This document shows positions 1 to 64,000 of a DNA stretch of 64,000 nt, in pieces. This DNA is from Halomonas sp. (GTDB taxonomy: Bacteria > Pseudomonadota > Gammaproteobacteria > Pseudomonadales > Halomonadaceae): the NCBI RefSeq assembly GCF_007692655.1, contig NZ_REBQ01000137.1, positions 1 to 64,000 of the forward strand. Reading direction: 5' to 3'. Made by a program: the position numbers and the translations under genes. How positions within the stretch are numbered: the first letter of the stretch is position 1; each line of letters opens with the position of its first letter. Below the pieces are notes generated by a model. It was not told where the DNA came from. It saw only the letters and a list, made by a program, of their open reading frames with translations, and ran no database searches.

Positions 1-203
1 GCATAGGTAAGGCCAACTAATACTATCGCTAATCCGCCGATAATAAAGGCTACAATGGCGCCCAAACTACCTGCGGATTGGATCGCGGTACCGGTGAGGA
101 CTATCCAGCCCCAGCCAATCATGGCACCGAAGGCCAACGCTAAAACATCGCCACGGGCAAGTACCCGGACAAGCCCTTCCTGTTCTGATGAAGGTGTGGT
201 CAT
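1..203 (-). CDS. APC-family amino-acid permease, N-terminal part (runs off the window)
   Basis: Read from the reverse strand, the ATG at 203 opens a frame that stays open to the window edge and gives about 67 residues. A short hydrophilic N-terminus is followed by a hydrophobic segment with GAMIGWGW, then a second hydrophobic stretch rich in Gly, Ile and Val. The GxMIGxG signature in the first membrane span is typical of the amino acid-polyamine-organocation superfamily, where it helps bind the substrate backbone. An AGGA ribosome site lies about 10 bases upstream. The gene is divergent from a MocR regulator at 485, which may control it. The substrate cannot be inferred from this fragment. 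Confidence 0.75.
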   Translation of the reverse strand, partial: MTTPSSEQEGLVRVLARGDVLALAFGAMIGWGWIVLTGTAIQSAGSLGAIVAFIIGGLAIVLVGLTY

Positions 204-429
204 TGTAAAGTGTCCTGCAAGTTATTGGATGTTGTCTTAAGCGCTCAGGGGCGCGCAGTATCCTGATCCTGTTTTCACGTCTCCGCTTTAAACTGGTGCG
301 TTTGCAACGGGCTTGCTCAACGGGATAGCGACACGCTAGCAGGCGGAGACCAAAACACGAATGCACCACTTTTGCGTTCAACTAGACCAATTTTAGAGCG
401 CACCAAAAGGGTGCGGATTTTCTGTAATA

Positions 430-454
430 CTTTCGTCTAGAGGCCCGACGAAAG
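430..454. promoter_or_regulatory. Inverted repeat in the leader of the MocR gene
   Basis: CTTTCGTC (430-437) and GACGAAAG (447-454) form perfect 8-base arms around a 9-base centre, 30 bases before the MocR start codon. It could be an autoregulatory operator or a 5' UTR hairpin; the sequence does not decide. The rest of the 281-base divergent region (204-484) shows no other convincing element. Confidence 0.4.
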
Positions 455-484
455 CCGGTTTCACGGGATAAAGGAGCCACCGTC

Positions 485-1903
485 ATGGATCGAGAGGAGG
501 TCGTGCACCAACTTGTGCAACTTTATGCACTACAACCTGAACGGCTAAGCAAGCAGGTGCGGATTGAGCAAGCGCTGCGCCAAGCCATTGTCCATCAATG
601 GCCTTCCGGCCTGCGGCTGCCCTCCCATCGCCAGTTGGCAGAGACCCTTGGCGTTGCCCGTCAGACACTCGCGCTGGCCATCCATACACTGCTTGAAGAG
701 GCACTGCTGAAAACCGCCCACGGCCAAGGCACCTGGACCTCCAGGCCTGTTACTCCAAGCATGGCTCAGTATGGCAATGGCCAACTCTCTAGCCGCGCCC
801 AGCGGGTACTGGACGGCCCTGGTGCAAGCGCTATTCAAAGCGGGGCCTTCGTTCCCGGCATCCCCGATATCACTCAATTTCCAATGCGAAAATGGCGGCA
901 GCTCTATGCCAGCGTTACAGTGCCGCAAAATGCCCTACTGCTCTCCTACTCAACCGGTGGCTATGGCCCGCTGAAGCGCGCAATCCGCGATTTTTTGGCG
1001 CGCTGGCGCAATATTAGTTGCGATACCGAGCAGATTATCATCACCGACGGTACCCATAACGGCATTGAACTCTGCGCCGTGGCACTAGCCGATGTAGGCG
1101 ATACCGTCGCCATGGAGTCACCCTGCTACTGGGGGGCGCGGAATGTGTTTACTGCCACGGGTCTGGAGATCCAGATGCTGGCATGGCAGCCCGGCCAAGG
1201 GCACTCGCTGCCAATGAATCCTAGCCCGGTAAAGCTGGCCTACCTGACTGGCTCTCACCACTACCCCCTCAGCGTGCCTACCAGCGCTGCCGACAAGCAG
1301 CACTTATGCGATGCCTTATCGCCCACTTATATAGTGGAAGACGACTACGAATTTAACCGCGACGACCATCCTAATTTGCTCTTCGACCCACGCTCTGAGC
1401 GCCACTTACTGGTGGGCTCGTTTTCCAAGATGATGTTTCCAGGGCTGCGATTAGGCTATTTAGTCGTGCCGCGCCATTTAGCAGGGCCCATGAATCGCCT
1501 GCGCAGCGAACTGTTCCGCGAGGGACGCATGCTGGATCAGGCGGTGCTGGCGCAGTTTATTTTTGATGGCGATCTGGACGCCTGGTGTCGGCGCATTCAG
1601 CGTGACTATTTAGGCCGCCAACAGGTGCTGCATGATCAGTTGCGCTCATTGCCGCTGGTTCGCAGCGTATCGTCACCCAGCAGCGCGATTAGCTTATGCG
1701 TTGAGTTTGAACCGCAGGTCAACGATGTGCAGATCGCTCATGCGCTGCTAAAAGAGCATTTAATTGTTCGACCGCTAAGCCCGGTATGCGCCAAGGGAGA
1801 TATACGTTCTGGGCTGGTAATGGGTGTTGGGATGCTATCTGGTGAAACCTTGGTGCGTGAGGCTCAGCGGCTGCGCCGATGCCTGGAAGTGCTGTTACGC
1901 TAG
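485..1903 (+). CDS. MocR-family transcriptional regulator with aminotransferase-like domain
   Basis: A 472-residue protein of the GntR/MocR class. An N-terminal winged helix (about residues 25-90, with LRLPSHRQLAETLGVARQT) is linked to a fold-type I PLP domain. The PLP site is visible: EDDYEF around residue 280, and GSFSKMMFPGLRLGY around residue 315, whose lysine should form the Schiff base. Such proteins bind PLP and sense an amino-compound rather than catalyse transamination. AAGGAG lies 9 bases before the ATG. It is divergent from the amino-acid permease at the left edge, so control of that permease is a reasonable inference, but no effector is known. Confidence 0.9.
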   Translation: MDREEVVHQLVQLYALQPERLSKQVRIEQALRQAIVHQWPSGLRLPSHRQLAETLGVARQTLALAIHTLLEEALLKTAHGQGTWTSRPVTPSMAQYGNGQLSSRAQRVLDGPGASAIQSGAFVPGIPDITQFPMRKWRQLYASVTVPQNALLLSYSTGGYGPLKRAIRDFLARWRNISCDTEQIIITDGTHNGIELCAVALADVGDTVAMESPCYWGARNVFTATGLEIQMLAWQPGQGHSLPMNPSPVKLAYLTGSHHYPLSVPTSAADKQHLCDALSPTYIVEDDYEFNRDDHPNLLFDPRSERHLLVGSFSKMMFPGLRLGYLVVPRHLAGPMNRLRSELFREGRMLDQAVLAQFIFDGDLDAWCRRIQRDYLGRQQVLHDQLRSLPLVRSVSSPSSAISLCVEFEPQVNDVQIAHALLKEHLIVRPLSPVCAKGDIRSGLVMGVGMLSGETLVREAQRLRRCLEVLLR

Positions 1904-1983
1904 TAATAAAGAATGAGTGATTCGCTATTTATCGGTAGAGTAAAGCGCACAGATTACCCACAGGCTACTCAAGACTTATCCAC

Positions 1984-2034
1984 AAGGCCTTACTGACAAG
2001 GCTTACTTATAAGGCTACTTACAAGGACTTAGCC
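1984..2034. repeat. Four imperfect 12-14 bp tandem copies upstream of the SLT gene
   Basis: Units starting AAGGC or AAGGA occur at 1984-1997, 1998-2010, 2011-2022 and 2023-2034, directly before the ATG at 2035. The last copy supplies the AAGGA ribosome site. The copies differ in length by one or two bases, as after slippage followed by drift. Confidence 0.75.
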
Positions 2035-2739
2035 ATGCACCGCCCTGTTGATAAATTTATCGATCGTTTTACCGCTAACCCCTCGTCTTGTTTCCCGCTT
2101 GGTTTTAATAAGCTACGCCTGTGGGCAGCGCTGAGCTTCGTGCTACTGCTTACTGGCTGCGCCACTTTTGCACCCAACCCACCTCAAGACCAAAGCAATA
2201 TCTGCGAAATATTCCGAGAACAGCCGAGTTGGTATGACTACGCTCGGGAGTCAGAGGAGAAATGGGGCACACCGATCGCCACCCAAATGTCATTTATTCA
2301 GCAGGAATCTTCGTTTCGCAGCCATGTCCGCCCTGATCGCAGGCGCTACCTAGGCTTTATTCCCGGGCCCCGCCCCTCTTCCGCCAGAGGTTACGCCCAA
2401 GCGCAAGATCCCGTGTGGAGCGAATACCAAGAACAAGCGGGCAGCCTGTTTGCCCGGCGGACCCACATGAAACACGCCACTGATTTTATTGGCTGGTACA
2501 ACCGCCGCTCCCAGCAACAAGCGGGCATTTCGCTTAACAATCCTGAGCACCTTTACTATGCCTATCACGAAGGCGCGGGGGGTTATCAGCGGGGCAGCTA
2601 TCGCGGCAAATCCCATGTGCTTCGAGCAGGCAGCCAAGTGGCCGCACGCGCCAACCGCTACCAGGCCCAACTCAACAGCTGCGAAGCGGAGTTTCAGTGT
2701 CGCAGGTTTTACCAGGTCTGGCCGTTTTGCAGGCGTTGA
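2035..2739 (+). CDS. SLT-domain lytic transglycosylase-like lipoprotein
   Basis: 234 residues. After a long hydrophilic N-terminus there is a hydrophobic segment ending in the lipobox LLTGC (Cys about residue 42), so the mature protein should be a lipoprotein. The mature part holds an SLT-like lysozyme fold: the catalytic glutamate is probably in the QQESSF motif near residue 90, followed by SARGYAQAQD and later YAYHEGAGG. Family members cleave peptidoglycan glycan strands to anhydromuropeptides. The ATG at 2035 has an AAGGA site 7 bases away; a start nearer the hydrophobic segment is also possible. Specificity within the SLT group is not resolved. Confidence 0.8.
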   Translation: MHRPVDKFIDRFTANPSSCFPLGFNKLRLWAALSFVLLLTGCATFAPNPPQDQSNICEIFREQPSWYDYARESEEKWGTPIATQMSFIQQESSFRSHVRPDRRRYLGFIPGPRPSSARGYAQAQDPVWSEYQEQAGSLFARRTHMKHATDFIGWYNRRSQQQAGISLNNPEHLYYAYHEGAGGYQRGSYRGKSHVLRAGSQVAARANRYQAQLNSCEAEFQCRRFYQVWPFCRR

Positions 2740-2760
2740 ATCAACCGTTGTCTCATCAGG

Positions 2761-2788
2761 TAAAGTTCTCTCAGTCTTTTACCGATAA
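2761..2788 (+). promoter_or_regulatory. Sigma-28 (FliA)-like promoter of the chemoreceptor gene
   Basis: TAAAGTTC at 2761-2768 and ACCGATAA at 2781-2788 match the flagellar sigma-28 consensus (TAAAGTTT, 11 bases, GCCGATAA), with a 12-base spacer and two base changes. It lies 86 bases before the chemoreceptor start. The match is seen directly; function is inferred from the pattern and the downstream gene. Confidence 0.6.
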
Positions 2789-2873
2789 GTATTATAAGAA
2801 TAAAAAGTCACTCGTTCTTGGTGACCAACTTTCGCCACTCTAGCGGCGAGCCAAATGAGTAGGAGCAAAAATA

Positions 2874-4826
2874 ATGACTATAAGCTCAATTGCAAATGCT
2901 AAAGGCATTGCAAACAAACACTCAGAAAATGGATTTTCTAGCGTACCCACGCAACGTGAAAGGCATCGCATGAGTTTCCGTGCTCGGCTTACCAGCATGA
3001 TTGTTAGCCTGGTGCTAGTGTCAGTGACGATTGTCGCAAGCCTGGTTTATTTGCAATACCGACAGGCTTATACGCAGGCTACTGTTGAGCAGCTCCAGAG
3101 CACAGGACAAATGATGAGCGACTCGTTCAGTCAGTGGCTCAATGCCCGGCAGGATGATATGCGCTATATCGCCAGTTTGGATCCAGTACGCTCGGTGGAT
3201 GTGCCACAAATGGACCATCTTCTTGCTCAAATGGCAGCACAAGACGGCTTTTACGACACAATCTTTTTTGTTGGCCCCGATGGCATAGGGGTTTCGGGGG
3301 TGAGCTATGACAACGGTGTTAGCTTACTCAATCAAAGTCAGGCAGCAGAGTTCAATGTCGCCGACCGCGCATGGTTTCAGCAGGCGATCCAGGGAGAAAT
3401 GGTTTTCTCTCAACCACTCATATCCCGCGCCACAGGGAATCAAGTCAGTAACGTAGTGGCCCCTGTTTTTGATGACAATAGCAATGTAGTGGGTGTAGTA
3501 CGTGCCGCCGTCCGGCTCGACGTGCTGTTTGAACGCATGGAAGCAATGTCGATGGGTGGGCGCTCAAACACCTACCTACTGGCTAGCGATGGTGCGCCAG
3601 TAACTCCTATTGCGGGTCTCAACGATCAGAGCATAACCTTGAGCACCCAAGCCGCCACCGCTATCGCTGCTGGTGAAACCGGGGTGGGTCATTATCAGGA
3701 TGCAGCAGGCACCAACGTGATCGGCAGCTATACCTACCTGCCCCGTTTGGACTGGGGGTTAGTGGTTGAAATTCCTGAGCAGGACGCCCTAGCTGATGTA
3801 AACAGAATGTTCTGGCTACTCATTTTGATTACCAGTGTCATTGTGGTTTGCGCTGCCGTATTCAGCTTATGGGTTGTACGCTCGGTGGTGAGAACGCTGG
3901 GCGGCGACCCGCAGATTGCGAGCAACATTGTTCAGCGAGTGGTCAACGGCGACCTCACAACGCAGGTACCGCTCAAACCCGGCGACACCACCAGCCTGCT
4001 AGCCAACATTGCTGAAATGCAGCAGAATTTACGCCAAATGATGACCAACATTAAGGGTGCCGCAGATTCAGTCAACACCGCTAGCAATGAGATCGCCCAG
4101 GGCAATGACGACCTGGCAAGTCGGACAGAGGAGCAATCGTCTTCTCTGGTTGAAACGGCCTCCAGCATTGAAGAGATGAGCGCAGCCGTCCGCCAAACAG
4201 CGGACTACGCTAATCAGGCCAACGCACTCACTCAATCCTTAGACCAGCAAACCCAAACGGCTAGCCAAGTAGGCGAGCAGGCCACCCAAGCGATGCAGGC
4301 TATCAAGCAAACCAACCTTCAAGTCGTTACGATTGTAGAGTCTATTGATGCTATTGCCTTTCAGACTAACCTGCTTGCCTTAAACGCGTCGGTAGAAGCC
4401 GCACGAGCTGGGGAGCATGGGCGCGGATTTGCCGTAGTAGCGGATGAAGTTCGCAAACTCGCTAAGCGCTGCGCCGATGAAGCGAATCAAATTCGTGAGG
4501 TGGTTAATAACAGCGCCACAAAAGTTAATGAGGGAGAAAGCCTTGTTGCTAATGCGGGACAACAGCTACTCAGCATTGCACAGAGCGTCAAACGTATAAC
4601 AGAGTTTGTCAGCGAAATATCTACCGCTGCCAGCGAACAATCAAGCGGCATAGATCAGATCAATCAGGCAGTGAACCAGCTTGAAGAAGTAACTCAGCAA
4701 AATGCTGCTCTCGTTGAACAAGCCTCTGCTTCCAGCCAATCGCTAAATGATCAGGCTAGAGAACTAACGGCTCTGTTAGAGGGCTTCCGCATAGAAGACA
4801 ATATCGTCGTAACTCAAAACAGATAA
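2874..4826 (+). CDS. Methyl-accepting chemotaxis protein (Cache-HAMP-MCP)
   Basis: 650 residues. First membrane span about 41-60, then a periplasmic domain of about 250 residues of double-Cache type ([30 protein letters not shown]), second span about 310-335, a HAMP linker, and a long coiled-coil signalling domain. The hairpin tip is recognisable ([21 protein letters not shown], about residues 490-512) and should contact CheA and CheW. No CheR-binding C-terminal pentapeptide is present. The start at 2874 has AGGAG 10 bases upstream; an internal Met at residue 33 is an alternative. A sigma-28-like promoter precedes the gene. Cache receptors often bind amino or organic acids; the ligand here is unknown. 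Confidence 0.92.
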
Positions 4827-4846
4827 GGCAGCTTGAAAAGCGATTT

Positions 4847-4884
4847 CATCACCACCCTGATATGTTGGGCAAAGGGTGGTGATG
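4847..4884 (+). terminator. Strong hairpin after the chemoreceptor gene, no U-tract
   Basis: CATCACCACCCT (4847-4858) and AGGGTGGTGATG (4873-4884) form a perfect 12-base stem with a 14-base loop, 20 bases after the chemoreceptor stop. No run of T follows, so it is either an atypical terminator or an mRNA-end stabiliser. Confidence 0.5.
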
Positions 4885-4930
4885 CAGGGCGCTATCCGCC
4901 ACTGGCGTGAAAGTTACCGTGCTAACCTAT

Positions 4931-5704
4931 ATGCTTACGTTTTCATCGCAGATAGGTAGTTCATTGCCTTTACTGATTGGCTTCGCTTTTATTGCAGTCG
5001 TCTTCTGTACCTCAATGCTCTCCGGCATATTTGGTATGGCGGGTGGCTTGGTACTGCTGTGGTTTCTGCTGTTAATCTTTCCCGCGGCTACCGCTATGGC
5101 GGTACACGGCGTTATTCAGCTCACCGCCAATGGGTCACGGGCGTGGCTTTCACGACGTTTTATTGTTTGGCGTATCGTCTTTTTGATGACGCTCGGGGTG
5201 CTAAGTGCCGCTGGGTTGCTGCTGCTGTTCAGCTACAGCCCCAATGCTGCCACGGTATCGTTGCTGATAGGCCTCATGCCTATGTTGGTATGGATGCCTA
5301 AGCGCTGGTTTCATCTGGATGCCAATCGCGCCAGTCACGCGCTGTGCTGTGGTATTGCTTCCGGTGGGTTAACGATTGCAGCGGGAGTTTCGGGTCCGTT
5401 GATCGATATTTTCTTTGTGCGTTCGCGTATGGATCGTCGTCAGGTAGTCGCTACTAAAGCGATGATTCAAGTGGTGGCCCACAGCATCAAAATCATCTTT
5501 TATCTTGGCTCTGCGCTGGCGCTGAGTGCCGGGGAGTGGAGTATTATCCTACTGGCGGCGCCGTTTGCGATCTTCGGCACCCATACCGGCAACCGTGTCT
5601 TACAGCGCCTCACTGACTCGAACTTCCGCACATGGACCCGCTGGATCGTTACCGGCATTGGCGTTTTTTACTTTCTACAAGGGATATTCCTGCTGACTCG
5701 CTAG
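4931..5704 (+). CDS. TauE/SafE-family sulfite/organosulfonate exporter-like permease
   Basis: About 257 residues with seven to eight hydrophobic segments and the family signature near the N-terminus (GIFGMAGG), repeated in degenerate form in the second half (IASGGLTIAAGVSGPL). Members of the group move sulfite, sulfonates or small organic anions across the inner membrane. I chose the ATG at 4931; a GTG at 4907 would add eight residues, and neither has a clear ribosome site. The gene stands alone between the chemoreceptor and the M24 gene, so context gives no substrate. Confidence 0.85.
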   Translation: MLTFSSQIGSSLPLLIGFAFIAVVFCTSMLSGIFGMAGGLVLLWFLLLIFPAATAMAVHGVIQLTANGSRAWLSRRFIVWRIVFLMTLGVLSAAGLLLLFSYSPNAATVSLLIGLMPMLVWMPKRWFHLDANRASHALCCGIASGGLTIAAGVSGPLIDIFFVRSRMDRRQVVATKAMIQVVAHSIKIIFYLGSALALSAGEWSIILLAAPFAIFGTHTGNRVLQRLTDSNFRTWTRWIVTGIGVFYFLQGIFLLTR

Positions 5705-5773
5705 CGTTGAGAATGACAAAAGCGTGCCGTCGGTAGCTGCCTATACTGACCATAGCCACCAACGGAGGTCGCT

Positions 5774-6961
5774 ATGGATTATCTTCATTACCGCGAAGCC
5801 CTTGCCGCAACACTCGCCCAGAGTGAGTTACCCTTTCCCGCGACTGAATATCAAACACGACTCGATCACGTTCGCCGTGCCATGGTGCAGCGCAGCCTTG
5901 GCGCGCTGCTGCTTACCGACCCCGCCGATATAAACTATCTGACTGGCTACCATACCTTTGAGGTCTCGGTTCACGCCTGCCTGGTCTGCACCCAAGAGAA
6001 GCTGGTACTGCAAGTCGCCTCGATTGAAACCGGGGCTGCCGTTGTGACCGCGCGGGTTGATGAGATCATTGGCTACCGTTGGGAAAACCTGGACGAAATC
6101 ATCGCACCGCTGGCTGACCTGCTTGCCCCTTATAAACAAATAGGCATCGATGGCTGGAGTGCAGGGCTACGCTTTGGTGTGTTTGATGCGCTGATGCAGA
6201 CCATTGGCCGTGAAAGATTTAGCGAAGCAGGCAATCTGCTTGATGTTATCCGCATTGTTAAAAGCCCTGCTGAAATTAACATGCTGCAAGAAAGCGCTCG
6301 GATTACGGCTATCGGGCTAGAAACTGCGGTACAGAGCATCCGCCCTGGCATGACCGATAACGAGGTGGCCGCCGTGGGGGCCAAAACACTGTTAGAGAAT
6401 GGCAGTGAGTTTATGAGCCTTCAGCCGATTGTGACCAGTGGGCATCGTATCGGGGTGATTCACGTTAATCATAAGCGTCGCGTCATAAAGATCAATGAGC
6501 CCGTGTTTTTAGAGTTTGGGGCAGCGTATCAACGCTATACGGCTCCCATGATGCGCACTGCCGTCGCGGGCGCAGCAAGCCCGGCACTAGCAGCCACTCG
6601 GGACCTTTGCCGCTCACTCTTCGAGGCGTTATGCGACAACATGCGCCCTGGTAACACCTTCGATCAAGCGGCACAGGCCGCAGATGCACTCCTTGCTCCT
6701 CAACGCGACCAGTTTTTCTTCTCAGGCGTGTTCGGCTACGCCGTGGGGGCCCAGTTTCCACCTAGTTGGGTCGAAGGTACGGGCTATATCGCCAAAGGCC
6801 AGACCCGTCTCTTTGAAGCCAATATGGTTTTTCACCTGCCGCTCTGCCTACGCGTACCCGGTCAATGGGGAGTTGGAATAAGCGATACGGTGGTAGTGAC
6901 TGAAAACGGAGCCAAACCGCTGACCAATAACGACTGGCAGCTGTTTGAGGCGTGCTCATAG
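5774..6961 (+). CDS. M24-family creatinase/ectoine-hydrolase-like protein lacking the metal ligands
   Basis: 395 residues: an N-terminal creatinase domain (to about 165) and a C-terminal pita-bread M24 domain. In aminopeptidase-type M24 enzymes five residues (Asp, Asp, His, Glu, Glu) bind two metals. Here the first pair sits in LEFGAAYQRYTAPMMRT (about 245; Asp to Glu, Asp to Pro). The histidine region reads FGYAVGAQFPPSW (about 319; His to Tyr). The last two acidic sites read HLPL and GISD (about 352 and 370). All five are therefore changed, as in metal-independent creatinase and ectoine hydrolase (DoeA), whose PPxW motif it also resembles. It probably hydrolyses a small C-N bond, but the substrate is open. 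GGAGG lies 7 bases before the ATG. Confidence 0.82.
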   Translation: MDYLHYREALAATLAQSELPFPATEYQTRLDHVRRAMVQRSLGALLLTDPADINYLTGYHTFEVSVHACLVCTQEKLVLQVASIETGAAVVTARVDEIIGYRWENLDEIIAPLADLLAPYKQIGIDGWSAGLRFGVFDALMQTIGRERFSEAGNLLDVIRIVKSPAEINMLQESARITAIGLETAVQSIRPGMTDNEVAAVGAKTLLENGSEFMSLQPIVTSGHRIGVIHVNHKRRVIKINEPVFLEFGAAYQRYTAPMMRTAVAGAASPALAATRDLCRSLFEALCDNMRPGNTFDQAAQAADALLAPQRDQFFFSGVFGYAVGAQFPPSWVEGTGYIAKGQTRLFEANMVFHLPLCLRVPGQWGVGISDTVVVTENGAKPLTNNDWQLFEACS

Positions 6962-6985
6962 CCTCGCTCAACGTAGCCTCGCTCA
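6959..6985. repeat. 12-bp direct repeat starting at a stop codon
   Basis: TAGCCTCGCTCA occurs exactly at 6959-6970 and 6974-6985 (period 15). The first copy begins with the TAG stop codon of the M24 gene. Confidence 0.8.
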
Positions 6986-7039
6986 TAGCCACTGCATTGA
7001 CACATCAATAAAGTAGCGCTATCGTCACCGTAGATGCAA

Positions 7040-7056
7040 ATGAGAAACACTCTCTA
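7040..7056. promoter_or_regulatory. Possible Fur-box-like element
   Basis: The 17 bases from 7040 (ATGAGAAAC then ACTCTCTA) agree at about 12 positions with the ATGAGAAT-type Fur palindrome seen in gammaproteobacteria. It lies about 60 bases before the small cysteine-rich gene. The right arm is imperfect, so this is only a candidate. Confidence 0.3.
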
Positions 7057-7112
7057 TCTTATTAAGACGACAGATGCTTTAAGCAGACAGTCAAGCGTGA
7101 GGGATAAATGGG

Positions 7113-7484
7113 ATGACTAGCGAGCAGCGGCAACTTCGCCAAACGGTCATGTTTTTGCGTACCTCTTTTGAAGCGGTTCAGCACTCTATTGCTGGCCGCC
7201 TGGAAGACCCGCTACCCTGCTGGATGGATACCAGTATGCTGACGATGCTTTCGCGAGAGCTGAACCGCTGCTGCCAGCAATCCAAACCGCTATTTGCCCC
7301 GCCTGTCACCGAACAGCTCTATATCGCCACCCAACAGTGCGAGCTGTTACTTAAGCAGTGCCCAGGGGTACTCAGCAGTGCGGTCTGCCACCGCCAGTTG
7401 GCTGCGATTATGCTGCCGCTATCAAGCGCACTACAGCAGATAGATACCCCCGCCAAACGCCGCTGGCCTTGGCAACGGGGCTAA
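7113..7484 (+). CDS. Hypothetical cysteine-rich small protein
   Basis: 123 residues that I do not recognise. It contains six cysteines (about positions 36, 53, 54, 76, 83 and 92), no signal peptide and no membrane segment, and looks mainly helical. The tail is basic and tryptophan-rich (AKRRWPWQRG). A GAGGGA ribosome site precedes the ATG, and a good intrinsic terminator follows at 7538, so it appears to be a real single-gene unit. The cysteines and a Fur-like element upstream would suit a metal- or redox-related role, but that is speculation. Confidence 0.65.
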   Translation: MTSEQRQLRQTVMFLRTSFEAVQHSIAGRLEDPLPCWMDTSMLTMLSRELNRCCQQSKPLFAPPVTEQLYIATQQCELLLKQCPGVLSSAVCHRQLAAIMLPLSSALQQIDTPAKRRWPWQRG

Positions 7485-7537
7485 TATCAACCTCACTAGC
7501 AACCCCATCGCTTGCAAAATTAGCACCGGCTATTATT

Positions 7538-7571
7538 AACCCCGTCTTCATTTGAGGCGGGGTTTTGTTTT
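7538..7571 (+). terminator. Intrinsic terminator
   Basis: AACCCCG (7538-7544) pairs with CGGGGTT (7558-7564) across a 13-base loop, followed by a T-rich tract. It ends the unit of the small cysteine-rich protein. Confidence 0.8.
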
Positions 7572-7628
7572 GCCGACCGCGACCTTCTACATAAATTTAA
7601 TGGCTAATCGTAGATGGTTAATTACTCG

Positions 7629-7658
7629 TTGGCACTTACTAGTAAACTGGTCTATTCT
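7629..7658 (+). promoter_or_regulatory. Candidate sigma-70 promoter of nemA
   Basis: TTGGCA (7629-7634) and TATTCT (7653-7658) are separated by 18 bases. The spacer contains GGTCTA-like bases resembling a half-site of the NemR operator known in E. coli, but no nemR gene lies in the window. Confidence 0.4.
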
Positions 7659-7701
7659 AAGCATCACTAGATTCCCATCTCATCCAAAAGGAGCTTAATT
7701 G

Positions 7702-8820
7702 ATGGCTTTCGAAACACTGTTTACTCCGATCCAAATGGGCAGCCTGTCACTCCCTAACCGCGTGATTATGGCGCCACTGACACGCTCACGCACGCCGGAC
7801 AGTGTTCCGGGCAAGATGCAGGAAGCTTACTACGGCCAGCGTGCCGGAGCCGGGCTAATTATTAGCGAAGCGACGAACATTTCTCCCACCGCACGTGGCT
7901 ACGTCTACACCCCCGGCATTTGGACCGATGCGCAGGAAGCGGGCTGGAAAGGGGTCGTAAACGCAGTGCATGCCAAGGGCGGCCGTATTGCGCTGCAGCT
8001 ATGGCATGTTGGGCGTGTTTCTCACGAAATGGTTCAACCTGACGGGCAACAGCCCGTTGCGCCAAGTGCGCTAAAAGGGGAAGGCGCTCAGTGTTTCGTC
8101 GAATTTGAAGATGGTACCGCCGGTCAGCACCCTACCAGCACACCCCGTGCACTTGAAACTGACGAAATCCCCGGCATTGTCGATGACTACCGCCAAGCGG
8201 CTATGCGTGCCAAGCGTGCGGGCTTTGACATGATCGAAGTCCACGCAGCAAACGCCTACCTGCTCAACCAATTCCTGGCGACCGGCACCAACAAGCGTAC
8301 CGATCAGTACGGCGGTTCACTTGAAAACCGCGCGCGCTTCCCATTGGAAGTGGTCGATGCAGTCATTGATGTCTATGGTTCAGATCGGGTCGGCATTCGC
8401 ATGACACCCTTCATTGAGCTGTTTGGCTTGACCGACGATGAGCCAGAAGCGATGGCGTTCTATATGGCTGAGCAACTTTCCAAGCGCGGCCTTGCCTATC
8501 TGCACTTAAATGAGCCGAACTGGGCCGGTGGTGATATCACCTTCCCAGACGGCTTCCGCGAGCAGATGCGCGAGCGTTTCAGTGGCAGCCTGATTTACTG
8601 CGGCAACTACGACGCAGAGCACGCTGAAGCCCGCATTAGCGAACGCACCACTGATGCCGTTGCCTTTGGCCGTCCCTATATCGCCAACCCTGATTTGCCG
8701 GAGCGCTTCCGCGTTAACGCCCCGCTTACCGAGCCGAATCACGAAACCTTTTATGGTGGCGACGAAAAAGGCTACACGGACTACCCATTTATGAATAATG
8801 GGTATGACCGCATTAGCTAA
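7702..8820 (+). CDS. nemA: Old yellow enzyme, N-ethylmaleimide reductase/alkene reductase
   Basis: 372 residues of an FMN-binding TIM barrel. Family motifs are in place: RVIMAPLTRSR near the N-terminus, LQLWHVGRVSH, and the substrate-binding His-x-x-Asn pair in VHAANAYLLNQF (about residue 180) followed by TDQYGGSLENRARF. The C-terminal FMN phosphate site includes DAVAFGRPYIANPDLPERF. The enzyme uses NAD(P)H to reduce activated C=C bonds and nitro compounds and contributes to electrophile detoxification. I use the ATG at 7702, with AAGGAG 8 bases before it; an in-frame TTG at 7699 is less likely. It is transcribed alone, with a terminator at 8862. Confidence 0.93.
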   Translation: MAFETLFTPIQMGSLSLPNRVIMAPLTRSRTPDSVPGKMQEAYYGQRAGAGLIISEATNISPTARGYVYTPGIWTDAQEAGWKGVVNAVHAKGGRIALQLWHVGRVSHEMVQPDGQQPVAPSALKGEGAQCFVEFEDGTAGQHPTSTPRALETDEIPGIVDDYRQAAMRAKRAGFDMIEVHAANAYLLNQFLATGTNKRTDQYGGSLENRARFPLEVVDAVIDVYGSDRVGIRMTPFIELFGLTDDEPEAMAFYMAEQLSKRGLAYLHLNEPNWAGGDITFPDGFREQMRERFSGSLIYCGNYDAEHAEARISERTTDAVAFGRPYIANPDLPERFRVNAPLTEPNHETFYGGDEKGYTDYPFMNNGYDRIS

Positions 8821-8861
8821 TTGAGCATCTATTGCTCAAGCTGAAGGCCCCTTAGGCCAGA

Positions 8862-8888
8862 AAAGCATCACTTAGGTGGTGCTTTTTT
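8862..8888 (+). terminator. Intrinsic terminator after nemA
   Basis: AAAGCATCAC and GTGGTGCTTT form a stem with one G-T pair and a short loop, followed by a T run. A small upstream hairpin (TTGAGCA 8821-8827 with TGCTCAA 8833-8839) precedes it. Confidence 0.8.
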
Positions 8889-8952
8889 ATATCTGTTCAT
8901 TGCAAAACGCTGCTAGGCTATTGATTCTTTCGTTTGAACCGATAGGTGTAAG

Positions 8953-9420
8953 ATGTTTGGTTCGCTATTAGCGCTACTTGTATCACTACTACTCGTTGGC
9001 CTTACCGCCATGACTGGCGCTCGCTTTCGACCCGATAGTTGGTACCGCGAACTGAGCAAGCCAAGCTGGACACCACCGGATATCGCCTTTCCAATCGCTT
9101 GGGGCATACTGTATTTGTTGATGGCGATCGCGGCGTGGCGTATCTATATGGCGGAGGACTCAGCGTTGCGAACGGCAAGCTTAGGGGTGTATGCACTACA
9201 GCTGCTGGCCAATGCTGCCTGGTCCTGGCTGTTCTTTGGGCGCAAGCAAATAGCCGCTGCACTGATAGATATTGTGCTGTTACTGGTGTTGATCAGCATT
9301 ACCATCGCACTGTTTTCCCAGGTCAGCACGCTTGCAGCGTGGTTAATGGTGCCTTATTGGCTCTGGGTAGCACTTGCGCTGGCTCTCAACGGCAAAATTT
9401 ACCGTCTCAATAAAGCCTGA
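8953..9420 (+). CDS. tspO: TspO/MBR-family tryptophan-rich sensory protein
   Basis: 155 residues forming five membrane helices. Characteristic motifs are KPSWTPPDIAFPIAWGILYLLMAIAAW (residues about 35-61) and NAAWSWLFFGRK. TspO proteins bind porphyrins and sterol-like ligands and influence tetrapyrrole and stress metabolism; the precise bacterial role is unsettled. A CbiX-like chelatase protein lies 2.3 kb downstream on the other strand, which may be coincidental. The ATG has a TAGGTG site just upstream. Confidence 0.9.
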   Translation: MFGSLLALLVSLLLVGLTAMTGARFRPDSWYRELSKPSWTPPDIAFPIAWGILYLLMAIAAWRIYMAEDSALRTASLGVYALQLLANAAWSWLFFGRKQIAAALIDIVLLLVLISITIALFSQVSTLAAWLMVPYWLWVALALALNGKIYRLNKA

Positions 9421-9423
9421 GCA

Positions 9424-9447
9424 CTGATTAAAAATGCTGATTAAAAA
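9424..9447. repeat. 11-bp direct repeat just after the tspO stop
   Basis: CTGATTAAAAA occurs at 9424-9434 and 9437-9447 (period 13), starting 4 bases after the tspO stop codon. Confidence 0.75.
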
Positions 9448-9464
9448 CTAAGGGTTTTGAAAAT

Positions 9465-10058
9465 ATGGATCGGACCACCACCATCATATTACTATCCTTC
9501 GCGTCGCTGGTATTAGCCGCACTGGCAACGACACTGTTTATTTATGTCATTGTGCCCTGGCGACGCCGAAGGCGCGCAGAGAAAGCCAAAGCCGCCAACC
9601 CGCCCCCCATAAAAGTGGATAGCCCTGCAGAAGAACCTGAGCCTCCTACCTCTACCAAGCGTACCAAGACGGTAAAACAGCACTCGCTATTCATCATTTT
9701 TGAACAGCCAAGCGAACGTTCAGACGAGCGCCTTACCGAATGGCTACGTGAAAAAGGCGCCCATTACGACGCCCTCAAAAAAGTCTTCCTAATTAACGGT
9801 CAGCAGCCCGCTAACCCCATCACCATTGCCAATGCCTTTTTACCCGGCGAACTACCCGACCTTTTCAGAGAGTCAGCCGAAGATAGGATCAAAGGTATCA
9901 GTTTGCTCGTCAAGCCGCCTTTGCGTAAAAGTCGCAATCAGCAAATGTTTGTTTTTGTTGACCTTGCCAAAGAAGCGGCGACGCTTTTCAATGCCGATGT
10001 ATTAGATACTACCCATCAGGTTGCCACCGAAGAAACCTATACCCAGATCATTGGCTAA
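9465..10058 (+). CDS. Membrane-anchored protein with a ZipA-C-terminal-like domain
   Basis: 197 residues. One N-terminal membrane helix (about 8-29) is followed by a basic patch (WRRRRRAEKAK), a short Pro/Glu/Thr-rich linker and a folded C-terminal domain of about 130 residues. That layout, the HSLFIIFEQP start of the domain and its alternating strand-helix pattern resemble the FtsZ-binding C-terminal domain of ZipA, with a much shorter linker than in E. coli. The identity is my inference from layout and faint sequence likeness. The true zipA of gammaproteobacteria usually lies next to ligA and smc, which are absent here. It is convergent with ybiT. Confidence 0.55.
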   Translation: MDRTTTIILLSFASLVLAALATTLFIYVIVPWRRRRRAEKAKAANPPPIKVDSPAEEPEPPTSTKRTKTVKQHSLFIIFEQPSERSDERLTEWLREKGAHYDALKKVFLINGQQPANPITIANAFLPGELPDLFRESAEDRIKGISLLVKPPLRKSRNQQMFVFVDLAKEAATLFNADVLDTTHQVATEETYTQIIG

Positions 10059-10065
10059 TACGCGG

Positions 10066-11652
10066 TCATACAACGCCCTGGCTACGCAGGTAGTCGTCGT
10101 AGTTGCCGCTGAAATCGACAATGCCTTCCGGCTGCATATCAATGATCCGCGTGGCCAAGGAAGAGACAAACTCGCGGTCATGACTGACAAACAGCAGCGT
10201 ACCGGGGTAGTTTTCCAAGGCCAGGTTCAACGCCTCGATAGACTCCATATCCAGGTGATTGGTGGGTTCGTCCATCAGCATCACGTTGGGCTGAGTAAGG
10301 ATTAGCTTACCGAACAGCATGCGTCCCTGCTCACCACCGGAAATCACCTTCACTGACTTGCCAATATCGTCGCTGGAAAACAGCATCCGGCCCAGAGCTC
10401 CGCGCACCACCTGCTCGCCACCTTTGGTCCAGCTCGACATCCACTCAAACAGCGTCGCATCCACGGCGAAATCATCGCTATGATCCTGGGCAAAAACGCC
10501 TACCTCAGCGGCTTCCGTCCACTTCACTTCACCTGCATCCGGGTGTAACTCGCCTGACAAGGTTTTCAGCAGCGTGGTTTTGCCGATGCCATTGGGGCCG
10601 ATAATGGCAATTCGCTCACCGGCTTCAACGGTCATAGATAACCGCTCAAACAACGGCGGGCCGTCATAAGCCTTGGTAATCGCATCCACGTTGACGGCAT
10701 TGCGATGGATTTTTTTAGCCTGATCAAAACGGATAAACGGGCTGACCCGGCTGGAGGGCTTAATATCTTCCAGCTTGATTTTGTCGATTTGCCGCGCCCG
10801 CGAAGTGGCCTGCTTAGCTTTCGAAGCGTTAGCGGAGAAGCGGCTAACAAACTGCTGCAGCTCGGCAATTTGGGCTTTTTTCTTGGCGTTATCCGAGTGC
10901 TGGCGCTCGCGGACCGCGGTAGCCGCCGTCATGTAATCATCGTAGTTACCGGGAAATAGTGTAATTTCCCCGTAGTCCAGATCCGCCATATGAGTACAGA
11001 CACTGTTCAGGAAGTGGCGGTCGTGGGAGATAATGATCATGGTGCTGCTGCGCGCTTTGAGGATGTCTTCCAGCCAGCGGATAGTATTGATATCCAGATG
11101 GTTGGTAGGCTCGTCCAGCAGCAGTACATCCGGGTCTGAGAACAGCGCCTGGGCCAGCAGCACGCGAAGCTTCCAGCCCGGCGAGACTTCGCTCATTGGG
11201 CCGGTATGCTGCTCAATGGGAATACCCAAGCCAAGCAGTAGCTCACCCGCGCGGGACTCGGCGGTATAGCCGTCCAGCTCCGCAAAACGCACTTCCAGGT
11301 CGGCGACGGCCATGCCATCTTCTTCGCTCATTTCCGCCAGTGAATAAATGCGCTCTCGTTCTGCAGCCACTGACCATAGCTCTACATTGCCCATGATCAC
11401 GGTATCAATCACACGCTCATTTTCAAACGCAAACTGATCCTGACGCAGCTTACCCAGCCGTGTACCGCTATCCAGCATCACTTGGCCGGAAGAGGGCTCC
11501 AAATCACCACCCAGAATTTTCATGAAGGTGGATTTACCGCAGCCATTCGCGCCGATCAGGCCGTAGCGATTGCCGTTATTGAATTTAACAGAGACATTTT
11601 CAAACAGGGGCTTAGCCCCAAACTGCATGGTAATATTGGCGGTTGCGATCAC
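10066..11652 (-). CDS. ybiT: ABC-F family ATPase, YbiT type
   Basis: 528 residues with two ABC cassettes and no membrane segments. Walker A motifs are GANGCGKST (about 35) and GPNGIGKTT (about 350). The Walker B motifs, [11 protein letters not shown] and [10 protein letters not shown], each precede a switch histidine ([16 protein letters not shown]). The first signature is the degenerate SPGWKLR, typical of YbiT, and the second is SGGEQGR. ABC-F proteins bind the ribosomal E site and rescue or tune translation; YbiT's exact target sequences are only partly known. It stands alone and is convergent with the ZipA-like gene. Confidence 0.93.
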
Positions 11653-11735
11653 AAAAGGAGCCCGGTTAGCGTGTGCAAAGGTTGGCGATTCTACGCGCTA
11701 TTGCGTATGTATTCACCCATCAACCGCGAGCTGGC

Positions 11736-12590
11736 TCAATGGATAGCGGGAATATCGAGCAGAAAGCGTTCACCATCAAGCGCTTGACGCAGCCGCGAGT
11801 GCAAAATATCGACAACCCCCTGATGCTCTCCCACCAGCTTAGTCGTCGTCACGGAAAGCCCAGGATGCTGCTGTTCAGCAGCCGCGCAAATGTCAGCAAT
11901 ATCCCCCCCCTCACCAGCGTGCCGTCCAGGTGAAAGAAACAGCATGGCTAACACAACCGAGCCTGCGAGAAACTCGGGGGCAGTTAACAGGTTTTCCAAT
12001 AACGGCTCGTTAAAACGGTACTCATCGCCTTCGCGACGCTCCATGGAGGCAGCTGCTACACAGGCCACCTCATCGCCAAGCAGCACGCTAAGCTGACCCG
12101 CCAGGCGATTGCGTACGGCGGTGACTTCCGGAATCGGGCTGCCGTGATCCACCAGCGCCACGTGAGGCTTGATATCTGGCTGAAGCTGTTCGCGTACATT
12201 GTCGGCCAGCAGATGGGCTAAACGAAGGTCATTACCACCGCACTCATCCACCAAGGGCTGTGCCACCCGCACCTTTACCTGGGGAAAACGCTCTTGCATC
12301 GTTGCCATACGTTCAGGCAGGTAGCCAGTCAGTGCTTTGCTCGGCCCGAAAAAGAACGGCAGTACGATAATCTCCGTCGCCCCTTGCTCGGCACTGCGCT
12401 CAGCGGCGGGACCAAGCGTTGTCGCAGGGATGCCATCGACCTCATCCGCAGGAATCTTATTGGAGTGCAGCAGCGAGGCCGCCTGCACGGTTTCACCCAT
12501 AAGCTCGCTGAGCGATGCCGCCACGCGACGCAAGTTGAGCGTGGCCTGTGGCCGCAATGAGCCGTTATCAACAAGAAAAATCGCTCGCAT
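11736..12590 (-). CDS. CbiX/SirB-domain protein (sirohydrochlorin chelatase-like)
   Basis: 284 residues from the ATG at 12590, which has a perfect AAGGAG site 6 bases upstream. The longer open frame (to 12863) only overlaps the neighbouring HDAC gene. It opens with a strand MRAIFLVDNGSLRP and holds a second repeat-like strand HVALVDHGSP in the C-terminal half, the arrangement of class II chelatases with two CbiX halves. In active CbiX a metal-binding His sits in the first strand (HGS); here the first half reads DNGS and only the second retains DHGS. Metal insertion into sirohydrochlorin is therefore uncertain. It follows the HDAC-like gene by 46 bases, likely in one transcript. Confidence 0.72.
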   Translation of the reverse strand: MRAIFLVDNGSLRPQATLNLRRVAASLSELMGETVQAASLLHSNKIPADEVDGIPATTLGPAAERSAEQGATEIIVLPFFFGPSKALTGYLPERMATMQERFPQVKVRVAQPLVDECGGNDLRLAHLLADNVREQLQPDIKPHVALVDHGSPIPEVTAVRNRLAGQLSVLLGDEVACVAAASMERREGDEYRFNEPLLENLLTAPEFLAGSVVLAMLFLSPGRHAGEGGDIADICAAAEQQHPGLSVTTTKLVGEHQGVVDILHSRLRQALDGERFLLDIPAIH

Positions 12591-12636
12591 TGCAGTCTCC
12601 TTAATATCGTGGACATGAACTAATAACTTGCTTCCC

Positions 12637-13554
12637 TCATAAGCCACCCTTGGAGGCAACGTCTGCCGCTGCGATGTGCAGTTGCGCATGACGCTTTGCA
12701 AGCGCCACAATATCCCGGTCATAGCCACCACCAATGACAGCGGCAACCGGAATGCCCGCCTCACGGCAAACCGACAGCACGTACTTATCGCGGGCACATA
12801 GCCCTTCGCTAGTGAGCGCCAGATAACCCAGTCGATCATCGTGGTGAACATCCACACCGGCATCGTAGATGACCAAATCTGGCTGATAAGCGGCCAACAA
12901 ACCAGGTAACCGGGAAGCCAAGGCGTTTAAATAGGCCGCGTCTTCCATACCGTTGGGCAGCTCAATATCCAAGTCACTCTTAGCCTTGCGCGCTGGGAAA
13001 TTACGCCCAGCATGCATGGAAAAGGTAAACACGTTAGGCTCGTGAGTGAATAGGCGTGCCGTACCATCACCTTGATGCACATCACAATCGACAATCAACA
13101 CTCGCTCAACCCATCCCATCGCCAACGCGTGGGCCGCTGCCACAGCGAGATCGTTGATTAGACAGTAACCGCTAGCAGCGTCAGCATGGGCATGATGGGT
13201 TCCTCCTGCGGTGTTACAGGCAAGCCCGGTAGCCAATGCAGCTTCGACGGTGAGCAGGGTGCCGCCGGTTTCCAGACGCACGCGCTCCACCAACGCTTCT
13301 GACCATACAAAGCCGCTGCGGCGCTGCGCGGCACGATCCAGTCCATCGGTGAGCAACGCCTTGATATAATGCTGGTCATGGACCCGTCGCAACGCAGCAC
13401 TACCAATCGGTTCTGGCGTTAGCCATGTCGCTGGCATCGCCAGCTTGGCAATGCCCAGTTGCTCACGTAACACGCGAAATTTTTGCATCGGAAAAGGATG
13501 GCTGGCAGGTAGCTCAATGGTATAGCCCGGATGATGTATCACGCTGAGGGGCAT
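12637..13554 (-). CDS. Histone-deacetylase-family (arginase/HDAC fold) amidohydrolase
   Basis: 305 residues. Active-site motifs of class II-like bacterial deacetylases are present: GGTHHAHADAASGYCLIND (about 120-138, His pair and Tyr region), the zinc site DCDVHQGDG (about 157) and DAGVDVHHDD (about 230), and GGGYD near the C-terminus. Bacterial members remove acetyl groups from small amides or polyamines, and some act on acetylated proteins; the substrate cannot be told here. The ATG at 13554 has AGGTGG 8 bases upstream; a GTG at 13566 would add four residues. It heads a two-gene unit with the CbiX-like gene. Confidence 0.88.
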   Translation of the reverse strand: MPLSVIHHPGYTIELPASHPFPMQKFRVLREQLGIAKLAMPATWLTPEPIGSAALRRVHDQHYIKALLTDGLDRAAQRRSGFVWSEALVERVRLETGGTLLTVEAALATGLACNTAGGTHHAHADAASGYCLINDLAVAAAHALAMGWVERVLIVDCDVHQGDGTARLFTHEPNVFTFSMHAGRNFPARKAKSDLDIELPNGMEDAAYLNALASRLPGLLAAYQPDLVIYDAGVDVHHDDRLGYLALTSEGLCARDKYVLSVCREAGIPVAAVIGGGYDRDIVALAKRHAQLHIAAADVASKGGL

Positions 13555-13592
13555 CGCTATCGCCACCTGATTGTCGACGAAAAGGAACTATC

Positions 13593-14165
13593 ATGCTTGA
13601 TACCACCGTACTGAACCAGCAAAGAAACTTCTTTGAGGGCCATGCCGCTATTTGGCTATTTGGCTATGGTTCGTTGATTTGGAAGGCTGATTTTGACTTC
13701 CTGGAGCGCCGCCCGGCTTATATTCACGGCTGGGAACGGCGATTTTGGCAGGCTTCCCACGACCATCGCGGCACCCCTGAAGCACCTGGGCGTGTGGCGA
13801 CGCTGATCCGCGCCAGGGACTCGATCTGTCACGGCATGGCCTACCTCATTACCCCCGAAGTGCTAGCGCCGCTGGATGTACGGGAGAAAAATGGCTATTT
13901 GCGAGAAAAAGTACCGCTGACCTTTGTTGATGAGAAGGGCAACGGGATCGAACAGAGCGAAGGTCTTATTTATCTAGCCAGCGATGACAATCCGGCTTTT
14001 CTGGGCGAGGCGCCGCTTGCAGAGATAGCCCAGCAAATTGCCAGCGCCCATGGCCCTAGCGGCCCTAATCGCGAGTACTTGGTCAATCTGGCCAAGGCGC
14101 TGCGCGAGCTAGGCGCCCAAGACGCTCATATCTTTGCGCTGGAGAAGCACCTGGGACGTTTTTGA
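13593..14165 (+). CDS. chaC: Glutathione-specific gamma-glutamylcyclotransferase (ChaC-like)
   Basis: 190 residues. The substrate-binding loop FGYGSLIWK (about residues 23-31) and the catalytic glutamate region LDVREKNGY (about 90) identify the ChaC branch of gamma-glutamylcyclotransferases, which break glutathione into 5-oxoproline and Cys-Gly in the cytoplasm. Length is slightly below E. coli ChaC. AAGGA lies 7 bases before the ATG. It is divergent from the HDAC-like gene, with only 38 bases between starts, so the promoters must overlap. Confidence 0.9.
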   Translation: MLDTTVLNQQRNFFEGHAAIWLFGYGSLIWKADFDFLERRPAYIHGWERRFWQASHDHRGTPEAPGRVATLIRARDSICHGMAYLITPEVLAPLDVREKNGYLREKVPLTFVDEKGNGIEQSEGLIYLASDDNPAFLGEAPLAEIAQQIASAHGPSGPNREYLVNLAKALRELGAQDAHIFALEKHLGRF

Positions 14166-14273
14166 TCTCACTAAGCTGTTTTTAATTAGTAGCCATTTTT
14201 TACAACAAATTTATAAACAAACCCCAAACTCGTTCGTCTTACTAGATAGAAGGCCTAAATCCTCTCGGTGTGT

Positions 14274-14582
14274 CTACATCATCAACCACGAAAGAATAAA
14301 CAGCCCCAATAGGGTGCGTACAATACCGCCTATCAAAGAGCCGCGCAGAAACGCGCGCAAACCGCCCCACAGGATCAGCAGCCCGATCACTAAGACAGCA
14401 ATGCTGAAAAACGAATCATTGATCCCTAACGAACGGGTTAGTCCGTCGATAAAGTCGCGGAACGCACCAAAGAAATTGGCAAAAATAGCTAATAGAAACT
14501 CAACTACCACGCGGATGGCTTCGCCAATGGTTTCGCCGATTTCGTCAAAAAATCCGTTTGTTTGCATTGCGTATGGCTGCAT
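14274..14582 (-). CDS. Small hypothetical membrane protein
   Basis: 102 residues with an amphipathic N-terminal half and two hydrophobic segments (about 59-75 and 83-100), separated by RAFLRGS. I do not recognise a family. The start could be the Met at 14582 or the one at 14567; neither has a clear ribosome site. It stands alone on the reverse strand between chaC and a decayed region. Confidence 0.6.
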   Translation of the reverse strand: MQPYAMQTNGFFDEIGETIGEAIRVVVEFLLAIFANFFGAFRDFIDGLTRSLGINDSFFSIAVLVIGLLILWGGLRAFLRGSLIGGIVRTLLGLFILSWLMM

Positions 14583-14621
14583 CGATAGTACCCAGGACTG
14601 AGAAGGATAAACATGTGGTCT

Positions 14622-14654
14622 AGCATTGTCGGTTAATCAAGCATTGTCGGTTAA
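14622..14654. repeat. 15-bp direct repeat
   Basis: AGCATTGTCGGTTAA occurs exactly at 14622-14636 and 14640-14654 (period 18), upstream of the small membrane protein and in no coding frame that I support. Confidence 0.8.
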
Positions 14655-14708
14655 ATACGCTGGCTGAGCAAAGCAGCACAACCCCCTCCCACTCTTCACC
14701 TTCAATTT

Positions 14709-14876
14709 TTAGCGACTTTCCTGCCCAGCAACTACCTTAATAGTCATAAAACCTTCGTTTAAATAAACACAATGAGCGTCACTAGGCGCTAGGTGCTCGC
14801 CCAGGCGCCCGGCGGCTTGAGCTGTTTTTTTGCTGCCACGCTGGCGGTCCGACGGCACTAAAAACCCTTTCCACAT
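14709..14876 (-). CDS. Doubtful short hypothetical protein
   Basis: A reverse-strand frame starting at the Met at 14876 gives 55 residues ending in MTIKVVAGQESR; a longer version starts at 14966. No ribosome site or known domain is visible, and it borders a pseudogene remnant on the other strand. It may be chance. Confidence 0.2.
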   Translation of the reverse strand: MWKGFLVPSDRQRGSKKTAQAAGRLGEHLAPSDAHCVYLNEGFMTIKVVAGQESR

Positions 14877-14904
14877 CCAGCAGCTAAAACGCAAAATGGG
14901 CAAC

Positions 14905-15087
14905 GTGTCGAATGCTTCCAGCGAGACGGAGCTGCGGGGCGCCCTGCTGGTACAGCACGCCCCCACTTATGTGGCCGATGCGTTCTGCGCTGGTCGTCTG
15001 GTTGATCGCTGCTGCTTCAATACAGGCACGCTGCCCAACGGGCTGGATTGCGCGGCCATCATTGAGCGTGCCCGGCCTGTAGAATAA
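14905..15087 (+). pseudogene. Remnant of the C-terminus of an acyl-CoA dehydrogenase (AidB-like)
   Basis: The forward frame ending at 15087 encodes LRGALLVQHAPTYVADAFC, then a region with GTLPNGLDCAAIIERARP. This resembles the end of AidB/isovaleryl-type acyl-CoA dehydrogenases, where a helix with LLVRHAP, AFCASRL and GTLP occurs near the C-terminus. Upstream in the same frame a stop codon at 14818-14820 and unrelated residues replace the rest of the enzyme (normally over 500 residues). The FAD-binding and catalytic parts are missing, so this is a decayed fragment. The family call is from remembered motif likeness. Confidence 0.5.
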
Positions 15088-15195
15088 GTCCCGTGGAATA
15101 AGCGTCCACGACCTTGGTCGACTTTTATGATAAAACTGAACACGTGAAAATGATCAAAAGCACGTTGTAGGTATCAATCTATAGATACCGATGTA

Positions 15196-15403
15196 GTAGC
15201 GGGAGAGCTTGGCGCATCTGAAAACAACACCGATGACGCCAGCGCCGAAGGAGCAACAGCCCCGGAAACTCTCAGGCAACCGGACCGCTATTACCAGTAC
15301 TTTCCGAAGAGCGGCTGATGACTGCGTCACTCAGCCCACCGAAGGAGCAAACGCATCTAAACCGTGCGTGAATCTCTCAGGTTCCATGACGGAAGGGGTA
15401 CGC
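15196..15403 (+). ncRNA. Tandem glycine riboswitch
   Basis: Two glycine aptamers are recognisable. The first runs from GCGGGAGAG (about 15199) through GCCGAAGGAGCAA (15244-15256) to ACTCTCAGGCAACCGGACC (15268-15286). The second contains ACCGAAGGAGCAA near 15341 and ATCTCTCAGGTTCC near 15372, ending in GGAAGGGG. A short linker joins them, as in the cooperative or dimeric form. Tandem glycine riboswitches usually switch on glycine cleavage or efflux genes when glycine is high. Here the next gene, 60 bases on, is a D-amino-acid dehydrogenase/glycine-oxidase-like flavoprotein, which fits glycine disposal. The region 15088-15195 before it holds small hairpins, including GGTATC/GATACC at 15170-15189. 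Confidence 0.93.
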
Positions 15404-15462
15404 CCAGCAGCACTTACGCCGTTTGGTGGGATTCCCGACGCTCATACAATCTGGAGAGAGTT

Positions 15463-16728
15463 ATGCAACGCATTGCCGTTATCGGTGGTGGTATCACCGG
15501 CATTACCAGCGCTTACGCCCTTGCCAAACGTGGCTATGACGTTACCGTCTTTGAAAAGCATCGCTATGCGGCGATGGAGACCTCCTTTGCCAACGGCGGC
15601 CAGCTTTCGGCCTCTAACGCAGAGGTGTGGAACCACTGGCCGACCGTGATCAAGGGGCTGCGCTGGATGCTCAGAAACGACGCGCCCCTGCTGGTCAACC
15701 CCCGCCCGAGCTGGCATAAGCTCAGCTGGTTTGGCGAGTTTATTGCTGCCATTCCCCGCTATGCCGATAACACAACAGAAACAACGCGCTTGGCCATTGC
15801 GGCTCGCGAGCATCTGTTTCAATGGGCCAAGGATGAGCAGATCGATTTTGACCTCAAGCAGAAAGGTATTCTGCATATTTATCGCGACAAAGCGGGCTAT
15901 AACCATGCTGCCAAGGTATCGCAACTGCTCAGCAAGGGAGGCCTAGAACGACGCCCAGTAACACCTGAAGAGATGCGGGCTATCGAACCTACCCTAGCCG
16001 GCAATTACTACGGCGGCTTTTTCACCGAAAGCGATGCCACGGGGGATATTCATAAGTTCACCCACGGGTTAGCTCAAGCCGCTGAACGGCACGGTGTCAC
16101 ACTTAAATATGGTCATAGCGTGCAGGATATCGGCGCGGACCAACAGCAAGCCTGGGTCACTGCCGATGATGGGACCGATGCCGGTGGCGAGCCGATTCGC
16201 GAAACCTTTGATAGTGTCGTGGTCTGCGCCGGTGTAGGCAGCCGTATGCTAGCCGCCAAATTGGGCGATCGCGTGAATATCTACCCGGTTAAAGGCTACT
16301 CAATTACCGTGCAGCTTGACGACGCAGCCTCCCAGCAGGCCGCACCTACCGTTAGCCTGTTGGATGATGAGACCAAGCTGGTCACCAGCCGCCTCGGCGA
16401 CGAACGCTTCCGCATTGCGGGCACCGCTGAATTTAACGGCTTTAACCGCGATATCCGCGACAACCGCATTCGCCCGCTGATTCGCTGGGTAGAAGAGTGT
16501 TTCCCCGGCGTTAGCACCCGCCGCGTGGTGCCTTGGGCAGGCCTGCGTCCGATGCTTCCCAATATGTTGCCCAAAGTTGGTCGCGGCAAATTACCCACCG
16601 TGTTCTACAACACCGGCCACGGCCACCTGGGCTGGACGCTCTCTGCCATCACCGCCGATATGCTGGCGGATGCTGTACAGCAACAAGAGACAGCCTCTGG
16701 GGCAGTCACCACAACACGGTCAACTTAA
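15463..16728 (+). CDS. D-amino-acid dehydrogenase-like FAD oxidoreductase under glycine riboswitch control
   Basis: 421 residues from the ATG at 15463, which has GGAGAGAG just upstream; the longer frame from 15364 overlaps the riboswitch and is not real. An N-terminal dinucleotide-binding motif VIGGGITGITSAYALAKRG is followed by TSFANGGQLS (typical of DadA), and the C-terminus has GLRPMLPNMLP and NTGHGHLGWTLS. DadA enzymes oxidise D-amino acids, mainly D-alanine, to oxo acids at the membrane. Control by a glycine riboswitch makes glycine, or a glycine-linked amine, the likely physiological substrate here. No alanine racemase gene accompanies it, unlike the usual dadAX pair. Confidence 0.88.
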   Translation: MQRIAVIGGGITGITSAYALAKRGYDVTVFEKHRYAAMETSFANGGQLSASNAEVWNHWPTVIKGLRWMLRNDAPLLVNPRPSWHKLSWFGEFIAAIPRYADNTTETTRLAIAAREHLFQWAKDEQIDFDLKQKGILHIYRDKAGYNHAAKVSQLLSKGGLERRPVTPEEMRAIEPTLAGNYYGGFFTESDATGDIHKFTHGLAQAAERHGVTLKYGHSVQDIGADQQQAWVTADDGTDAGGEPIRETFDSVVVCAGVGSRMLAAKLGDRVNIYPVKGYSITVQLDDAASQQAAPTVSLLDDETKLVTSRLGDERFRIAGTAEFNGFNRDIRDNRIRPLIRWVEECFPGVSTRRVVPWAGLRPMLPNMLPKVGRGKLPTVFYNTGHGHLGWTLSAITADMLADAVQQQETASGAVTTTRST

Positions 16729-16774
16729 TACTCAGACTTAATGATCTGATTTAATGCTCTGACTTAATACACTG
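16723..16774. repeat. 4 x 13 bp tandem repeat overlapping a stop codon
   Basis: Units ACTTAATACTCAG (16723-16735), ACTTAATGATCTG (16736-16748), ATTTAATGCTCTG (16749-16761) and ACTTAATACACTG (16762-16774) are head to tail. The TAA stop of the D-amino-acid dehydrogenase gene (16726-16728) lies inside the first unit. Confidence 0.9.
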
Positions 16775-16800
16775 AACAGTACGGCAGTGTGAAAAGCATG

Positions 16801-16823
16801 TGAGGGACGCTCAACGTCCCTCA
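16801..16823. terminator. Bidirectional terminator-like hairpin between convergent genes
   Basis: TGAGGGACG (16801-16809) and CGTCCCTCA (16815-16823) form a perfect 9-base stem with a 5-base loop, between the D-amino-acid dehydrogenase gene and the oppositely oriented ABC transporter. The reverse side is followed by a short T-rich stretch. Confidence 0.6.
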
Positions 16824-16866
16824 TATACACAAACACTAGGCCTCTATCCCAGCATCACTCCTATAC

Positions 16867-17634
16867 TCAAACATTAGGCGCTTCAATCTCCAAAAAGCGC
16901 CTTACCCGCTCTGTTTTAGGGGTAACGAAGAACTCGTCGGGGTGTGATTTTTCAATAATGATACCCTTATCGAGAAAAACCACCTGGTCGGATACAGCAC
17001 GGGCAAACTCCATCTCATGGGTCACCAGCACCATCGTGTAGCCCTCTTTAGATAGGTCTTTGATAACCCCCAACACTTCACCCACTAGCTCCGGGTCTAG
17101 TGCCGAGGTGGGCTCATCAAACAGCATGACTTTGGGCTGCATGGCCAACGCCCGAGCAATCGCCACTCGCTGCTTTTGACCACCGGAAAGCGTATAAGGA
17201 TAGTTATCGCGTTTATCGACCATGCCAACTTTTTCAAGTAGCGCCATGGCGCGTTCCTCGGCTTCCTTCTTGCTAACACCCTGAACATGAATGGGCGCCT
17301 CGGTAACATTGCGAAGTACACTTAGATGGGGCCACAGATTGAAGCCCTGGAACACCATGCCTAACCGGGCGCGCATGGTTGCCAGTTGCCGCCGGGACAT
17401 GGCTTTTCCACTGTCACTCACGCCAATGCGGTCACCGGCAATGCGGATATCGCCACGATCGGGGGTTTCCAGCCAGTTAATACAGCGTAATAGCGTCGAC
17501 TTGCCAGATCCCGACGAGCCCAGAATGCTCACCACTTCCCCTGGCTGCACGTCTAACGACACGTCCCGTAGCACTTCGATTCCATCGAAGCTTTTGGAAA
17601 GATTACGAATAGTGACAGCGGCTGTCTCAGGCAT
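16867..17634 (-). CDS. Polar amino-acid ABC transporter, ATP-binding protein
   Basis: 255 residues from the ATG at 17634, which has GAGGA 9 bases upstream and overlaps the end of the upstream permease by 8 bases. Walker A is GSSGSGKST, the signature [16 protein letters not shown], Walker [15 protein letters not shown] and the switch VTHEMEFA: the pattern of GlnQ/HisP-type ATPases. It energises uptake by the two permeases encoded upstream in the same operon (order: binding protein, permease, permease, ATPase). The solute is probably a polar or basic amino acid or a betaine-like compound. Confidence 0.93.
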
Positions 17635-18292
17635 TTTCAAATCCTCGCTTGGCGCCAAAACGGCCAATCAATTTAATAAACAGTTCCAAACCAATGCTGA
17701 TCAGCCAGTAGAAGCCGATGACGACAATGAATGCCTCCATGGGAATGAAGTAGGTGCTCGATAGGCTGCTCGCCGCTGCCGTCAGCTCGCGCACCGTGAT
17801 AATCACTAGGAAAGCAGTATCTTTAAGCAAGATAATAAGCTGGTTACCCAGTAATCCGCGGGTTTTTAAAATCAGTTGAGGGAGGATAATGCGCATAAAC
17901 ATACTGGGCTGAGAAAACCCTTGGGCAATCGCCGCTTCTACTTGCCCTTGGGCGAAAGTAGCGCGACAGCCACGCAATATCTCCGCGAAGTAAGCGCCGT
18001 GGTACATCACCAAGGCAATGATCCCTGCGGTCCAGGCGCTCATTCGGATGCCCGCGCTGGGCAGGCCGTAATAGAGTAAATAGGCCAATATCAAAAACGG
18101 CAGCATGCGCATGGCATCAATAAAGATACGCAGCGGAATCTTTAACCGCGGACGAGACCCTTCCAGTAAGAATACGATGCCGCTGCCCAAGATAAACGCC
18201 AGCACGGCGGATAAACCAAACAGCTTTAAGGTGTTATAGAAACCGTTCAGAAAGACGTCATGCGACGCCCAAAGAATGTCCCAGTTGCTCAT
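17627..18292 (-). CDS. Polar amino-acid ABC transporter, permease (HisM/GlnP type)
   Basis: 221 residues with about five membrane helices. The EAA-type loop that contacts the ATPase is partly visible as [21 protein letters not shown] near the middle. It forms a heterodimer with the permease encoded immediately upstream. A GGGGAG site precedes the ATG. The C-terminus overlaps the ATPase start, indicating translational coupling. Confidence 0.9.
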
Positions 18293-18315
18293 AGAGGCTC
18301 CCCTAAATGGCCACG

Positions 18316-18957
18316 TTAGACGGCCAATCGGCTGGCTTTACGCTCAGCCATGCGTTGAAGCCATACCAGCAGGCTGATGATCAGCATATACAGCGCTGCC
18401 GCCGCTAGAATCGGTGGCAGCGGATCATAGGTAACCGCCGAAATACGGTTGGTCACACGGGTTAGGTCGACCACACCAATGACCGCAATCGCAGGGCTGC
18501 CTTTGATTAAAAACGACATTTCGTTGACCAAGCCCGGTAGGCTGGTAATAGTGATTTGCGGCAGCATGATGCGGCGAAAATAGACCCACGGCGTCATGCC
18601 AATCGCCAGGGCCGCTTCACGCTGTTCTTTGGAGAAGTTATTAAAGGCAGAGCGCCATATTTCGGCGTTAAAGGCAGTGGTATTTAAGGTTAGCGCGATA
18701 ATACCGGCCACATTGCGATTGAGGTTAACGCCCATGGTCGGTGCGGTTAGAAATATAAACAGCACCAGCGTGACCAGCGGCGTTGCTCTCGCCAAGCTAA
18801 TATAAACTCCTAACACCTGGTGCAGAACAGGGATTTTTGCCACCCGAAGCAGAGCGATCACCAGCCCCATGACGACACCGATGGTAATGGAGATGCCGGA
18901 GATCCACAGCGTTGTCCAGGCTCCCTGAATGAGAAGTCCCCATGCGCTACTGTCCAT
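18316..18957 (-). CDS. Polar amino-acid ABC transporter, permease
   Basis: 213 residues with about five membrane helices and a clear EAA loop, EAALAIGMTPWVYFRRIMLPQ, near residue 115. It is the partner of the permease at 17627. AAGGGGA lies just before the ATG; the next gene starts 23 bases after its stop. The binding-protein gene lies 78 bases upstream. Confidence 0.91.
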   Translation of the reverse strand: MDSSAWGLLIQGAWTTLWISGISITIGVVMGLVIALLRVAKIPVLHQVLGVYISLARATPLVTLVLFIFLTAPTMGVNLNRNVAGIIALTLNTTAFNAEIWRSAFNNFSKEQREAALAIGMTPWVYFRRIMLPQITITSLPGLVNEMSFLIKGSPAIAVIGVVDLTRVTNRISAVTYDPLPPILAAAALYMLIISLLVWLQRMAERKASRLAV

Positions 18958-19035
18958 GCGTTCCCCTTACTCTCTGGATAAAGACACGCAGCCGCTGCAC
19001 CATTAGTCAGGTGAGCGGCTGCTATACATCACGCC

Positions 19036-19893
19036 TTACATACCGGCCATTTCGTGGAACTCTTCCACCGAGGTAATCGGGGTTGTCGGCAGGTCATCAA
19101 ACGACTCACCAAACCACTCTTCCTGAAGCTCTGCCAAGCGACCAGAATCGCGCAGGTGGCTCATAAAGTCAGTGATATAGGTCAGCAGTTCAGGGCTGCT
19201 TTTAGGCATCGGCCAAGCCACATAGCCTGGGCCCGAAACGGCTTGGCCTGCTTCAAACACATCGGGACGTTCGCGAATCAAGTCATTAACCGGCACGATT
19301 GAGTTGATAACGTAATCCACCCGACCGTTGGCCAGATCCGCATAGATCTCTGGGTAGGCTTCATACTCCATCACATTGCCCAGCTGGCCACCGCTCTCTT
19401 CCAACATGGCTTCGAGTTCTGGCAGGCGCGAAAGCAGTGCGCTGCCCGCCTGAACGCCCAGGGTCATACCGCTTAAATCTTCAATGCTATTGATACGATC
19501 ATCGCCTGCGCGCTTGATGTAGAAGTGCTGTGCAGAGGCAAAGGGCGGCGCGTAATTAAACACCCGCAGCCGCTCATCAGTGACGGAAGCACCGGTAAGT
19601 GCCATGTCATACTGCCCCGATGAGACCGAGGCTAGCAGGCCTGTCCAGGGCAAAATATCCTGGCGAATCTCGAAGTCAGCATACTCTTCCAGTTCAATCA
19701 AAATATCTTTAATGAAGCCATCTGGGTCGCTGCCGCTCATAAAGTTAAACGGCGCGTAATTATCTTCGGTGGCCACGCTCAAGTAGCCGCGACTCTGAAT
19801 TTCATCTAAGTCAGCAGCCGTGGCGGTAAGCGATACGCTTAATGCCAGTACGCCAATGCTCAACGCAGAGGTTAATAACGCTATTTTTTTCAT
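19036..19893 (-). CDS. Amino-acid ABC transporter, periplasmic solute-binding protein
   Basis: 285 residues. A Sec signal peptide (about 1-26, ending TATAA) precedes a family 3 binding fold: RGYLSVATEDNYAPFNFM at the start of the mature protein, DMALTGASVTDERLRVFNYAPPF near 105, and LGVQAGSALLSRLPEL near 150. It captures the solute for the permeases encoded downstream and is the first gene of the operon. The operon is divergent from a MocR regulator at 20187, which is the obvious candidate regulator. The intergenic region (19894-20186) shows no clear palindrome. Confidence 0.9.
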   Translation of the reverse strand: MKKIALLTSALSIGVLALSVSLTATAADLDEIQSRGYLSVATEDNYAPFNFMSGSDPDGFIKDILIELEEYADFEIRQDILPWTGLLASVSSGQYDMALTGASVTDERLRVFNYAPPFASAQHFYIKRAGDDRINSIEDLSGMTLGVQAGSALLSRLPELEAMLEESGGQLGNVMEYEAYPEIYADLANGRVDYVINSIVPVNDLIRERPDVFEAGQAVSGPGYVAWPMPKSSPELLTYITDFMSHLRDSGRLAELQEEWFGESFDDLPTTPITSVEEFHEMAGM

Positions 19894-20186
19894 CGTCTAA
19901 TATTCCCTAAGTTTTCAAAACCTGAGTGTTCAAAAAAGTGGCCAATATCTCACTCGCTGTTTTGCATCTGCGTTGTTTTTTTACCTGCGCGTTTTACAAA
20001 GACGTCGTGTTTACAGACGCTTCAGCGATATGCAGAAGGTGACTTCACCCTAGATTTTTATCTTCTCAGCGATTAGAGCCAGTTAGCGTAAATTAAAAGG
20101 ACAGTTGCTTATCGGAAAACTGGCACGAAAGATGCTAGCTATCTTGTACCGCCTATAGATAAGGCAAGAGGTCATAGGAGTGCTGG

Positions 20187-21680
20187 ATGACAACGCTATG
20201 TCTTGAGGTTGACCCTAACGCCGCAGCCTGCTTGCAAGAACAACTGCGCAAAACACTGCTAGAAGCGATTCGTATGGGAAGTTTACCCAGCGAAGATGCA
20301 CTCCCTTCCTGCCGCAAGCTTTCTCAGCAGTTAGGTATTTCCCGTAATACGGTAGCGATTGTTTACGAAAAGCTGGTTGAAGATGGGTATTTAATTAGTC
20401 GTCCACGGAGCGGATATTACTTACACCCCGATTATAATGACTCCCACGTCACTCTTAACGCTTCTTTAACAGCGTTATCTGAAAACACTGGCAGTGCCAC
20501 AACTGCACCAAACTGGCACAAGCGCATTATTCAGCGCCCTACTAACTACCAAGGAATTCTCAAACCAGGTAACTGGTCCGAGTATGCCTATCCGTTTATC
20601 TATGGACAGTTAGATACCCGGCTCTTCCCGTTAGCCCAATGGCGTGACGTGTCCCGGCGATTGTTAAGTTCACAGCGCGATAAGCCCTGGCTACGTGATC
20701 GTATTGATCAGGATGACCCTTTACTTATTGAGCAGCTGCGTAAGCGTATTCTGCCGCGCCGGGGCATCTTCGCCCGGCCGGAGGAGATCCTCATCACCAT
20801 GGGAACGCAAAATGCGCTGTACCTGATTGCACAATTGCTGTGCCACAGGGGAACGCGGGTGGCGTTAGAGTCGCCGGGCTATCGTGAGGCGATGAATGTG
20901 TTTTCCCAGCGCGGCGCCAGTTTGCAGTTTCAGCCAATGGACGCTGAGGGGATATGCCTGGAGAGCACACAGCAGTGCGACTACCTCTATGTCATGCCCA
21001 GCCACCAGGTGCCCACCGGCATCACCATGAGCCGAGCTCGGCGTGATGCTTTATTAGCCCAGCTACCCCACCGCGATCAGATTGTTATTGAGGATGACTA
21101 CGACGCAGAAATACACGGTGATCAGTTCGCGCTCCCAGCGCTCAAAGCCAGTGCGCAAAGTGCACGTATCATTTACATGGGTAGCCTATCCAAGGCTCTC
21201 TCGCCGGGTCTGCGCATGGGTTATGTCGTGGCCGATGCTGAAGTCATCGATGAGCTACGCGCATTGCGCCGCCTGATGTACCGCCACCCACCAGCGGCGT
21301 TGCAGCACCAACTGGCGCAATTTATTTCCCAGGGCTATTACGAACGCTACCTCAAGCTGCATGTGGAAGAAATTGATCGGCGCAGAGACGCCATGCGCCT
21401 TGCCATCGATCAGGCATTGCCCGGCTGTCGGAGCCATAGCAGTGCACGCTCAAGCGCCTTCTGGATGGAAGCGGATGCCAGTATCGATACCCAGCGCCTT
21501 GCCTGGCACGCGGCTCAACGAGGCGTACTCATTGAACCGGGCTTTCAGCACTTCTTTGATGCCGCACCGCCCCGGCGCTTTTTCCGCTTGGGATTTGGCG
21601 CCATCGAAAGAGAGCGTATTGACCCAGGCATACAGTGCCTGGGCCTTGCCTACGACGGCGCTTTAAATACTCAGCTTTAA
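20187..21680 (+). CDS. MocR-family transcriptional regulator
   Basis: 497 residues. A GntR-type winged helix (about 15-80: LPSCRKLSQQLGISRNTVAIVYEKL) is followed by a linker and an aminotransferase-like PLP domain with EDDYDAE (about 300) and GSLSKALSPGLRMGY (about 333, Schiff-base Lys). It sits between a divergent amino-acid ABC transporter and a convergent class III aminotransferase, so it probably senses an amine or amino acid and controls one or both. GGAG lies 7 bases before the ATG. The 3' end is caught in a tandem repeat. Confidence 0.92.
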   Translation: MTTLCLEVDPNAAACLQEQLRKTLLEAIRMGSLPSEDALPSCRKLSQQLGISRNTVAIVYEKLVEDGYLISRPRSGYYLHPDYNDSHVTLNASLTALSENTGSATTAPNWHKRIIQRPTNYQGILKPGNWSEYAYPFIYGQLDTRLFPLAQWRDVSRRLLSSQRDKPWLRDRIDQDDPLLIEQLRKRILPRRGIFARPEEILITMGTQNALYLIAQLLCHRGTRVALESPGYREAMNVFSQRGASLQFQPMDAEGICLESTQQCDYLYVMPSHQVPTGITMSRARRDALLAQLPHRDQIVIEDDYDAEIHGDQFALPALKASAQSARIIYMGSLSKALSPGLRMGYVVADAEVIDELRALRRLMYRHPPAALQHQLAQFISQGYYERYLKLHVEEIDRRRDAMRLAIDQALPGCRSHSSARSSAFWMEADASIDTQRLAWHAAQRGVLIEPGFQHFFDAAPPRRFFRLGFGAIERERIDPGIQCLGLAYDGALNTQL

Positions 21681-21731
21681 ATACTCAGCTTTAAATACTT
21701 AGCTTTAGCACTTTAGCTTTAACTACTTAAG
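21661..21731. repeat. 5 x 14 bp tandem repeat spanning the stop codon of the MocR gene
   Basis: CTTTAAATACTCAG occurs at 21661-21674 and 21675-21688, then CTTTAAATACTTAG (21689-21702), CTTTAGCACTTTAG (21703-21716) and a 15-base copy at 21717-21731. The first copy is coding, and the stop codon (21678-21680) is in the second. Divergence increases along the array. Confidence 0.92.
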
Positions 21732-21740
21732 CGACTGATA

Positions 21741-23087
21741 TCAGGCAGAAACCGCGTAGCTTTTAAACACGCGTTCCAGGATTGCCAAGCCCTCTTCAAT
21801 CTCCGCAGCGGATACAGTGCACGGCGGCACTACATGGATGCGGTTTTCGACGGTGAAGACCAGCAGGCCTTGCTCCATCAGTTGCCGCTTAAGCGTTAGC
21901 ACTTCCGCTCCAGGCAGGGGCGTTTTGCGCACCGGATCACTGACCATCTCCAGGGCGTGAAATACACCCAGGCCGCGCCAATCACCAATAACAGCGTGAC
22001 GCTCAGCCAGTTGCTTAAGCCCTTCCGCTAATGGTCCGTTACCCATTTTGTCAGCGTTTTCTACGATGCCCTCTTCTTCCATAGCATCCAGAGTGGCGAC
22101 AATCGCCGCCATCGCTAGCGGGTGGCCGGAGTAGGTTAGCCCGCCGACAAAAAAGTGATCGTCAAAGTAGCGGGAGATAGGCTCTGAAATAATCACGCCA
22201 CCTGCGGGCACATAGCCGGAGTTGACCCCTTTGGCAAAGACAATTAAGTCGGGCGCCATATCGTAGTGTTCAAAGGCGAACCAGCGGCCCGTGCGGCCAA
22301 AACCAGCCATCACTTCATCAAGTATCAGCACAATGCCAAACTCATCGGCGAGCTTTCTGACACCTTGTAAATACGCTTTGGGAGGTAATAAGACGCCAGC
22401 GGTACCGGGAATAGTTTCCAGCAAAATAGCGGCGACTGCCTTAGCACCTTCGCACTCAATCACTCGACGCAGGTGGGTCAATGCCCGTTCACACTCCTCA
22501 TCTTCACTGCATGCCCAAAAATCGCTGCGATACAGGTAGGGGTTAAAAAAGTGCACATGCCCGCTAGCATACTCGTTGGGTACGCGCCGCCAGTCGCCGG
22601 TAGCAGCTATCGCCGAGCCGGTATTGCCGTGGTAGGAGCGGTAAGCGGAAAGTATTTTGCTGCGCCCAGTATAAAGCCGTGCCATACGGATGGCATTTTC
22701 ATTAGCATCAGCACCCGCATTAGTAAAAAACACTTTACTAAAACCTGCAGGCGCTTTGGCGATGATGCGTTTAGCCGCCTCGCCACGGGCTAAATTGGCA
22801 TGGGCCGGGGCAATGGTACACAGGCTTGCCGCCTGGGCCTGAATCGCGCTCACCACCTTAGGATGCTGATGGCCTATATTGGTATTGACCAACTGACTAC
22901 TAAAATCTAAATACGAGCGGCCCGCATAGTCCCACACCCGACATCCTTGCGCGCCAGCAATCACCATCGGGTCTAAACTGCCTTGCTGCGCCCAGGAGTG
23001 GAACACATACTGCCGATCCAGGCCGTGCACATAAGTATTATCCACATCACTTAGCGGTGGATGTGAAGCCGCAATATTGGTATTCAT
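21741..23087 (-). CDS. Class III PLP-dependent aminotransferase
   Basis: 448 residues from the ATG at 23087 (AAGGTG 7 bases upstream; a GTG three codons earlier is possible). The fold-type I, class III pattern is clear: LDFSSQLVNTNIGHQHPKVV near residue 60, FFTNAGADANENAIRMAR, LILDEVMAGFGRTG (about 255), and FAKGVNSGYVPAGG, whose Lys binds PLP. Relatives convert omega-amino acids such as beta-alanine, GABA or taurine, or 2-aminoisobutyrate-like substrates. It is convergent with the MocR regulator, and with the ABC transporter it may form an import-and-transamination unit. Confidence 0.9.
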   Translation of the reverse strand: MNTNIAASHPPLSDVDNTYVHGLDRQYVFHSWAQQGSLDPMVIAGAQGCRVWDYAGRSYLDFSSQLVNTNIGHQHPKVVSAIQAQAASLCTIAPAHANLARGEAAKRIIAKAPAGFSKVFFTNAGADANENAIRMARLYTGRSKILSAYRSYHGNTGSAIAATGDWRRVPNEYASGHVHFFNPYLYRSDFWACSEDEECERALTHLRRVIECEGAKAVAAILLETIPGTAGVLLPPKAYLQGVRKLADEFGIVLILDEVMAGFGRTGRWFAFEHYDMAPDLIVFAKGVNSGYVPAGGVIISEPISRYFDDHFFVGGLTYSGHPLAMAAIVATLDAMEEEGIVENADKMGNGPLAEGLKQLAERHAVIGDWRGLGVFHALEMVSDPVRKTPLPGAEVLTLKRQLMEQGLLVFTVENRIHVVPPCTVSAAEIEEGLAILERVFKSYAVSA

Positions 23088-23290
23088 AGCAAGCACCTTA
23101 TAAATCCAGTCAGAAATAGCATGCTTGCCAGCCTAGTGAGTTCGCCCCTTGGGCTATAGGGCCAGTAGTGATACATCATCAGGACAGCGGATGTCTCACT
23201 GGCTACCGCCATCTGGCTCTAAACGCATGAACTTAGGTTGCTTACAGTAGAGCAACTTTGCACACTATCGCCTTATAAAACGTTAACTAA

Positions 23291-24067
<777 letters not shown>

Positions 24068-24096
24068 ACGCTGGCTTTTTTTCAGCGAGTGGTTTG

Positions 24097-24984
24097 TTAA
24101 AGCGGCACCAGCACCTTTGACGCTTCCAGCCGAAGGTGCTTGGTCAGTTTCGTCAACAGCGCTCCTCCATTGCGCCAGTAGTGCCAGTACAGCGGCACCT
24201 CGATAAACCGCCCAGGAAATAGCTCCACTAGCTCACCGAGGCTTAACTCTTTTTGCACCTGTAGCTCCGGTGCTAATCCCCATCCTAGACCGCCTTGCAT
24301 AAGTCGTACAAAGCCCTCCGATGAAGGACACAAATGGTAGTCGAAGTCATTTGTTGCCCCCAGCTCTGCTAAATAGCGGTGCTGCAATTGGTCGTCTGAA
24401 CCGAATACGATAGCGGGAACACGCTGTAGTGCAGCAACATTGATGCCATTAGCGAAGTAGCGCGCAATAAAAGCCGGGCTAGCCAATGCCCGATAGCGCA
24501 TTGCGCCTAACAGCAGGCCTTGAGCACCGGCCACGGGATGCTCCGCTGCACATATACAACCGGCAACCTCACCGGCCCGCATGCGCTTTAGTCCCACCTC
24601 CTGATCTTCAACGACCAGCTCTAGCAACACATTGTGATGCGAGCAAAACTCACCTACCGCCGCGCCCCACCACGTCGCCAAGCTGTCGGCATTGATCGCG
24701 ATGCGTAAGCGCTCCGGCACCCCATCATCTAGCCCAGGCACCTGGGTTTTTAGGTCACGTTCCAGCAAGCGCACCTGCTGCACATGGTTAAGCAAACGCC
24801 GCCCAAGGTCCGTTGGCGTCGGCGGCGTGGCGCGAACCAGCACAGGCTGGCCAACCCGTGCTTCCAGCAGCTTAATCCGCTGCGACACTGCCGACTGTGA
24901 CAACCCCAACAGGTTGGCTGCCCGTTCAAAGCCGCCCTGTTCCACCACGGAGGCCAACGCCGCTAGCAACTTGTAGTCGAGCAA
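24097..24984 (-). CDS. argP: LysR-type regulator ArgP
   Basis: 295 residues. The N-terminal helix-turn-helix (about 1-60: LLAALASVVEQGGFERAANLLGLSQSAVSQRIKLLE) matches ArgP/IciA/LysG closely. The start is TTG at 24984 with AGGAGA 7 bases upstream. ArgP senses lysine and arginine and activates the exporter gene; here it is divergent from argO with 125 bases between, the canonical arrangement. Confidence 0.92.
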   Translation of the reverse strand: MLDYKLLAALASVVEQGGFERAANLLGLSQSAVSQRIKLLEARVGQPVLVRATPPTPTDLGRRLLNHVQQVRLLERDLKTQVPGLDDGVPERLRIAINADSLATWWGAAVGEFCSHHNVLLELVVEDQEVGLKRMRAGEVAGCICAAEHPVAGAQGLLLGAMRYRALASPAFIARYFANGINVAALQRVPAIVFGSDDQLQHRYLAELGATNDFDYHLCPSSEGFVRLMQGGLGWGLAPELQVQKELSLGELVELFPGRFIEVPLYWHYWRNGGALLTKLTKHLRLEASKVLVPL

Positions 24985-25109
24985 TTAATTCTCCTAATGA
25001 GGCATCAGCATTATTCGTTTTTCTTATACGTCAGTTTTTATCAAACTGCCACTTCTCCCAGCGTTGAGAACGCCTTCAGGCGTCATCATAGATCACAAGG
25101 AATAAAAGC

Positions 25110-25712
25110 ATGTGGCAGAGTTATAGCAACGGCTTATTGCTGTCCATTGGCTTAATCATGGCACTCGGCGCTCAGAACGCCTTTGTTCTGTCACAAAGCC
25201 TACGCCGCGAGCATCATATAGCAGTGGCACTGGTGTGCATCGTTTGCGATAGCGTATTGGTGGCAGCTGGCGTGTTCGGTTTGGCCAGTTTATTAGCGCA
25301 AAATCCTGTCATGCTCGCGATTGCTCGCTGGGGAGGAATCGCGTTCTTGCTCTGCTATGGTACTCAAGCGCTGCGGCGCGCCTATCGGCCCCAGGCACTT
25401 CAAGCTGACCCTATCGAATCGAGAACGCTGCTTCCGGTGCTTATGGCGACCTTAGCCGTCACGCTACTCAATCCGCATGTTTACCTGGATACCGTACTAC
25501 TCATTGGATCCCTGGGCGCTCAGCAATCTGTACCAGGCGCTTACGCCCTGGGAGCAGCCAGCGCTTCGCTACTATGGTTTAGCACGCTAGCCTTAGGCGG
25601 AGCTTGGTTAGCTCCGTGGCTTGCGCGCCCCCTTACCTGGCGGCTAATTGATGTGGGAGTTGCCATCATGATGTTTGCCGTTGCGGCGCAGCTATTAACC
25701 GGAGCTCTCTAA
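25110..25712 (+). CDS. argO: LysE/ArgO basic amino-acid exporter
   Basis: 200 residues with about six membrane helices. The family motif GLIMALGAQNAFVLSQSLRR is at residues 16-35, and NPHVYLDTVLLIGSLG near 120. It exports arginine or lysine analogues and prevents toxic build-up. AAGGA precedes the ATG. ArgP encoded divergently is its presumed activator. Confidence 0.93.
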   Translation: MWQSYSNGLLLSIGLIMALGAQNAFVLSQSLRREHHIAVALVCIVCDSVLVAAGVFGLASLLAQNPVMLAIARWGGIAFLLCYGTQALRRAYRPQALQADPIESRTLLPVLMATLAVTLLNPHVYLDTVLLIGSLGAQQSVPGAYALGAASASLLWFSTLALGGAWLAPWLARPLTWRLIDVGVAIMMFAVAAQLLTGAL

Positions 25713-25780
25713 CCCTGTTCCGTACTCGCAAGCTGAACATCATGATCACGTTGGTGGTATGCCGTTGAACGAGGCTTTGC

Positions 25781-26719
25781 TTAAGCTTGCTTCGCCGAAC
25801 TGAATAGATCGCCCGATGACACTTGATCACGTCCTTTATCTTTCGCCAGATAAAGGGCGTCATCAGCGCGCTTCATCACGCTTTTGATCGGCTCATTAGG
25901 ATGCACTTCCACCACCCCAAAACTTGCCGTAACGCTACCTTGCGTGGGAAAGAAGTTGTTTTTGATCGCTACTCTAATTTTATCTGCCAACTGAACAGCC
26001 TGCTCCAACTCAGTTTCAGGTGCCAAAAGCATAAACTCTTCGCCCCCCCAGCGTGCACAGCAGTCAGCTTTGCGTAGGTTACTCTTGAGTAAGTTGGCAA
26101 ATTCTACAAGCACTTGATCACCCACATCGTGGCCGTGGGCATCGTTTATAGCTTTGAAGTGGTCAATGTCGAGCATGATCAGGGAAAGCGGGCGGGCATG
26201 GCGGTGATGGCGGCTAAACTCACTTTTCAACACGGCATCAAACTGTGACCTGTTAACCAGCCCCGTCAGCATATCCGTGGTCGCTAGCCGTTCAAGCTGC
26301 GCTTCTTTTTCTATTTGCTTAGTAATGTCACGCTGCGTCAATACTAGGGTAATGTCATCATTATGACGTACCCCCATGGCAGTAATTCGCCACTCGATAT
26401 GCCGCCGGGTGCCATCGTGGCGACGATTGACTTCGAGACCACCAATCCCTTCGAAGAAGTACCCCTCAACGTTCATCAATGGATTCAACGCATCATGAAG
26501 CTGAGCAAAAATTTGCTGATTGATAGCCTCTTTTTGTACCACGACAGGGGCAGCGCCTAACCAATCTTCACGGCTACCACCCCATAAACGCTGGTAGTCG
26601 GTGTTAACGTCTACGATATATATTCCAGGTGAGTTTCCTTGCACACGGAGGATAGCCACCGCGTGTCCTGGCAGTCCGGAATCGGCTTCCGGCCCCGGTC
26701 GCGAATAGTGCTGATACAT
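25781..26719 (-). CDS. PAS-GGDEF diguanylate cyclase
   Basis: 312 residues. A PAS-like sensory part (about 15-130, with YQRLWGGSREDWLG) leads into a GGDEF domain with DIDHFKAINDAHGHDVGD and the active GGEEF motif (RWGGEEF, about 235). It should make c-di-GMP from two GTP. The RxxD inhibitory-site motif upstream of GGEEF is not clear. No membrane segment is seen, so it is probably cytoplasmic and ligand- or redox-sensing through PAS. It stands alone, with a 588-base non-coding stretch behind it. Confidence 0.9.
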   Translation of the reverse strand: MYQHYSRPGPEADSGLPGHAVAILRVQGNSPGIYIVDVNTDYQRLWGGSREDWLGAAPVVVQKEAINQQIFAQLHDALNPLMNVEGYFFEGIGGLEVNRRHDGTRRHIEWRITAMGVRHNDDITLVLTQRDITKQIEKEAQLERLATTDMLTGLVNRSQFDAVLKSEFSRHHRHARPLSLIMLDIDHFKAINDAHGHDVGDQVLVEFANLLKSNLRKADCCARWGGEEFMLLAPETELEQAVQLADKIRVAIKNNFFPTQGSVTASFGVVEVHPNEPIKSVMKRADDALYLAKDKGRDQVSSGDLFSSAKQA

Positions 26720-27307
26720 TCTATTTACTCATCCCTGTCAAATAGTAGTGCGGTAATGTTGCTGGATTTTCGCAACAATATTGGCATGCATCAGTACCAA
26801 TGGGCCCAGCTAAACGACTTGCATCGTCTGCTACCGCGCGATATCACTCCCCAAGTTACATAATTATAATATCAGTTACACTTCGACTACAAAACAAAAA
26901 TTAAGGCATTCGAAAATGCCTGCAACACGAGGTGATCTGAACAATGCGCTCCCAAATAGTTCCCTAGCAAGGCTAGACGACACTTAGCCCTTCCTTTTAA
27001 GAGGCTTATATATGGTCATGCATTGGACTCAACTTATAACTCTATTAAGCAGCAGTTTTACATCATTAAATGCTAAATAAAACGCTACTCCACATCGCCG
27101 TTTATCACCACTTCCTAAACTAAAACGACTAAAACTACAATGTTCATTACAAATACCAACACAAAGTAGCCCACGCCTCGCAAAAACTCAAAGTGAAACA
27201 GCGTGAATCATTATTATGCACTACGTATTCTCACTTTAATAAAAAGTCGGCTAAGCCCTTTTTCGTATACTTAACAGGAGCTAATGGTAAACAAACTAGC
27301 AATAGCC
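26720..27307. other. 588-base AT-rich intergenic region
   Basis: I see no credible gene here. The stretch is clearly richer in A and T than its surroundings and probably contains the promoter of the diguanylate cyclase gene at its left end and the 3' end of the RND operon at its right. A 22-codon frame at 27012-27080 was noticed but not accepted as a gene. Confidence 0.5.
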
Positions 27308-30300
27308 TTAGGTTTCCGCATACAAAGGTCGCGCTACCCACAGACGGTAAAGAGCCGGAGTGAAGAAAAACGACACCAGCGTTGCCAACAGCAAACCAAA
27401 CCCAACCGTTTGCGCAAAGGGTGGCCACAAACCGCCAGTAGCCACCATCAGCGGAATTAACCCAGCAAAGGTGGTGACTGTCGTTGAAATGATATGTCGG
27501 CTGGTGGGTCCGCTGATGACGGCCAGCATGGCACCTATGTCACCTTGACGAGCGGCGGCATCATCATCGAAGGCGGCAATAATGATGATGGTGGCATTAA
27601 TGGCCACCCCCACCAGACCCATAATGCCCACGATAATGACAAACCCAAATGCATGACCGCTGAGCAGGAGCGCCACAATGCCCATTCCCATGGCCTGCGC
27701 ACCGGCAATAAACACAATGGCGGCGCGGCGAAAAGAGTTAAACGCCAGCACCACGGTGGCCACCATGGCAATCACCAGTAGCGCCACAGAGGCGAGCAGT
27801 TGCCCTACCGCTTCATCCCGCTCGGCAGCTTCACCGCCGGTTTCAATACGGTAGCCCGCAGGAAGGCGAATCTCTCCCCTATCTAGCGCGGCCCGGAGTT
27901 TGGTCGTTAGCTGAGCCATTGAGACCGCTGGCAGCGCGTCAGCGACTAAATAGCCCTGCACCAGTTGCACCCGTTCGGCATTGCGCCGGGTGATCACGCT
28001 CCAGGCTGGGGTCAGCGACACCTCTGCCACCGCCGCTAATGGCAACCCTTCAGCGACGTGATCGCTGACCAAACGGAGTGCTTCAAGCTGTTCAGCACCC
28101 GTACGCCACTCATCACTATAGCGCACCCGAACCGGCAACTGCTGGGTGTCCTCCAGTAGCCTGCCCGCAGGCTGACCGGACAGCGCAGCCCCTACCTGCT
28201 CGGCCAAGTTTTGCGGTGTTAATCCCGCATCGCTAAGCGCCGTATGGTCTATATCTAGTGTTAGCCTAGGCAGGTCACGCTGCATGCCTGTACGTACATG
28301 GGTGACATCAGGCAGTTGGTGCATCAAGCCCGCCAGTTCACGCCCCAGCGATGACAATATGGCGAGATCGTCACCATACACACGCAGTTCAATGGGGGCT
28401 TTAAACGGTGGCCCTTGTTCGTATTTACGCACCACGCTCTGAGCTTGGGGGAAGCGTTGATCAAGCGTCCGCTGCAGCTCGGGCACCCGCTGATTAGTCA
28501 CGTTTAACGACACTGTGTCCACGATGACATGCAAAAACGCCGGATTATTATCTTCATTGGTCAAAACGTTGTAGTACATCATGGGCGCACTTTCACCGAT
28601 AAACGCCGACACCCGGGTGATACCAGGCATCTCACGGATCATCGACTCTACCTCAAGCGCCAGCTCCTCAGTGTTGGCTATGCTGCTGGCCGCAGGGAGA
28701 CGTACTTCAATATGAAACTGGTCTCGATCCGCCGGAGGGAAAAACGCTACGTCCAGCGTTGACATCAGCGCAATCCCGCCCAGGGGTACGCACAGAGTAA
28801 TGACCATGGCAGCCACCGGATGACGCAGCGCACTATGTATCACGCGGCGAAAACCTCGCTTCACGATGCTCGCTGCGCTATCTCTAGTTGCAGGCGATTT
28901 AGCAGCTACCTTGGCTAACAACATGGGTGAAAGCGCGGGTACCAATAGCAGAGACACGAGATAGGAACTGACCAGCGCCACCATTACCGCCAGGGCTAGC
29001 GGCCCCACAAACTCCCCCGCCGGACCAGGCATCAGCACAATCGGCATAAACGCCAGAATGGTCGTTAACGTGCTGGCTAGCAGTGGAACGGCTAGATGGC
29101 GCAGTGTGTCCCGAGTCGCGGCAATGGCCGAATCACCCTTCAGGAAGCGTTCGCGAAGGGCGTTGGTCATCACAATGGCGTTATCCACCATTAGCCCCAG
29201 CGCCACAATGATGCCCGTGATGCTCATCTGATGGATATCAATGCCCAATGGCTTAAAGAGAGCCAAGGTAAGTAGCGCGGTGGCGGGAATGGCTAACCCC
29301 ACCGTTACTGCAGAGCGCCAGCCCATGGTTAAAAAAAGGATGGCTATCACCAGCACCAAGCCCAACAGCAGGCTTCCAACGACGTCACTTAAGCGCTGGT
29401 TGGTGTAGCTGGCCTGCTCAAATACTTCCTCTACCTCAATGCCGAGGGGTAGCTCATCCTCAAACGCCGCCAGCTGTTGCTGCGCCCGCTCTACCCAAGC
29501 ATCAATCCGTTGACCGGGTGCCATACGCGCGCCAACAAACACCGCTCGCTGTCCGTTAAGCAGTGCAGCCGCCGCTGGCGGGTCTTGCACGCCGCGGCGC
29601 AGCTCGGCCAGTTCGCCAAGCGTTACCGTTTGTCCCTGCTGGGTCGCTACATCGACATCACGCAACCGGTCTAGCGCGCCAAACTCACCGCTTAGGCCTA
29701 CCGTTAGTCGGTGTCCACTGGAAACCACTTCACCTGCGGCACGACGGCCATCACTGGCTTCAATAAGCGCAGCAAGCTGACCCACGGAAAGCCCCAGGGC
29801 ATTAAGTTCTACAGGGTCAACCATGACCTCGACCTGCTCGCCTGCAACGCCAAAGCGATGGGTATATTCTGTGCCTGCAATCCGCCGCAGCTGATCTTCC
29901 AAACGCTCGGCGTAGCGCTCCATTAGTTGACGATTAGGGGGAGAATCCAGTGTCCAACGCAGTGCGGCCACTAGGCTGAATGCATAGCCCCGGTCGTCTA
30001 ACAGTTCGGGAGAGTGCACGCCGCTTGGCAGCGTTGGGGCAACATCGCCCAGTTTGTCTCGCACGCGGCTCCATACTGGCGTTACGTCGGTTACCTCATC
30101 TGCTAACTCGATACTAATCAGGGCAATGCCTTGCCGCGACGTGGTTTCCAGCACTTTAATCTCAGCAATGGTTCGCAGCTCATCCTCAATAGGCCGGGCG
30201 ACTAAGGCTTCTATTTGTTCAGGTGTCGCACCAGGGTACGGGGCAAGCACGGTGGCCATACGCGCCACGAGATAAGGATCTTCCGCTCGCGGAAGCGTTT

Positions 30301-30385
30301 GAATTGCCGACAGACCAGCCACTACAAGGAGCCCGACAACAAGCGCCACTAAGCGGCGGTTAAATAACCACTCAATGCGCTGCAT
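27308..30385 (-). CDS. RND-family multidrug efflux permease
   Basis: 1025 residues from the ATG at 30385; a GTG at 30400 would add five. It has the RND layout: twelve membrane helices and two large periplasmic loops (about 35-330 and 550-860). The proton-relay aspartate in helix 4 is in LGLMVDNAIVM, where many HAE-1 pumps have two aspartates; here the second is asparagine, as in some related subgroups. The gene start overlaps the end of the adaptor gene by 14 bases. No outer-membrane channel gene is adjacent, so it probably uses a TolC-type channel encoded elsewhere. Confidence 0.92.
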   Translation of the reverse strand: MQRIEWLFNRRLVALVVGLLVVAGLSAIQTLPRAEDPYLVARMATVLAPYPGATPEQIEALVARPIEDELRTIAEIKVLETTSRQGIALISIELADEVTDVTPVWSRVRDKLGDVAPTLPSGVHSPELLDDRGYAFSLVAALRWTLDSPPNRQLMERYAERLEDQLRRIAGTEYTHRFGVAGEQVEVMVDPVELNALGLSVGQLAALIEASDGRRAAGEVVSSGHRLTVGLSGEFGALDRLRDVDVATQQGQTVTLGELAELRRGVQDPPAAAALLNGQRAVFVGARMAPGQRIDAWVERAQQQLAAFEDELPLGIEVEEVFEQASYTNQRLSDVVGSLLLGLVLVIAILFLTMGWRSAVTVGLAIPATALLTLALFKPLGIDIHQMSITGIIVALGLMVDNAIVMTNALRERFLKGDSAIAATRDTLRHLAVPLLASTLTTILAFMPIVLMPGPAGEFVGPLALAVMVALVSSYLVSLLLVPALSPMLLAKVAAKSPATRDSAASIVKRGFRRVIHSALRHPVAAMVITLCVPLGGIALMSTLDVAFFPPADRDQFHIEVRLPAASSIANTEELALEVESMIREMPGITRVSAFIGESAPMMYYNVLTNEDNNPAFLHVIVDTVSLNVTNQRVPELQRTLDQRFPQAQSVVRKYEQGPPFKAPIELRVYGDDLAILSSLGRELAGLMHQLPDVTHVRTGMQRDLPRLTLDIDHTALSDAGLTPQNLAEQVGAALSGQPAGRLLEDTQQLPVRVRYSDEWRTGAEQLEALRLVSDHVAEGLPLAAVAEVSLTPAWSVITRRNAERVQLVQGYLVADALPAVSMAQLTTKLRAALDRGEIRLPAGYRIETGGEAAERDEAVGQLLASVALLVIAMVATVVLAFNSFRRAAIVFIAGAQAMGMGIVALLLSGHAFGFVIIVGIMGLVGVAINATIIIIAAFDDDAAARQGDIGAMLAVISGPTSRHIISTTVTTFAGLIPLMVATGGLWPPFAQTVGFGLLLATLVSFFFTPALYRLWVARPLYAET

Positions 30386-31532
30386 GGGCCACTTCTTCAC
30401 TAAGTGTGACTATCTGCCCTGGAAGAATACGATGGGTGCCACTGGTTATCATCCGCATGCCAGGCACCAGTGTGCCGCGCACAAACGCTTGGTCGCCCGA
30501 CGTATGCAGCAGTTCCACGCTTGCCCGCGCCACGCGGTAGCGGTCATTTTCCAACGGTTCGGCCACCAGCACATTCCACAACCCCCGATCGGCGGCGATC
30601 AAGGCATCCAACGGCACCCAGTACCCACGGGCAGGCTCGGTAATCCCATAGCGCAACTCTACCAAATCGCCAGGAACAGCGACGGTTGACGGCTCCATTG
30701 ACACCACCAGCGTCTGCGTACGGCTATCGTTATCCACCTGGGGGAGCCGTGTGCGTACTTTTCCACTGACGGTGTGACCATTGACGCTGAGTGTTACCGG
30801 CTCTCCAGGCACAAACGTTGCAGCCAGCCGCGCTGGTAAACCCAGGTGCGCTTCAAGTTGCTCAATATCGACAAGATCAAAGGCAGTGGTTCCACTGCTG
30901 ATCAAGCTGCCTACGCTTACATAGCGCTCAATAACACGCCCTGAAAAAGGAGCTGTTAACGTGCTGTCATCCAGGTCTGCCGTTAGGCTGGCACGCTCAG
31001 CCGCCAGCGCGGCAAGGCGGGCTTGTAGTGTCAACCTATCGGTGCGGGCCTGATCCAGCGCGGTGCGGCTGGCAAAATTATTCTGATTTAGCTGCGCTTC
31101 ACGCTCTTCTTGACGCTGGGCAAGCGCCAGGCTGGCACGGGCTTCATCGCTTCGCGCCGCCACTTCAGCTAGGCGGCTCTCCAAACGCCGGGTATCAAGG
31201 GTGGCCAGCATGTCGCCCTCTTCAACCGCATCGCCTCTATCGACGATGATGCTACTCACACGCCCTGCTGGCTCGAATGCTAACGACACCGACTGATGCG
31301 CCACCACTCGCCCGGTTAAGCGAACATCGCGCTTAAGCTGTTCTGCTTGTTCAAGGTGCTGAGCTGCTACCTGGAGCAGGGTATTGTCAGCCCCCTGCTG
31401 CTGCCCCAGCTGGGCACTGCTGTAGCGGCTGGTGAGCAGCGCTACCACCGCGAAGGTAGCCCCGATCATAAATAGGGCCATCAGCGTGCCCTGCAACCGG
31501 TGACGCCAGGAGGTTTCAAGCGGCTTGCCCAT
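30372..31532 (-). CDS. RND efflux periplasmic adaptor (membrane-fusion protein)
   Basis: 386 residues. An N-terminal membrane anchor (about 14-34), a lipoyl/biotinyl half-motif (AGRVSSIIVDRGDAVEEGDMLATLD), a long alpha-hairpin (about 115-185), the second lipoyl half (LTAPFSGRVIERYVSVGSLI) and beta-barrel domains follow in order. It bridges the RND pump and an outer-membrane channel. GAGG lies before the ATG. It is the first gene of a two-gene operon divergent from a TetR gene, with two operators in the shared promoter. Confidence 0.92.
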   Translation of the reverse strand: MGKPLETSWRHRLQGTLMALFMIGATFAVVALLTSRYSSAQLGQQQGADNTLLQVAAQHLEQAEQLKRDVRLTGRVVAHQSVSLAFEPAGRVSSIIVDRGDAVEEGDMLATLDTRRLESRLAEVAARSDEARASLALAQRQEEREAQLNQNNFASRTALDQARTDRLTLQARLAALAAERASLTADLDDSTLTAPFSGRVIERYVSVGSLISSGTTAFDLVDIEQLEAHLGLPARLAATFVPGEPVTLSVNGHTVSGKVRTRLPQVDNDSRTQTLVVSMEPSTVAVPGDLVELRYGITEPARGYWVPLDALIAADRGLWNVLVAEPLENDRYRVARASVELLHTSGDQAFVRGTLVPGMRMITSGTHRILPGQIVTLSEEVAHAAH

Positions 31533-31556
31533 AATGGCCTCGAAATGGTTTATTAT

Positions 31557-31572
31557 TGAACGATACCGTTCA
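31557..31572. promoter_or_regulatory. TetR operator site 1
   Basis: TGAACG, a 4-base centre, and CGTTCA form a perfect palindrome between the adaptor gene and the divergent TetR gene. It abuts a TATAAT-like box (31574-31579). The second, nearly identical site lies 26 bases away centre to centre. Confidence 0.75.
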
Positions 31573-31599
31573 CTATAATATGTGTACGCTGGCGTTCAA
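31572..31599 (-). promoter_or_regulatory. Candidate promoter of the RND operon
   Basis: On the reverse strand TTGAAC (31599-31594) and TATAGT (31577-31572) are 16 bases apart. Both boxes overlap the two TetR-type palindromes, so occupied operators would block polymerase. Confidence 0.45.
31583..31598. promoter_or_regulatory. TetR operator site 2
   Basis: TGTACG, a 4-base centre, and CGTTCA repeat the layout of site 1 with one mismatch in the left arm. The spacing of 26 bases between centres puts both on nearly the same DNA face. Confidence 0.7.
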
Positions 31600-31631
31600 T
31601 ATTTATTTTCGACAGGCATGGATTCCACCGA

Positions 31632-32285
31632 ATGACTCGCTATCAACATAACCCGCCTGACCAAAAGCGTAGCGCTGGACGCCCCAAAGATATGGTGAAG
31701 CACAACGCGATGCTGGATGCGGCGGCGTGCCTGTTTTTTCGCAATGGTTTGGAAGGTGTCACCATGGAAGCTGTCGCCCGCGAGGCAAACGTTTCCAAAG
31801 TCACCGTGTACGGCCACTTTGCGACCAAAGAGGCGCTGTTTGGCAGCGTGATTCGACGCGAGACCGACACCATTCGTCGTGGACTAGACAAGCTGCCTGA
31901 TACCCACGAGGCGGTTCGTCAATCGCTGATTGAGGTCGGCACTAGCCTGGTACACTTTTTATTAGAGCCCCATGTGCTGGCGGTTGAGCGCGTGATGAAT
32001 GCACAGGGAATACACCACCCAGAGCTACTAAAGGCCTTTTTCGAGGCAGGCCCCTGGGCCACTAAGCAGTGGTTGAAGGAAAAGCTGGAAGGGTTATCCG
32101 ACGCAGGTCATTTAACGCTCGACGCTCACACGCTGGCTGCCGAGCAGCTGTGCAGCATGTGGCAAGGCATGCTGGTCACAGAAGTGCGCATGGGCGTTCG
32201 CCAGCCCCCTAGCGATAAAGAACTCAATCGTCAGATCAGTAGCGCCGTGGATGTATTTTTAGCAGCCTATGGAACAGGGCGTTAG
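31632..32285 (+). CDS. TetR/AcrR-family repressor of the RND pump
   Basis: 217 residues. A TetR helix-turn-helix occupies about residues 20-65 (LDAAACLFFRNGLEGVTMEAVAREANVSKVTVYGHFATKEALF). The C-terminal ligand domain resembles the AcrR-type C-terminal family. It is divergent from the efflux operon and two matching palindromes lie between them, so autorepression and repression of the pump are the natural reading. A five-codon frame (31618-31635) overlaps the start as ATGA. The 3' end overlaps the convergent dehydrogenase gene by 4 bases. Confidence 0.9.
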   Translation: MTRYQHNPPDQKRSAGRPKDMVKHNAMLDAAACLFFRNGLEGVTMEAVAREANVSKVTVYGHFATKEALFGSVIRRETDTIRRGLDKLPDTHEAVRQSLIEVGTSLVHFLLEPHVLAVERVMNAQGIHHPELLKAFFEAGPWATKQWLKEKLEGLSDAGHLTLDAHTLAAEQLCSMWQGMLVTEVRMGVRQPPSDKELNRQISSAVDVFLAAYGTGR

Positions 32286-33154
32286 CGCTGCTCCAACACC
32301 CCAATTAGCTCTGGAATCGATAGGCTTTGGTCCTCAACTGAGTGGTAAAGGTTACGGACCGCTTCGGCGATACCGCCTTCAACGGCGAGCTCATTGGTCA
32401 TGGTGTGATAGTACCCCAGGTCTTTGCTGGCATTAGCGACCGTGAACTTGAACCCAGAGGGGTCGTTGTCAGCAATATAAGGACGCAGTCGTTCCAGCAC
32501 CACACCGCCACCGCCGCCAGCGCCTAGCACTTCTAACAGAGCGGAATCGCTGATGCCCGCTTTACGAGAGGCAGCCGTGGCCTCCGCTAAAACGGCGGAA
32601 AACCCCAACGAAACAAAGTTATGTAATAACTTCAGGGTATGTCCCGCTCCTACCTCGCCTGCATGGGCAATATTTTCAGCAAAACTCTGTAGTAGCGGCA
32701 GCGTTTCATCAAACAACGGCTTAGGCGCTCCAACAATCAAGTTAAGCCGCCCTTCAGCGGCTTCTTTGGGAGTACGCGTCATTGCCGCATCCATAAAGCG
32801 CCCTCCCGCCTCAGTCACTCTGGCAGCCACGTGCTCAGTAGAGCTGGGCAATGCAGTAGAGCAATCGACCACTACACAACCGGGCGTTAACCCCGCTAAC
32901 ACGCCGCGGGGCTCAAACAGCACCGATTCCACCTGGGGCGAACCGGTCACACACAAAATCACCACCTCAGCGCTCTGGGCGACTTCCCGGCCCGAGCTTA
33001 GCGCAGTGGCACCGGCGGCCAACAGATCTTCTACCGGCTGGTTACCCGGATGTTCAAGAAAACTTACCTGATGGCCTGCCCGTAACAGGCTGCTGGCAAT
33101 ACCATGACCCATTAAACCCACACCGACGATGCCGACCTGGCGAGATGTTGTCAT
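32282..33154 (-). CDS. 3-hydroxyisobutyrate dehydrogenase-family oxidoreductase
   Basis: 290 residues. The N-terminal NAD(P) motif VGVGLMGHGIASSLLRAGH, the substrate motif FMDAAMTRTPKEAAEGRL and the catalytic lysine region GAGHTLKLLHNFVSLG (about 170) define the beta-hydroxyacid dehydrogenase family. AAGGAG precedes the ATG. It is the last gene of the tetronate cluster, 29 bases after the aldehyde dehydrogenase. It may reduce or oxidise a tartronate-, threonate- or glycerate-like intermediate, but a second such enzyme, LtnD, already heads the operon; the substrate of this one is open. Confidence 0.85.
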   Translation of the reverse strand: MTTSRQVGIVGVGLMGHGIASSLLRAGHQVSFLEHPGNQPVEDLLAAGATALSSGREVAQSAEVVILCVTGSPQVESVLFEPRGVLAGLTPGCVVVDCSTALPSSTEHVAARVTEAGGRFMDAAMTRTPKEAAEGRLNLIVGAPKPLFDETLPLLQSFAENIAHAGEVGAGHTLKLLHNFVSLGFSAVLAEATAASRKAGISDSALLEVLGAGGGGGVVLERLRPYIADNDPSGFKFTVANASKDLGYYHTMTNELAVEGGIAEAVRNLYHSVEDQSLSIPELIGVLEQR

Positions 33155-33183
33155 TGTTATCTCCTTTAAGAGTGAAGCGTCCG

Positions 33184-34641
33184 TTAATGTTTAATCGCGA
33201 TAGTTTTAATCCGTGTGTAACTGCGCAGGCCTTCAAAGCCTTTCTCGCGACCATGGCCGGAGCGGCCAACGCCACCAAAAGGTAGTTCAACGCCACCGGC
33301 GGCGCCGTAATTGTTGATAAATACCTGACCACTGCGAATGCCTTTCGCCAAGCGAAGCTGGCGCCCACCATCCCGCGTCCAAATACCCGCACACAGGCCA
33401 AAATCGGTGGCATTGGCCAGTGCGAGCGCTTCGGCTTCATCCTCAAACACCTGCACCACCAGCACTGGGCCAAACAGTTCTTCTTTAAGCACTTCATGAC
33501 CGTCAGGAATATCGGTCAGCAATTGCGGTAGCACGAAATGACCGCCAACGGGTGCGCTTGACGCTAACTGGCCCCTTGCTGCCACGCAAATACCATCGGC
33601 CTCAGCCGCTGCCAAGCGCGCCTCCAATTTGGCTTTTTGGCGCGCATTGATAAGCGGTCCACAGCTAGCATCGGCTTCACCTGCATCACAGCGCAGAGCA
33701 GCAAAGCGCTCACACAAATGTGCGACCACGCTTTCGGCGATGTCACGCTGCACTAGCAATCGGCTACCTGCTGAACAGGTCTGCCCAGCATTCTGGATAA
33801 TGCCCCGCACTACTGCCGGAAGTGCCGCATCGAGGTCCGCATCAGCAAACACAAGCTGGGGCGATTTCCCGCCTAGCTCCAGCGTCACCGGCACATGGTG
33901 CTGTGCCGCCGCTTGAGCAACCTGGGTACCGGTCTCCGGCGAGCCGGTAAACGAGAGATGATCAATCTGGGGATGAGCAGCAAGAGACGCGCCCGCCTCA
34001 TAACCAAACCCTGGCACCACGTTGAGTGCACCGGCGGGCAGGCTATGATTAACCGCCAGTTCTGCTAAGCACAGCACGCTTAAACAGGCATCTTCGGCAG
34101 GCTTCAATACGATGGTATTGCCCGCCGCTAATGCCGCAGCCACACAGCGGCCAAAGATCTGAGCAGGGTAATTCCAGGGAATAATCTGGGCACACACCCC
34201 ATAGGGTTCGCGCAGCGTCATTACGGCAAAATCATTTTCAAAAGGGATGGTTTCACCGTGCAGCTTGTCCGCCGCACCGCCGTAAAAGCGGAAGTAGCGT
34301 GCGCAAGCGGAGATATCGCCCTTGGCTTGGGTCATCGGCTTACCGGTGTCTGCGCACTCAAGCTGAGCCAACTGCTCTTGGTGCGCCTCAATTACATCGG
34401 CAAAACGCAGCAGCCATTCACTGCGCTGCCGGGCAGACCAACTGGCCCACTCGCCCAACTGACCGGCAAATGCTTGCCGTGCTGCCTGTACCGCTGCATC
34501 TACCTCTTCTGCTTGGCAGCGGGCAATACGCGCCAAGGGCTCACCGGTGGCGGGTGCTTCGACCTGCATCGTCGCTGCCGTGTTTACCCACTGCCCGCCT
34601 ATCAGCGCCTGCTGTGGCGGCAGGGTCATCGCATGTGACAT
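33184..34641 (-). CDS. NAD(P)-dependent aldehyde dehydrogenase
   Basis: 485 residues with the complete ALDH core: IIPWNYPAQIFGR (about 150), the cofactor loop SFTGSPETGTQVA, the general base in LELGGKSPQLVF (about 250) and the catalytic cysteine in NAGQTCSAGSRLLV (about 285). AAGGAG lies 7 bases before the ATG. It is downstream of the TRAP genes of the tetronate operon, separated from dctM by a 4 x 14 bp repeat. In context it may oxidise a tetrose or glycolaldehyde-type aldehyde to the acid that enters the pathway. Confidence 0.9.
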   Translation of the reverse strand: MSHAMTLPPQQALIGGQWVNTAATMQVEAPATGEPLARIARCQAEEVDAAVQAARQAFAGQLGEWASWSARQRSEWLLRFADVIEAHQEQLAQLECADTGKPMTQAKGDISACARYFRFYGGAADKLHGETIPFENDFAVMTLREPYGVCAQIIPWNYPAQIFGRCVAAALAAGNTIVLKPAEDACLSVLCLAELAVNHSLPAGALNVVPGFGYEAGASLAAHPQIDHLSFTGSPETGTQVAQAAAQHHVPVTLELGGKSPQLVFADADLDAALPAVVRGIIQNAGQTCSAGSRLLVQRDIAESVVAHLCERFAALRCDAGEADASCGPLINARQKAKLEARLAAAEADGICVAARGQLASSAPVGGHFVLPQLLTDIPDGHEVLKEELFGPVLVVQVFEDEAEALALANATDFGLCAGIWTRDGGRQLRLAKGIRSGQVFINNYGAAGGVELPFGGVGRSGHGREKGFEGLRSYTRIKTIAIKH

Positions 34642-34693
34642 CTAACACTCCTTTTATTGTGCTTGTTTTGTGACTGTTTTATTCGCCAAACAT

Positions 34694-34749
34694 CTTTCCC
34701 CAAACACCTCTCTCCAAGAACCTTTCTTCAAACACCTTTCTTCAAACCC
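34694..34749. repeat. 4 x 14 bp tandem repeat between dctM and the aldehyde dehydrogenase gene
   Basis: Units at 34694-34707, 34708-34721, 34722-34735 and 34736-34749 share the form CTTTCTTCAAACAC with a few changes. The array begins 7 bases after the dctM stop codon (reverse strand). Confidence 0.9.
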
Positions 34750-34756
34750 TGCCTGC

Positions 34757-36034
34757 CTAACCGTAGAAGATGTTCACCAAGCCCATCGAGATCCATGGCA
34801 TATAGGTGATGGCCATCAAGCATGCCAGCACCACCAGTACAAAGCGCACCAGCCAGGGCAGCATTTGATCAATCGAAATTTTGGCCACCGCACAGGCGGC
34901 AAATAGATTCACGCCCAGCGGCGGCGTAATCATGCCCAGCGCCAGGTTCACCACCATCACCAATCCAAAATGGACGGGGTGAATACCAAACTGAATGGCA
35001 ATGGGTGTGAGGATAGGCGCCAGCACCAGGATGGCAGCAGAGGTTTCAATAAACATGCCGACGATCAACAGCAGCGCATTCACGACCAGCAGGAACATGA
35101 TGGGGTCATCAATGGTGTTGGTGACCAGGGTGGCGATTTGCGCGGGTAAGCCTGTACGGCTGAGCAGAAAGCTGAATAGCGATGCCGCTGCGATGATTAA
35201 CATGACCGCCGCTGTGGAAATCACGCTTTGGCGCAAAATGGGCCACATATCCGCCATTTTTAGCTCGCGGTAGTAGAAACCACCGGCGAAGAGCGCAAAA
35301 AAAACCGCAACGGCGGACGCTTCTGTGGGTGTAAATACACCGCCGTAGATGCCGCCAATCACTACCACTGGCATCAACATGGCAACCCAGGCGCGTTTGA
35401 CTGAGATCATGAAACCGGTGCTGTCCTTGTAGTCGTCTTTACCGTAACCACGCAGCTTGCAAAAAATATAGAGAAAGACGATCAACGCCGAGCCAATCAA
35501 CACGCCAGGCCCGATGCCAGCCATGAAGAGCTGCCCAATAGAGGTATCGGTACTCACCCCATACAAAATCAGCGGAATAGAGGGTGGAATCAACACGCCA
35601 AGTTCAGCGGATGATGCCTGGATTGAGGCCGCCAACGGTTTGGGGTAGCCATGCTTGACCATCGCCGGGATCAAAATGGCACCAATGGCAAAGGTGGTCG
35701 CCACACTGGATCCTGAGACGGCTGCAAACATCATGCAGGTGAGGACACAGGACATCGCCAATCCGCCCTGTACTCGTCCTACGATGGACTTGGCCAAATC
35801 GACCAGCCGCTGAGAGATCCCCCCCGCTGCCATCAAGTTGCCAGCAAGAATAAAAAATGGGATGGCCATCAGCGGGAACTTATCGATACCGATAAACATC
35901 TGCTGGGGCACTAACAGCAGTGGCAGGCGAGTAAAGAACTCAATGCCAATAATCGATGCCAAAATGATAGAAATGGCAATCGGTACGCCGAAGGTAAACA
36001 GAATAATCAGCGACAAGCCAATCACCATGTTCAT
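34757..36034 (-). CDS. TRAP transporter large permease (DctM type), tetronate operon
   Basis: 425 residues, almost entirely hydrophobic, with about twelve to thirteen membrane segments. Family motifs include FPLMAIPFFILAGNLMAAGGIS, VSGSSVATTFAIG and the C-terminal GMITPPLGVNLFAA. It is the Na+-coupled translocation subunit that works with the small permease and the binding protein. GGAGG lies before the ATG, which overlaps the dctQ stop by four bases (ATGA). In context the substrate is probably L-threonate and/or D-erythronate. Confidence 0.92.
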   Translation of the reverse strand: MNMVIGLSLIILFTFGVPIAISIILASIIGIEFFTRLPLLLVPQQMFIGIDKFPLMAIPFFILAGNLMAAGGISQRLVDLAKSIVGRVQGGLAMSCVLTCMMFAAVSGSSVATTFAIGAILIPAMVKHGYPKPLAASIQASSAELGVLIPPSIPLILYGVSTDTSIGQLFMAGIGPGVLIGSALIVFLYIFCKLRGYGKDDYKDSTGFMISVKRAWVAMLMPVVVIGGIYGGVFTPTEASAVAVFFALFAGGFYYRELKMADMWPILRQSVISTAAVMLIIAAASLFSFLLSRTGLPAQIATLVTNTIDDPIMFLLVVNALLLIVGMFIETSAAILVLAPILTPIAIQFGIHPVHFGLVMVVNLALGMITPPLGVNLFAACAVAKISIDQMLPWLVRFVLVVLACLMAITYMPWISMGLVNIFYG

Positions 36035-36654
36035 GGCTGAGGCCTCCTTTTTGTTAGGTGGTCTTCTTCAGGATGCTCTGTGTTTAAGGGCTCGGTTTTT
36101 AAGAGCTCAGTTTTTAAGAGCTCTGTTTTTAAGAGCTCTGCCTCAGGAGTAATCTCGCTATTTTCTGGGCCCACCTTCTCCCGCCCACTCAGTTGGGCCA
36201 GTAGACGCGCAATGACAGCAACGATGGCAAAACTGGCCCCCGTAGGGATCGCCGCATACGCCCACGACATTGAGATATTCATGCCCGACATGGTTTGGTT
36301 GCTCACCCGCATGGTCATTTGAATGCCGTAATGGATCAGCACCCCCAATACCAGCAGGCAGCACATCACAATCGCTATTTCTAATAGCCGCAAAAAGCGC
36401 TGGGGCACGATTTTATACACGACTTCCACCGCCATCATGTAACCACCCCGAAAGGTGGCGGCAGCGGCCATGAACACACACCAGATCATTGCCGCGCGGG
36501 AGGCGACTTCTGTCCAGGTGGAAGGTGCATTAAAGACGAACCGGGTAAGCACCTGATAAAAACTGAGCGTCACCGATATCACCAGCATCACCACAGCAAT
36601 TAGCATCGCAAGCCGGGTTAACTGATGCTCCACACGAAGAAATACCGCTAGCAT
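36031..36654 (-). CDS. TRAP transporter small permease (DctQ type) with repeat-extended C-terminus
   Basis: 207 residues. Four membrane helices occupy about residues 15-150, with the DctQ pattern (STWTEVASRAAMIWCVFMAAA). The last 40 residues are an unusual charged tail with four copies of a five-residue unit of the form LLKTE, encoded by a 4 x 15 bp repeat. DctQ proteins usually end soon after the fourth helix, so the tail looks like a recent extension that stays in frame. Confidence 0.88.
   Translation of the reverse strand: MLAVFLRVEHQLTRLAMLIAVVMLVISVTLSFYQVLTRFVFNAPSTWTEVASRAAMIWCVFMAAAATFRGGYMMAVEVVYKIVPQRFLRLLEIAIVMCCLLVLGVLIHYGIQMTMRVSNQTMSGMNISMSWAYAAIPTGASFAIVAVIARLLAQLSGREKVGPENSEITPEAELLKTELLKTELLKTEPLNTEHPEEDHLTKRRPQP
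36083..36142. repeat. 4 x 15 bp in-frame tandem repeat in the 3' end of dctQ
   Basis: TTTAAGAGCTCTGTT-type units occupy 36083-36097, 36098-36112, 36113-36127 and 36128-36142. The period is a multiple of three and encodes Leu-Lys-Thr-Glu repeats on the reverse strand. Confidence 0.92.
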
Positions 36655-36675
36655 AAGAAGTCACCGTGCCAAAGC

Positions 36676-36698
36676 GGCCTCCGGCACTACCGGAGGCC
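36676..36698 (-). terminator. Hairpin between dctP and dctQ
   Basis: GGCCTCCGG (36676-36684) and CCGGAGGCC (36690-36698) form a perfect 9-base stem with a 5-base loop in the short gap between binding-protein and small-permease genes. No U-tract follows. It is probably a partial terminator or mRNA stabiliser that raises binding protein over permease. Confidence 0.6.
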
Positions 36699-36715
36699 TA
36701 AGGTGTGAGAAGCGT

Positions 36716-37714
36716 TCAGCAACCGCTGGCTTTTTCCTGAATGCGATCCAGCATCTCGGTGCCATACTGCGAGGTAAATATTTCGTAGGCTGGCTCCACT
36801 GCTGCCTGGAATGGCGCAATATCCACATCGGTTTTGACCGTCATACCGTTCTCTTCCAGCAGTGCGACCCCTTCGCGTTCCAAACGTGACACCTCTTCAC
36901 GGGTGGCTTCTGCTGACGCTGCAGCAGCCTGCATAAACCAATCACGCTCCTCTTCGCTTAAGCCGTCCATCAGAATGGGTGAACCAAGCACAATGGCCGG
37001 CGAGTAGACGTGACCAGTGAGTGAGAGGTAGTCCTGCACTTCCCAAAAATTGGTGGCCACAATCACGGTGATGGGGTTTTCCTGACCATCCACGGTGCCC
37101 TGCTGAAGCGCGGTGAACAGTTCAGGGAAGGCCATCGGTGTTGGCCGTGCGCCCATTTGGCGGAACGCCTCCTGATGCACGGCGTTTTCCATGGTACGTA
37201 CACGCAGCCCCTCAGCATCTGCAGGCGTGGCAATTTCACGGCGGCTATTGGTCAAGTGGCGAAAACCGTTTTCGGTCCATGCCAAACCAACCAAGTCGTG
37301 ATCGCTCATTTTTTCCAACAGCTCATCGCCCAGCTCGCTGTCCAGCACACAGCGGGCTTGGTCGTAGTTCTCAAACAGGAACGGCAGGTCGAGCACATAG
37401 GTTTCAGGCACGAAGTTACCCAGCGGGCCCGTCGAGGTAATCACCACATCCACAGTGCCAATCTGCAGGCCTTCGATCATCTCACGCTCACCGCCGAGGG
37501 ACCCTGAGGTATGCTCGGTGACCGTGAACTCACCGTCAGACAGACGTTCTAGTGTCTCCTTAAAGGCGTCTGCGCCTACCGAGTAGTGGGATGTGGAGGA
37601 GAGCGTGTGACCTAAGCTGATTTCCGTCGCGGCGTGCGCCTGAACTGCAAAGCCTGCTGTCGCAATAGCGCTAATGGCGGTTACCAGTGCTTGGCGTGTA
37701 AGGTGTTTATTCAT
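36716..37714 (-). CDS. TRAP transporter periplasmic binding protein (DctP), tetronate operon
   Basis: 332 residues from the ATG at 37714 (AGAGGG upstream). The longer open frame to 37822 only covers the leader. A signal peptide ends at AVQAHA (about residue 27). Mature motifs are SLGHTLSSTSHYSVGADAF, LVGLAWTENGFRHLTNSRR (about 145) and GTVDGQENPITVI (about 215), where the conserved Arg and Asn bind the carboxylate. It is 104 bases downstream of denD, with two hairpins between. The likely ligand is a four-carbon sugar acid. Confidence 0.92.
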   Translation of the reverse strand: MNKHLTRQALVTAISAIATAGFAVQAHAATEISLGHTLSSTSHYSVGADAFKETLERLSDGEFTVTEHTSGSLGGEREMIEGLQIGTVDVVITSTGPLGNFVPETYVLDLPFLFENYDQARCVLDSELGDELLEKMSDHDLVGLAWTENGFRHLTNSRREIATPADAEGLRVRTMENAVHQEAFRQMGARPTPMAFPELFTALQQGTVDGQENPITVIVATNFWEVQDYLSLTGHVYSPAIVLGSPILMDGLSEEERDWFMQAAAASAEATREEVSRLEREGVALLEENGMTVKTDVDIAPFQAAVEPAYEIFTSQYGTEMLDRIQEKASGC

Positions 37715-37767
37715 AGTAAAGCCCTCTTTATATTGTTGTGAGGGTGGATAGTTGAGCGACTTACCCT

Positions 37768-37809
37768 TCGAGGGTTTCGCCCAGGCAGTTACCTGCCGCG
37801 AACGGCAGG
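37768..37809 (-). other. Two hairpins between denD and dctP, one with a UUCG loop
   Basis: In transcript sense (reverse strand) CCTGCCG, TTCG, CGGCAGG forms a 7-base stem closed by a UUCG tetraloop (37809-37792), just after the denD stop. A smaller ACCCT/AGGGT hairpin follows near 37780-37768. UUCG hairpins are very stable and often protect 3' ends of upstream mRNA or pause polymerase. Confidence 0.55.
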
Positions 37810-37818
37810 CCGGGGAAC

Positions 37819-38781
37819 TCACTGTTGTTCAGTAACGAAGGCATCAATAATCTGCTTAAAGCTGTCATCGCCCACAAACCCCAGTTGCTTGGCTTTTGCG
37901 GTTTCAAAGTGCGCGGGCCAGCCAGCCACAATGGCTTCGATGCGCGCATCGGGCTCATGGCGAACCAATGACAGCGCCTTCTCGCCTGCCGTTTCACGCA
38001 GCGCCTCAAGCATTTCAGCCACCGTGACGGTAATACCTGGCAGCATAAAAGCTCTAAACGGCGCTAACGATTTGCTCGGCACCTCGGCGCCGTGAATCAG
38101 CGCCTCTACCACTTTGCCCGGCGACATCACAAACATCGGCAGCTCGACAGGCACCGGGCAAATGGCCTCTTCACCGTTTAAGGGTTCACGCAGGATACTA
38201 GAGGCAAAGCTGGAGGCGGCGGCGTTGGGCCGCCCAGGGCGAATCACTATCGTTGGCAGGCGCAGTACCAGGCCATCGATAATCCCGCGTCGGCTGTAAT
38301 CATTGATTAACAGCTCACACATGGCTTTTTGAGCGCCATAGGAGTTTTGTGGATTCAGGGCCGTCATATCATCCAGCACCGCTGGCAGCGCTCCACCATA
38401 GGCGGCAACCGAGCTGGCCATAATCAAACGTGTTTGCGTTAACTCCTTCGCTCGGCAGCCTTCCAGCAGCGCCCGAGTGGCATCGAAATTAACCCGCATG
38501 CCAAGCTCCAAGTCGGCTTCTGCTGCTGAACTCACCACCGCTGCCAGGTGATAAATAACATCAGGACGTTGATCAAGCACGCTATCCAGCGCGCCTGGCG
38601 CGGTAATATCCAGGGCCAGCGATGACACAGAGAGGCTTCCCGACTCAGGTAACGGCGCCTCTACCTGATCAAGCAGCGTTAGCCGTGTAATCGGCTGCTG
38701 GCGAAGCTCGCCATGTGCGAGCAACTGTTGGACTAGCCGCTGACCGAGAAATCCAGCTGCACCGGTAATCGCTATATGCAT
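37819..38781 (-). CDS. denD: D-erythronate dehydrogenase
   Basis: 320 residues from the ATG at 38781 (TGGAG upstream; a TTG four codons earlier is possible). It is an extended SDR with the NAD motif TGAAGFLGQRLVQQLL, SSVAAYGG and the catalytic YGAQK (about 150). Its place among otnI, otnC, otnK and ltnD matches the described D-erythronate route, where DenD oxidises D-erythronate to 3-oxo-tetronate. Confidence 0.88.
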   Translation of the reverse strand: MHIAITGAAGFLGQRLVQQLLAHGELRQQPITRLTLLDQVEAPLPESGSLSVSSLALDITAPGALDSVLDQRPDVIYHLAAVVSSAAEADLELGMRVNFDATRALLEGCRAKELTQTRLIMASSVAAYGGALPAVLDDMTALNPQNSYGAQKAMCELLINDYSRRGIIDGLVLRLPTIVIRPGRPNAAASSFASSILREPLNGEEAICPVPVELPMFVMSPGKVVEALIHGAEVPSKSLAPFRAFMLPGITVTVAEMLEALRETAGEKALSLVRHEPDARIEAIVAGWPAHFETAKAKQLGFVGDDSFKQIIDAFVTEQQ

Positions 38782-38827
38782 CTTTTGCTCCAATGACGTG
38801 TTGTTATTGTTGATTTCTTGAGGCCAA

Positions 38828-39625
38828 TCAGTAGGGAGCTAGCCCCCAGGTTGCGCCCCAGCCCAAGCCTGCGCGCGTTTCAGCCCTGGGCCGATACTCA
38901 CAGCCAACCCAGCCGCGATAGCCCAATGCGCTTAGCCGTTCAAAAATAGCGGGGTAATGCACTTCACCTACATTGGGCTCGTGACGCTCGGGCACGCCCG
39001 CCACTTGAATATGGCCAATGGCGCTAAACTGGCGCTCAAGATGACGAATTAAGTCTCCGTCCATAATTTGGCAGTGGTAGAGATCAAACTGTAGTTTTAG
39101 GTTTTCGGCCCCTACCTCTTCAATAACCGCCATGGCTTGCGCTTGGCGCGAAAGGAAAAAGCCGGGCATATCGCGGGTATTAATTGGTTCGATCAATATG
39201 TCGCGGCCAGCCTTTGCCGCCTCCCCCGTTGCAAAGCGCAGGTTGCGCACGTAAGTCGCATGGTGGTCGGCCTGGGTGGCATCATCGGCGCCCTCGGGTA
39301 GCAACCCTGCCATGGCATGCACTTGGGGGCAGTTGAGGATCTCGGCATAGCGCAGCGCCTCAATGACCGAGTCACGAAACTCTCCCTCGCGGCCCGGCAG
39401 ACTAGCCAAGCCGCGCTCACCGGCGTCCCAATCCCCTGGCGGCAGATTAAACAGCACCTGCTCCAACTGCGCCTCTTGCAAGGCATGCTGTATATCTTCA
39501 GCGTCAAACGCATAGGGGAACAGATACTCCACGCCTTTAAACCCCGCCTCTGCAGCGGCGGCAAAGCGGTCGATAAAAGCGTGTTCGTTAAACAGCATGC
39601 TGAGGTTGGCGGCTAATCGAATCAT
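38828..39625 (-). CDS. otnI: 2-oxo-tetronate isomerase
   Basis: 265 residues of a TIM barrel in the hydroxypyruvate-isomerase-like group. It opens with [36 protein letters not shown] and has the metal-binding set in [15 protein letters not shown] (about 148), [14 protein letters not shown] (about 180) and VGCEYRP near the end. OtnI converts 2-oxo-tetronate, made by LtnD, to 3-oxo-tetronate. It lies 27 bases after otnC in the operon. Confidence 0.9.
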
Positions 39626-39652
39626 GGGGTGCTCTTGTCGTTAAATACGTCG

Positions 39653-40312
39653 TTAATCCCGTGGAAAGCGCGCTTCAAGCTCAGCGACTTGCTCTGGCGT
39701 CAATCCTCGTGGGTTCTCGCCCCGTAACAGCAGATAGAGCTTGGCGGTCTCTTCCAGCTCTTCAGTGGCGTAGACCGCAGCTTCCAAGTTTTTCCCCGCC
39801 ACCACCGGGCCGTGGTTGGCCAGCAGTACCGCGCTGTGTTTACCCGCTAAGCCCCGCACCGCATCGCCCAGTTTTGGGTCGCCGGGGATGTGGTAGGGAA
39901 TCAGCGGTAGCTTGCCCACCCGCATGACGTAGTAGGCGGTTAGCGGCGGAATGCAGTCGCAGGGATCGACGCCCGGCAAACACGACACCGCCACCGAATG
40001 GGTAGAGTGCAGATGCACAATAGCGCCGGACTGCGGGCGCTCCTCATACATTGCCATATGCAGGAACTGCTCTTTGGTGGGCGCATCGCCGCTGAGCAGT
40101 TGGCCGTGTTGGTCCAGATGCGAGATCCGCGCCGGGTCTAGCCGCCCCAGGCAGGCGTTGGTCGGGGTCATCAGCCAGCCGCCATCTTCAAGGCGCACGC
40201 TGATATTGCCGCTGGAGCCCATAGTGAGGCCGCGATCAAACAGCGATTTCCCCAGGGTGCTGATCTGCTCCCGCAGGCTGTTCTGGTGATGACGATGCAA
40301 GTGGATACTCAT
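39653..40312 (-). CDS. otnC: 3-oxo-tetronate 4-phosphate decarboxylase
   Basis: 219 residues of the class II aldolase/AraD family. GSSGNISVRLEDG is near residue 33, and the metal histidines are in VHLHSTHSVAVS (about 100) and LLANHGPVVAG (about 160). OtnC decarboxylates 3-oxo-tetronate 4-phosphate to dihydroxyacetone phosphate, the end of the pathway. Its start overlaps the otnK stop by four bases. Confidence 0.92.
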   Translation of the reverse strand: MSIHLHRHHQNSLREQISTLGKSLFDRGLTMGSSGNISVRLEDGGWLMTPTNACLGRLDPARISHLDQHGQLLSGDAPTKEQFLHMAMYEERPQSGAIVHLHSTHSVAVSCLPGVDPCDCIPPLTAYYVMRVGKLPLIPYHIPGDPKLGDAVRGLAGKHSAVLLANHGPVVAGKNLEAAVYATEELEETAKLYLLLRGENPRGLTPEQVAELEARFPRD

Positions 40313-41607
40313 ACCAGCACCTCAAAGGCTCGGGTAAAGAAGTCCACCCCTCCGAAGTTGCCGGACTTCAGCGCCAGCGACAGCGGCGCCTCGTGGCCTG
40401 GCAGCTGGGCCTGGGTCCAGGGCACACCGGGATCGATCTGCTCACCAATGCGCAAGGACGTAATGCCTAGTGACGAGACTACCGCGCCAGAGGTCTCGCC
40501 CCCGGCAACCAGCAAACGGCCCACGCCTTCATTGACCAGCGTGACGGCCAACTGGCTCAGCGCTTTTTCCACCAGCGCGCCTGCCCGCGCAACGCCTAGC
40601 GCTTGTTGGGCGGCATTGACCTTCTCCGGATCCGCAGAAGCGTAAATCAATACCGGGGTATTGCTGGATAGGCGCTTCTGAGCGAAAGCCAGGGCCTGTT
40701 GTTGCTGTTGTTCACTCTCTGCCAACGCCAAGGGATCGAGGGCAAAGCCGCCGTCAGGGTGCTTGGCCAGAAAATCCGCCACCTGGCCCAGTGTTGCCCG
40801 GGAGCAGCTGCCGGAGAGCACCAGCGCACTGCCTGAGGGTGGGGATAAACGTCCCGGCTCTGAAATCGTGTCTAACCAGCCTTGAGCACGGTACTGGGCG
40901 GGCAGTGCCTGGCCTAAACCGGAACCTCCAGTGACCAGGGGCATCAACACCGTCGCTTCAGCCAATACGTCCAAATCCTGCTCATCCAGGGAGTCACAAA
41001 TCACATGGCGAACACCCTGCTCTCCCAGCGCTGATAAATGAGCGCGGGTTGCATCACCCCCTTGGATTAGCACAGCGCGATTGGCCAGACCCACCGGGTG
41101 CGGCGTTTGGCGGGAGAGCACCCGCACCAGGTCGGCATCGGTCATCGGCGTCAACGGGTGATGCTGCATACCGCTATCGTTTAGTAAGCGATCACCGACA
41201 AACAGATGGCCCTGGTAGACCGTGCGGCCATTAATGGGAAAGGCGGGCACCATCACGGTTTGGCTATCCCCAAGGGCTTCGAGAAGCGCATCCGCCACCG
41301 GGCCGATATTGCCTTCGTTGGTAGAGTCAAAGGTGGAGCAGTACTTAAAAAACAGCTGGCGGGCGCCCTGCTGGCGGAGCCAGCCCAGTGCCGCAAGGGA
41401 ATCCGCCACGGCCTCATCCACCGGGCTGGAGCGGGACTTTAACGCCACCACCACGGCATCAATATCCTGCAGATTGACCGCCTCCGACGGCACGCCGATG
41501 ACCTGCAGGCAGCGCATACCACCGCGCACCAGGTTATTGGCAAGGTCGGTAGCCCCGGTAAAGTCGTCGGCGATGGCCCCTAATACGATGCGCGTTTCAA
41601 TGCCCAT
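40309..41607 (-). CDS. otnK: 3-oxo-tetronate kinase
   Basis: 432 residues of the DUF1537 four-carbon acid sugar kinase family. The N-terminal substrate domain begins GAIADDFTGATDLANNLVRGGM, with DFTGA as the signature. The C-terminal nucleotide domain has LLVAGGETSGAVVSSLGI (about 375) and DPGVPW near the end. OtnK phosphorylates 3-oxo-tetronate at C4. GGGAGG lies 8 bases before the ATG, and ltnD ends two bases upstream. Confidence 0.93.
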   Translation of the reverse strand: MGIETRIVLGAIADDFTGATDLANNLVRGGMRCLQVIGVPSEAVNLQDIDAVVVALKSRSSPVDEAVADSLAALGWLRQQGARQLFFKYCSTFDSTNEGNIGPVADALLEALGDSQTVMVPAFPINGRTVYQGHLFVGDRLLNDSGMQHHPLTPMTDADLVRVLSRQTPHPVGLANRAVLIQGGDATRAHLSALGEQGVRHVICDSLDEQDLDVLAEATVLMPLVTGGSGLGQALPAQYRAQGWLDTISEPGRLSPPSGSALVLSGSCSRATLGQVADFLAKHPDGGFALDPLALAESEQQQQQALAFAQKRLSSNTPVLIYASADPEKVNAAQQALGVARAGALVEKALSQLAVTLVNEGVGRLLVAGGETSGAVVSSLGITSLRIGEQIDPGVPWTQAQLPGHEAPLSLALKSGNFGGVDFFTRAFEVLV

Positions 41608-41609
41608 TT

Positions 41610-42542
41610 TCAGCCTCCCTGGGCATCGTTAGCGGCTTCCGGCAAGGTAATGCCTGATAGCCGTTGATAGACTTTGATCACCGCCGAGTCATCTTCGCGG
41701 CCAAAACCGGCCCCACTTGCGGCGGTAAACTGCTGTAAAGCACTCGCCGCAACGGGGGTTGCCAGCGCCAGTTCGCGGCCGGTTTGATGGACGATATTGA
41801 GATCTTTAACAAAGATATCCACTGCAGAAAGCGGCGTGTAATCACCACTCAGAATATGCGGCACGCGGTTTTCGAACATCCAGGAGTTACCCGCCGAATG
41901 GGTAATCACCTCGTAAATCACCTCAGGGTCGAGCCCCATGCGAATGCCCAGCGCCATGGCTTCGGCGGCCGTGGCGATATGTACCCCTGCCAATAGCTGA
42001 TTGACCAGTTTCATGCTAGAGCCCACGCCGGGCGCATCACCGAGGCGATAAACTTTAGCCGCCATGGTATCCAGTACGGTCTGGGCGTAGCTAAATGCCT
42101 CAGGCGTGCCGGATGCCATCACCGAAAGCTCACCGCTTTTGGCCTTTGCAGCGCCACCGCTAATGGGTGCATCCAGCATCATCATGCCTGCTGTCGCCAG
42201 CCGCTCACCAAGCTGCTTGGCTTGGCTGGGTGCCACCGTCGCGCACTGCATGATCAGACTACCGGAGGCCAAGTGGCCCACCACGCCCTGCTTGCCAAAC
42301 AGCACTTGTTCAACCTGCTCACCGTTGACGACAACCACCAATACGATATGGCAGTGAGCGAGCTCTGCAGGCGTAGCAACGCTTCTCCCGCCTGCGCTAA
42401 CGAAGGCATCGCGAGCAGTTGCAGATATGTCACAGCCTGTCACGCTTAAGCCCTGCTGGAGTAGTGCAGTGGCGGTGCCCATCCCCATGGCCCCCAAACC
42501 AACGACGCCTACCTGAAGTGCTTGTTCGCTTCGTTTACTCAC
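41610..42542 (-). CDS. ltnD: L-threonate dehydrogenase
   Basis: 310 residues of the beta-hydroxyacid dehydrogenase family. It shows VGLGAMGMGTATALLQQGL, the substrate loop LDAPISGGAAKAKSGELSVM (about 120) and the catalytic lysine in GVGSSMKLVNQLLAGVH (about 175). The start is GTG at 42542, with GGGGTG upstream. LtnD oxidises L-threonate to 2-oxo-tetronate. It heads a ten-gene same-strand run, and a LacI-type operator precedes it. Confidence 0.92.
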   Translation of the reverse strand: MSKRSEQALQVGVVGLGAMGMGTATALLQQGLSVTGCDISATARDAFVSAGGRSVATPAELAHCHIVLVVVVNGEQVEQVLFGKQGVVGHLASGSLIMQCATVAPSQAKQLGERLATAGMMMLDAPISGGAAKAKSGELSVMASGTPEAFSYAQTVLDTMAAKVYRLGDAPGVGSSMKLVNQLLAGVHIATAAEAMALGIRMGLDPEVIYEVITHSAGNSWMFENRVPHILSGDYTPLSAVDIFVKDLNIVHQTGRELALATPVAASALQQFTAASGAGFGREDDSAVIKVYQRLSGITLPEAANDAQGG

Positions 42543-42610
42543 CTGCTAACACCCCGCTACTGTGCTGATTGTTGTTATCGTCTCGATGCTTTACCGCTAT
42601 TAACCAAGCA

Positions 42611-42642
42611 AATGGTAGCGCTGTCATGATAGCGCTACCATT
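42611..42642. promoter_or_regulatory. LacI-family operator between ltnD and its regulator
   Basis: AATGGTAGCGCT (42611-42622) and AGCGCTACCATT (42631-42642) are perfect 12-base arms around 8 bases. Each arm carries TGGTAGCGCT, a half-site layout common for LacI-family repressors with the CG centre. The position between the divergent genes suits control of both. Confidence 0.8.
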
Positions 42643-42697
42643 CCTTTTAGATTATTCTTTGCGAATCGACAAGTTGAACATCAGGGACGTGCGACCA

Positions 42698-43732
42698 ATG
42701 TCTAAAGACTTCCCCGCCGCCGTTAAACAGCGCCGAAGCTCCGACCAAGTCACGTTAAGCCAAGTCGCACAAGCGGCAGGGGTATCGCCCATCACGGCTT
42801 CACGGGCACTGAACCATCCCGACAAAGTCAGCGATAGCGCGCGGCGCAGCGTGTTGGAAGCTGTCGAGCGTTTAGGCTACGTACCCAACCTTGTGGCCGG
42901 TAGCCTCGCCTCTTCACGGTCGCGCTTAATTGCGGTCATTGTGCCTTCGCTTATCAATACGGTGTTTGTGGAAGTGATCAAAGGCCTTCAGGAAACCCTG
43001 GAAGCCGAGGGGTACCAGATACTGCTTGGCAATACCGACTACGACCTAGACCGCGAGTACCAACTGGTGCGCACTTTTTTGGGCTGGTCGTGTTCGGCAC
43101 TGATCACCGCTGGGTTACGCCACAACAAGGCATGCCATACGCTGCTGGCTAACTGGGACCATCCCATTATGGAGGTGATGGAGCTGGGCAAGGGAATGGA
43201 CTTGAATGTAGGTTTGGATCACGTTGCCGCCGGCCGCTGCATGGCGGGTCACCTGGTTGATAAAGGCTATCGCCATATTGTTTATGTGGGCGCGCGGCTT
43301 GCCCAGGATTACCGTGCAGGCATGCGCTATGAGGGACATAAAGCGGTGCTAAAGGCCAACGGGATCGAAGCCCCTTTAGTGGAGCTCACCACGCTGGGTA
43401 GCCTGCAAGCGGGGGCAGACAGCCTGGCCCAGGTATTGACGCAATACCCCCACACCCAGGCCATCCATTTTGCCAACGACGACCTGGCGGCAGGCGCCCT
43501 GTTAGCTGCCCAGCGTCAAGGCCTCAATGTGCCGGGCGATATCGCCATTGCAGGCTTTAATGGCCTGCCCCTTGGCCAGCATGTGACGCCCCGGCTCACC
43601 ACCATTCTCTCGCCAAGAGAGGAAATGGGCCGCTTAGCCGCGAAAGAACTTATCCGTCGGCTCGGCGGTAAAAACGTCTACCGCCGCCAGCACGATGTTG
43701 GGTTTACGCTCCAGACTGGCGGCAGTACATAA
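42698..43732 (+). CDS. LacI-family transcriptional regulator (GntR-like), tetronate operon
   Basis: 344 residues from the ATG at 42698 (AGGGA upstream); the longer frame from 42569 would run through the operator and is unlikely. The LacI DNA-binding domain is clear (VTLSQVAQAAGVSPITASRALNHPDKVS, with the hinge NLVAGSLASSRS). It is followed by a periplasmic-binding-like ligand domain. It resembles the gluconate repressor GntR group, consistent with a sugar-acid inducer. It is divergent from ltnD, with the palindromic operator between. Confidence 0.92.
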   Translation: MSKDFPAAVKQRRSSDQVTLSQVAQAAGVSPITASRALNHPDKVSDSARRSVLEAVERLGYVPNLVAGSLASSRSRLIAVIVPSLINTVFVEVIKGLQETLEAEGYQILLGNTDYDLDREYQLVRTFLGWSCSALITAGLRHNKACHTLLANWDHPIMEVMELGKGMDLNVGLDHVAAGRCMAGHLVDKGYRHIVYVGARLAQDYRAGMRYEGHKAVLKANGIEAPLVELTTLGSLQAGADSLAQVLTQYPHTQAIHFANDDLAAGALLAAQRQGLNVPGDIAIAGFNGLPLGQHVTPRLTTILSPREEMGRLAAKELIRRLGGKNVYRRQHDVGFTLQTGGST

Positions 43733-43743
43733 CCTGTTTGGGT

Positions 43744-45144
43744 TCACACCATTGGCGGCTGACCAAGAATCTCTAAGCCTGTGCCCAGTTCGTTCTCAAT
43801 CGCCTGCCCAATCGCCAGCAACTTAGCGTCTTGCCATGGCCCAGCCATTATTTGCAGGCCTACGGGCATGTGAGCGGCATCTTTCCCCACCGGTAGCGTT
43901 AGCGCACATAGGCCAAGAAAGTTGGCGATCACCGTATTGCGCAAGGCGTGCATATTGGCTTTGGGGTAGGCGCCATCGGGCTGAAGACTTTCGATCGTGG
44001 GCGGGGTAATCGCCACCGTCGGGGTGAGCACTGCATCGACATCGGCCATACGCGCCACGGCCGATTGATAGAGCGACTCCAGCACCGTGCGACGACGCAC
44101 ATATTCCCAGGCGGGCATATCATCTGCCGCTGCAATACGGGCCGCCACGTTAGGGTCGAGAAATTCAACTATCTCGGGCAGTTCAGTCTTTAAAAACGCG
44201 GCCAGCTCTGCTGCCGCGACGCCACCCAGTTTAAATAACTCATAGGCTTCGTCGATTCCCGGTAGCTCCAACGTCACCACCCGTGCGCCGGCGGCTTCCA
44301 GCTGTTTGATAGCAGCGCGCACTGTTTCCGCGATGCCCGGACTGCAATCGTCCCAGAAAAACGTTTCCGGAACGCCAAAGGTCAGATCGGCAAGGGAGGG
44401 CGTCGCAGGGACTTGATCATCTTTACCGCTAAGCCCAGCGTCCAACGCATCAAACGCAAAGGCGATATCATCTACTCGCCGGGCTAGCAGCCCAGGGGTG
44501 TCCAAGGTAGTGGAGAGCGGTACGATCTGCCCAGTCGACCAGCGCCCGGCGGTGGTTTTTAACCCCGCCACCCCGGTCATTGACGCAGGAATGCGAACAG
44601 AGCCTGCCGTGTCGGTACCTAGCGCTAAGCTTGCAGTGCCGCCTATCAAAGAGACGCCTGCCCCTGAACTGGACCCCCCTGGCGTGCGATGCTGGCTTAT
44701 ATCCCAAGGGTTGCGCGGCGCTCCCCAGTGGGCATTCGTGCCCAACCCGCCAAAGGCAAATTCGACGGAGTGTGTTTTTCCCATCACCGAAGGCAACTGC
44801 TTCAACAGCGCACTTACCACCGGACCAGAGTGTTCCCATCGTTTGGGCAAACGCTGGGAGGAGCCCGCATAGGTGGGCAACCCGGTCACGGCGAAAATAT
44901 CTTTGATGGATACTGCCAACCCCATTAGCGCCCCTGCATCGCCGCCTTGGGCAAGCACGGCATCCGTGGCGTTTGCCATCGCCAGGGCCTGATCGCCATT
45001 CCAGGTGAGGTAGGCGTGATCGTGTTTACCACGCTGCTGGTAAGCGGCGATTGATGCCTCCGCAAGGGCGGTCGCAGTGAGCGTACCTGCACGCAGCTGT
45101 GCGCGCTGTTCCCGTAGGGGTAGAAAAATCGGTGAGTCCTGCAT
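43744..45144 (-). CDS. Amidase-signature-family amidase
   Basis: 466 residues. The Ser-cisSer-Lys triad is visible: Lys in MGLAVSIKDIF (about 78), the cis-Ser in TPGGSSSGAGVSL (about 153) and the nucleophile in LGTDTAGSVRIPAS (about 177). Such enzymes hydrolyse a wide range of amides to acid and ammonia. GGAGG lies before the ATG. It is the last gene of the asparaginase-TRAP operon, just after RidA. The preceding genes make an amide of an imported organic acid the likely substrate; GatA is excluded by context and length. Confidence 0.9.
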   Translation of the reverse strand: MQDSPIFLPLREQRAQLRAGTLTATALAEASIAAYQQRGKHDHAYLTWNGDQALAMANATDAVLAQGGDAGALMGLAVSIKDIFAVTGLPTYAGSSQRLPKRWEHSGPVVSALLKQLPSVMGKTHSVEFAFGGLGTNAHWGAPRNPWDISQHRTPGGSSSGAGVSLIGGTASLALGTDTAGSVRIPASMTGVAGLKTTAGRWSTGQIVPLSTTLDTPGLLARRVDDIAFAFDALDAGLSGKDDQVPATPSLADLTFGVPETFFWDDCSPGIAETVRAAIKQLEAAGARVVTLELPGIDEAYELFKLGGVAAAELAAFLKTELPEIVEFLDPNVAARIAAADDMPAWEYVRRRTVLESLYQSAVARMADVDAVLTPTVAITPPTIESLQPDGAYPKANMHALRNTVIANFLGLCALTLPVGKDAAHMPVGLQIMAGPWQDAKLLAIGQAIENELGTGLEILGQPPMV

Positions 45145-45168
45145 CGTTCACGTACCTCCGGCCAGTGC

Positions 45169-45636
45169 TTAGCGCACCTCAAAAATAGCTTCGACTTCAA
45201 CCGCAGCATTACCCGGCAGCGTCGCAACCCCAATAGCAGTTCTAGCGTGTCGCCCTGCTTCGCCAAACAGCGCAACAAATAGCTCTGAGGCACCGTTAAT
45301 CACTAACGGTACGTCATGAAACCCCGGCGCTACATTGACAAAGCCGTTCATGCGCACGCAGCGCACAACTCGGGATAAGTCACCATCGACGGCATCACTG
45401 AGTGATGCCAAGAGGTTCAAGGCACATGCCTGGGCAGCCAATTTGCCGGTTTCAAGGTCAAATTCAGCACCCACCTTTCCAGCATAGAGAACCTCCCCTC
45501 CGCGCTCACAAATTTGCCCGGCTAAAAATAGCTGACTACCCAACTGAGACCAGGGCAGAAACATGCCGCGTGGTTTGGGAATAGCGGGCATTGTAAGGCC
45601 CTGCTCCCCTATGGCTTGTTCAATCGTTTTACTCAT
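45169..45636 (-). CDS. RidA-family (YjgF/UK114) deaminase
   Basis: 155 residues with the RidA fold. The substrate-binding arginine and following residues occur in GRHARTAIGVATLPGNAAVEVEAIFEV at the C-terminus. RidA proteins hydrolyse reactive enamine and imine intermediates to ketones plus ammonia. Its place between the TRAP genes and the amidase suggests that the pathway makes such an imine, for example by amino-acid deamination, but no PLP enzyme lies in the operon. Confidence 0.9.
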   Translation of the reverse strand: MSKTIEQAIGEQGLTMPAIPKPRGMFLPWSQLGSQLFLAGQICERGGEVLYAGKVGAEFDLETGKLAAQACALNLLASLSDAVDGDLSRVVRCVRMNGFVNVAPGFHDVPLVINGASELFVALFGEAGRHARTAIGVATLPGNAAVEVEAIFEVR

Positions 45637-45676
45637 CGTTCATTGTCCTTATTCATTCGTACATTTAAGCCACCGG

Positions 45677-46951
45677 TTAATAGATCAGCGAGGGCAGCCA
45701 GGTACTTAGCCAGGGAATATAGGTGATAACGATCAGTGCCAGCAGCATCAAACCAATCAGCGGCAAGCAGGCCTTAAACACCTCCTGCAGTGACATTTTG
45801 GATATCGCCATGGCGACAAACAGGTTCAGGCCGACGGGCGGTGTGATCATGCCCACCGAGAAGTTAATCAGTGTGATAACCCCGAAGTGAACCGGGTCGA
45901 CGCCTACTTGCGCGGCGATAGGCTGCAAGAGCGGCGAGAGCACGATAATCGCTGATGCACTATCCAGGAAAAAGCCGGCAACAATCATCACCACGTTAAA
46001 CAGCGCCATCACCTGGAAGGGATCATCTGTCCACGAAAGTACCTGCCCTGCCAGTTGACTAGGCGTACCGGTAATCGCGAGCAGCCACGAGAACGCCGAG
46101 GCGCCCGCAGTAATGAGCAGCAGGGTTGCAGAGATCAATCCTGAACTTCTTAACGTTCCAGCCAACTCTCTAAGATTGATGGTGCGATACACCACCATGC
46201 CGACAAATAAACCGTAAACGCAGGCCACCGCGGCTGATTCAGTCGGGGTAAATATCCCACTATAGATGCCACCCAACAGAATCACCGGCAGGCCAAGCCC
46301 CCAAGCGGCGGATTTAAAGGCCGCTAAAATTTCACGCAGCGTTGGGAATGGAGAGCGCTCGTAGCCCTTTATACTGCTGTAAATAATGCAGTAGGCAATC
46401 AGGATAGAGGCAATCACAATGGCCGGTAATAAGCCTGCAGCAAACAGACGGCCGACAGACGTTCCGGTGACGGAGCCGTAGATAATCAGCGCAATACTCG
46501 GTGGCACAATGGGCCCTAGCGTGCCTGCAGTGGCAATCAAACCAATGGCGAAGCGCTTATCGTAGCCAGCGGCTACCAGCGCTGGGAACATAATCGATCC
46601 AATCGCCACCACCGTGGCTGGGCTTGACCCAGAAATGGCACCAAAGAATAGGCATGAAAGTACAGTAGCCGCGGCTAAGCCGCCGGGCACCCACCCGACT
46701 AACGCTTTAGCGAGGTTGATCAACCGGTCCGAAAGGCCACCAATACGCATTAACTCCGCCGCCAGAATAAAAAACGGAATCGCCATCAGCGAGAAGTTAT
46801 TCATGCCGGTAAACATGCGCATTGGCACGATCACAGGATTGGTAGTGCCAAAAAACTCAATGGCGAGAAATACCGCCAACGCCAGTGAAGCAAAGATCGG
46901 TAGCCCGAGTAGCAGAACGGCAAAAAAGATAGGTAATAATGCAGTAATCAT
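45677..46951 (-). CDS. TRAP transporter large permease (DctM type), asparaginase operon
   Basis: 424 residues from the ATG at 46951 (GGAGAG upstream, overlapping the dctQ stop region). A longer frame to 46996 is out of step with DctM starts. Motifs are NFSLMAIPFFILAAELMRIGGLS, GSSPATVVAIGSIMFPALV and GMITPPVGLNLFVA. It is the transport subunit of a second TRAP system. The linked asparaginase and amidase suggest that the substrate is an amide-bearing organic acid. Confidence 0.92.
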   Translation of the reverse strand: MITALLPIFFAVLLLGLPIFASLALAVFLAIEFFGTTNPVIVPMRMFTGMNNFSLMAIPFFILAAELMRIGGLSDRLINLAKALVGWVPGGLAAATVLSCLFFGAISGSSPATVVAIGSIMFPALVAAGYDKRFAIGLIATAGTLGPIVPPSIALIIYGSVTGTSVGRLFAAGLLPAIVIASILIAYCIIYSSIKGYERSPFPTLREILAAFKSAAWGLGLPVILLGGIYSGIFTPTESAAVACVYGLFVGMVVYRTINLRELAGTLRSSGLISATLLLITAGASAFSWLLAITGTPSQLAGQVLSWTDDPFQVMALFNVVMIVAGFFLDSASAIIVLSPLLQPIAAQVGVDPVHFGVITLINFSVGMITPPVGLNLFVAMAISKMSLQEVFKACLPLIGLMLLALIVITYIPWLSTWLPSLIY

Positions 46952-46967
46952 GGTCGCTCTCCAGGGG

Positions 46968-47489
46968 TTAAACGAGCTTATCCGACTCAGCCACAAGCTC
47001 TTCGGAGAGGCTCACCGGAGGCTTCTTCCAGACTTCGTTGATCAGCCACAAATAGCGAAGGATCAACAGCACACCGGAAACCCCAATGGGTAGATAGAAC
47101 CACGCCATGGGCAGACGAAGCGCGGCGGTTAGCTGTCCTCGACCAAGCGTATTGAAATAGAGAACAAACCCGTAATAGGTCATAAAACCGGCAAACACGA
47201 TGCCAATAACGGCGGCAGTAATATGTAGCCAGCGGTTAATCGCCGGCGTGGCAATCGCGTTCAGTACATCCACCGAAATATGAGTGCCATGCCGTACCCC
47301 CATACTGGCCCCGATGAAGCTCATACAAATAATGGAATAGATAACGACTTCTTCAGCCCAAAACAGCGAACCGCTAAAGCCGTAGCGATAGACGACTTGG
47401 ATGGTAGTGAGGATGGTCGCAATCGACATGAAAACGACCATCGCCACGCTTTCCAAGCGATCAAGAAACTTATTGAGCGCTTCGAACAT
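46968..47489 (-). CDS. TRAP transporter small permease (DctQ type)
   Basis: 173 residues with four membrane helices and the DctQ pattern FWAEEVVIYSIICMSFIGASMGVRHGTHISVD. It pairs with the large permease encoded 17 bases downstream. Unlike the DctQ of the tetronate operon it has no repeat-built tail. Confidence 0.9.
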   Translation of the reverse strand: MFEALNKFLDRLESVAMVVFMSIATILTTIQVVYRYGFSGSLFWAEEVVIYSIICMSFIGASMGVRHGTHISVDVLNAIATPAINRWLHITAAVIGIVFAGFMTYYGFVLYFNTLGRGQLTAALRLPMAWFYLPIGVSGVLLILRYLWLINEVWKKPPVSLSEELVAESDKLV

Positions 47490-47547
47490 GAGATATCCAC
47501 ACCCTTAATGGGTCAGAAGAGAACGGCTTCGTTTAGGAAACCTAGGC

Positions 47548-48549
47548 TTAATACTCAATACCTACCGCGTCATAAACCTTATGCAGCAGTTCGGTGGTGA
47601 CAATGCTTTCGTACTCTTCATGCACCGGCATGCTGGCTTCAATAAAGGCTTCACGCTGCTCTGCGGATAGCTCGTTAATGGCAATTTCGCCGCTAATCGC
47701 TTCCATAATGGTCTCTTCATCCTGAAGCGTTAACTCGCGCGACGTGTCACGGCCATTATCGAAGGCTTCTAGCATGACCGCTTGCAGGTCTTCTGGCAGC
47801 GAATCCCAAGCATCCTGATTGATTACCGCCGCATAGGCGTGGTAAGCGTGATTGGTTAGGGAGAGATAATCCTGTACTTCATGAAAACGCATGGTGTAGA
47901 TGTTGGCGAGCGGGTTTTCCTGACCAGACACCACCCCCTGCTGAAGGCCGTTATACACCTCGGTAAACGCCATCGCGGTTGCATTGGCACCTAGGTTCTC
48001 GTAGGTGGAGATGATGATTGGCGCCTGCATGGTGCGCATGCGAATGCTATCCATATCCTCGGGTGTTTCAATCGGGCGATCATTGTTAGTAATATGCCGG
48101 AAACCCGCGCCCCAGAAGTTGACACCATACATATTGTGGCCGTCTAACGTATCGAGGATTTCGCGTCCCACCTCACCGTCTAGGGTTTCTACCATGGTGT
48201 CGTAATCGGCAATTAAGAAGGGTAAATCCAGAATCTGCATGCGTGGTTCGAAGTTGCCTAACGTCGCCGTTGGCGGAATGCCGATATCGACCAAGCCCAT
48301 CTGAATCTGCTCAATAATTTCAACATCGCCACCTACTTGAGCGGCTGGCAGTACGTTGATTTCTATGCGGCCGTCCGACTTCTCTTCCACTTCTTCTTTA
48401 AACCTCAGCGCCGCTTGTCCATTCGGGGTGTCCTCAATCAACACATGGGCAAAACTGAACGTATAGTCGGCTGCGTGAAGTTGAGCAGCACTAAAAGAGG
48501 CAACTGCGATAGCAGCAGAGAGAGTGGCTTTTGTCAGCGTTAGTTTCAT
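47548..48549 (-). CDS. TRAP transporter periplasmic binding protein (DctP)
   Basis: 333 residues. A signal peptide ends near AAQLHAADY (about residue 27). DctP motifs follow: FSFAHVLIEDTPNGQAALRFKEE, MYGVNFWGAGFRHITNNDRP (about 145) and GVVSGQENPLANIY (about 215). The conserved arginine (FRHI) should bind the substrate carboxylate. AGGA precedes the ATG. It is the second gene of the operon, 79 bases after asparaginase. Confidence 0.92.
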   Translation of the reverse strand: MKLTLTKATLSAAIAVASFSAAQLHAADYTFSFAHVLIEDTPNGQAALRFKEEVEEKSDGRIEINVLPAAQVGGDVEIIEQIQMGLVDIGIPPTATLGNFEPRMQILDLPFLIADYDTMVETLDGEVGREILDTLDGHNMYGVNFWGAGFRHITNNDRPIETPEDMDSIRMRTMQAPIIISTYENLGANATAMAFTEVYNGLQQGVVSGQENPLANIYTMRFHEVQDYLSLTNHAYHAYAAVINQDAWDSLPEDLQAVMLEAFDNGRDTSRELTLQDEETIMEAISGEIAINELSAEQREAFIEASMPVHEEYESIVTTELLHKVYDAVGIEY

Positions 48550-48628
48550 GTCCTACACCTTTATATAGTTATGATGAATTGCTTTTTTAGTTTCCTGGTA
48601 CCGCAGATGAGCAAGGTTGAGAGGCAGC

Positions 48629-49624
48629 TCACGCCATCAAGCGCTCCATCGCCTTACCCAGCGCTTCGCGCGGGGTACTACTCAGCAGTAAGGCAAGCGC
48701 AAGCCTCGCCTTACGTGCACTGATATCGTTAAGTGTTATCACCCCCGCAGAGGCTAAGTCTGCAAGGCTGCCGCTAAATTCATAGCTGCTGTTCACAGGC
48801 CCTTGGACGCAGCTACTAACGATCACCACGGGCACCCCTATGCCAACCAGCTCTCTTACTGTGGCCATCCAGCTAGGGGGCACATGGCCACGTCCCAAAC
48901 CGTCAATCACCAACGCCTTTGCCCCGCTTTCAATGCAGGCTTGCAATAATTTTGGCGAGGCATCCAAATAAGCTGGGAGTAGATCCACCCGTGGTAGTGG
49001 AGCCTCCCATCCGACGATTGGAGGGGCTATCTCTGTCGCAGCGTGATAAAGCTTTACCCGTTGCCCATCGATATATCCCAAGGGCCCCACCCCTGGTGCA
49101 TCGAAACCGTGCAGTTGAAAGCTGCTCACCTTGCGGGCATAGCGGGCTGATAATATTGATTCGTTAAACACCACCACACAGCCAAGCTGACTTAGTTGCG
49201 GACGTGTAGCGGCGACAATGGCATCGGAGATATTTTTAAACGCATCAGTACCCAGTTGGTGAGGTGCACGCTGGGAACCGGTAATGACGCACGGTTTGTT
49301 AGCCAGAAGCGTCAGTGACAAAAAATAGGCAGTCTCTTCTAAGGTGTCGGTGCCGTGGGTGATCACCAGTCCGTCGATATCCTCTCTCTTCATTGCTGCT
49401 TGCCCTTGATAGCAAAGCTGAGCGAGGTCGTTGAGGGTTACAGCGTTACTCGGTTTTTGCAGAATCGAGTGCACTTCTAACGTGACCTCAACACCTTGAG
49501 GCAGCGACACCTGATCAAGTAGCTGTTCACCGCTTAATGCTCCTGACTGGCTGCGCCCTGAATAGCTAGGCTTGCTGGCGATCGTGCCGCCTGTCGTCAA
49601 GACCATGATGTGCTTTTTGGTCAT
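48629..49624 (-). CDS. Asparaginase/glutaminase-family amidohydrolase
   Basis: 331 residues. The two threonine sites are in LTTGGTIASKPS (about residue 12) and VITHGTDTLEETAYF (about 88, with Thr and Asp of the catalytic triad). No signal peptide is present, so it is cytoplasmic. The family converts asparagine to aspartate and ammonia, and some members act on glutamine or other beta-amides. As first gene of an operon with a TRAP importer, RidA and an amidase, it probably serves a dedicated catabolic route rather than general asparagine metabolism. Confidence 0.9.
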   Translation of the reverse strand: MTKKHIMVLTTGGTIASKPSYSGRSQSGALSGEQLLDQVSLPQGVEVTLEVHSILQKPSNAVTLNDLAQLCYQGQAAMKREDIDGLVITHGTDTLEETAYFLSLTLLANKPCVITGSQRAPHQLGTDAFKNISDAIVAATRPQLSQLGCVVVFNESILSARYARKVSSFQLHGFDAPGVGPLGYIDGQRVKLYHAATEIAPPIVGWEAPLPRVDLLPAYLDASPKLLQACIESGAKALVIDGLGRGHVPPSWMATVRELVGIGVPVVIVSSCVQGPVNSSYEFSGSLADLASAGVITLNDISARKARLALALLLSSTPREALGKAMERLMA

Positions 49625-49662
49625 GCAGATTCCTGTGTTTTATGTCTAGCTAATACAAACAG

Positions 49663-49687
49663 CAGACATCAGATGTCTGATTTCAGA
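49663..49687. promoter_or_regulatory. Overlapping palindromes between asparaginase and the FadR-type regulator
   Basis: CAGACAT (49663-49669) and ATGTCTG (49673-49679) form a perfect 7+7 repeat. Overlapping it, TCTGA (49676-49680) and TCAGA (49683-49687) form a second. Their position suits an operator for the divergent GntR-type regulator. Confidence 0.6.
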
Positions 49688-49840
49688 CTAGACTGAACCG
49701 TGCGCTATTAGCAAGGCGGCATAACCAACGAAAATAGAATAATCATATTTATTATAAGTATATGCGGTCGAGTATCTTAAACCGCTAGGCTTATGACATT
49801 GCTAGAATGCACAAACACCGATAAGCAACGCGAGGCCCTC

Positions 49841-50602
49841 ATGAGTTTGAAACGCCAGCCCGAGACTTCCTCGACGAATACACTCTCTTTCGGAGATTCA
49901 ATGGAGCGCAGCTCAGTCGCGCTGCAACTGCTGGAGCGTATCAAAAGCGCCTTGATACGCGGCGACCTTAAGCCCGGCGATTACCTGCCATCAGAAACGG
50001 AATTGACCCACAGTCTTGGGATTGGCAAGTCGAGCGTGCGCGAAGCCATCAAAATGTTACAAGCGATTGGCATTGTGGAAGTCAAACGCGGGCAAGGCAC
50101 CATGATCCGCCGTGAACCCGGCACGCCGCTGGTGGACCCAATGGCGTTTGGAATGATCTTGGCGCGAGGTATGACACGGGACGTGTTGGAATTTCGTCTC
50201 ATGTTTGAACCTGCATATACCCTTCAAGCAATGAGCCGCGCGACAGCCGATGATCACCAGCGCATTCAGCAGAGTATTGATGCCATGGAAGAGGCGATCC
50301 GGGTAGGTGCACAAACTTCCCAGCACGACATCGCCTTTCATCGCGCCATTTTGCATAGCACGCACAACCCGATGACCATCCGCGTCGGTGAAACCTTACT
50401 GCAACTGATTGAAGCCGCGTTAGAAACTTCTATGCGCTCGCTACCGGAGACGGCCTTGAAGGATCATAAAGCTATCTATGCTGCCTTCGAAGCAGGCGAT
50501 ATAGCAGGTATCCATCAGGCCATCGCTGTTAGCAGCGAAAGCTGGGAAACAAACCTTACCTATGAAGATGACACTGGATTAAGCTCAGCACCACGCTTAT
50601 AA
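49841..50602 (+). CDS. FadR/GntR-family transcriptional regulator
   Basis: 253 residues from the ATG at 49841, chosen because GAGG lies 6 bases upstream; a start at 49793 would add 16 residues. The winged helix occupies about 25-90 (LKPGDYLPSETELTHSLGIGKSSVREAIKMLQAIGIVEVKRGQG). The FCD-type helical ligand domain follows, with FRLMFEP and the metal-binding histidines in HDIAFHRAILHSTHNP. It is divergent from the asparaginase operon and is its presumed regulator; the inducer is unknown. Confidence 0.9.
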   Translation: MSLKRQPETSSTNTLSFGDSMERSSVALQLLERIKSALIRGDLKPGDYLPSETELTHSLGIGKSSVREAIKMLQAIGIVEVKRGQGTMIRREPGTPLVDPMAFGMILARGMTRDVLEFRLMFEPAYTLQAMSRATADDHQRIQQSIDAMEEAIRVGAQTSQHDIAFHRAILHSTHNPMTIRVGETLLQLIEAALETSMRSLPETALKDHKAIYAAFEAGDIAGIHQAIAVSSESWETNLTYEDDTGLSSAPRL

Positions 50603-50713
50603 CGAACGCCTCACTCCTCCTATCTTCTTCCGAATAAAACGGTCACCAACGCGGCCGTGAGTGAAACGCCAACAGGCCCTTATGTTTCTCAATGTGACGT
50701 TAGGTCATCGTGA

Positions 50714-50736
50714 CACGCTACGTCTAACGTAGCGTG
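50714..50736 (+). terminator. Hairpin downstream of the FadR-type gene
   Basis: CACGCTACGT (50714-50723) and ACGTAGCGTG (50727-50736) form a perfect 10-base stem with a 3-base loop. The U-tract is missing, so termination is only probable. Confidence 0.4.
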
Positions 50737-51126
50737 ATAAGCATTCGCCCCGCCAACATGGGAGGGGCTATTTACCCTTTCCTAACGTTATAGCCCTACT
50801 TGTTGGCAGTGCCCTCAAGCTATACAACTAATCAGCTATATAAATAGCGGGTGCCAACCTAAACACGAGACAACCTAAACACCACTTATGCATACAATGT
50901 ATAACACGAGCACACTAAAAAATTACTTATAAGATATTTCTTACATAAGAATAGCGAATTTCCTACACGGTCCGTCAACAATATCCTACATACACAGCAG
51001 TCAATACCTTCAACAATCAGGTAGACATAAATAAAGAAATATTAAAAAAACCAACTTGCACATTTGTGACAGCTAATGAACTTAAACGGTTCAGTATTAA
51101 ACACTCAGACATGCACGCGCATTGAG

Positions 51127-51151
51127 CTCGCATTAATAGAACTCGCATTAA
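51127..51151. repeat. 10-bp direct repeat upstream of the rhlA-like gene
   Basis: CTCGCATTAA occurs at 51127-51136 and 51142-51151 (period 15), about 30 bases before the start codon. Confidence 0.7.
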
Positions 51152-51179
51152 CTGACCCAATTACTGCAAGGAAATCCCA

Positions 51180-52025
51180 ATGAAAGCCAACACTGATATC
51201 GTAAAAATAGGTAAACATTGCGTGCATGTGGAAATGTATCAACAGCCACAAAATACCGAAAGCATCATCATGGTGAATGGTGCTCTCGCAACCACCGCCT
51301 CTTTTACTAACTGTGTTAAGTATTTGAGTGATGGATTAAATGTCATTCTTTTCGATTTACCTTTTGCCGGCCAATCGAAACCTCACAACCCCGTAGGCGG
51401 CATTATTACCAAGGAGGATGAAGTTAATATTCTCCTGGCCCTGATTGAACGTTTCCAGCCAACATCGCTACTATCCGTTTCCTGGGGCGGCTATGCCGCT
51501 ATGATGGCACTGGCCAAGTCGCCAAGTTCTATCAAAAAAGCCGTACTGGCTTCGTTCTCAACACAGCTGAATGATGGGATGTTGAGATATATCAATGGGG
51601 CGCGTCATTACATTAAGGTAGGTGACGTTAAGACGGCTGCCAATCTGCTTAATCAAGAAGTTGGCAAATACTTGCCTCGCTTACTGAAATATATCAATTA
51701 CAAACACCTATCGCGTCTGGATGATCAAGAACTCCAGCAGGTTTGCTTTCACATCGAGCAAATACTTTCCATGAACGATACCGACTACGAACAGCTACTG
51801 GGCAACATTGAGATACCAACGCTATTCGTTAATGGCAAACTAGATGAATACACAACACCAGAAGATATTCGAATAGCTGATAATTATATGCCGCAATGCG
51901 AATTCGAAGTCGTACCTAACGCAGGTCACTTTCTCGATCTTGAGCATTCTGACGCCCGAAAAAGAATGGAAAAGATACTCCGCGGATTCTTAATCCCTAG
52001 CGCGCAGGAAAGGCAAGTTGCGTAA
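51180..52025 (+). CDS. rhlA: RhlA homologue (3-(3-hydroxyalkanoyloxy)alkanoate synthase-like)
   Basis: 281 residues of an alpha/beta-hydrolase. It matches Pseudomonas RhlA along its length: VNGALATTASF, LFDLPFAGQSKPHNP, ITKEDEVNILLALIERF, VSWGGY, VGKYLPRLLK, FHIEQILSMND, VNGKLDEYTTPED and AGHFLDLE. The triad is Ser101, Asp222 and His250, each one residue from the Pseudomonas numbering. RhlA joins two 3-hydroxyacyl-ACP molecules into the lipid part of rhamnolipids. PhaG belongs to the same family and is the main alternative. No rhlB or rhlC is next to it. Its base composition is lower in GC than its neighbours, suggesting transfer. AAGGA precedes the ATG, and a strong terminator follows. Confidence 0.85.
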   Translation: MKANTDIVKIGKHCVHVEMYQQPQNTESIIMVNGALATTASFTNCVKYLSDGLNVILFDLPFAGQSKPHNPVGGIITKEDEVNILLALIERFQPTSLLSVSWGGYAAMMALAKSPSSIKKAVLASFSTQLNDGMLRYINGARHYIKVGDVKTAANLLNQEVGKYLPRLLKYINYKHLSRLDDQELQQVCFHIEQILSMNDTDYEQLLGNIEIPTLFVNGKLDEYTTPEDIRIADNYMPQCEFEVVPNAGHFLDLEHSDARKRMEKILRGFLIPSAQERQVA

Positions 52026-52049
52026 CCCCTTTCGCCAACAGCATAGTGT

Positions 52050-52087
52050 CACCTCGCTAAGCGCCATAGGCCGCTAGCGAGGTGTTT
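52050..52087 (+). terminator. Intrinsic terminator after the rhlA-like gene
   Basis: CACCTCGCTA (52050-52059) and TAGCGAGGTG (52075-52084) form a perfect 10-base stem, followed by TTT. The gene therefore forms a single-gene unit. Confidence 0.65.
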
Positions 52088-52130
52088 CGAACAAGCTTTT
52101 CAACCAGCATGGCGTCCGCCACTCTTTTGT

Positions 52131-53426
52131 TCAGGGATTAAGCGCTATCTGTGTCAACGCAGCTACCGCGAGAGTGAGCGCTGCCTCATCAAAATCAAAG
52201 CAGGCGTGATGGTGACCCGCCGCAAGGTCAGCACCAAAAATCATATAGGTCGCCTGGCCACCGCGCTCCATCACCCTGGCCATTAACGAAGTGGCATCCT
52301 CAGAGCCCGCTGGCGTCACATCGTGCCTCACCAGGTGGGCGATTGCAGGGTGATCGGCAAGGCAAGCGGCCACTTTTTCTACCAAAGCCGGGCTGGCGGC
52401 GCAGGCGCTGGCAGCCCCCATGCGCTTGATCGAGACGCTTACGCCCTGCATGGCGGCAGCCCCTTTCAGCACCTCAAAAGCACGGCCTTCCATATAGTCG
52501 TTTATATCCGCCGTGGCGCCACGGGTCTCCAGCGTTAACAGCGCACTATCGGCAATGATATTGCGCCCACTCCCAGCATGCAGTTGACCAACGTTAATCC
52601 GCGCTGCGCCTTGGCTATGGGGGGCGATGGCGTGCAAACCAAGCGTCGCCTGGGCGGCCGCCAGCAAGGCATTGTGGCCGATCTCTGGCTGACCGCCGGC
52701 ATGGGCTGCCTTGCCTGAAAAATGGGCATCCAGTTTGGTGGTGGCAAGAAAGCCATCGGCAGCGCATACCACCTGGCCGCTGGGGTGTCCGAGGCCCAAG
52801 TGAGTGGCGATCAAGCTATCAACGTCATCCACCACACCCGCCTCCACCATCGATTGGGCGCCCCGCACGCCCTCTTCGGCGGGTTGGAAAATCAATTTTA
52901 TTTTGCCGCACAGCTGACTGGAAAACTGGCTTAACAGTTCGGCCAGCCCCAGCCCAATGGTGGCATGGCCATCATGACCGCAGGCGTGCATTGAGCCTTG
53001 GTTGAGCGAGTTAAAGCCCTCTTGGTAAGGACGGTGATCACCCTCGATGGACTCAACGATTGGCAGGGCATCAAGGTCGAAACGGAACGCCTGGGTTGGC
53101 CCAGGACGCTGGGTGTCCAATATGCCCACTACACCGGTAAAGCCGCCCTCCAAAGCAGGCAGCCAGCGCTCAATGGCTCCCTGAGTGCGTGCCTGCGCCA
53201 AGGCTGCGCTCAGCGTTTGTGGATCAGGCACCCCCATACGCGCGCGTTCACTCACCACTGCTTGCCCCAACTCAACGGCAAAACCCAGCTGGCTAAGCCG
53301 CTCCGCCACATGACTTGCGGTGCGAAACTCCATCCACCCCTGCTCGGGGTAGCGATGAAAGTCACGCCGTTGGGCAGAGAGGTGGGGGGCGATGGCGTTG
53401 GCGGCCTCAATGATATTCGCGTTCAT
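52131..53426 (-). CDS. abgA: M20-family amidohydrolase, p-aminobenzoyl-glutamate hydrolase subunit A-like
   Basis: 431 residues. The start (RRDFHRYPEQGWMEFRTASHVAERL), the zinc motif MHACGHDGHATIGLG (about 150), FQPAEEGVRGAQSMVEAG and PAGSEDATSLMARV near the end agree with E. coli AbgA along the whole length. AbgA works with AbgB to cleave p-aminobenzoyl-glutamate; AbgB and the AbgT transporter are absent here. GGAGG precedes the ATG. A GNAT gene lies 15 bases upstream in the same unit. Its substrate may be another N-acyl amino acid. Confidence 0.82.
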   Translation of the reverse strand: MNANIIEAANAIAPHLSAQRRDFHRYPEQGWMEFRTASHVAERLSQLGFAVELGQAVVSERARMGVPDPQTLSAALAQARTQGAIERWLPALEGGFTGVVGILDTQRPGPTQAFRFDLDALPIVESIEGDHRPYQEGFNSLNQGSMHACGHDGHATIGLGLAELLSQFSSQLCGKIKLIFQPAEEGVRGAQSMVEAGVVDDVDSLIATHLGLGHPSGQVVCAADGFLATTKLDAHFSGKAAHAGGQPEIGHNALLAAAQATLGLHAIAPHSQGAARINVGQLHAGSGRNIIADSALLTLETRGATADINDYMEGRAFEVLKGAAAMQGVSVSIKRMGAASACAASPALVEKVAACLADHPAIAHLVRHDVTPAGSEDATSLMARVMERGGQATYMIFGADLAAGHHHACFDFDEAALTLAVAALTQIALNP

Positions 53427-53441
53427 AAGATACCTCCGCCG

Positions 53442-54314
53442 TTAGCCCAGCGCCTGAGTCAGCATGCCAAAGCGCGTTAACGGCCCTTCCTCGACAGCCT
53501 CGCCACAGCGCATGCGGGTTATTTGATCGACGCAGGTGAGTCCTAACTCCGTCAGCCAGCTATCGTCATCGGGATCCACCAAGTCGATGCGTATAAAATC
53601 ACCCTCAGCATCCGCCAGCAGCGCCCATACCAGTGCCTGCGCCTGTTCGGCGCTGCGTGCCAAAATGGGGCCAATATGCTCACCACGCCCATACGTGCGC
53701 TTTAGCGCTAACCCTTCAATGACACCCTCATTTTCGATCACCACCCCTTTGTTAGCAGATTGAACGGCCACCGCATGAGCCGGGCTGTCGGATGAGAGTG
53801 CAATCAGTGCCGCCTGATCGCTTGCCTCCATCGCGCGTAAACCCGGCAGCAGCGTCGCAGGCGGTGCGCCGGTGACCACCCCTTGGTATTGGCAGATGCG
53901 ATTGCACGGCTCGAAGCCCAGTTTTTGATACAGGGGCTGGCCTGCGGTCGTGGCGACCAACAGCAGCGTCCGAGGGCCCGCCAACGCCATCAGCCGCACC
54001 ATCATCTCGCGCCCCAGCCCGAGGCCCTGCCACTCGTCACTAATCACTACCAGACCCAGGGTGGCCACAGCCCCTTGATTAAAGCAGAGCCCAGTGCCCA
54101 CCAGCTCACCATCGACGCTTTCCAGCACGACGCCCTCTCCCACCTCAAGCATCTGGTGCCAATCGTCGACGCGGTGGGGCCAACCGAGTTTATGGGACAG
54201 GCTTTGCGCCCCCTCAAGATCGTTAACGGTCATTGTTCGCCACGTTAAGTTCTCACGTTCAAAGCGTGTGGGAGCGCTAGCTAAAGAAGCAGACATCGAA
54301 GGGGAGTCAGTCAT
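53442..54314 (-). CDS. GNAT-family N-acetyltransferase (two-domain)
   Basis: 290 residues. The N-terminal GNAT domain (about 25-145) has the acetyl-CoA loop in VVISDEWQGLGLGREMMVRLM and the beta-strand YQKLGFEPCN. The C-terminal half holds a second, GNAT-like region (GEHIGPILARSAEQAQALVWALL) typical of the class with an Acetyltransf_18-type tail. AAGGAA precedes the ATG. It pairs with the AbgA-like amidohydrolase, so acetylation and deacylation of the same amine may be linked. Confidence 0.85.
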   Translation of the reverse strand: MTDSPSMSASLASAPTRFERENLTWRTMTVNDLEGAQSLSHKLGWPHRVDDWHQMLEVGEGVVLESVDGELVGTGLCFNQGAVATLGLVVISDEWQGLGLGREMMVRLMALAGPRTLLLVATTAGQPLYQKLGFEPCNRICQYQGVVTGAPPATLLPGLRAMEASDQAALIALSSDSPAHAVAVQSANKGVVIENEGVIEGLALKRTYGRGEHIGPILARSAEQAQALVWALLADAEGDFIRIDLVDPDDDSWLTELGLTCVDQITRMRCGEAVEEGPLTRFGMLTQALG

Positions 54315-54604
54315 CGCACTATTTTCCTTGAGCTGATGTTGATCGGTTTGCCGCTACTTTGGCACTCAGGGCGGCGCGGTGCCACGCCGAAAAAGGGCGT
54401 TTGGTGCAATTCAGCAGATTTAACCGTCGCGGCTATAGGTCAGCGCATCCCCTGCGCCCAACCACCCTGTACTCAGCACCCCATGCTGGGGCATCCGACC
54501 TAGGATGGTAGACAAGCTATGCACCCGGTTGGGTGCCGCCCCTTGTTCATTCTCAAGTGGCTATCTTCAAGGACTTTCATTAAGCACTGTTATCAAGGAC
54601 TACC

Positions 54605-56080
54605 ATGCCAAGTTTCGATCCTGCCCAGGTTCTCCTCCCCTGTGCGCACTTTATCCAGGGCCAGCGCGTTATTGACCCGAGCGCGCTCAGCGTATCGCGC
54701 CCCTCCGATGGCGCCGTCTATGCCGAGCTGCCCATGGCCGATGCCAATCGCGTCGATGATGCGGTAACCAGTGCCCACCAGGCGTTTATGCGCGGCGACT
54801 GGTCACGCTGCGCGCCGCGGGAGCGGGCGCGGGTTATGCGCCGCTGGGCTGATCTAATTGAGGCCGATATTGATTATCTCGCCCCGCTGGAATCCCTCGG
54901 CTCCACCCGGCCGATTGATCAGACCCGGGCCTGGGATGTGCCCTATACCGCAGAGGGTATTCGCTTCTTTGCTGAATTCGCCGACAAACATGGCGGCGAA
55001 GTAGCGGCGACCGCCCACGACCACCTGGGCATGCAGATTGCCGAGCCGCTAGGCGTCGTTGGCGCGATAGCGCCCTGGAATTTCCCCCTCAGCATGACCT
55101 GCTGGAAAGTAGCTCCCGCCCTGGCAGCGGGCAACACGGTGGTGCTTAAACCCTCCGAGATGACCCCTTTCACCGCCGTGCGCTTGGCCGAGCTAGCCAT
55201 CGAGGCGGGCATGCCACCAGGGGTGTTCAACGTTATCCAGGGCAACGGGCCGTTGACTGGCGACGCGCTCTGCCGTCACCCCTATGTGGCCAAGGTAACC
55301 TTCACCGGCTCAACGGTGACCGGACGTACCATCATGGGCGCCTGTGCAGAGACCGGCCCCAAACCGGTGACCTTAGAGCTCGGTGGCAAAAGCCCCCAAC
55401 TGGTGTTTGCGGATATCCCGGATATTGATCGCACCGCTAAAACTCTCGCCGCCGCGATTACCGGCAACGCCGGGCAAGTATGCGTCGCCGGCTCGCGGCT
55501 ATTGATTCAACGCGAACTGCTTGAGCCCATGATTGAGCGGCTTAGCGAGCTTTTCAAAACCCTCGCCCCCGGCCCCACCTGGCAAACGGGCAGTTGGTTT
55601 TCGCCGATTATTTCCGCCACCCAGTTGACCCGTATTGAGTCCATTGTGACGCGCTCCCGCGAGGCGGGCGCCGAACTGCTGTGTGGTGGAGAGCGCTTTG
55701 AACGCCATGATGGCGGGCACTTTTACCAGCCCACCCTGCTGCATACAAACGACCGTCACAATCCCGCCGTGGAGGAGGAGATCTTTGGCCCCGTACTTAC
55801 CATTCAAACCTTCGAGAGTGAAGAGGAAGCATTAGCGCTGGCCGAGCACGATGTTTACGGCTTGGCTGCAGGCATTCATACCGCAGACCTGGGGCGCGCG
55901 CTACGCACGGTAAGGAAGCTCTCCGCGGGCACGGTATGGGTGAACCGTTACGGTCGAAGCAACGACTACATTCTTCCCACCGGCGGCTACAAACGCTCGG
56001 GGGTGGGCCGCGACCTAGGCCGTGCTGCCTTTGACGCCTGCCTGCAGCATAAAAGCGTGCTGATTGATCTCAATCAATGA
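54605..56080 (+). CDS. NAD(P)-dependent aldehyde dehydrogenase
   Basis: 491 residues with the full ALDH set: GAIAPWNFPLSMTCWKVAPALAAGN (about 158), FTGSTVTGRTI, LELGGKSPQLVF (about 258) and NAGQVCVAGSRLLI with the catalytic Cys (about 291). The sequence pattern resembles the gamma-aminobutyraldehyde/PuuC-like branch. GGACT lies before the ATG. It begins a same-strand series with two FAD amine-type oxidases and a HAD enzyme, so it probably oxidises the aldehyde they release. Confidence 0.9.
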   Translation: MPSFDPAQVLLPCAHFIQGQRVIDPSALSVSRPSDGAVYAELPMADANRVDDAVTSAHQAFMRGDWSRCAPRERARVMRRWADLIEADIDYLAPLESLGSTRPIDQTRAWDVPYTAEGIRFFAEFADKHGGEVAATAHDHLGMQIAEPLGVVGAIAPWNFPLSMTCWKVAPALAAGNTVVLKPSEMTPFTAVRLAELAIEAGMPPGVFNVIQGNGPLTGDALCRHPYVAKVTFTGSTVTGRTIMGACAETGPKPVTLELGGKSPQLVFADIPDIDRTAKTLAAAITGNAGQVCVAGSRLLIQRELLEPMIERLSELFKTLAPGPTWQTGSWFSPIISATQLTRIESIVTRSREAGAELLCGGERFERHDGGHFYQPTLLHTNDRHNPAVEEEIFGPVLTIQTFESEEEALALAEHDVYGLAAGIHTADLGRALRTVRKLSAGTVWVNRYGRSNDYILPTGGYKRSGVGRDLGRAAFDACLQHKSVLIDLNQ

Positions 56081-56132
56081 GTTACGCAGCGAATTGGCAG
56101 GTTATTTTATCTACTACATAGAGGTAGCAAAC

Positions 56133-57464
56133 ATGTTTATCAATGTGGACGCCGTAAATGATAGTCCCGAGTTTCCAGAACAAGTCGATGTGGTGGTGAT
56201 TGGCGGCGGCATTGTGGGGACTACTGCAGCCTATGAGTTGGCGCGCCAAGGAGTGTCGGTTGCGCTACTGGAGAAGGGGCTTATCGGCGCTGAGCAGTCA
56301 AGCCGCAACTGGGGCTGGGTGCGCCAGCAGAATCGCGATATGTTCGAGCTGCCACTCGCCATGTATAGCCTTGACCGCTGGGAAGCGTTCTCCAAAGAGA
56401 TAGGGCGGGATGTGGGGTTTCGTCGCAACGGCATCGTTTACACCACGGATAGCCAGGCCAGCCTTGCCAAATGGGAGGCCTGGGGGCAGCAGGCCCGGGA
56501 GCGGGGCTTTATCAGCCATATGTTGAGTGGCGAAGAGGCCCGTGAGCGCGCCCCCGGCACCACCTCAAGCTGTATTGGCGGTGTTTGGTCGCCCAGCGAT
56601 GCCCAGGCCGAACCCTCAATGGCCTGCTCGGCCATTGCTACTGGTGCCCGTGAACACGGTGCCTACCTTCACCAAAACTGTGCGGTGCGCGGCCTGGATC
56701 TGCATGACGGACGGGTGAGTGGCGTTTGGACGGAGCACGGATTGATCAAAACCGCGACGGTCATCTGTGCAGGCGGGGCCTGGAGTTCTCGCTTCTGCCG
56801 TCGCCACGGCGTTGAGCTACCCTCGGCCAATATCATGGGCACCGCGCTGCAAACCACCGCCGCACCAGAGGTCACACCGGGCTGTCTGATCACCCCCAAG
56901 GTCGCGCTGCGCCGCCGCCTGGATGGCAGCTACACCTTGGCGCTGCCAGGGCTTGGCCGGGTGGAAATCAGCCCCCAAGGGCTACGCTACGCGAGCAAAT
57001 TCTACGCCGCCTACCGCAGCAAATTAGCCAAGAAGCTGCAGATACGCATTGGCGCGTCTTTCTTTAACGGGCCAGAGGCTGCGGGTAGCTGGCAGTTTGA
57101 TCAGGTATCGCCGTTTGAGCGTCAGCGCGTTCTTGACCCCACCCCTGACCTGCCCCAGGCACGTGCCGCCCTGGCGGCCATGCAGGCAGAGTACCCCGCG
57201 CTTAAAGGTGTCCATATTGCCCGCGCCTGGGCCGGCATGATCGATACCACGCCGGATATGATCCCGATCATCTCCCCTGTCGATGCCATCCCCGGCTTTA
57301 TCGTCGCCGCTGGCTTTAGCGGCCACGGATTTGGCATTGGCCCTGGAGCGGGCAGGCTGGCGGCGGATTTGGCGACCAATGCAACCCCCGTTGTCGACCC
57401 CACGCCTTACCACATCAAGCGCTTCTCCGATGGCAGCCGTATCCGTCAGCCAGAAATGATGTGA
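56133..57464 (+). CDS. DadA-family FAD-dependent oxidoreductase
   Basis: 443 residues from the ATG at 56133 (GAGGT 8 bases upstream). The FAD motif VVVIGGGIVGTTAAYELARQG is near residue 17, followed by SSRNWGWVRQQNRD, and the C-terminal FAD loop is GFIVAAGFSGHGFGIGPGAG. It belongs to the D-amino-acid/sarcosine/opine oxidase group, removing hydrogen from an amine to an imine. It lies 52 bases after the aldehyde dehydrogenase. The substrate is unknown. Confidence 0.88.
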   Translation: MFINVDAVNDSPEFPEQVDVVVIGGGIVGTTAAYELARQGVSVALLEKGLIGAEQSSRNWGWVRQQNRDMFELPLAMYSLDRWEAFSKEIGRDVGFRRNGIVYTTDSQASLAKWEAWGQQARERGFISHMLSGEEARERAPGTTSSCIGGVWSPSDAQAEPSMACSAIATGAREHGAYLHQNCAVRGLDLHDGRVSGVWTEHGLIKTATVICAGGAWSSRFCRRHGVELPSANIMGTALQTTAAPEVTPGCLITPKVALRRRLDGSYTLALPGLGRVEISPQGLRYASKFYAAYRSKLAKKLQIRIGASFFNGPEAAGSWQFDQVSPFERQRVLDPTPDLPQARAALAAMQAEYPALKGVHIARAWAGMIDTTPDMIPIISPVDAIPGFIVAAGFSGHGFGIGPGAGRLAADLATNATPVVDPTPYHIKRFSDGSRIRQPEMM

Positions 57465-57561
57465 GCGGCCTGCCGCATTGTGTGCTGCATCAGCCAAAAA
57501 AAAAGCGTGTTTGTGTTAGTCGGGCGCGCACTTTCAGCGTCTGGCGCCTGCTCAAGAGTGC

Positions 57562-57603
57562 TGTAATGAAATGAGTCGCTGCGCTAAAGACTCTCCCATT
57601 ACA
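57562..57603 (+). promoter_or_regulatory. Nested inverted repeat upstream of the HAD gene
   Basis: TGTAATG (57562-57568) pairs with CATTACA (57597-57603), and inside it GAGTC (57573-57577) pairs with GACTC (57589-57593). It lies in the 168-base gap before the HAD gene. It could be a regulatory leader hairpin or an operator. Confidence 0.45.
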
Positions 57604-57632
57604 CCAATCATGACAAATGAGGATCAAACACC

Positions 57633-58307
57633 ATGAGCGAGATTATGCGCCCTAAGTACATCACCTTTGATTGTTACGGCACACTCACCAACTTCCAAAT
57701 GGGGCGCATGACCCGCGAAATTTTCGCTGATCGCATCCCTGATGCGGAGCGCATGGAGCGCTTCGTGCAGGATTTTGGCGCCTACCGTTACGACGAAGTA
57801 CTCGGCGAGTGGAAACCCTACGCTGAGATTCTCTGCGCAGCGCTGGAGCGCACCTGCAAACGTTGGGGCATCGAATACCGCGACAACGAAGGCATGCTCT
57901 ACTACCAGGCAGTACCTACCTGGGGCCCCCACCCGGACGTGATTGAAGGACTGGCGAAAATTGCCGACAAAATCCCGCTGGTGATTTACTCCAACGCCGA
58001 TGACAGCCAAATCATGTCGAACGTGCAGAAGCTTGAGGTGCCCTTTCACAAGGTGTTCACTGCCGATACGTTCAAAGTCTACAAGCCCCGTTTAGCCGCC
58101 TTCGAAGCCATGATCGACAGCCTGGACTGCCACCCCGAAGAGCTGCTGCACGTCTCCTCAAGCTTCCGCTATGACCTTATTTCAGCCCACCTCATGGGTA
58201 TCAAGAACAAGGCCTTTGTGGCGCGCAACCACGAGCCCTATTGCGACGGCTACGGGGCCACCAAGATTAACGATATCCGTGGATTACCTGCACTCGTCGG
58301 CCTTTAA
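57633..58307 (+). CDS. Haloacid dehalogenase type II (HAD superfamily)
   Basis: 224 residues. The nucleophile motif is ITFDCYGTLTNF (Asp about residue 12), motif II VIYSNADD (about 118), motif III KVYKPRLAAFE (about 150), and the last motif LLHVSSSFRYDLISA. The final motif lacks the usual DD pair of phosphatases, consistent with L-2-haloacid dehalogenase-type enzymes. Natural substrates of many relatives are unknown. It lies between two flavin oxidases and may detoxify or remodel a pathway intermediate. Confidence 0.85.
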   Translation: MSEIMRPKYITFDCYGTLTNFQMGRMTREIFADRIPDAERMERFVQDFGAYRYDEVLGEWKPYAEILCAALERTCKRWGIEYRDNEGMLYYQAVPTWGPHPDVIEGLAKIADKIPLVIYSNADDSQIMSNVQKLEVPFHKVFTADTFKVYKPRLAAFEAMIDSLDCHPEELLHVSSSFRYDLISAHLMGIKNKAFVARNHEPYCDGYGATKINDIRGLPALVGL

Positions 58308-58341
58308 GCCATCTGTTTCGTGAACCGTGCAGGAATCGCCC

Positions 58342-59616
58342 ATGCAACTTAACTCCTATTGGCTCGCCACCGCTCCCGCCTTTGGCGGCGGTCAGCAGGC
58401 CCTCACCGAAGAGCACTACGATGTTGCGGTGGTGGGTGGCGGTTTTACCGGCCTTTCGGCTGCCCGCACGCTGGCCCGGAGCGGTGCCCGCGTAGCGCTG
58501 CTGGAGGCAGGCCAAATCATCGGTGAAGCCTCCGGGCGCAACGGCGGTCAGTGCAACACCGGCGTGGCTCAAGACTACGCCAGCCTGGTTGAGCAGCTTG
58601 GCCGTGAGCGGGCGGTTGCCCACTACACTACCTACGCCGAGGCAGTCTCCAGCGTCGAGCAGGTAATTGGCGAAGAGGCGATCGACTGTGACTACCTACG
58701 CCACGGCAAGCTGAAACTGGCGGCTAAACCGGAACACTACGACAAGCTCGCGCGCACCTGCGACGCCATTCGCCGTGATGTGGATAGCGACGTGGAGATG
58801 CTCTCCGCCACCGCCGTGAAAGAGGAGGTCGACTCAAAGTTCTACCATGGCGGGCTGCTGCAGCGTAACGGCGGCCAGATGCATATGGGGCGCTTCGGCG
58901 TCGGCTTAGCCGAATCCGCGGCCAGACATGGCACGCATATTTTTGAACATACCCCGATGACCCGCGTCACCCGCGAGAAGTCCGCCTACCGGCTGGGTAC
59001 ACCCAGTGGCGATATTCGGGCTGAAAATGTACTGCTGGCCACCGGCGCTTCGCAAACAGGCCCGCTGAGCTGGTTTCGCCGCCGCCTGGTGCCGGTGGGC
59101 AGCTTTATCGTCGTCACCGAGCCGCTTTCAGCCGCCCAGTGTGCCCAGCTGCTGCCCCAGCGGCGCTCTTACGTTACCAGTCGCATTGTTGGTCACTATT
59201 TCCGCCTGACCGCCGATAACCGGCTGCTGTTTGGTGGTCGGGCACGGTTTGCCATGTCCGGTAGCCAATCGGATGCCAAAAGCGGCGAGATACTGCGCCG
59301 CGGCCTGGAAGAGGCCTTTCCCCAACTTAAAGGGATACGGCTCGACTACTGCTGGGGCGGGCTGGTCGATATGAGCAAAGATCGGCTACCGCATGCAGGG
59401 CAGCACAAAGGTATGTACTACGCCATGGGCTATAGCGGCCATGGCGTGCAGATGTCGGTGCACCTGGGGCATGTCATGGCCGACGTTATCCTGGGTAATC
59501 GCCAAAGCCACCCTTGGCAGGACACTAAGTGGCCAGCCATCCCTGGCCATTTCGGCAAACCGTGGTTTTTACCTTTGGTGGGCAGTTGGTACCGACTACA
59601 GGATCGATTGCATTAA
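58342..59616 (+). CDS. PuuB/OrdL-like FAD-dependent amine oxidase
   Basis: 424 residues from the ATG at 58342 (AGGAAT upstream; a GTG at 58327 is less likely). The dinucleotide motif VAVVGGGFTGLSAARTLARSG is near residue 31, EASGRNGGQCNTG marks the gamma-glutamylputrescine oxidase group, and GLVDMSKDRLPH with YAMGYSGHGVQMSV closes the FAD site. PuuB oxidises gamma-glutamylputrescine to the aldehyde, which PuuC-type ALDH then oxidises. A matching ALDH lies upstream, but puuA and puuD are missing, so a different amine is likely. Confidence 0.88.
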   Translation: MQLNSYWLATAPAFGGGQQALTEEHYDVAVVGGGFTGLSAARTLARSGARVALLEAGQIIGEASGRNGGQCNTGVAQDYASLVEQLGRERAVAHYTTYAEAVSSVEQVIGEEAIDCDYLRHGKLKLAAKPEHYDKLARTCDAIRRDVDSDVEMLSATAVKEEVDSKFYHGGLLQRNGGQMHMGRFGVGLAESAARHGTHIFEHTPMTRVTREKSAYRLGTPSGDIRAENVLLATGASQTGPLSWFRRRLVPVGSFIVVTEPLSAAQCAQLLPQRRSYVTSRIVGHYFRLTADNRLLFGGRARFAMSGSQSDAKSGEILRRGLEEAFPQLKGIRLDYCWGGLVDMSKDRLPHAGQHKGMYYAMGYSGHGVQMSVHLGHVMADVILGNRQSHPWQDTKWPAIPGHFGKPWFLPLVGSWYRLQDRLH

Positions 59617-59760
59617 GCCATAACGCCAGTCCGACCGTTGCAAGATTCACCAAGAGAGCGATCACCCAAAACAACTCCTACACAAACGTCTATTACAAAA
59701 AAAGCTAAGCACGCGCTGCCAGACTCACAACAACATTTAATTGCAGTTAGGAGAAGGCTT

Positions 59761-61470
59761 ATGACACGTGAAAAAACTCCAATGATCTGGAAGAGAGATT
59801 TGGACATGACCGCTTCGGAATCAATACAGGCGACACACTTCGGTCCAGTAAGTCGCAGGGCGCTGTTGTGCGCCTCTGTCGGTGCCCTTGCGCTAATCGG
59901 GGCTGGCACGCTTGCGGCGCAGACACCGCCGGAAACGCCCACAGGTCAGGTGATCGTGGGACTGTCTCAGGAAGCCACCGTTTTCAACCCGCTGATGGCC
60001 GGGATAGAGGTGGATGAAACGATCTGGATGCAGATCTATTCTCCTCTCTGGTATTCCGGCCCTGATGGAACGTTGCTGCCGGAACTGGCTGCAGAAATCC
60101 CGACCGCCGAGAACGGCGGCATTTCCGAGGATGGGCGGACCTGGACCATCCACCTGCGCGATGATGTGACCTGGCATGACGGGACGCCATTTACCGCAGA
60201 AGACGTAAAATTCTCGCTTGAGCTGATCAACAGCCCCGATTTCCGCGCTGGCAATCGTATGGGCCATGAACTGATCGAAGAGATCACTGTGACCGACCCG
60301 CATGAGATCACTTGGACTATGCAAGAGCCCTATGCACCCTATCACGCCTTGCTGGCTGCCACCTATATGGTGCCGCGCCACATTGTCGAGGCCGCTGACG
60401 ATCCTCATACGGCCCTTGCCTCTGCCCCTGTGGGCACCGGTCCCTTCGTGTGGGGCGCACGTGCTTCTGGCGACAGCATTACCTTGCATGCCAATGAAGA
60501 TTTCTTCGGTGACGGTCCTTATATGGAACGTGCGGTCTTCCGCTACATCCCCGAGCAGACGGCCCTTTATGCACAGTTTCGCGCAGGCCAGCTGGACGCG
60601 ACAATCGGAAGCGGTATCCCCGCAAACTATTTTGCAGAGGCGCAGGAACTGCCTGGTCTGGTAGTCGAAGCAGCTCCGAACGCATCGTTGGAAATTGTAA
60701 TGCCCAACCTTGAGCATCCTGCCCTGCAAGACGTGGCTGTTCGCCGCGCACTGTTCGCTGCAATCGATTCCGAAGCGATCATCGAGGCGGTCTACTATGA
60801 TCTGCACCAACCCAATGTGTCCTTCGCCCCGATTGAAAGCTGGGCCTATAACGATGCGCTGGAGCCACATGTTTTTGACATTGACGAGGCCAACCGCCTG
60901 TTGGACGAAGCCGGTTGGGAAATGGGTTCCGGCAATGTGCGCGAAAAGGATGGCGTACCGCTGGCATTCGATATCTCGACCACCACGGGCAACGCGCTGC
61001 GAGAGCAGGCGCAACAGCTGATGATTGAAACATGGCGTGCCATCGGGGCGCAGGTGTCGATCAACAACATGCCTGCTGCCGTGATCTGGGGTGATTTCTA
61101 TCGCCTGTCGGAGTTCGACACGCTGCTTGTGGGTACTACGTTCCGTACCGGCATGGATCCGGATCCATCTAACCGGTTTCTAAGCTCTGCGATTCCCGCG
61201 CAGGGCGGCGCAGGGGCGAATTACATGCAATGGCAAAACGAAGAAGCTGATGCGTTGCTGCACGAAGGCATCACCACCTTCGACACTGACCGCCGCCGCG
61301 AAATCTATCACCGCCTGCAGGAGATCGTCCGCGACGAGTTACCCATCATCCCGATTTACCAGTATCAGGTGGTCGAGGGCCGCAAGGAAGGGCTGGAAGG
61401 CTATGTTCCCAACATCAACGCGCGCCACAACAGCTGGAACCTGCGCGAATGGTACTGGGCACAGGACTGA
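59761..61470 (+). CDS. Peptide/opine-type ABC transporter solute-binding protein
   Basis: 569 residues from the ATG at 59761, which has AGGAGA 7 bases upstream. A start at 59806 is possible, and the longer frame from 59638 is not. A twin-arginine-like motif SRRALL precedes a hydrophobic stretch ending at LAAQ, so export may be by Tat. The family 5 binding fold follows: LLPELAAEIPTAENGGISEDGRTWTIHLRDDVTWHDGTPFTAEDVKFSL. It begins a Dpp/Opp operon continuing off the right edge. Its word use differs from upstream genes. Confidence 0.9.
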   Translation: MTREKTPMIWKRDLDMTASESIQATHFGPVSRRALLCASVGALALIGAGTLAAQTPPETPTGQVIVGLSQEATVFNPLMAGIEVDETIWMQIYSPLWYSGPDGTLLPELAAEIPTAENGGISEDGRTWTIHLRDDVTWHDGTPFTAEDVKFSLELINSPDFRAGNRMGHELIEEITVTDPHEITWTMQEPYAPYHALLAATYMVPRHIVEAADDPHTALASAPVGTGPFVWGARASGDSITLHANEDFFGDGPYMERAVFRYIPEQTALYAQFRAGQLDATIGSGIPANYFAEAQELPGLVVEAAPNASLEIVMPNLEHPALQDVAVRRALFAAIDSEAIIEAVYYDLHQPNVSFAPIESWAYNDALEPHVFDIDEANRLLDEAGWEMGSGNVREKDGVPLAFDISTTTGNALREQAQQLMIETWRAIGAQVSINNMPAAVIWGDFYRLSEFDTLLVGTTFRTGMDPDPSNRFLSSAIPAQGGAGANYMQWQNEEADALLHEGITTFDTDRRREIYHRLQEIVRDELPIIPIYQYQVVEGRKEGLEGYVPNINARHNSWNLREWYWAQD

Positions 61471-61501
61471 TTCCGCACACGGCTGACAAAAGGATCCGCC
61501 C

Positions 61502-62458
61502 ATGACCAGATTTCTTATTGTACGCCTCGGCCAATCCCTGCTCTTGCTGTGGATCGTCTCGATCGTCGGATTTGCCATCCTGCATCTGGCACCGGGCGGC
61601 CCCATGTCGCAATTCGCCGAAGCCGGAAACATGACACAGGCCGATATGGACCGCATGGCGGAGCAACTGGGCCTCAACCGGCCCCTGCCGCTCCAGTACG
61701 TGCAATGGTTGAGCAATATCGTTGTTGGCGACTGGGGCGTGTCCTACCGCGATCAGCAGCCGGTGCTGCGCATCATCTTTTCACACCTCGGGGCAACCTT
61801 TGAACTAATGCTTGCCTCGACCCTGATCGCAATATTCATTGGGGTATGGGTCGGCGTTCTGGGGGCCGTCTGGCGCTATTCATTGTTCGATAGCGTGGCT
61901 ACTATCTTTGCCATGGTTGCCCTGTCAATCCCCACCTTCTGGTTCGGCCTGGTGGTCATCTGGTTTTTCTCGATAGAGCTGGGCTGGCTGCCCGCAGGCA
62001 GCCGCATGACACCGGGCGACGGCTCTTTCATGAACAGGGTTCATCACCTGATCGGCCCGGCACTGGTGCTGGCCCTTGTCTCGACCGCAATTTGGAGCCG
62101 ATACATGCGCTCTTCCATGCTTGATGTCATCAACCAGGACTACATCCGCACCGCCCGATCCAAGGGCATATCGGAATGGCGCATCCTAACGCGGCACGCG
62201 CTGCGCAACGCGCTTCTGCCGATGATCACCATTCTGGGCCTGCAACTACCGAACCTGCTCAGCGGGGCACTGGTCACCGAAACGGTCTTCTCCTGGCCAG
62301 GAATGGGGCGTTTGTTCCTCGACTCAATCAATTACCGCGACTATCCGACAGTTATGGGAATCCTGATGTTTACGGCAATTCTGGTGCTTATCGGCAACCT
62401 GATTGCCGATATCCTTTATGGGCTGGCCGATCCACGCATCGGAGGGCGCGCAAGATGA
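61502..62458 (+). CDS. Peptide-type ABC transporter permease (DppB type)
   Basis: 318 residues with six membrane helices. The N-terminal motif LIVRLGQSLLLLWIVSIVGFAILHLAPGGP and the EAA loop YIRTARSKGISEWRILTRHALRNALLP (about 218) are typical of DppB/OppB. The C-terminus FSWPGMGRLFLDSINYRDYP is also conserved. Its stop overlaps the start of the next permease gene (ATGA). Confidence 0.93.
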   Translation: MTRFLIVRLGQSLLLLWIVSIVGFAILHLAPGGPMSQFAEAGNMTQADMDRMAEQLGLNRPLPLQYVQWLSNIVVGDWGVSYRDQQPVLRIIFSHLGATFELMLASTLIAIFIGVWVGVLGAVWRYSLFDSVATIFAMVALSIPTFWFGLVVIWFFSIELGWLPAGSRMTPGDGSFMNRVHHLIGPALVLALVSTAIWSRYMRSSMLDVINQDYIRTARSKGISEWRILTRHALRNALLPMITILGLQLPNLLSGALVTETVFSWPGMGRLFLDSINYRDYPTVMGILMFTAILVLIGNLIADILYGLADPRIGGRAR

Positions 62459-63339
62459 ATACTGCAACACTTACTCATGTGGCCCCGCGCCTCCGTATTC
62501 AGCAAAGCCCTGCCCTGCGTCGATTCTTGAGGCATCGGCTTGCCGTTATCGGGACAATCACCATTCTGACAATGGTGCTTCTGGTTATTGTTGGGCCTTG
62601 GCTGATGCCCTTCGAGCCGACCGCCATCAATATCCGCAACCGGTTCCTACCGCCTCTGGACGGGACGCATCTGTTGGGCACCGACCCGCTGGGGCGCGAT
62701 ACATTGACACGCCTTCTGCACGCGGGGCGGATCTCGTTGGCGGTGGGGTTTTCGGTAATGATCCTAAGTATGGCTATCGGCATTTTCGTCGGCACCATCG
62801 CGGGTTTTTACGGCGGTGCGTTGGGAGCAGCGCTGATGCGCTTCGTCGATGCAATGCTGTGCTTTCCACCTATCTTTCTGCTGCTGGCAATCTCTGCGCT
62901 GATCAACCCTTCCGTGACCTCGATCATCATCCTGATCTCTGCCGCATCCTGGATGGAAATCGCGCGGGTAGTCGAGGCACAGGTCCGATCTTTGAAAGAG
63001 CGCGACTACGCGGTCGCAGCCGAGGCCCTCGGAGCGAATGACCGGCGCATAATCCTACGCGAGATCCTGCCTAACGCGGTCGCACCCATCGTTGTTGCCG
63101 CGACCCTGAACGTCGCCAGCGCAATCCTTGCAGAATCCTATATCAGCTTCCTGGGTTTTGGCGTGCAGCCACCCACACCCAGCTGGGGCAACATGCTTCA
63201 GGATGCGCAAGGCTATCTACGCTCTGCGCCTTGGCTTGCCATCATTCCGGGCATCGCAATCACACTCGCGGTGACCAGTTTCAACTTTATCGGAGACGGG
63301 CTGCGTGACGCGCTGGACCCGCGAATGGATAACAGATGA
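62455..63339 (+). CDS. Peptide-type ABC transporter permease (DppC type)
   Basis: 294 residues from the ATG at 62455, preceded by GGAGGG; a longer frame from 62176 lies inside the upstream gene. The DppC pattern is seen in GTHLLGTDPLGRDTLTRLLHAGRISLAVG and the EAA loop YAVAAEALGANDRRIILREILPN (about 185), ending in LGFGVQPPTPSWGNML. It forms the channel with the upstream permease. The stop overlaps the ATPase start. Confidence 0.93.
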   Translation: MNTATLTHVAPRLRIQQSPALRRFLRHRLAVIGTITILTMVLLVIVGPWLMPFEPTAINIRNRFLPPLDGTHLLGTDPLGRDTLTRLLHAGRISLAVGFSVMILSMAIGIFVGTIAGFYGGALGAALMRFVDAMLCFPPIFLLLAISALINPSVTSIIILISAASWMEIARVVEAQVRSLKERDYAVAAEALGANDRRIILREILPNAVAPIVVAATLNVASAILAESYISFLGFGVQPPTPSWGNMLQDAQGYLRSAPWLAIIPGIAITLAVTSFNFIGDGLRDALDPRMDNR

Positions 63340-64000
63340 GTAGACCCCAAACCCAAGCGGCCGCGCCGCCCGTGCTGCAGGTTCGCGACCTTGCAATCAC
63401 CTTCAACACGCGGGCCGGGCCTGTCCGAGCTGTCAGCGACGTCAATTTCGAGATTGCGCGCGGGGAAACCCTCGCCATTGTCGGCGAAAGCGGCTCTGGA
63501 AAGTCGGTCACCAGCCTTGCCATGCTTCGACTGCTGCCCGGCGCGCCGTTTTGCGACGTATCCGGTCAGGTGTTGCTGTCGCATGACGGCCAGCAGACTG
63601 ATCTTGTCACCTGCTCCACTGCCGAGATGCGCGGCATTCGTGGACGCCATGCATCAATCGTGTTTCAGGAACCGATGACCTCGCTCAATCCTGTCCACAC
63701 AGCTGGCACCCAGATCGCAGAATCCATCCGCAGGCATATGGGCCTTGGACAGCGTGCTGCCATGGAGCGGGCAATTGAACTGCTGGATCTGGTCGGCATT
63801 CCGGATCCGCGTAGCCGTGCGGCCAGTTTTCCGCATGAGATGTCGGGCGGCATGCGCCAGCGGGTGATGATCGCGCTGGCACTGGCCTGTGACCCAAGCC
63901 TGTTGATAGCGGATGAGCCGACGACTGCGCTGGATGTCACCATTCAGGCGCAGATTATCGAACTGATGAAAGAGATCCAGGCGCGCACTGATCTGGCCAT
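63336..64000 (+). CDS. Peptide-type ABC transporter ATP-binding protein, N-terminal part (runs off the window)
   Basis: The ATG at 63336 overlaps the permease stop and opens a frame to the window end (221 residues). Walker A is GESGSGKSV (about 50), the Q-loop region is [10 protein letters not shown] (about 110), the signature is [16 protein letters not shown] (about 170) and Walker B is [14 protein letters not shown]. These match DppD/OppD. Only the C-terminal part is missing. Confidence 0.93.

Follow-up and report, generated by a model that had tools for sequence, protein, structure and literature searches.

The window analysed here, a stretch of 64,000 nucleotides from a Vreelandella/Halomonas host, carries the following features, defined by open reading frames and Pfam matches:

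43744-50602, whole locus: operon of six minus-strand genes plus divergent GntR/FCD gene
49793..50602, plus strand: divergent GntR/FCD regulator (PF00392 and PF07729)
49663..49679, no strand assigned: 17-bp palindrome CAGACATCAGATGTCTG, lying 38 bp before the start of the asparaginase gene
48629..49624, minus strand: asparaginase, 331 aa, first operon gene (PF00710 and PF17763)
47548..48549, minus strand: DctP solute-binding protein (PF03480; TIGR00787 above cut-off)
46968..47489, minus strand: DctQ small TRAP permease (PF04290)
45677..46951, minus strand: DctM large TRAP permease, 424 aa (PF06808; TIGR00786 above cut-off)
45169..45636, minus strand: putative Rid1-type imine/enamine deaminase, by sequence (PF14588)
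43744..45144, minus strand: amidase-signature protein, last operon gene (PF01425)

The order of transcription is asparaginase, DctP, DctQ, DctM, Rid and amidase-signature protein, with gaps of 16-79 bp within the six-gene run (from the open reading frame coordinates), and the six genes are presumably co-transcribed. An earlier note on this DNA had proposed a six-gene, same-strand operon with a divergent regulator and a complete TRAP importer; both proposals are borne out, the latter by the presence of all three of PF03480, PF04290 and PF06808. Its description of the regulator as FadR-type is right in a broad sense, because this GntR protein has an FCD domain. By Pfam, none of the operon genes encodes an oxidase, PLP enzyme or dehydratase able to make an imine.

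Are these genes conserved together, as the earlier note had asked? Within the genus they are. Among 16 Rid copies of 78-100% identity, drawn from 15 same-genus genomes (the host's own included), the full seven-gene syntenic arrangement recurs in 11; one operon copy is frameshifted, three represent a variant operon with an extra gene, and one has only the amidase gene as neighbour. The regulator is present and divergent in 15 of the 16 copies (74-95% identity to that of the window), and intact operon copies have 79-96% identity for DctP and 88-98% for DctM. The distribution is patchy, a Rid of at least 78% identity being found in 15 of the 117 genomes searched, and internal deletions or decayed copies were seen at L035, L036, L038 and L046. 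The extra gene of the variant operon, inserted between dctM and rid, encodes a carbamoylase-type M20 hydrolase (the L051 copy scores 363 bits for TIGR01879, whose cut-off is 204) and occurs in the three variant copies and in a fourth, decayed locus (L038). The variant loci L050 and L051 carry a further amidase-signature protein, and L050 also a member of the FmdA formamidase family. The palindrome upstream of the asparaginase gene, seen in an alignment of 14 intergenic regions, recurs without mismatch at 13 of the 16 further loci compared (L039-L053 and L181; absent from L046, L050 and L051) and has a single exact site in the host genome. Judging from sequence, it is likely to be the operator that the GntR regulator would bind.

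Part of this arrangement has been known since 2017, when an asparaginase gene with DctPQM and a divergent GntR gene was described in Halomonas (Sharafi et al. 2017; PMC5843318), so that the earlier note's suggestion of an undescribed pathway, none with this gene set being known to it by name, is not supported for the asparaginase-TRAP-GntR part. The primers of that study have their best sites 620-647 bp apart, at the gntR and asparaginase genes (the published amplicon is about 600 bp), with 3 and 4 mismatches in the window and 0-5 each in 15 of the 16 loci L039-L053 and L181, L046 being the one that fails; by these primer sites, the published cluster is of the same locus type. It was, however, read differently: the enzyme was taken as a type II, cell-surface asparaginase, and C4-dicarboxylate/aspartate transport was proposed. 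Slow growth with L-asparagine as carbon source, at 1 mM or at 0.1 mM plus ammonium, was seen for the Halomonas isolates that had type II activity (3 of 5) and not for the other two; at 0.1 mM without ammonium none of the isolates grew (PMC5843318). These growth data are correlative, and isolate H2 grew yet gave no PCR product for the asparaginase-gntR locus (PMC5843318). The rid and amidase genes go unmentioned in that paper, which likewise says nothing of the variant operon or of relatives in other genera, and full-text searches for the asparaginase-TRAP-Rid-amidase set gave nothing beyond a general review.

The asparaginase scores 180.4 bits against PF00710 (gathering threshold 22.5) and 88.5 against PF17763 (34.6), and its T14, S59, T92-D93, K165 and E282 are invariant in eight aligned operon copies. 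T14, T92-D93 and K165 presumably have catalytic roles, and some of the invariant residues presumably contact the alpha groups of asparagine. Loss of the Ser58 equivalent was considered and rejected, Ser59 occupying that position in a gap-free alignment read by eye. The protein falls below the NCBIfam cut-offs for both type I and type II (170.4 bits against 314.3 for type II), and it has no export signal. Since the catalytic Thr already stands at residue 14, which leaves no room for a signal peptide, the cytoplasmic location assumed in the earlier note is reasonable. The best solved relatives are those of the PDB 7c8q/8h4d group (270-274 bits), which we take to be the Bacillus licheniformis-type L-asparaginase; the match, the closest by sequence, spans residues 2-317 and the catalytic residues are kept, but the residue after the conserved Ser is Asn in the window and Met in chain 7c91. 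As to the importer, the solved binding proteins nearest to DctP are distant (best 213 bits; at most 26% identity in the structural alignments listed, which come from a poor model), and the titles of some describe them as binding dicarboxylates or sugar acids. The structure model of DctP was rejected as a means of reading the ligand (mean pLDDT 57.8), its comparison agreeing only with the TRAP fold.

In the Rid protein (PF14588, 81.3 bits against 35), the equivalent of RidA Arg105 lies within HARTAIGVATLP and is aligned with an Arg of PA0814; the best solved relatives are 3d01 and PA0814 (9bk9). The name RidA given in the earlier note thus holds for the Rid family and not for the RidA subfamily, the protein being of the Rid1 type by PF14588 and by its nearest characterised relative, PA0814. 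Imine deaminase activity has been measured for the Rid1 relatives PA0814 and ACIAD3089 (PMC5619798). With these two the window's protein shares PF14588 and the catalytic Arg, but its gene, unlike theirs, sits between TRAP and amidase genes. To our knowledge, neither PA0814 nor ACIAD3089 has an assigned pathway, and what we know of the Rid1 subfamily is limited to activity in vitro and to tests of ridA complementation.

The amidase-signature protein scores 268.3 bits against PF01425 (versus 27) and has K81, S158 and S182 invariant in six aligned sequences, presumably the Lys-cisSer-Ser triad of the family. In a tree of 22 sequences it forms a clade with proteins of Gemmobacter and of pCNB (support 1.00), its identity to the pCNB protein being 51% over 456 residues versus 37% for the nearest other sequence of the 22. 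The pCNB protein (WP_008328889), encoded among 2-aminophenol dioxygenase genes in a cluster that also specifies a Rid protein, is one that we take to be CnbZ, a 2-aminomuconate (enamine) deaminase. The window's protein is by its sequence a candidate enamine deaminase or N-acyl-enamine hydrolase, and it and Rid may both act on an enamine or imine. The amidase-signature amidase of the earlier note stands as to its family (PF01425, triad), whereas amide cleavage is not established; and given the pCNB clade of this protein and a Rid1 type with the catalytic Arg, the note's step from two enzymes that cleave amides to a substrate with two amide or imide groups does not follow.

Among the cnb/amn 2-aminophenol clusters, that of pCNB from Comamonas testosteroni CNB-1 resembles the operon in combining an amidase-signature protein with Rid, but the pCNB stretch viewed has no asparaginase or TRAP gene. 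Plasmid copies of the pCNB protein in Achromobacter and Burkholderia lie in meta-cleavage clusters, with no 2-aminophenol dioxygenase in the displayed stretch. An amn 2-aminophenol cluster is also present in B. xenovorans LB400 (PMC3790839), and the classical 2-aminomuconate deaminase is a Rid protein (PMC6742747). As an intermediate in the host, 2-aminomuconate itself is weakly rejected: the 2-aminophenol dioxygenase CnbCb had no match in the host genome (~91% complete; search without positive control), and the sole DmpH match, of 30% identity, lies in what by eye is a hydroxyphenylpropionate-like cluster. In the Rut pyrimidine pathway, the amidohydrolase RutB feeds an enamine to the Rid protein RutC. 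The operon is like it in this amidohydrolase-then-Rid logic, but its amidohydrolase is of a different family, and by Pfam there is no RutA or RutB homologue among the six operon genes.

Outside the genus, homologous DctPQM genes adjoin an amidase (54%) and RidA in Gemmobacter fulvus (DctP 54-57% identical to that of the window), with no asparaginase homologue in 31 kb of that locus; the Gemmobacter Rid is 44% identical, and Rids outside such operons are as close (several at 44-50%). A Lautropia MAG, among the matches listed, has DctPQM homologues (DctP 60% identical) with an asparaginase (47%) and a tartrate dehydrogenase, and a ureidoglycolate-lyase family gene divergent from the operon. Because homologous TRAP genes accompany partner enzymes in both, the linkage does not reflect within-genus inheritance only. 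In genome searches that scored at most 4-8 candidates per genome, with misses possible, an orthologous DctP was found in 2 of 369 genomes of the class (E <= 1e-90) and 2 of 398 of the phylum (E <= 1e-80), in each case the host's own genome and G005, and in none of 248 of the family f260 (E <= 1e-105); an amidase alignment search of the phylum returned the same two of 398. Rid is too common to serve as a marker, with matches at E <= 1e-20 in 161 of the 398 genomes searched in the phylum. No TRAP or asparaginase gene was present in ten of these Rid contexts scanned for homology to the window's gene set, and the neighbours with a family match around the closest Rid outside the genus (L090, 64%) are unrelated. 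Searching genome contigs with the asparaginase gave, among 80 loci listed, at least four with DctP/DctM homologues (L100, L101, L103 and L169). At L169 the TRAP genes lie ~7 kb from the asparaginase gene; L103 pairs a TRAP of the window's kind with asparaginase and has no rid or amidase within about 9 kb. At L104 and L105 the asparaginase gene has no TRAP genes with it, and at L105 the next gene encodes a tartrate dehydrogenase.

What, then, might such an operon do? The reading that we favour, at a probability of roughly 40%, is a GntR-controlled catabolic operon in which a TRAP-imported small acid meets asparaginase, and Rid1 and the amidase remove nitrogen. The TRAP system would import the small acid, the cytoplasmic asparaginase would strip off its side-chain amide, and the Rid1 protein would remove nitrogen from a 2-enamino/imino acid; the amidase would probably remove nitrogen too, either directly or through hydrolysis of an N-acyl or N-carbamoyl group that releases the enamine. 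The products would be ammonia and a keto or dicarboxylic acid. As the imported substrate, an amide acid resembling asparagine would fit best, whether asparagine itself or a derivative of it, N-carbamoylated or modified in some other way. In favour of this reading stand the conserved synteny, the linkages in Gemmobacter and Lautropia, the pCNB clade of the amidase together with the Rid nature of the classical 2-aminomuconate deaminase, the activity measured for PA0814 and ACIAD3089, the M20 gene of the variant and the growth of isolates on L-asparagine. Against it stand the lack of an imine-forming enzyme in the operon, the meta-cleavage setting of the Achromobacter and Burkholderia copies, the correlative nature of the growth data, the modest identity of the Gemmobacter Rid, the unrelated surroundings of L090 and the distance of the nearest solved binding proteins. 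A more specific and more tentative proposal is an unreported pathway that handles a natural enamide/ureido acid, in which the amidase would act as, or feed, an enamine deaminase together with Rid1, after a dedicated TRAP importer and asparaginase.

It is also conceivable, if somewhat doubtful, that the operon serves ordinary L-asparagine/aspartate scavenging, with asparagine or aspartate as the cargo of the TRAP system, asparaginase yielding aspartate, and rid and amidase as accessories (imine damage control, side amides). The putative contacts of the asparagine alpha groups are kept, and L103 dispenses with rid and amidase nearby. Growth of three of the five isolates on low L-asparagine, and the position of the genes beside DctPQM, likewise agree with scavenging (PMC5843318). 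This reading is close to that of Sharafi et al. 2017. However, a periplasmic type II picture misfits a protein that can have no signal peptide and scores 170 rather than 314 bits, the Gemmobacter TRAP genes keep amidase and RidA with no asparaginase homologue in their 31 kb, and the variant's carbamoylase, like the further amidase in L050 and L051, would be unneeded for asparagine.

Catabolism of an N-carbamoyl (ureido) acid, with a carbamoylase or the amidase freeing an enamine, Rid hydrolysing it and asparaginase handling the carboxamide, appears unlikely. Its order of steps would parallel RutC after RutB, and the M20 gene of the three variant copies and decayed L038, FmdA in L050 and the Lautropia ureidoglycolate-lyase family gene point towards it; yet a carbamoylase is missing from the type of operon found in the window, as is anything RutA- or RutB-like, and M20 carbamoylases are broad in substrate. 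Less probable still is the diamide or imide pathway of the earlier note, in which two genuine amides would be hydrolysed and an imine would form between the two steps: two amide-hydrolase folds, an intact amidase-signature triad and the additional amidase-signature protein at L050 and L051 would suit it, but in the tree the amidase falls with the protein of the pCNB aminophenol cluster, presumably an enamine deaminase. Finally, it is very improbable that the function is unlike all of these and that the genes came together recently and serve no single pathway, which could explain the deletions and decayed copies (L035, L036, L038, L046) and the patchy presence but not how well the six proteins and the palindrome are conserved across the 11 full copies, nor the similar gene sets of Gemmobacter and Lautropia.

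The analysis corrects the view of the locus-linked Halomonas asparaginase as a type II enzyme of the cell surface. Since importer, enzymes and likely operator lie in one locus, discovery of the substrate should be straightforward. Were the enamide/ureido acid pathway to prove true, it would provide a physiological pathway for a Rid1 protein and a natural setting for a rare amidase-signature clade of a nitroaromatic-degrading plasmid, and the pollutant-degrading CnbZ of pCNB would have been recruited from a natural enzyme of this amidase's kind.

The six minus-strand genes asparaginase-dctP-dctQ-dctM-rid-amidase and their divergent gntR regulator (43744-50602) are complete and real by ORF calls and Pfam. 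From the coordinates, the intergenic gaps in transcription order from asparaginase to amidase are 79, 58, 16, 40 and 24 bp; promoter and terminator scans gave no more sites than shuffled sequence. One further element is listed here:

49663-49679, CAGACATCAGATGTCTG, perfect palindrome centred on one base

This palindrome, probably the operator bound by the divergent GntR protein, recurs without mismatch at 13 of 16 other loci inspected and has no second exact match in the host genome, where one site has 2 mismatches (chance expectation at up to 3 mismatches, 0.14 matches per window).

That these genes are conserved together elsewhere, on which the earlier note's reading depended, is borne out. 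With the Rid protein as query against 117 related genomes, 16 copies at 78-100% identity were found in 15 same-genus genomes, its own included, and among the contexts of all 16 (the window and loci L039-L053) the order gntR, divergent from asparaginase-dctP-dctQ-dctM-rid-amidase, recurs in 11 (the window, L039-L045 and L047-L049). L053 has the full order but is frameshifted, three copies (L050, L051 and L052) form a variant operon, and in L046 only rid and the amidase gene remain, TRAP and asparaginase genes being absent at the locus. Three further genomes hold internally deleted remnants, two (L035, L036) with a full-length amidase and neither TRAP nor asparaginase genes at that place, the third (L038) of the variant type with a broken amidase; the distribution is thus patchy, with occasional loss.

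Judged by eye, 32282-43732 holds a putative four-carbon acid-sugar catabolic cluster (OtnK/LtnD/OtnC/OtnI/DenD-like genes) with a second TRAP system and a LacI regulator; in the main-type copies and in L046 the amidase gene is followed downstream by the LtnD- and LacI-like ones. An M20 amidohydrolase near the operon (52131-53426; TIGR01891, 326 bits) adjoins gntR in L043 and is nearby in L046. ORFs inspected by eye at 54605-63339 encode, consecutively, an aldehyde dehydrogenase, two FAD oxidoreductases, a HAD protein and a dipeptide-type ABC transporter.

What might such a gene set act upon? The scheme as a whole, to which we give a probability of roughly 0.4, is that the TRAP importer would bring in an asparagine-like amide or ureido acid, which would be deamidated in the cytoplasm, that Rid would deaminate an enamine or imine, and that the amidase would act as, or feed, this deamination step. 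In the host genome (4.05 Mb, 90.6% complete) 34 proteins match the DctM family, that of the operon scoring highest, so a TRAP system alone is unremarkable here; the nearest solved relatives of the operon DctP are distant and its structure model is of poor quality. Six PLSDB plasmids (Halomonas, Gemmobacter, two Comamonas, Burkholderia, Achromobacter) carry relatives of the amidase at E <= 1e-80, and in a 22-sequence tree the operon amidases form one clade with those of Gemmobacter and pCNB/Achromobacter (local support 1.00), outside which the closest sequence shares 37% identity; the paralogues in the host genome, nine in all, share 24-32%. On the Comamonas testosteroni plasmid pCNB the homologue lies within the 2-aminophenol cluster, and we take it to be CnbZ. 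CnbZ deaminates 2-aminomuconate and 2-amino-5-chloromuconate. The portions of the secondary literature consulted confirm neither that identity nor the activity. The pCNB-type protein also occurs in meta-cleavage clusters of Achromobacter and Burkholderia plasmids, where the genes listed for the displayed part include no aminophenol dioxygenase, which weakens a simple CnbZ reading.

The main rival is plain use of asparagine or aspartate, which we rate as somewhat less likely than this scheme. The asparaginase, ASPARAGINASE, retains its catalytic residues, matches its best solved relatives (265-274 bits) over residues 2-317, cannot carry a signal peptide and scores under the NCBIfam cut-offs of both type I and type II; the host genome has one further, distant match. 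The consulted sections of PMC5843318 describe, in Halomonas, a gene for a 'type II' asparaginase that has DctPQM alongside it and a divergently oriented GntR gene. Of five isolates, the three that showed type II activity are reported to have grown slowly with L-asparagine as carbon source at 1 mM, or at 0.1 mM with ammonium, while the other two did not grow; without ammonium, 0.1 mM supported none of the five. One caveat is isolate H2, which grew yet gave no PCR product. The primer sites map to the gntR and asparaginase genes, 620-647 bp apart, with 3 and 4 mismatches to the window (a scan allowing up to 3 recovered one of the two sites there), and the pair is also present in 15 of 16 loci (L039-L053, L181), the exception being L046. 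The earlier note knew of no named pathway with this gene set; the asparaginase-DctPQM-GntR part is in print, while those sections mention neither Rid nor amidase, and full-text queries for the complete set in the open-licence literature brought up nothing but one general review. The operon Rid is Rid1-like (top solved matches 3d01, then PA0814) and retains the equivalent of Arg105, on which Rid activity depends according to the part of PMC4433059 consulted; PA0814 and ACIAD3089 are reported, in the part of PMC5619798 consulted, to show imine deaminase activity, with none that is significant on iminoarginine. The closest out-of-genus Rid (L090, 64%) lacks such an operon and the Gemmobacter Rid is no nearer than other, unlinked Rids, so Rid sequence alone is no pathway marker.

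Outside the genus, the two halves of the operon are each linked, independently of one another, to importer genes homologous to these in distantly related bacteria. Plasmid p1 of the alphaproteobacterium Gemmobacter fulvus carries amidase-dctP-dctQ-dctM with a divergent RidA gene (amidase 54%, DctP 56%, DctM 70%, Rid 44% identity) and no asparaginase homologue in 31 kb of the locus. A MAG of Lautropia, a member of Burkholderiales, has dctP (60%), dctQ (41%), dctM (71%) and asparaginase (47%), adjoined by a ureidoglycolate-lyase family gene and followed by tartrate dehydrogenase (TIGR02089, 534.6 bits vs 470.4). Such separate linkages are stronger evidence than single-genus synteny; they comprise these two cases, and systematic searches of class-, phylum- and family-level genome samples, with few candidates scored per genome, gave no further case. 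TRAP and asparaginase genes are paired a second time in an Oceanisphaera MAG (L101, 6119-10738), where a different TRAP system adjoins an asparaginase of 50% identity and a gene resembling a regulator.

In the variant operon (L050-L052) DctP is 80-87%, Rid 78-87% and the amidase 75-78% identical to the window copy, the asparaginase just 54-57%. An M20 enzyme gene is inserted between dctM and rid (in L051, 363 bits vs a cut-off of 204, hydantoinase/carbamoylase family TIGR01879), and L038 is a fourth, decayed case. A second amidase-signature gene is present in both L050 and L051, and in L050 an FmdA-family gene as well; in L052 the contig edge falls where these extra genes would lie. A 55% homologue of the second amidase exists in the window's own genome (G000:C10:21068-22159, L199), adjoining, by eye, ABC transporter genes. 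The importer is thus retained while the hydrolases change, which, from these comparisons, points to related substrates that would have one more cleavable bond.
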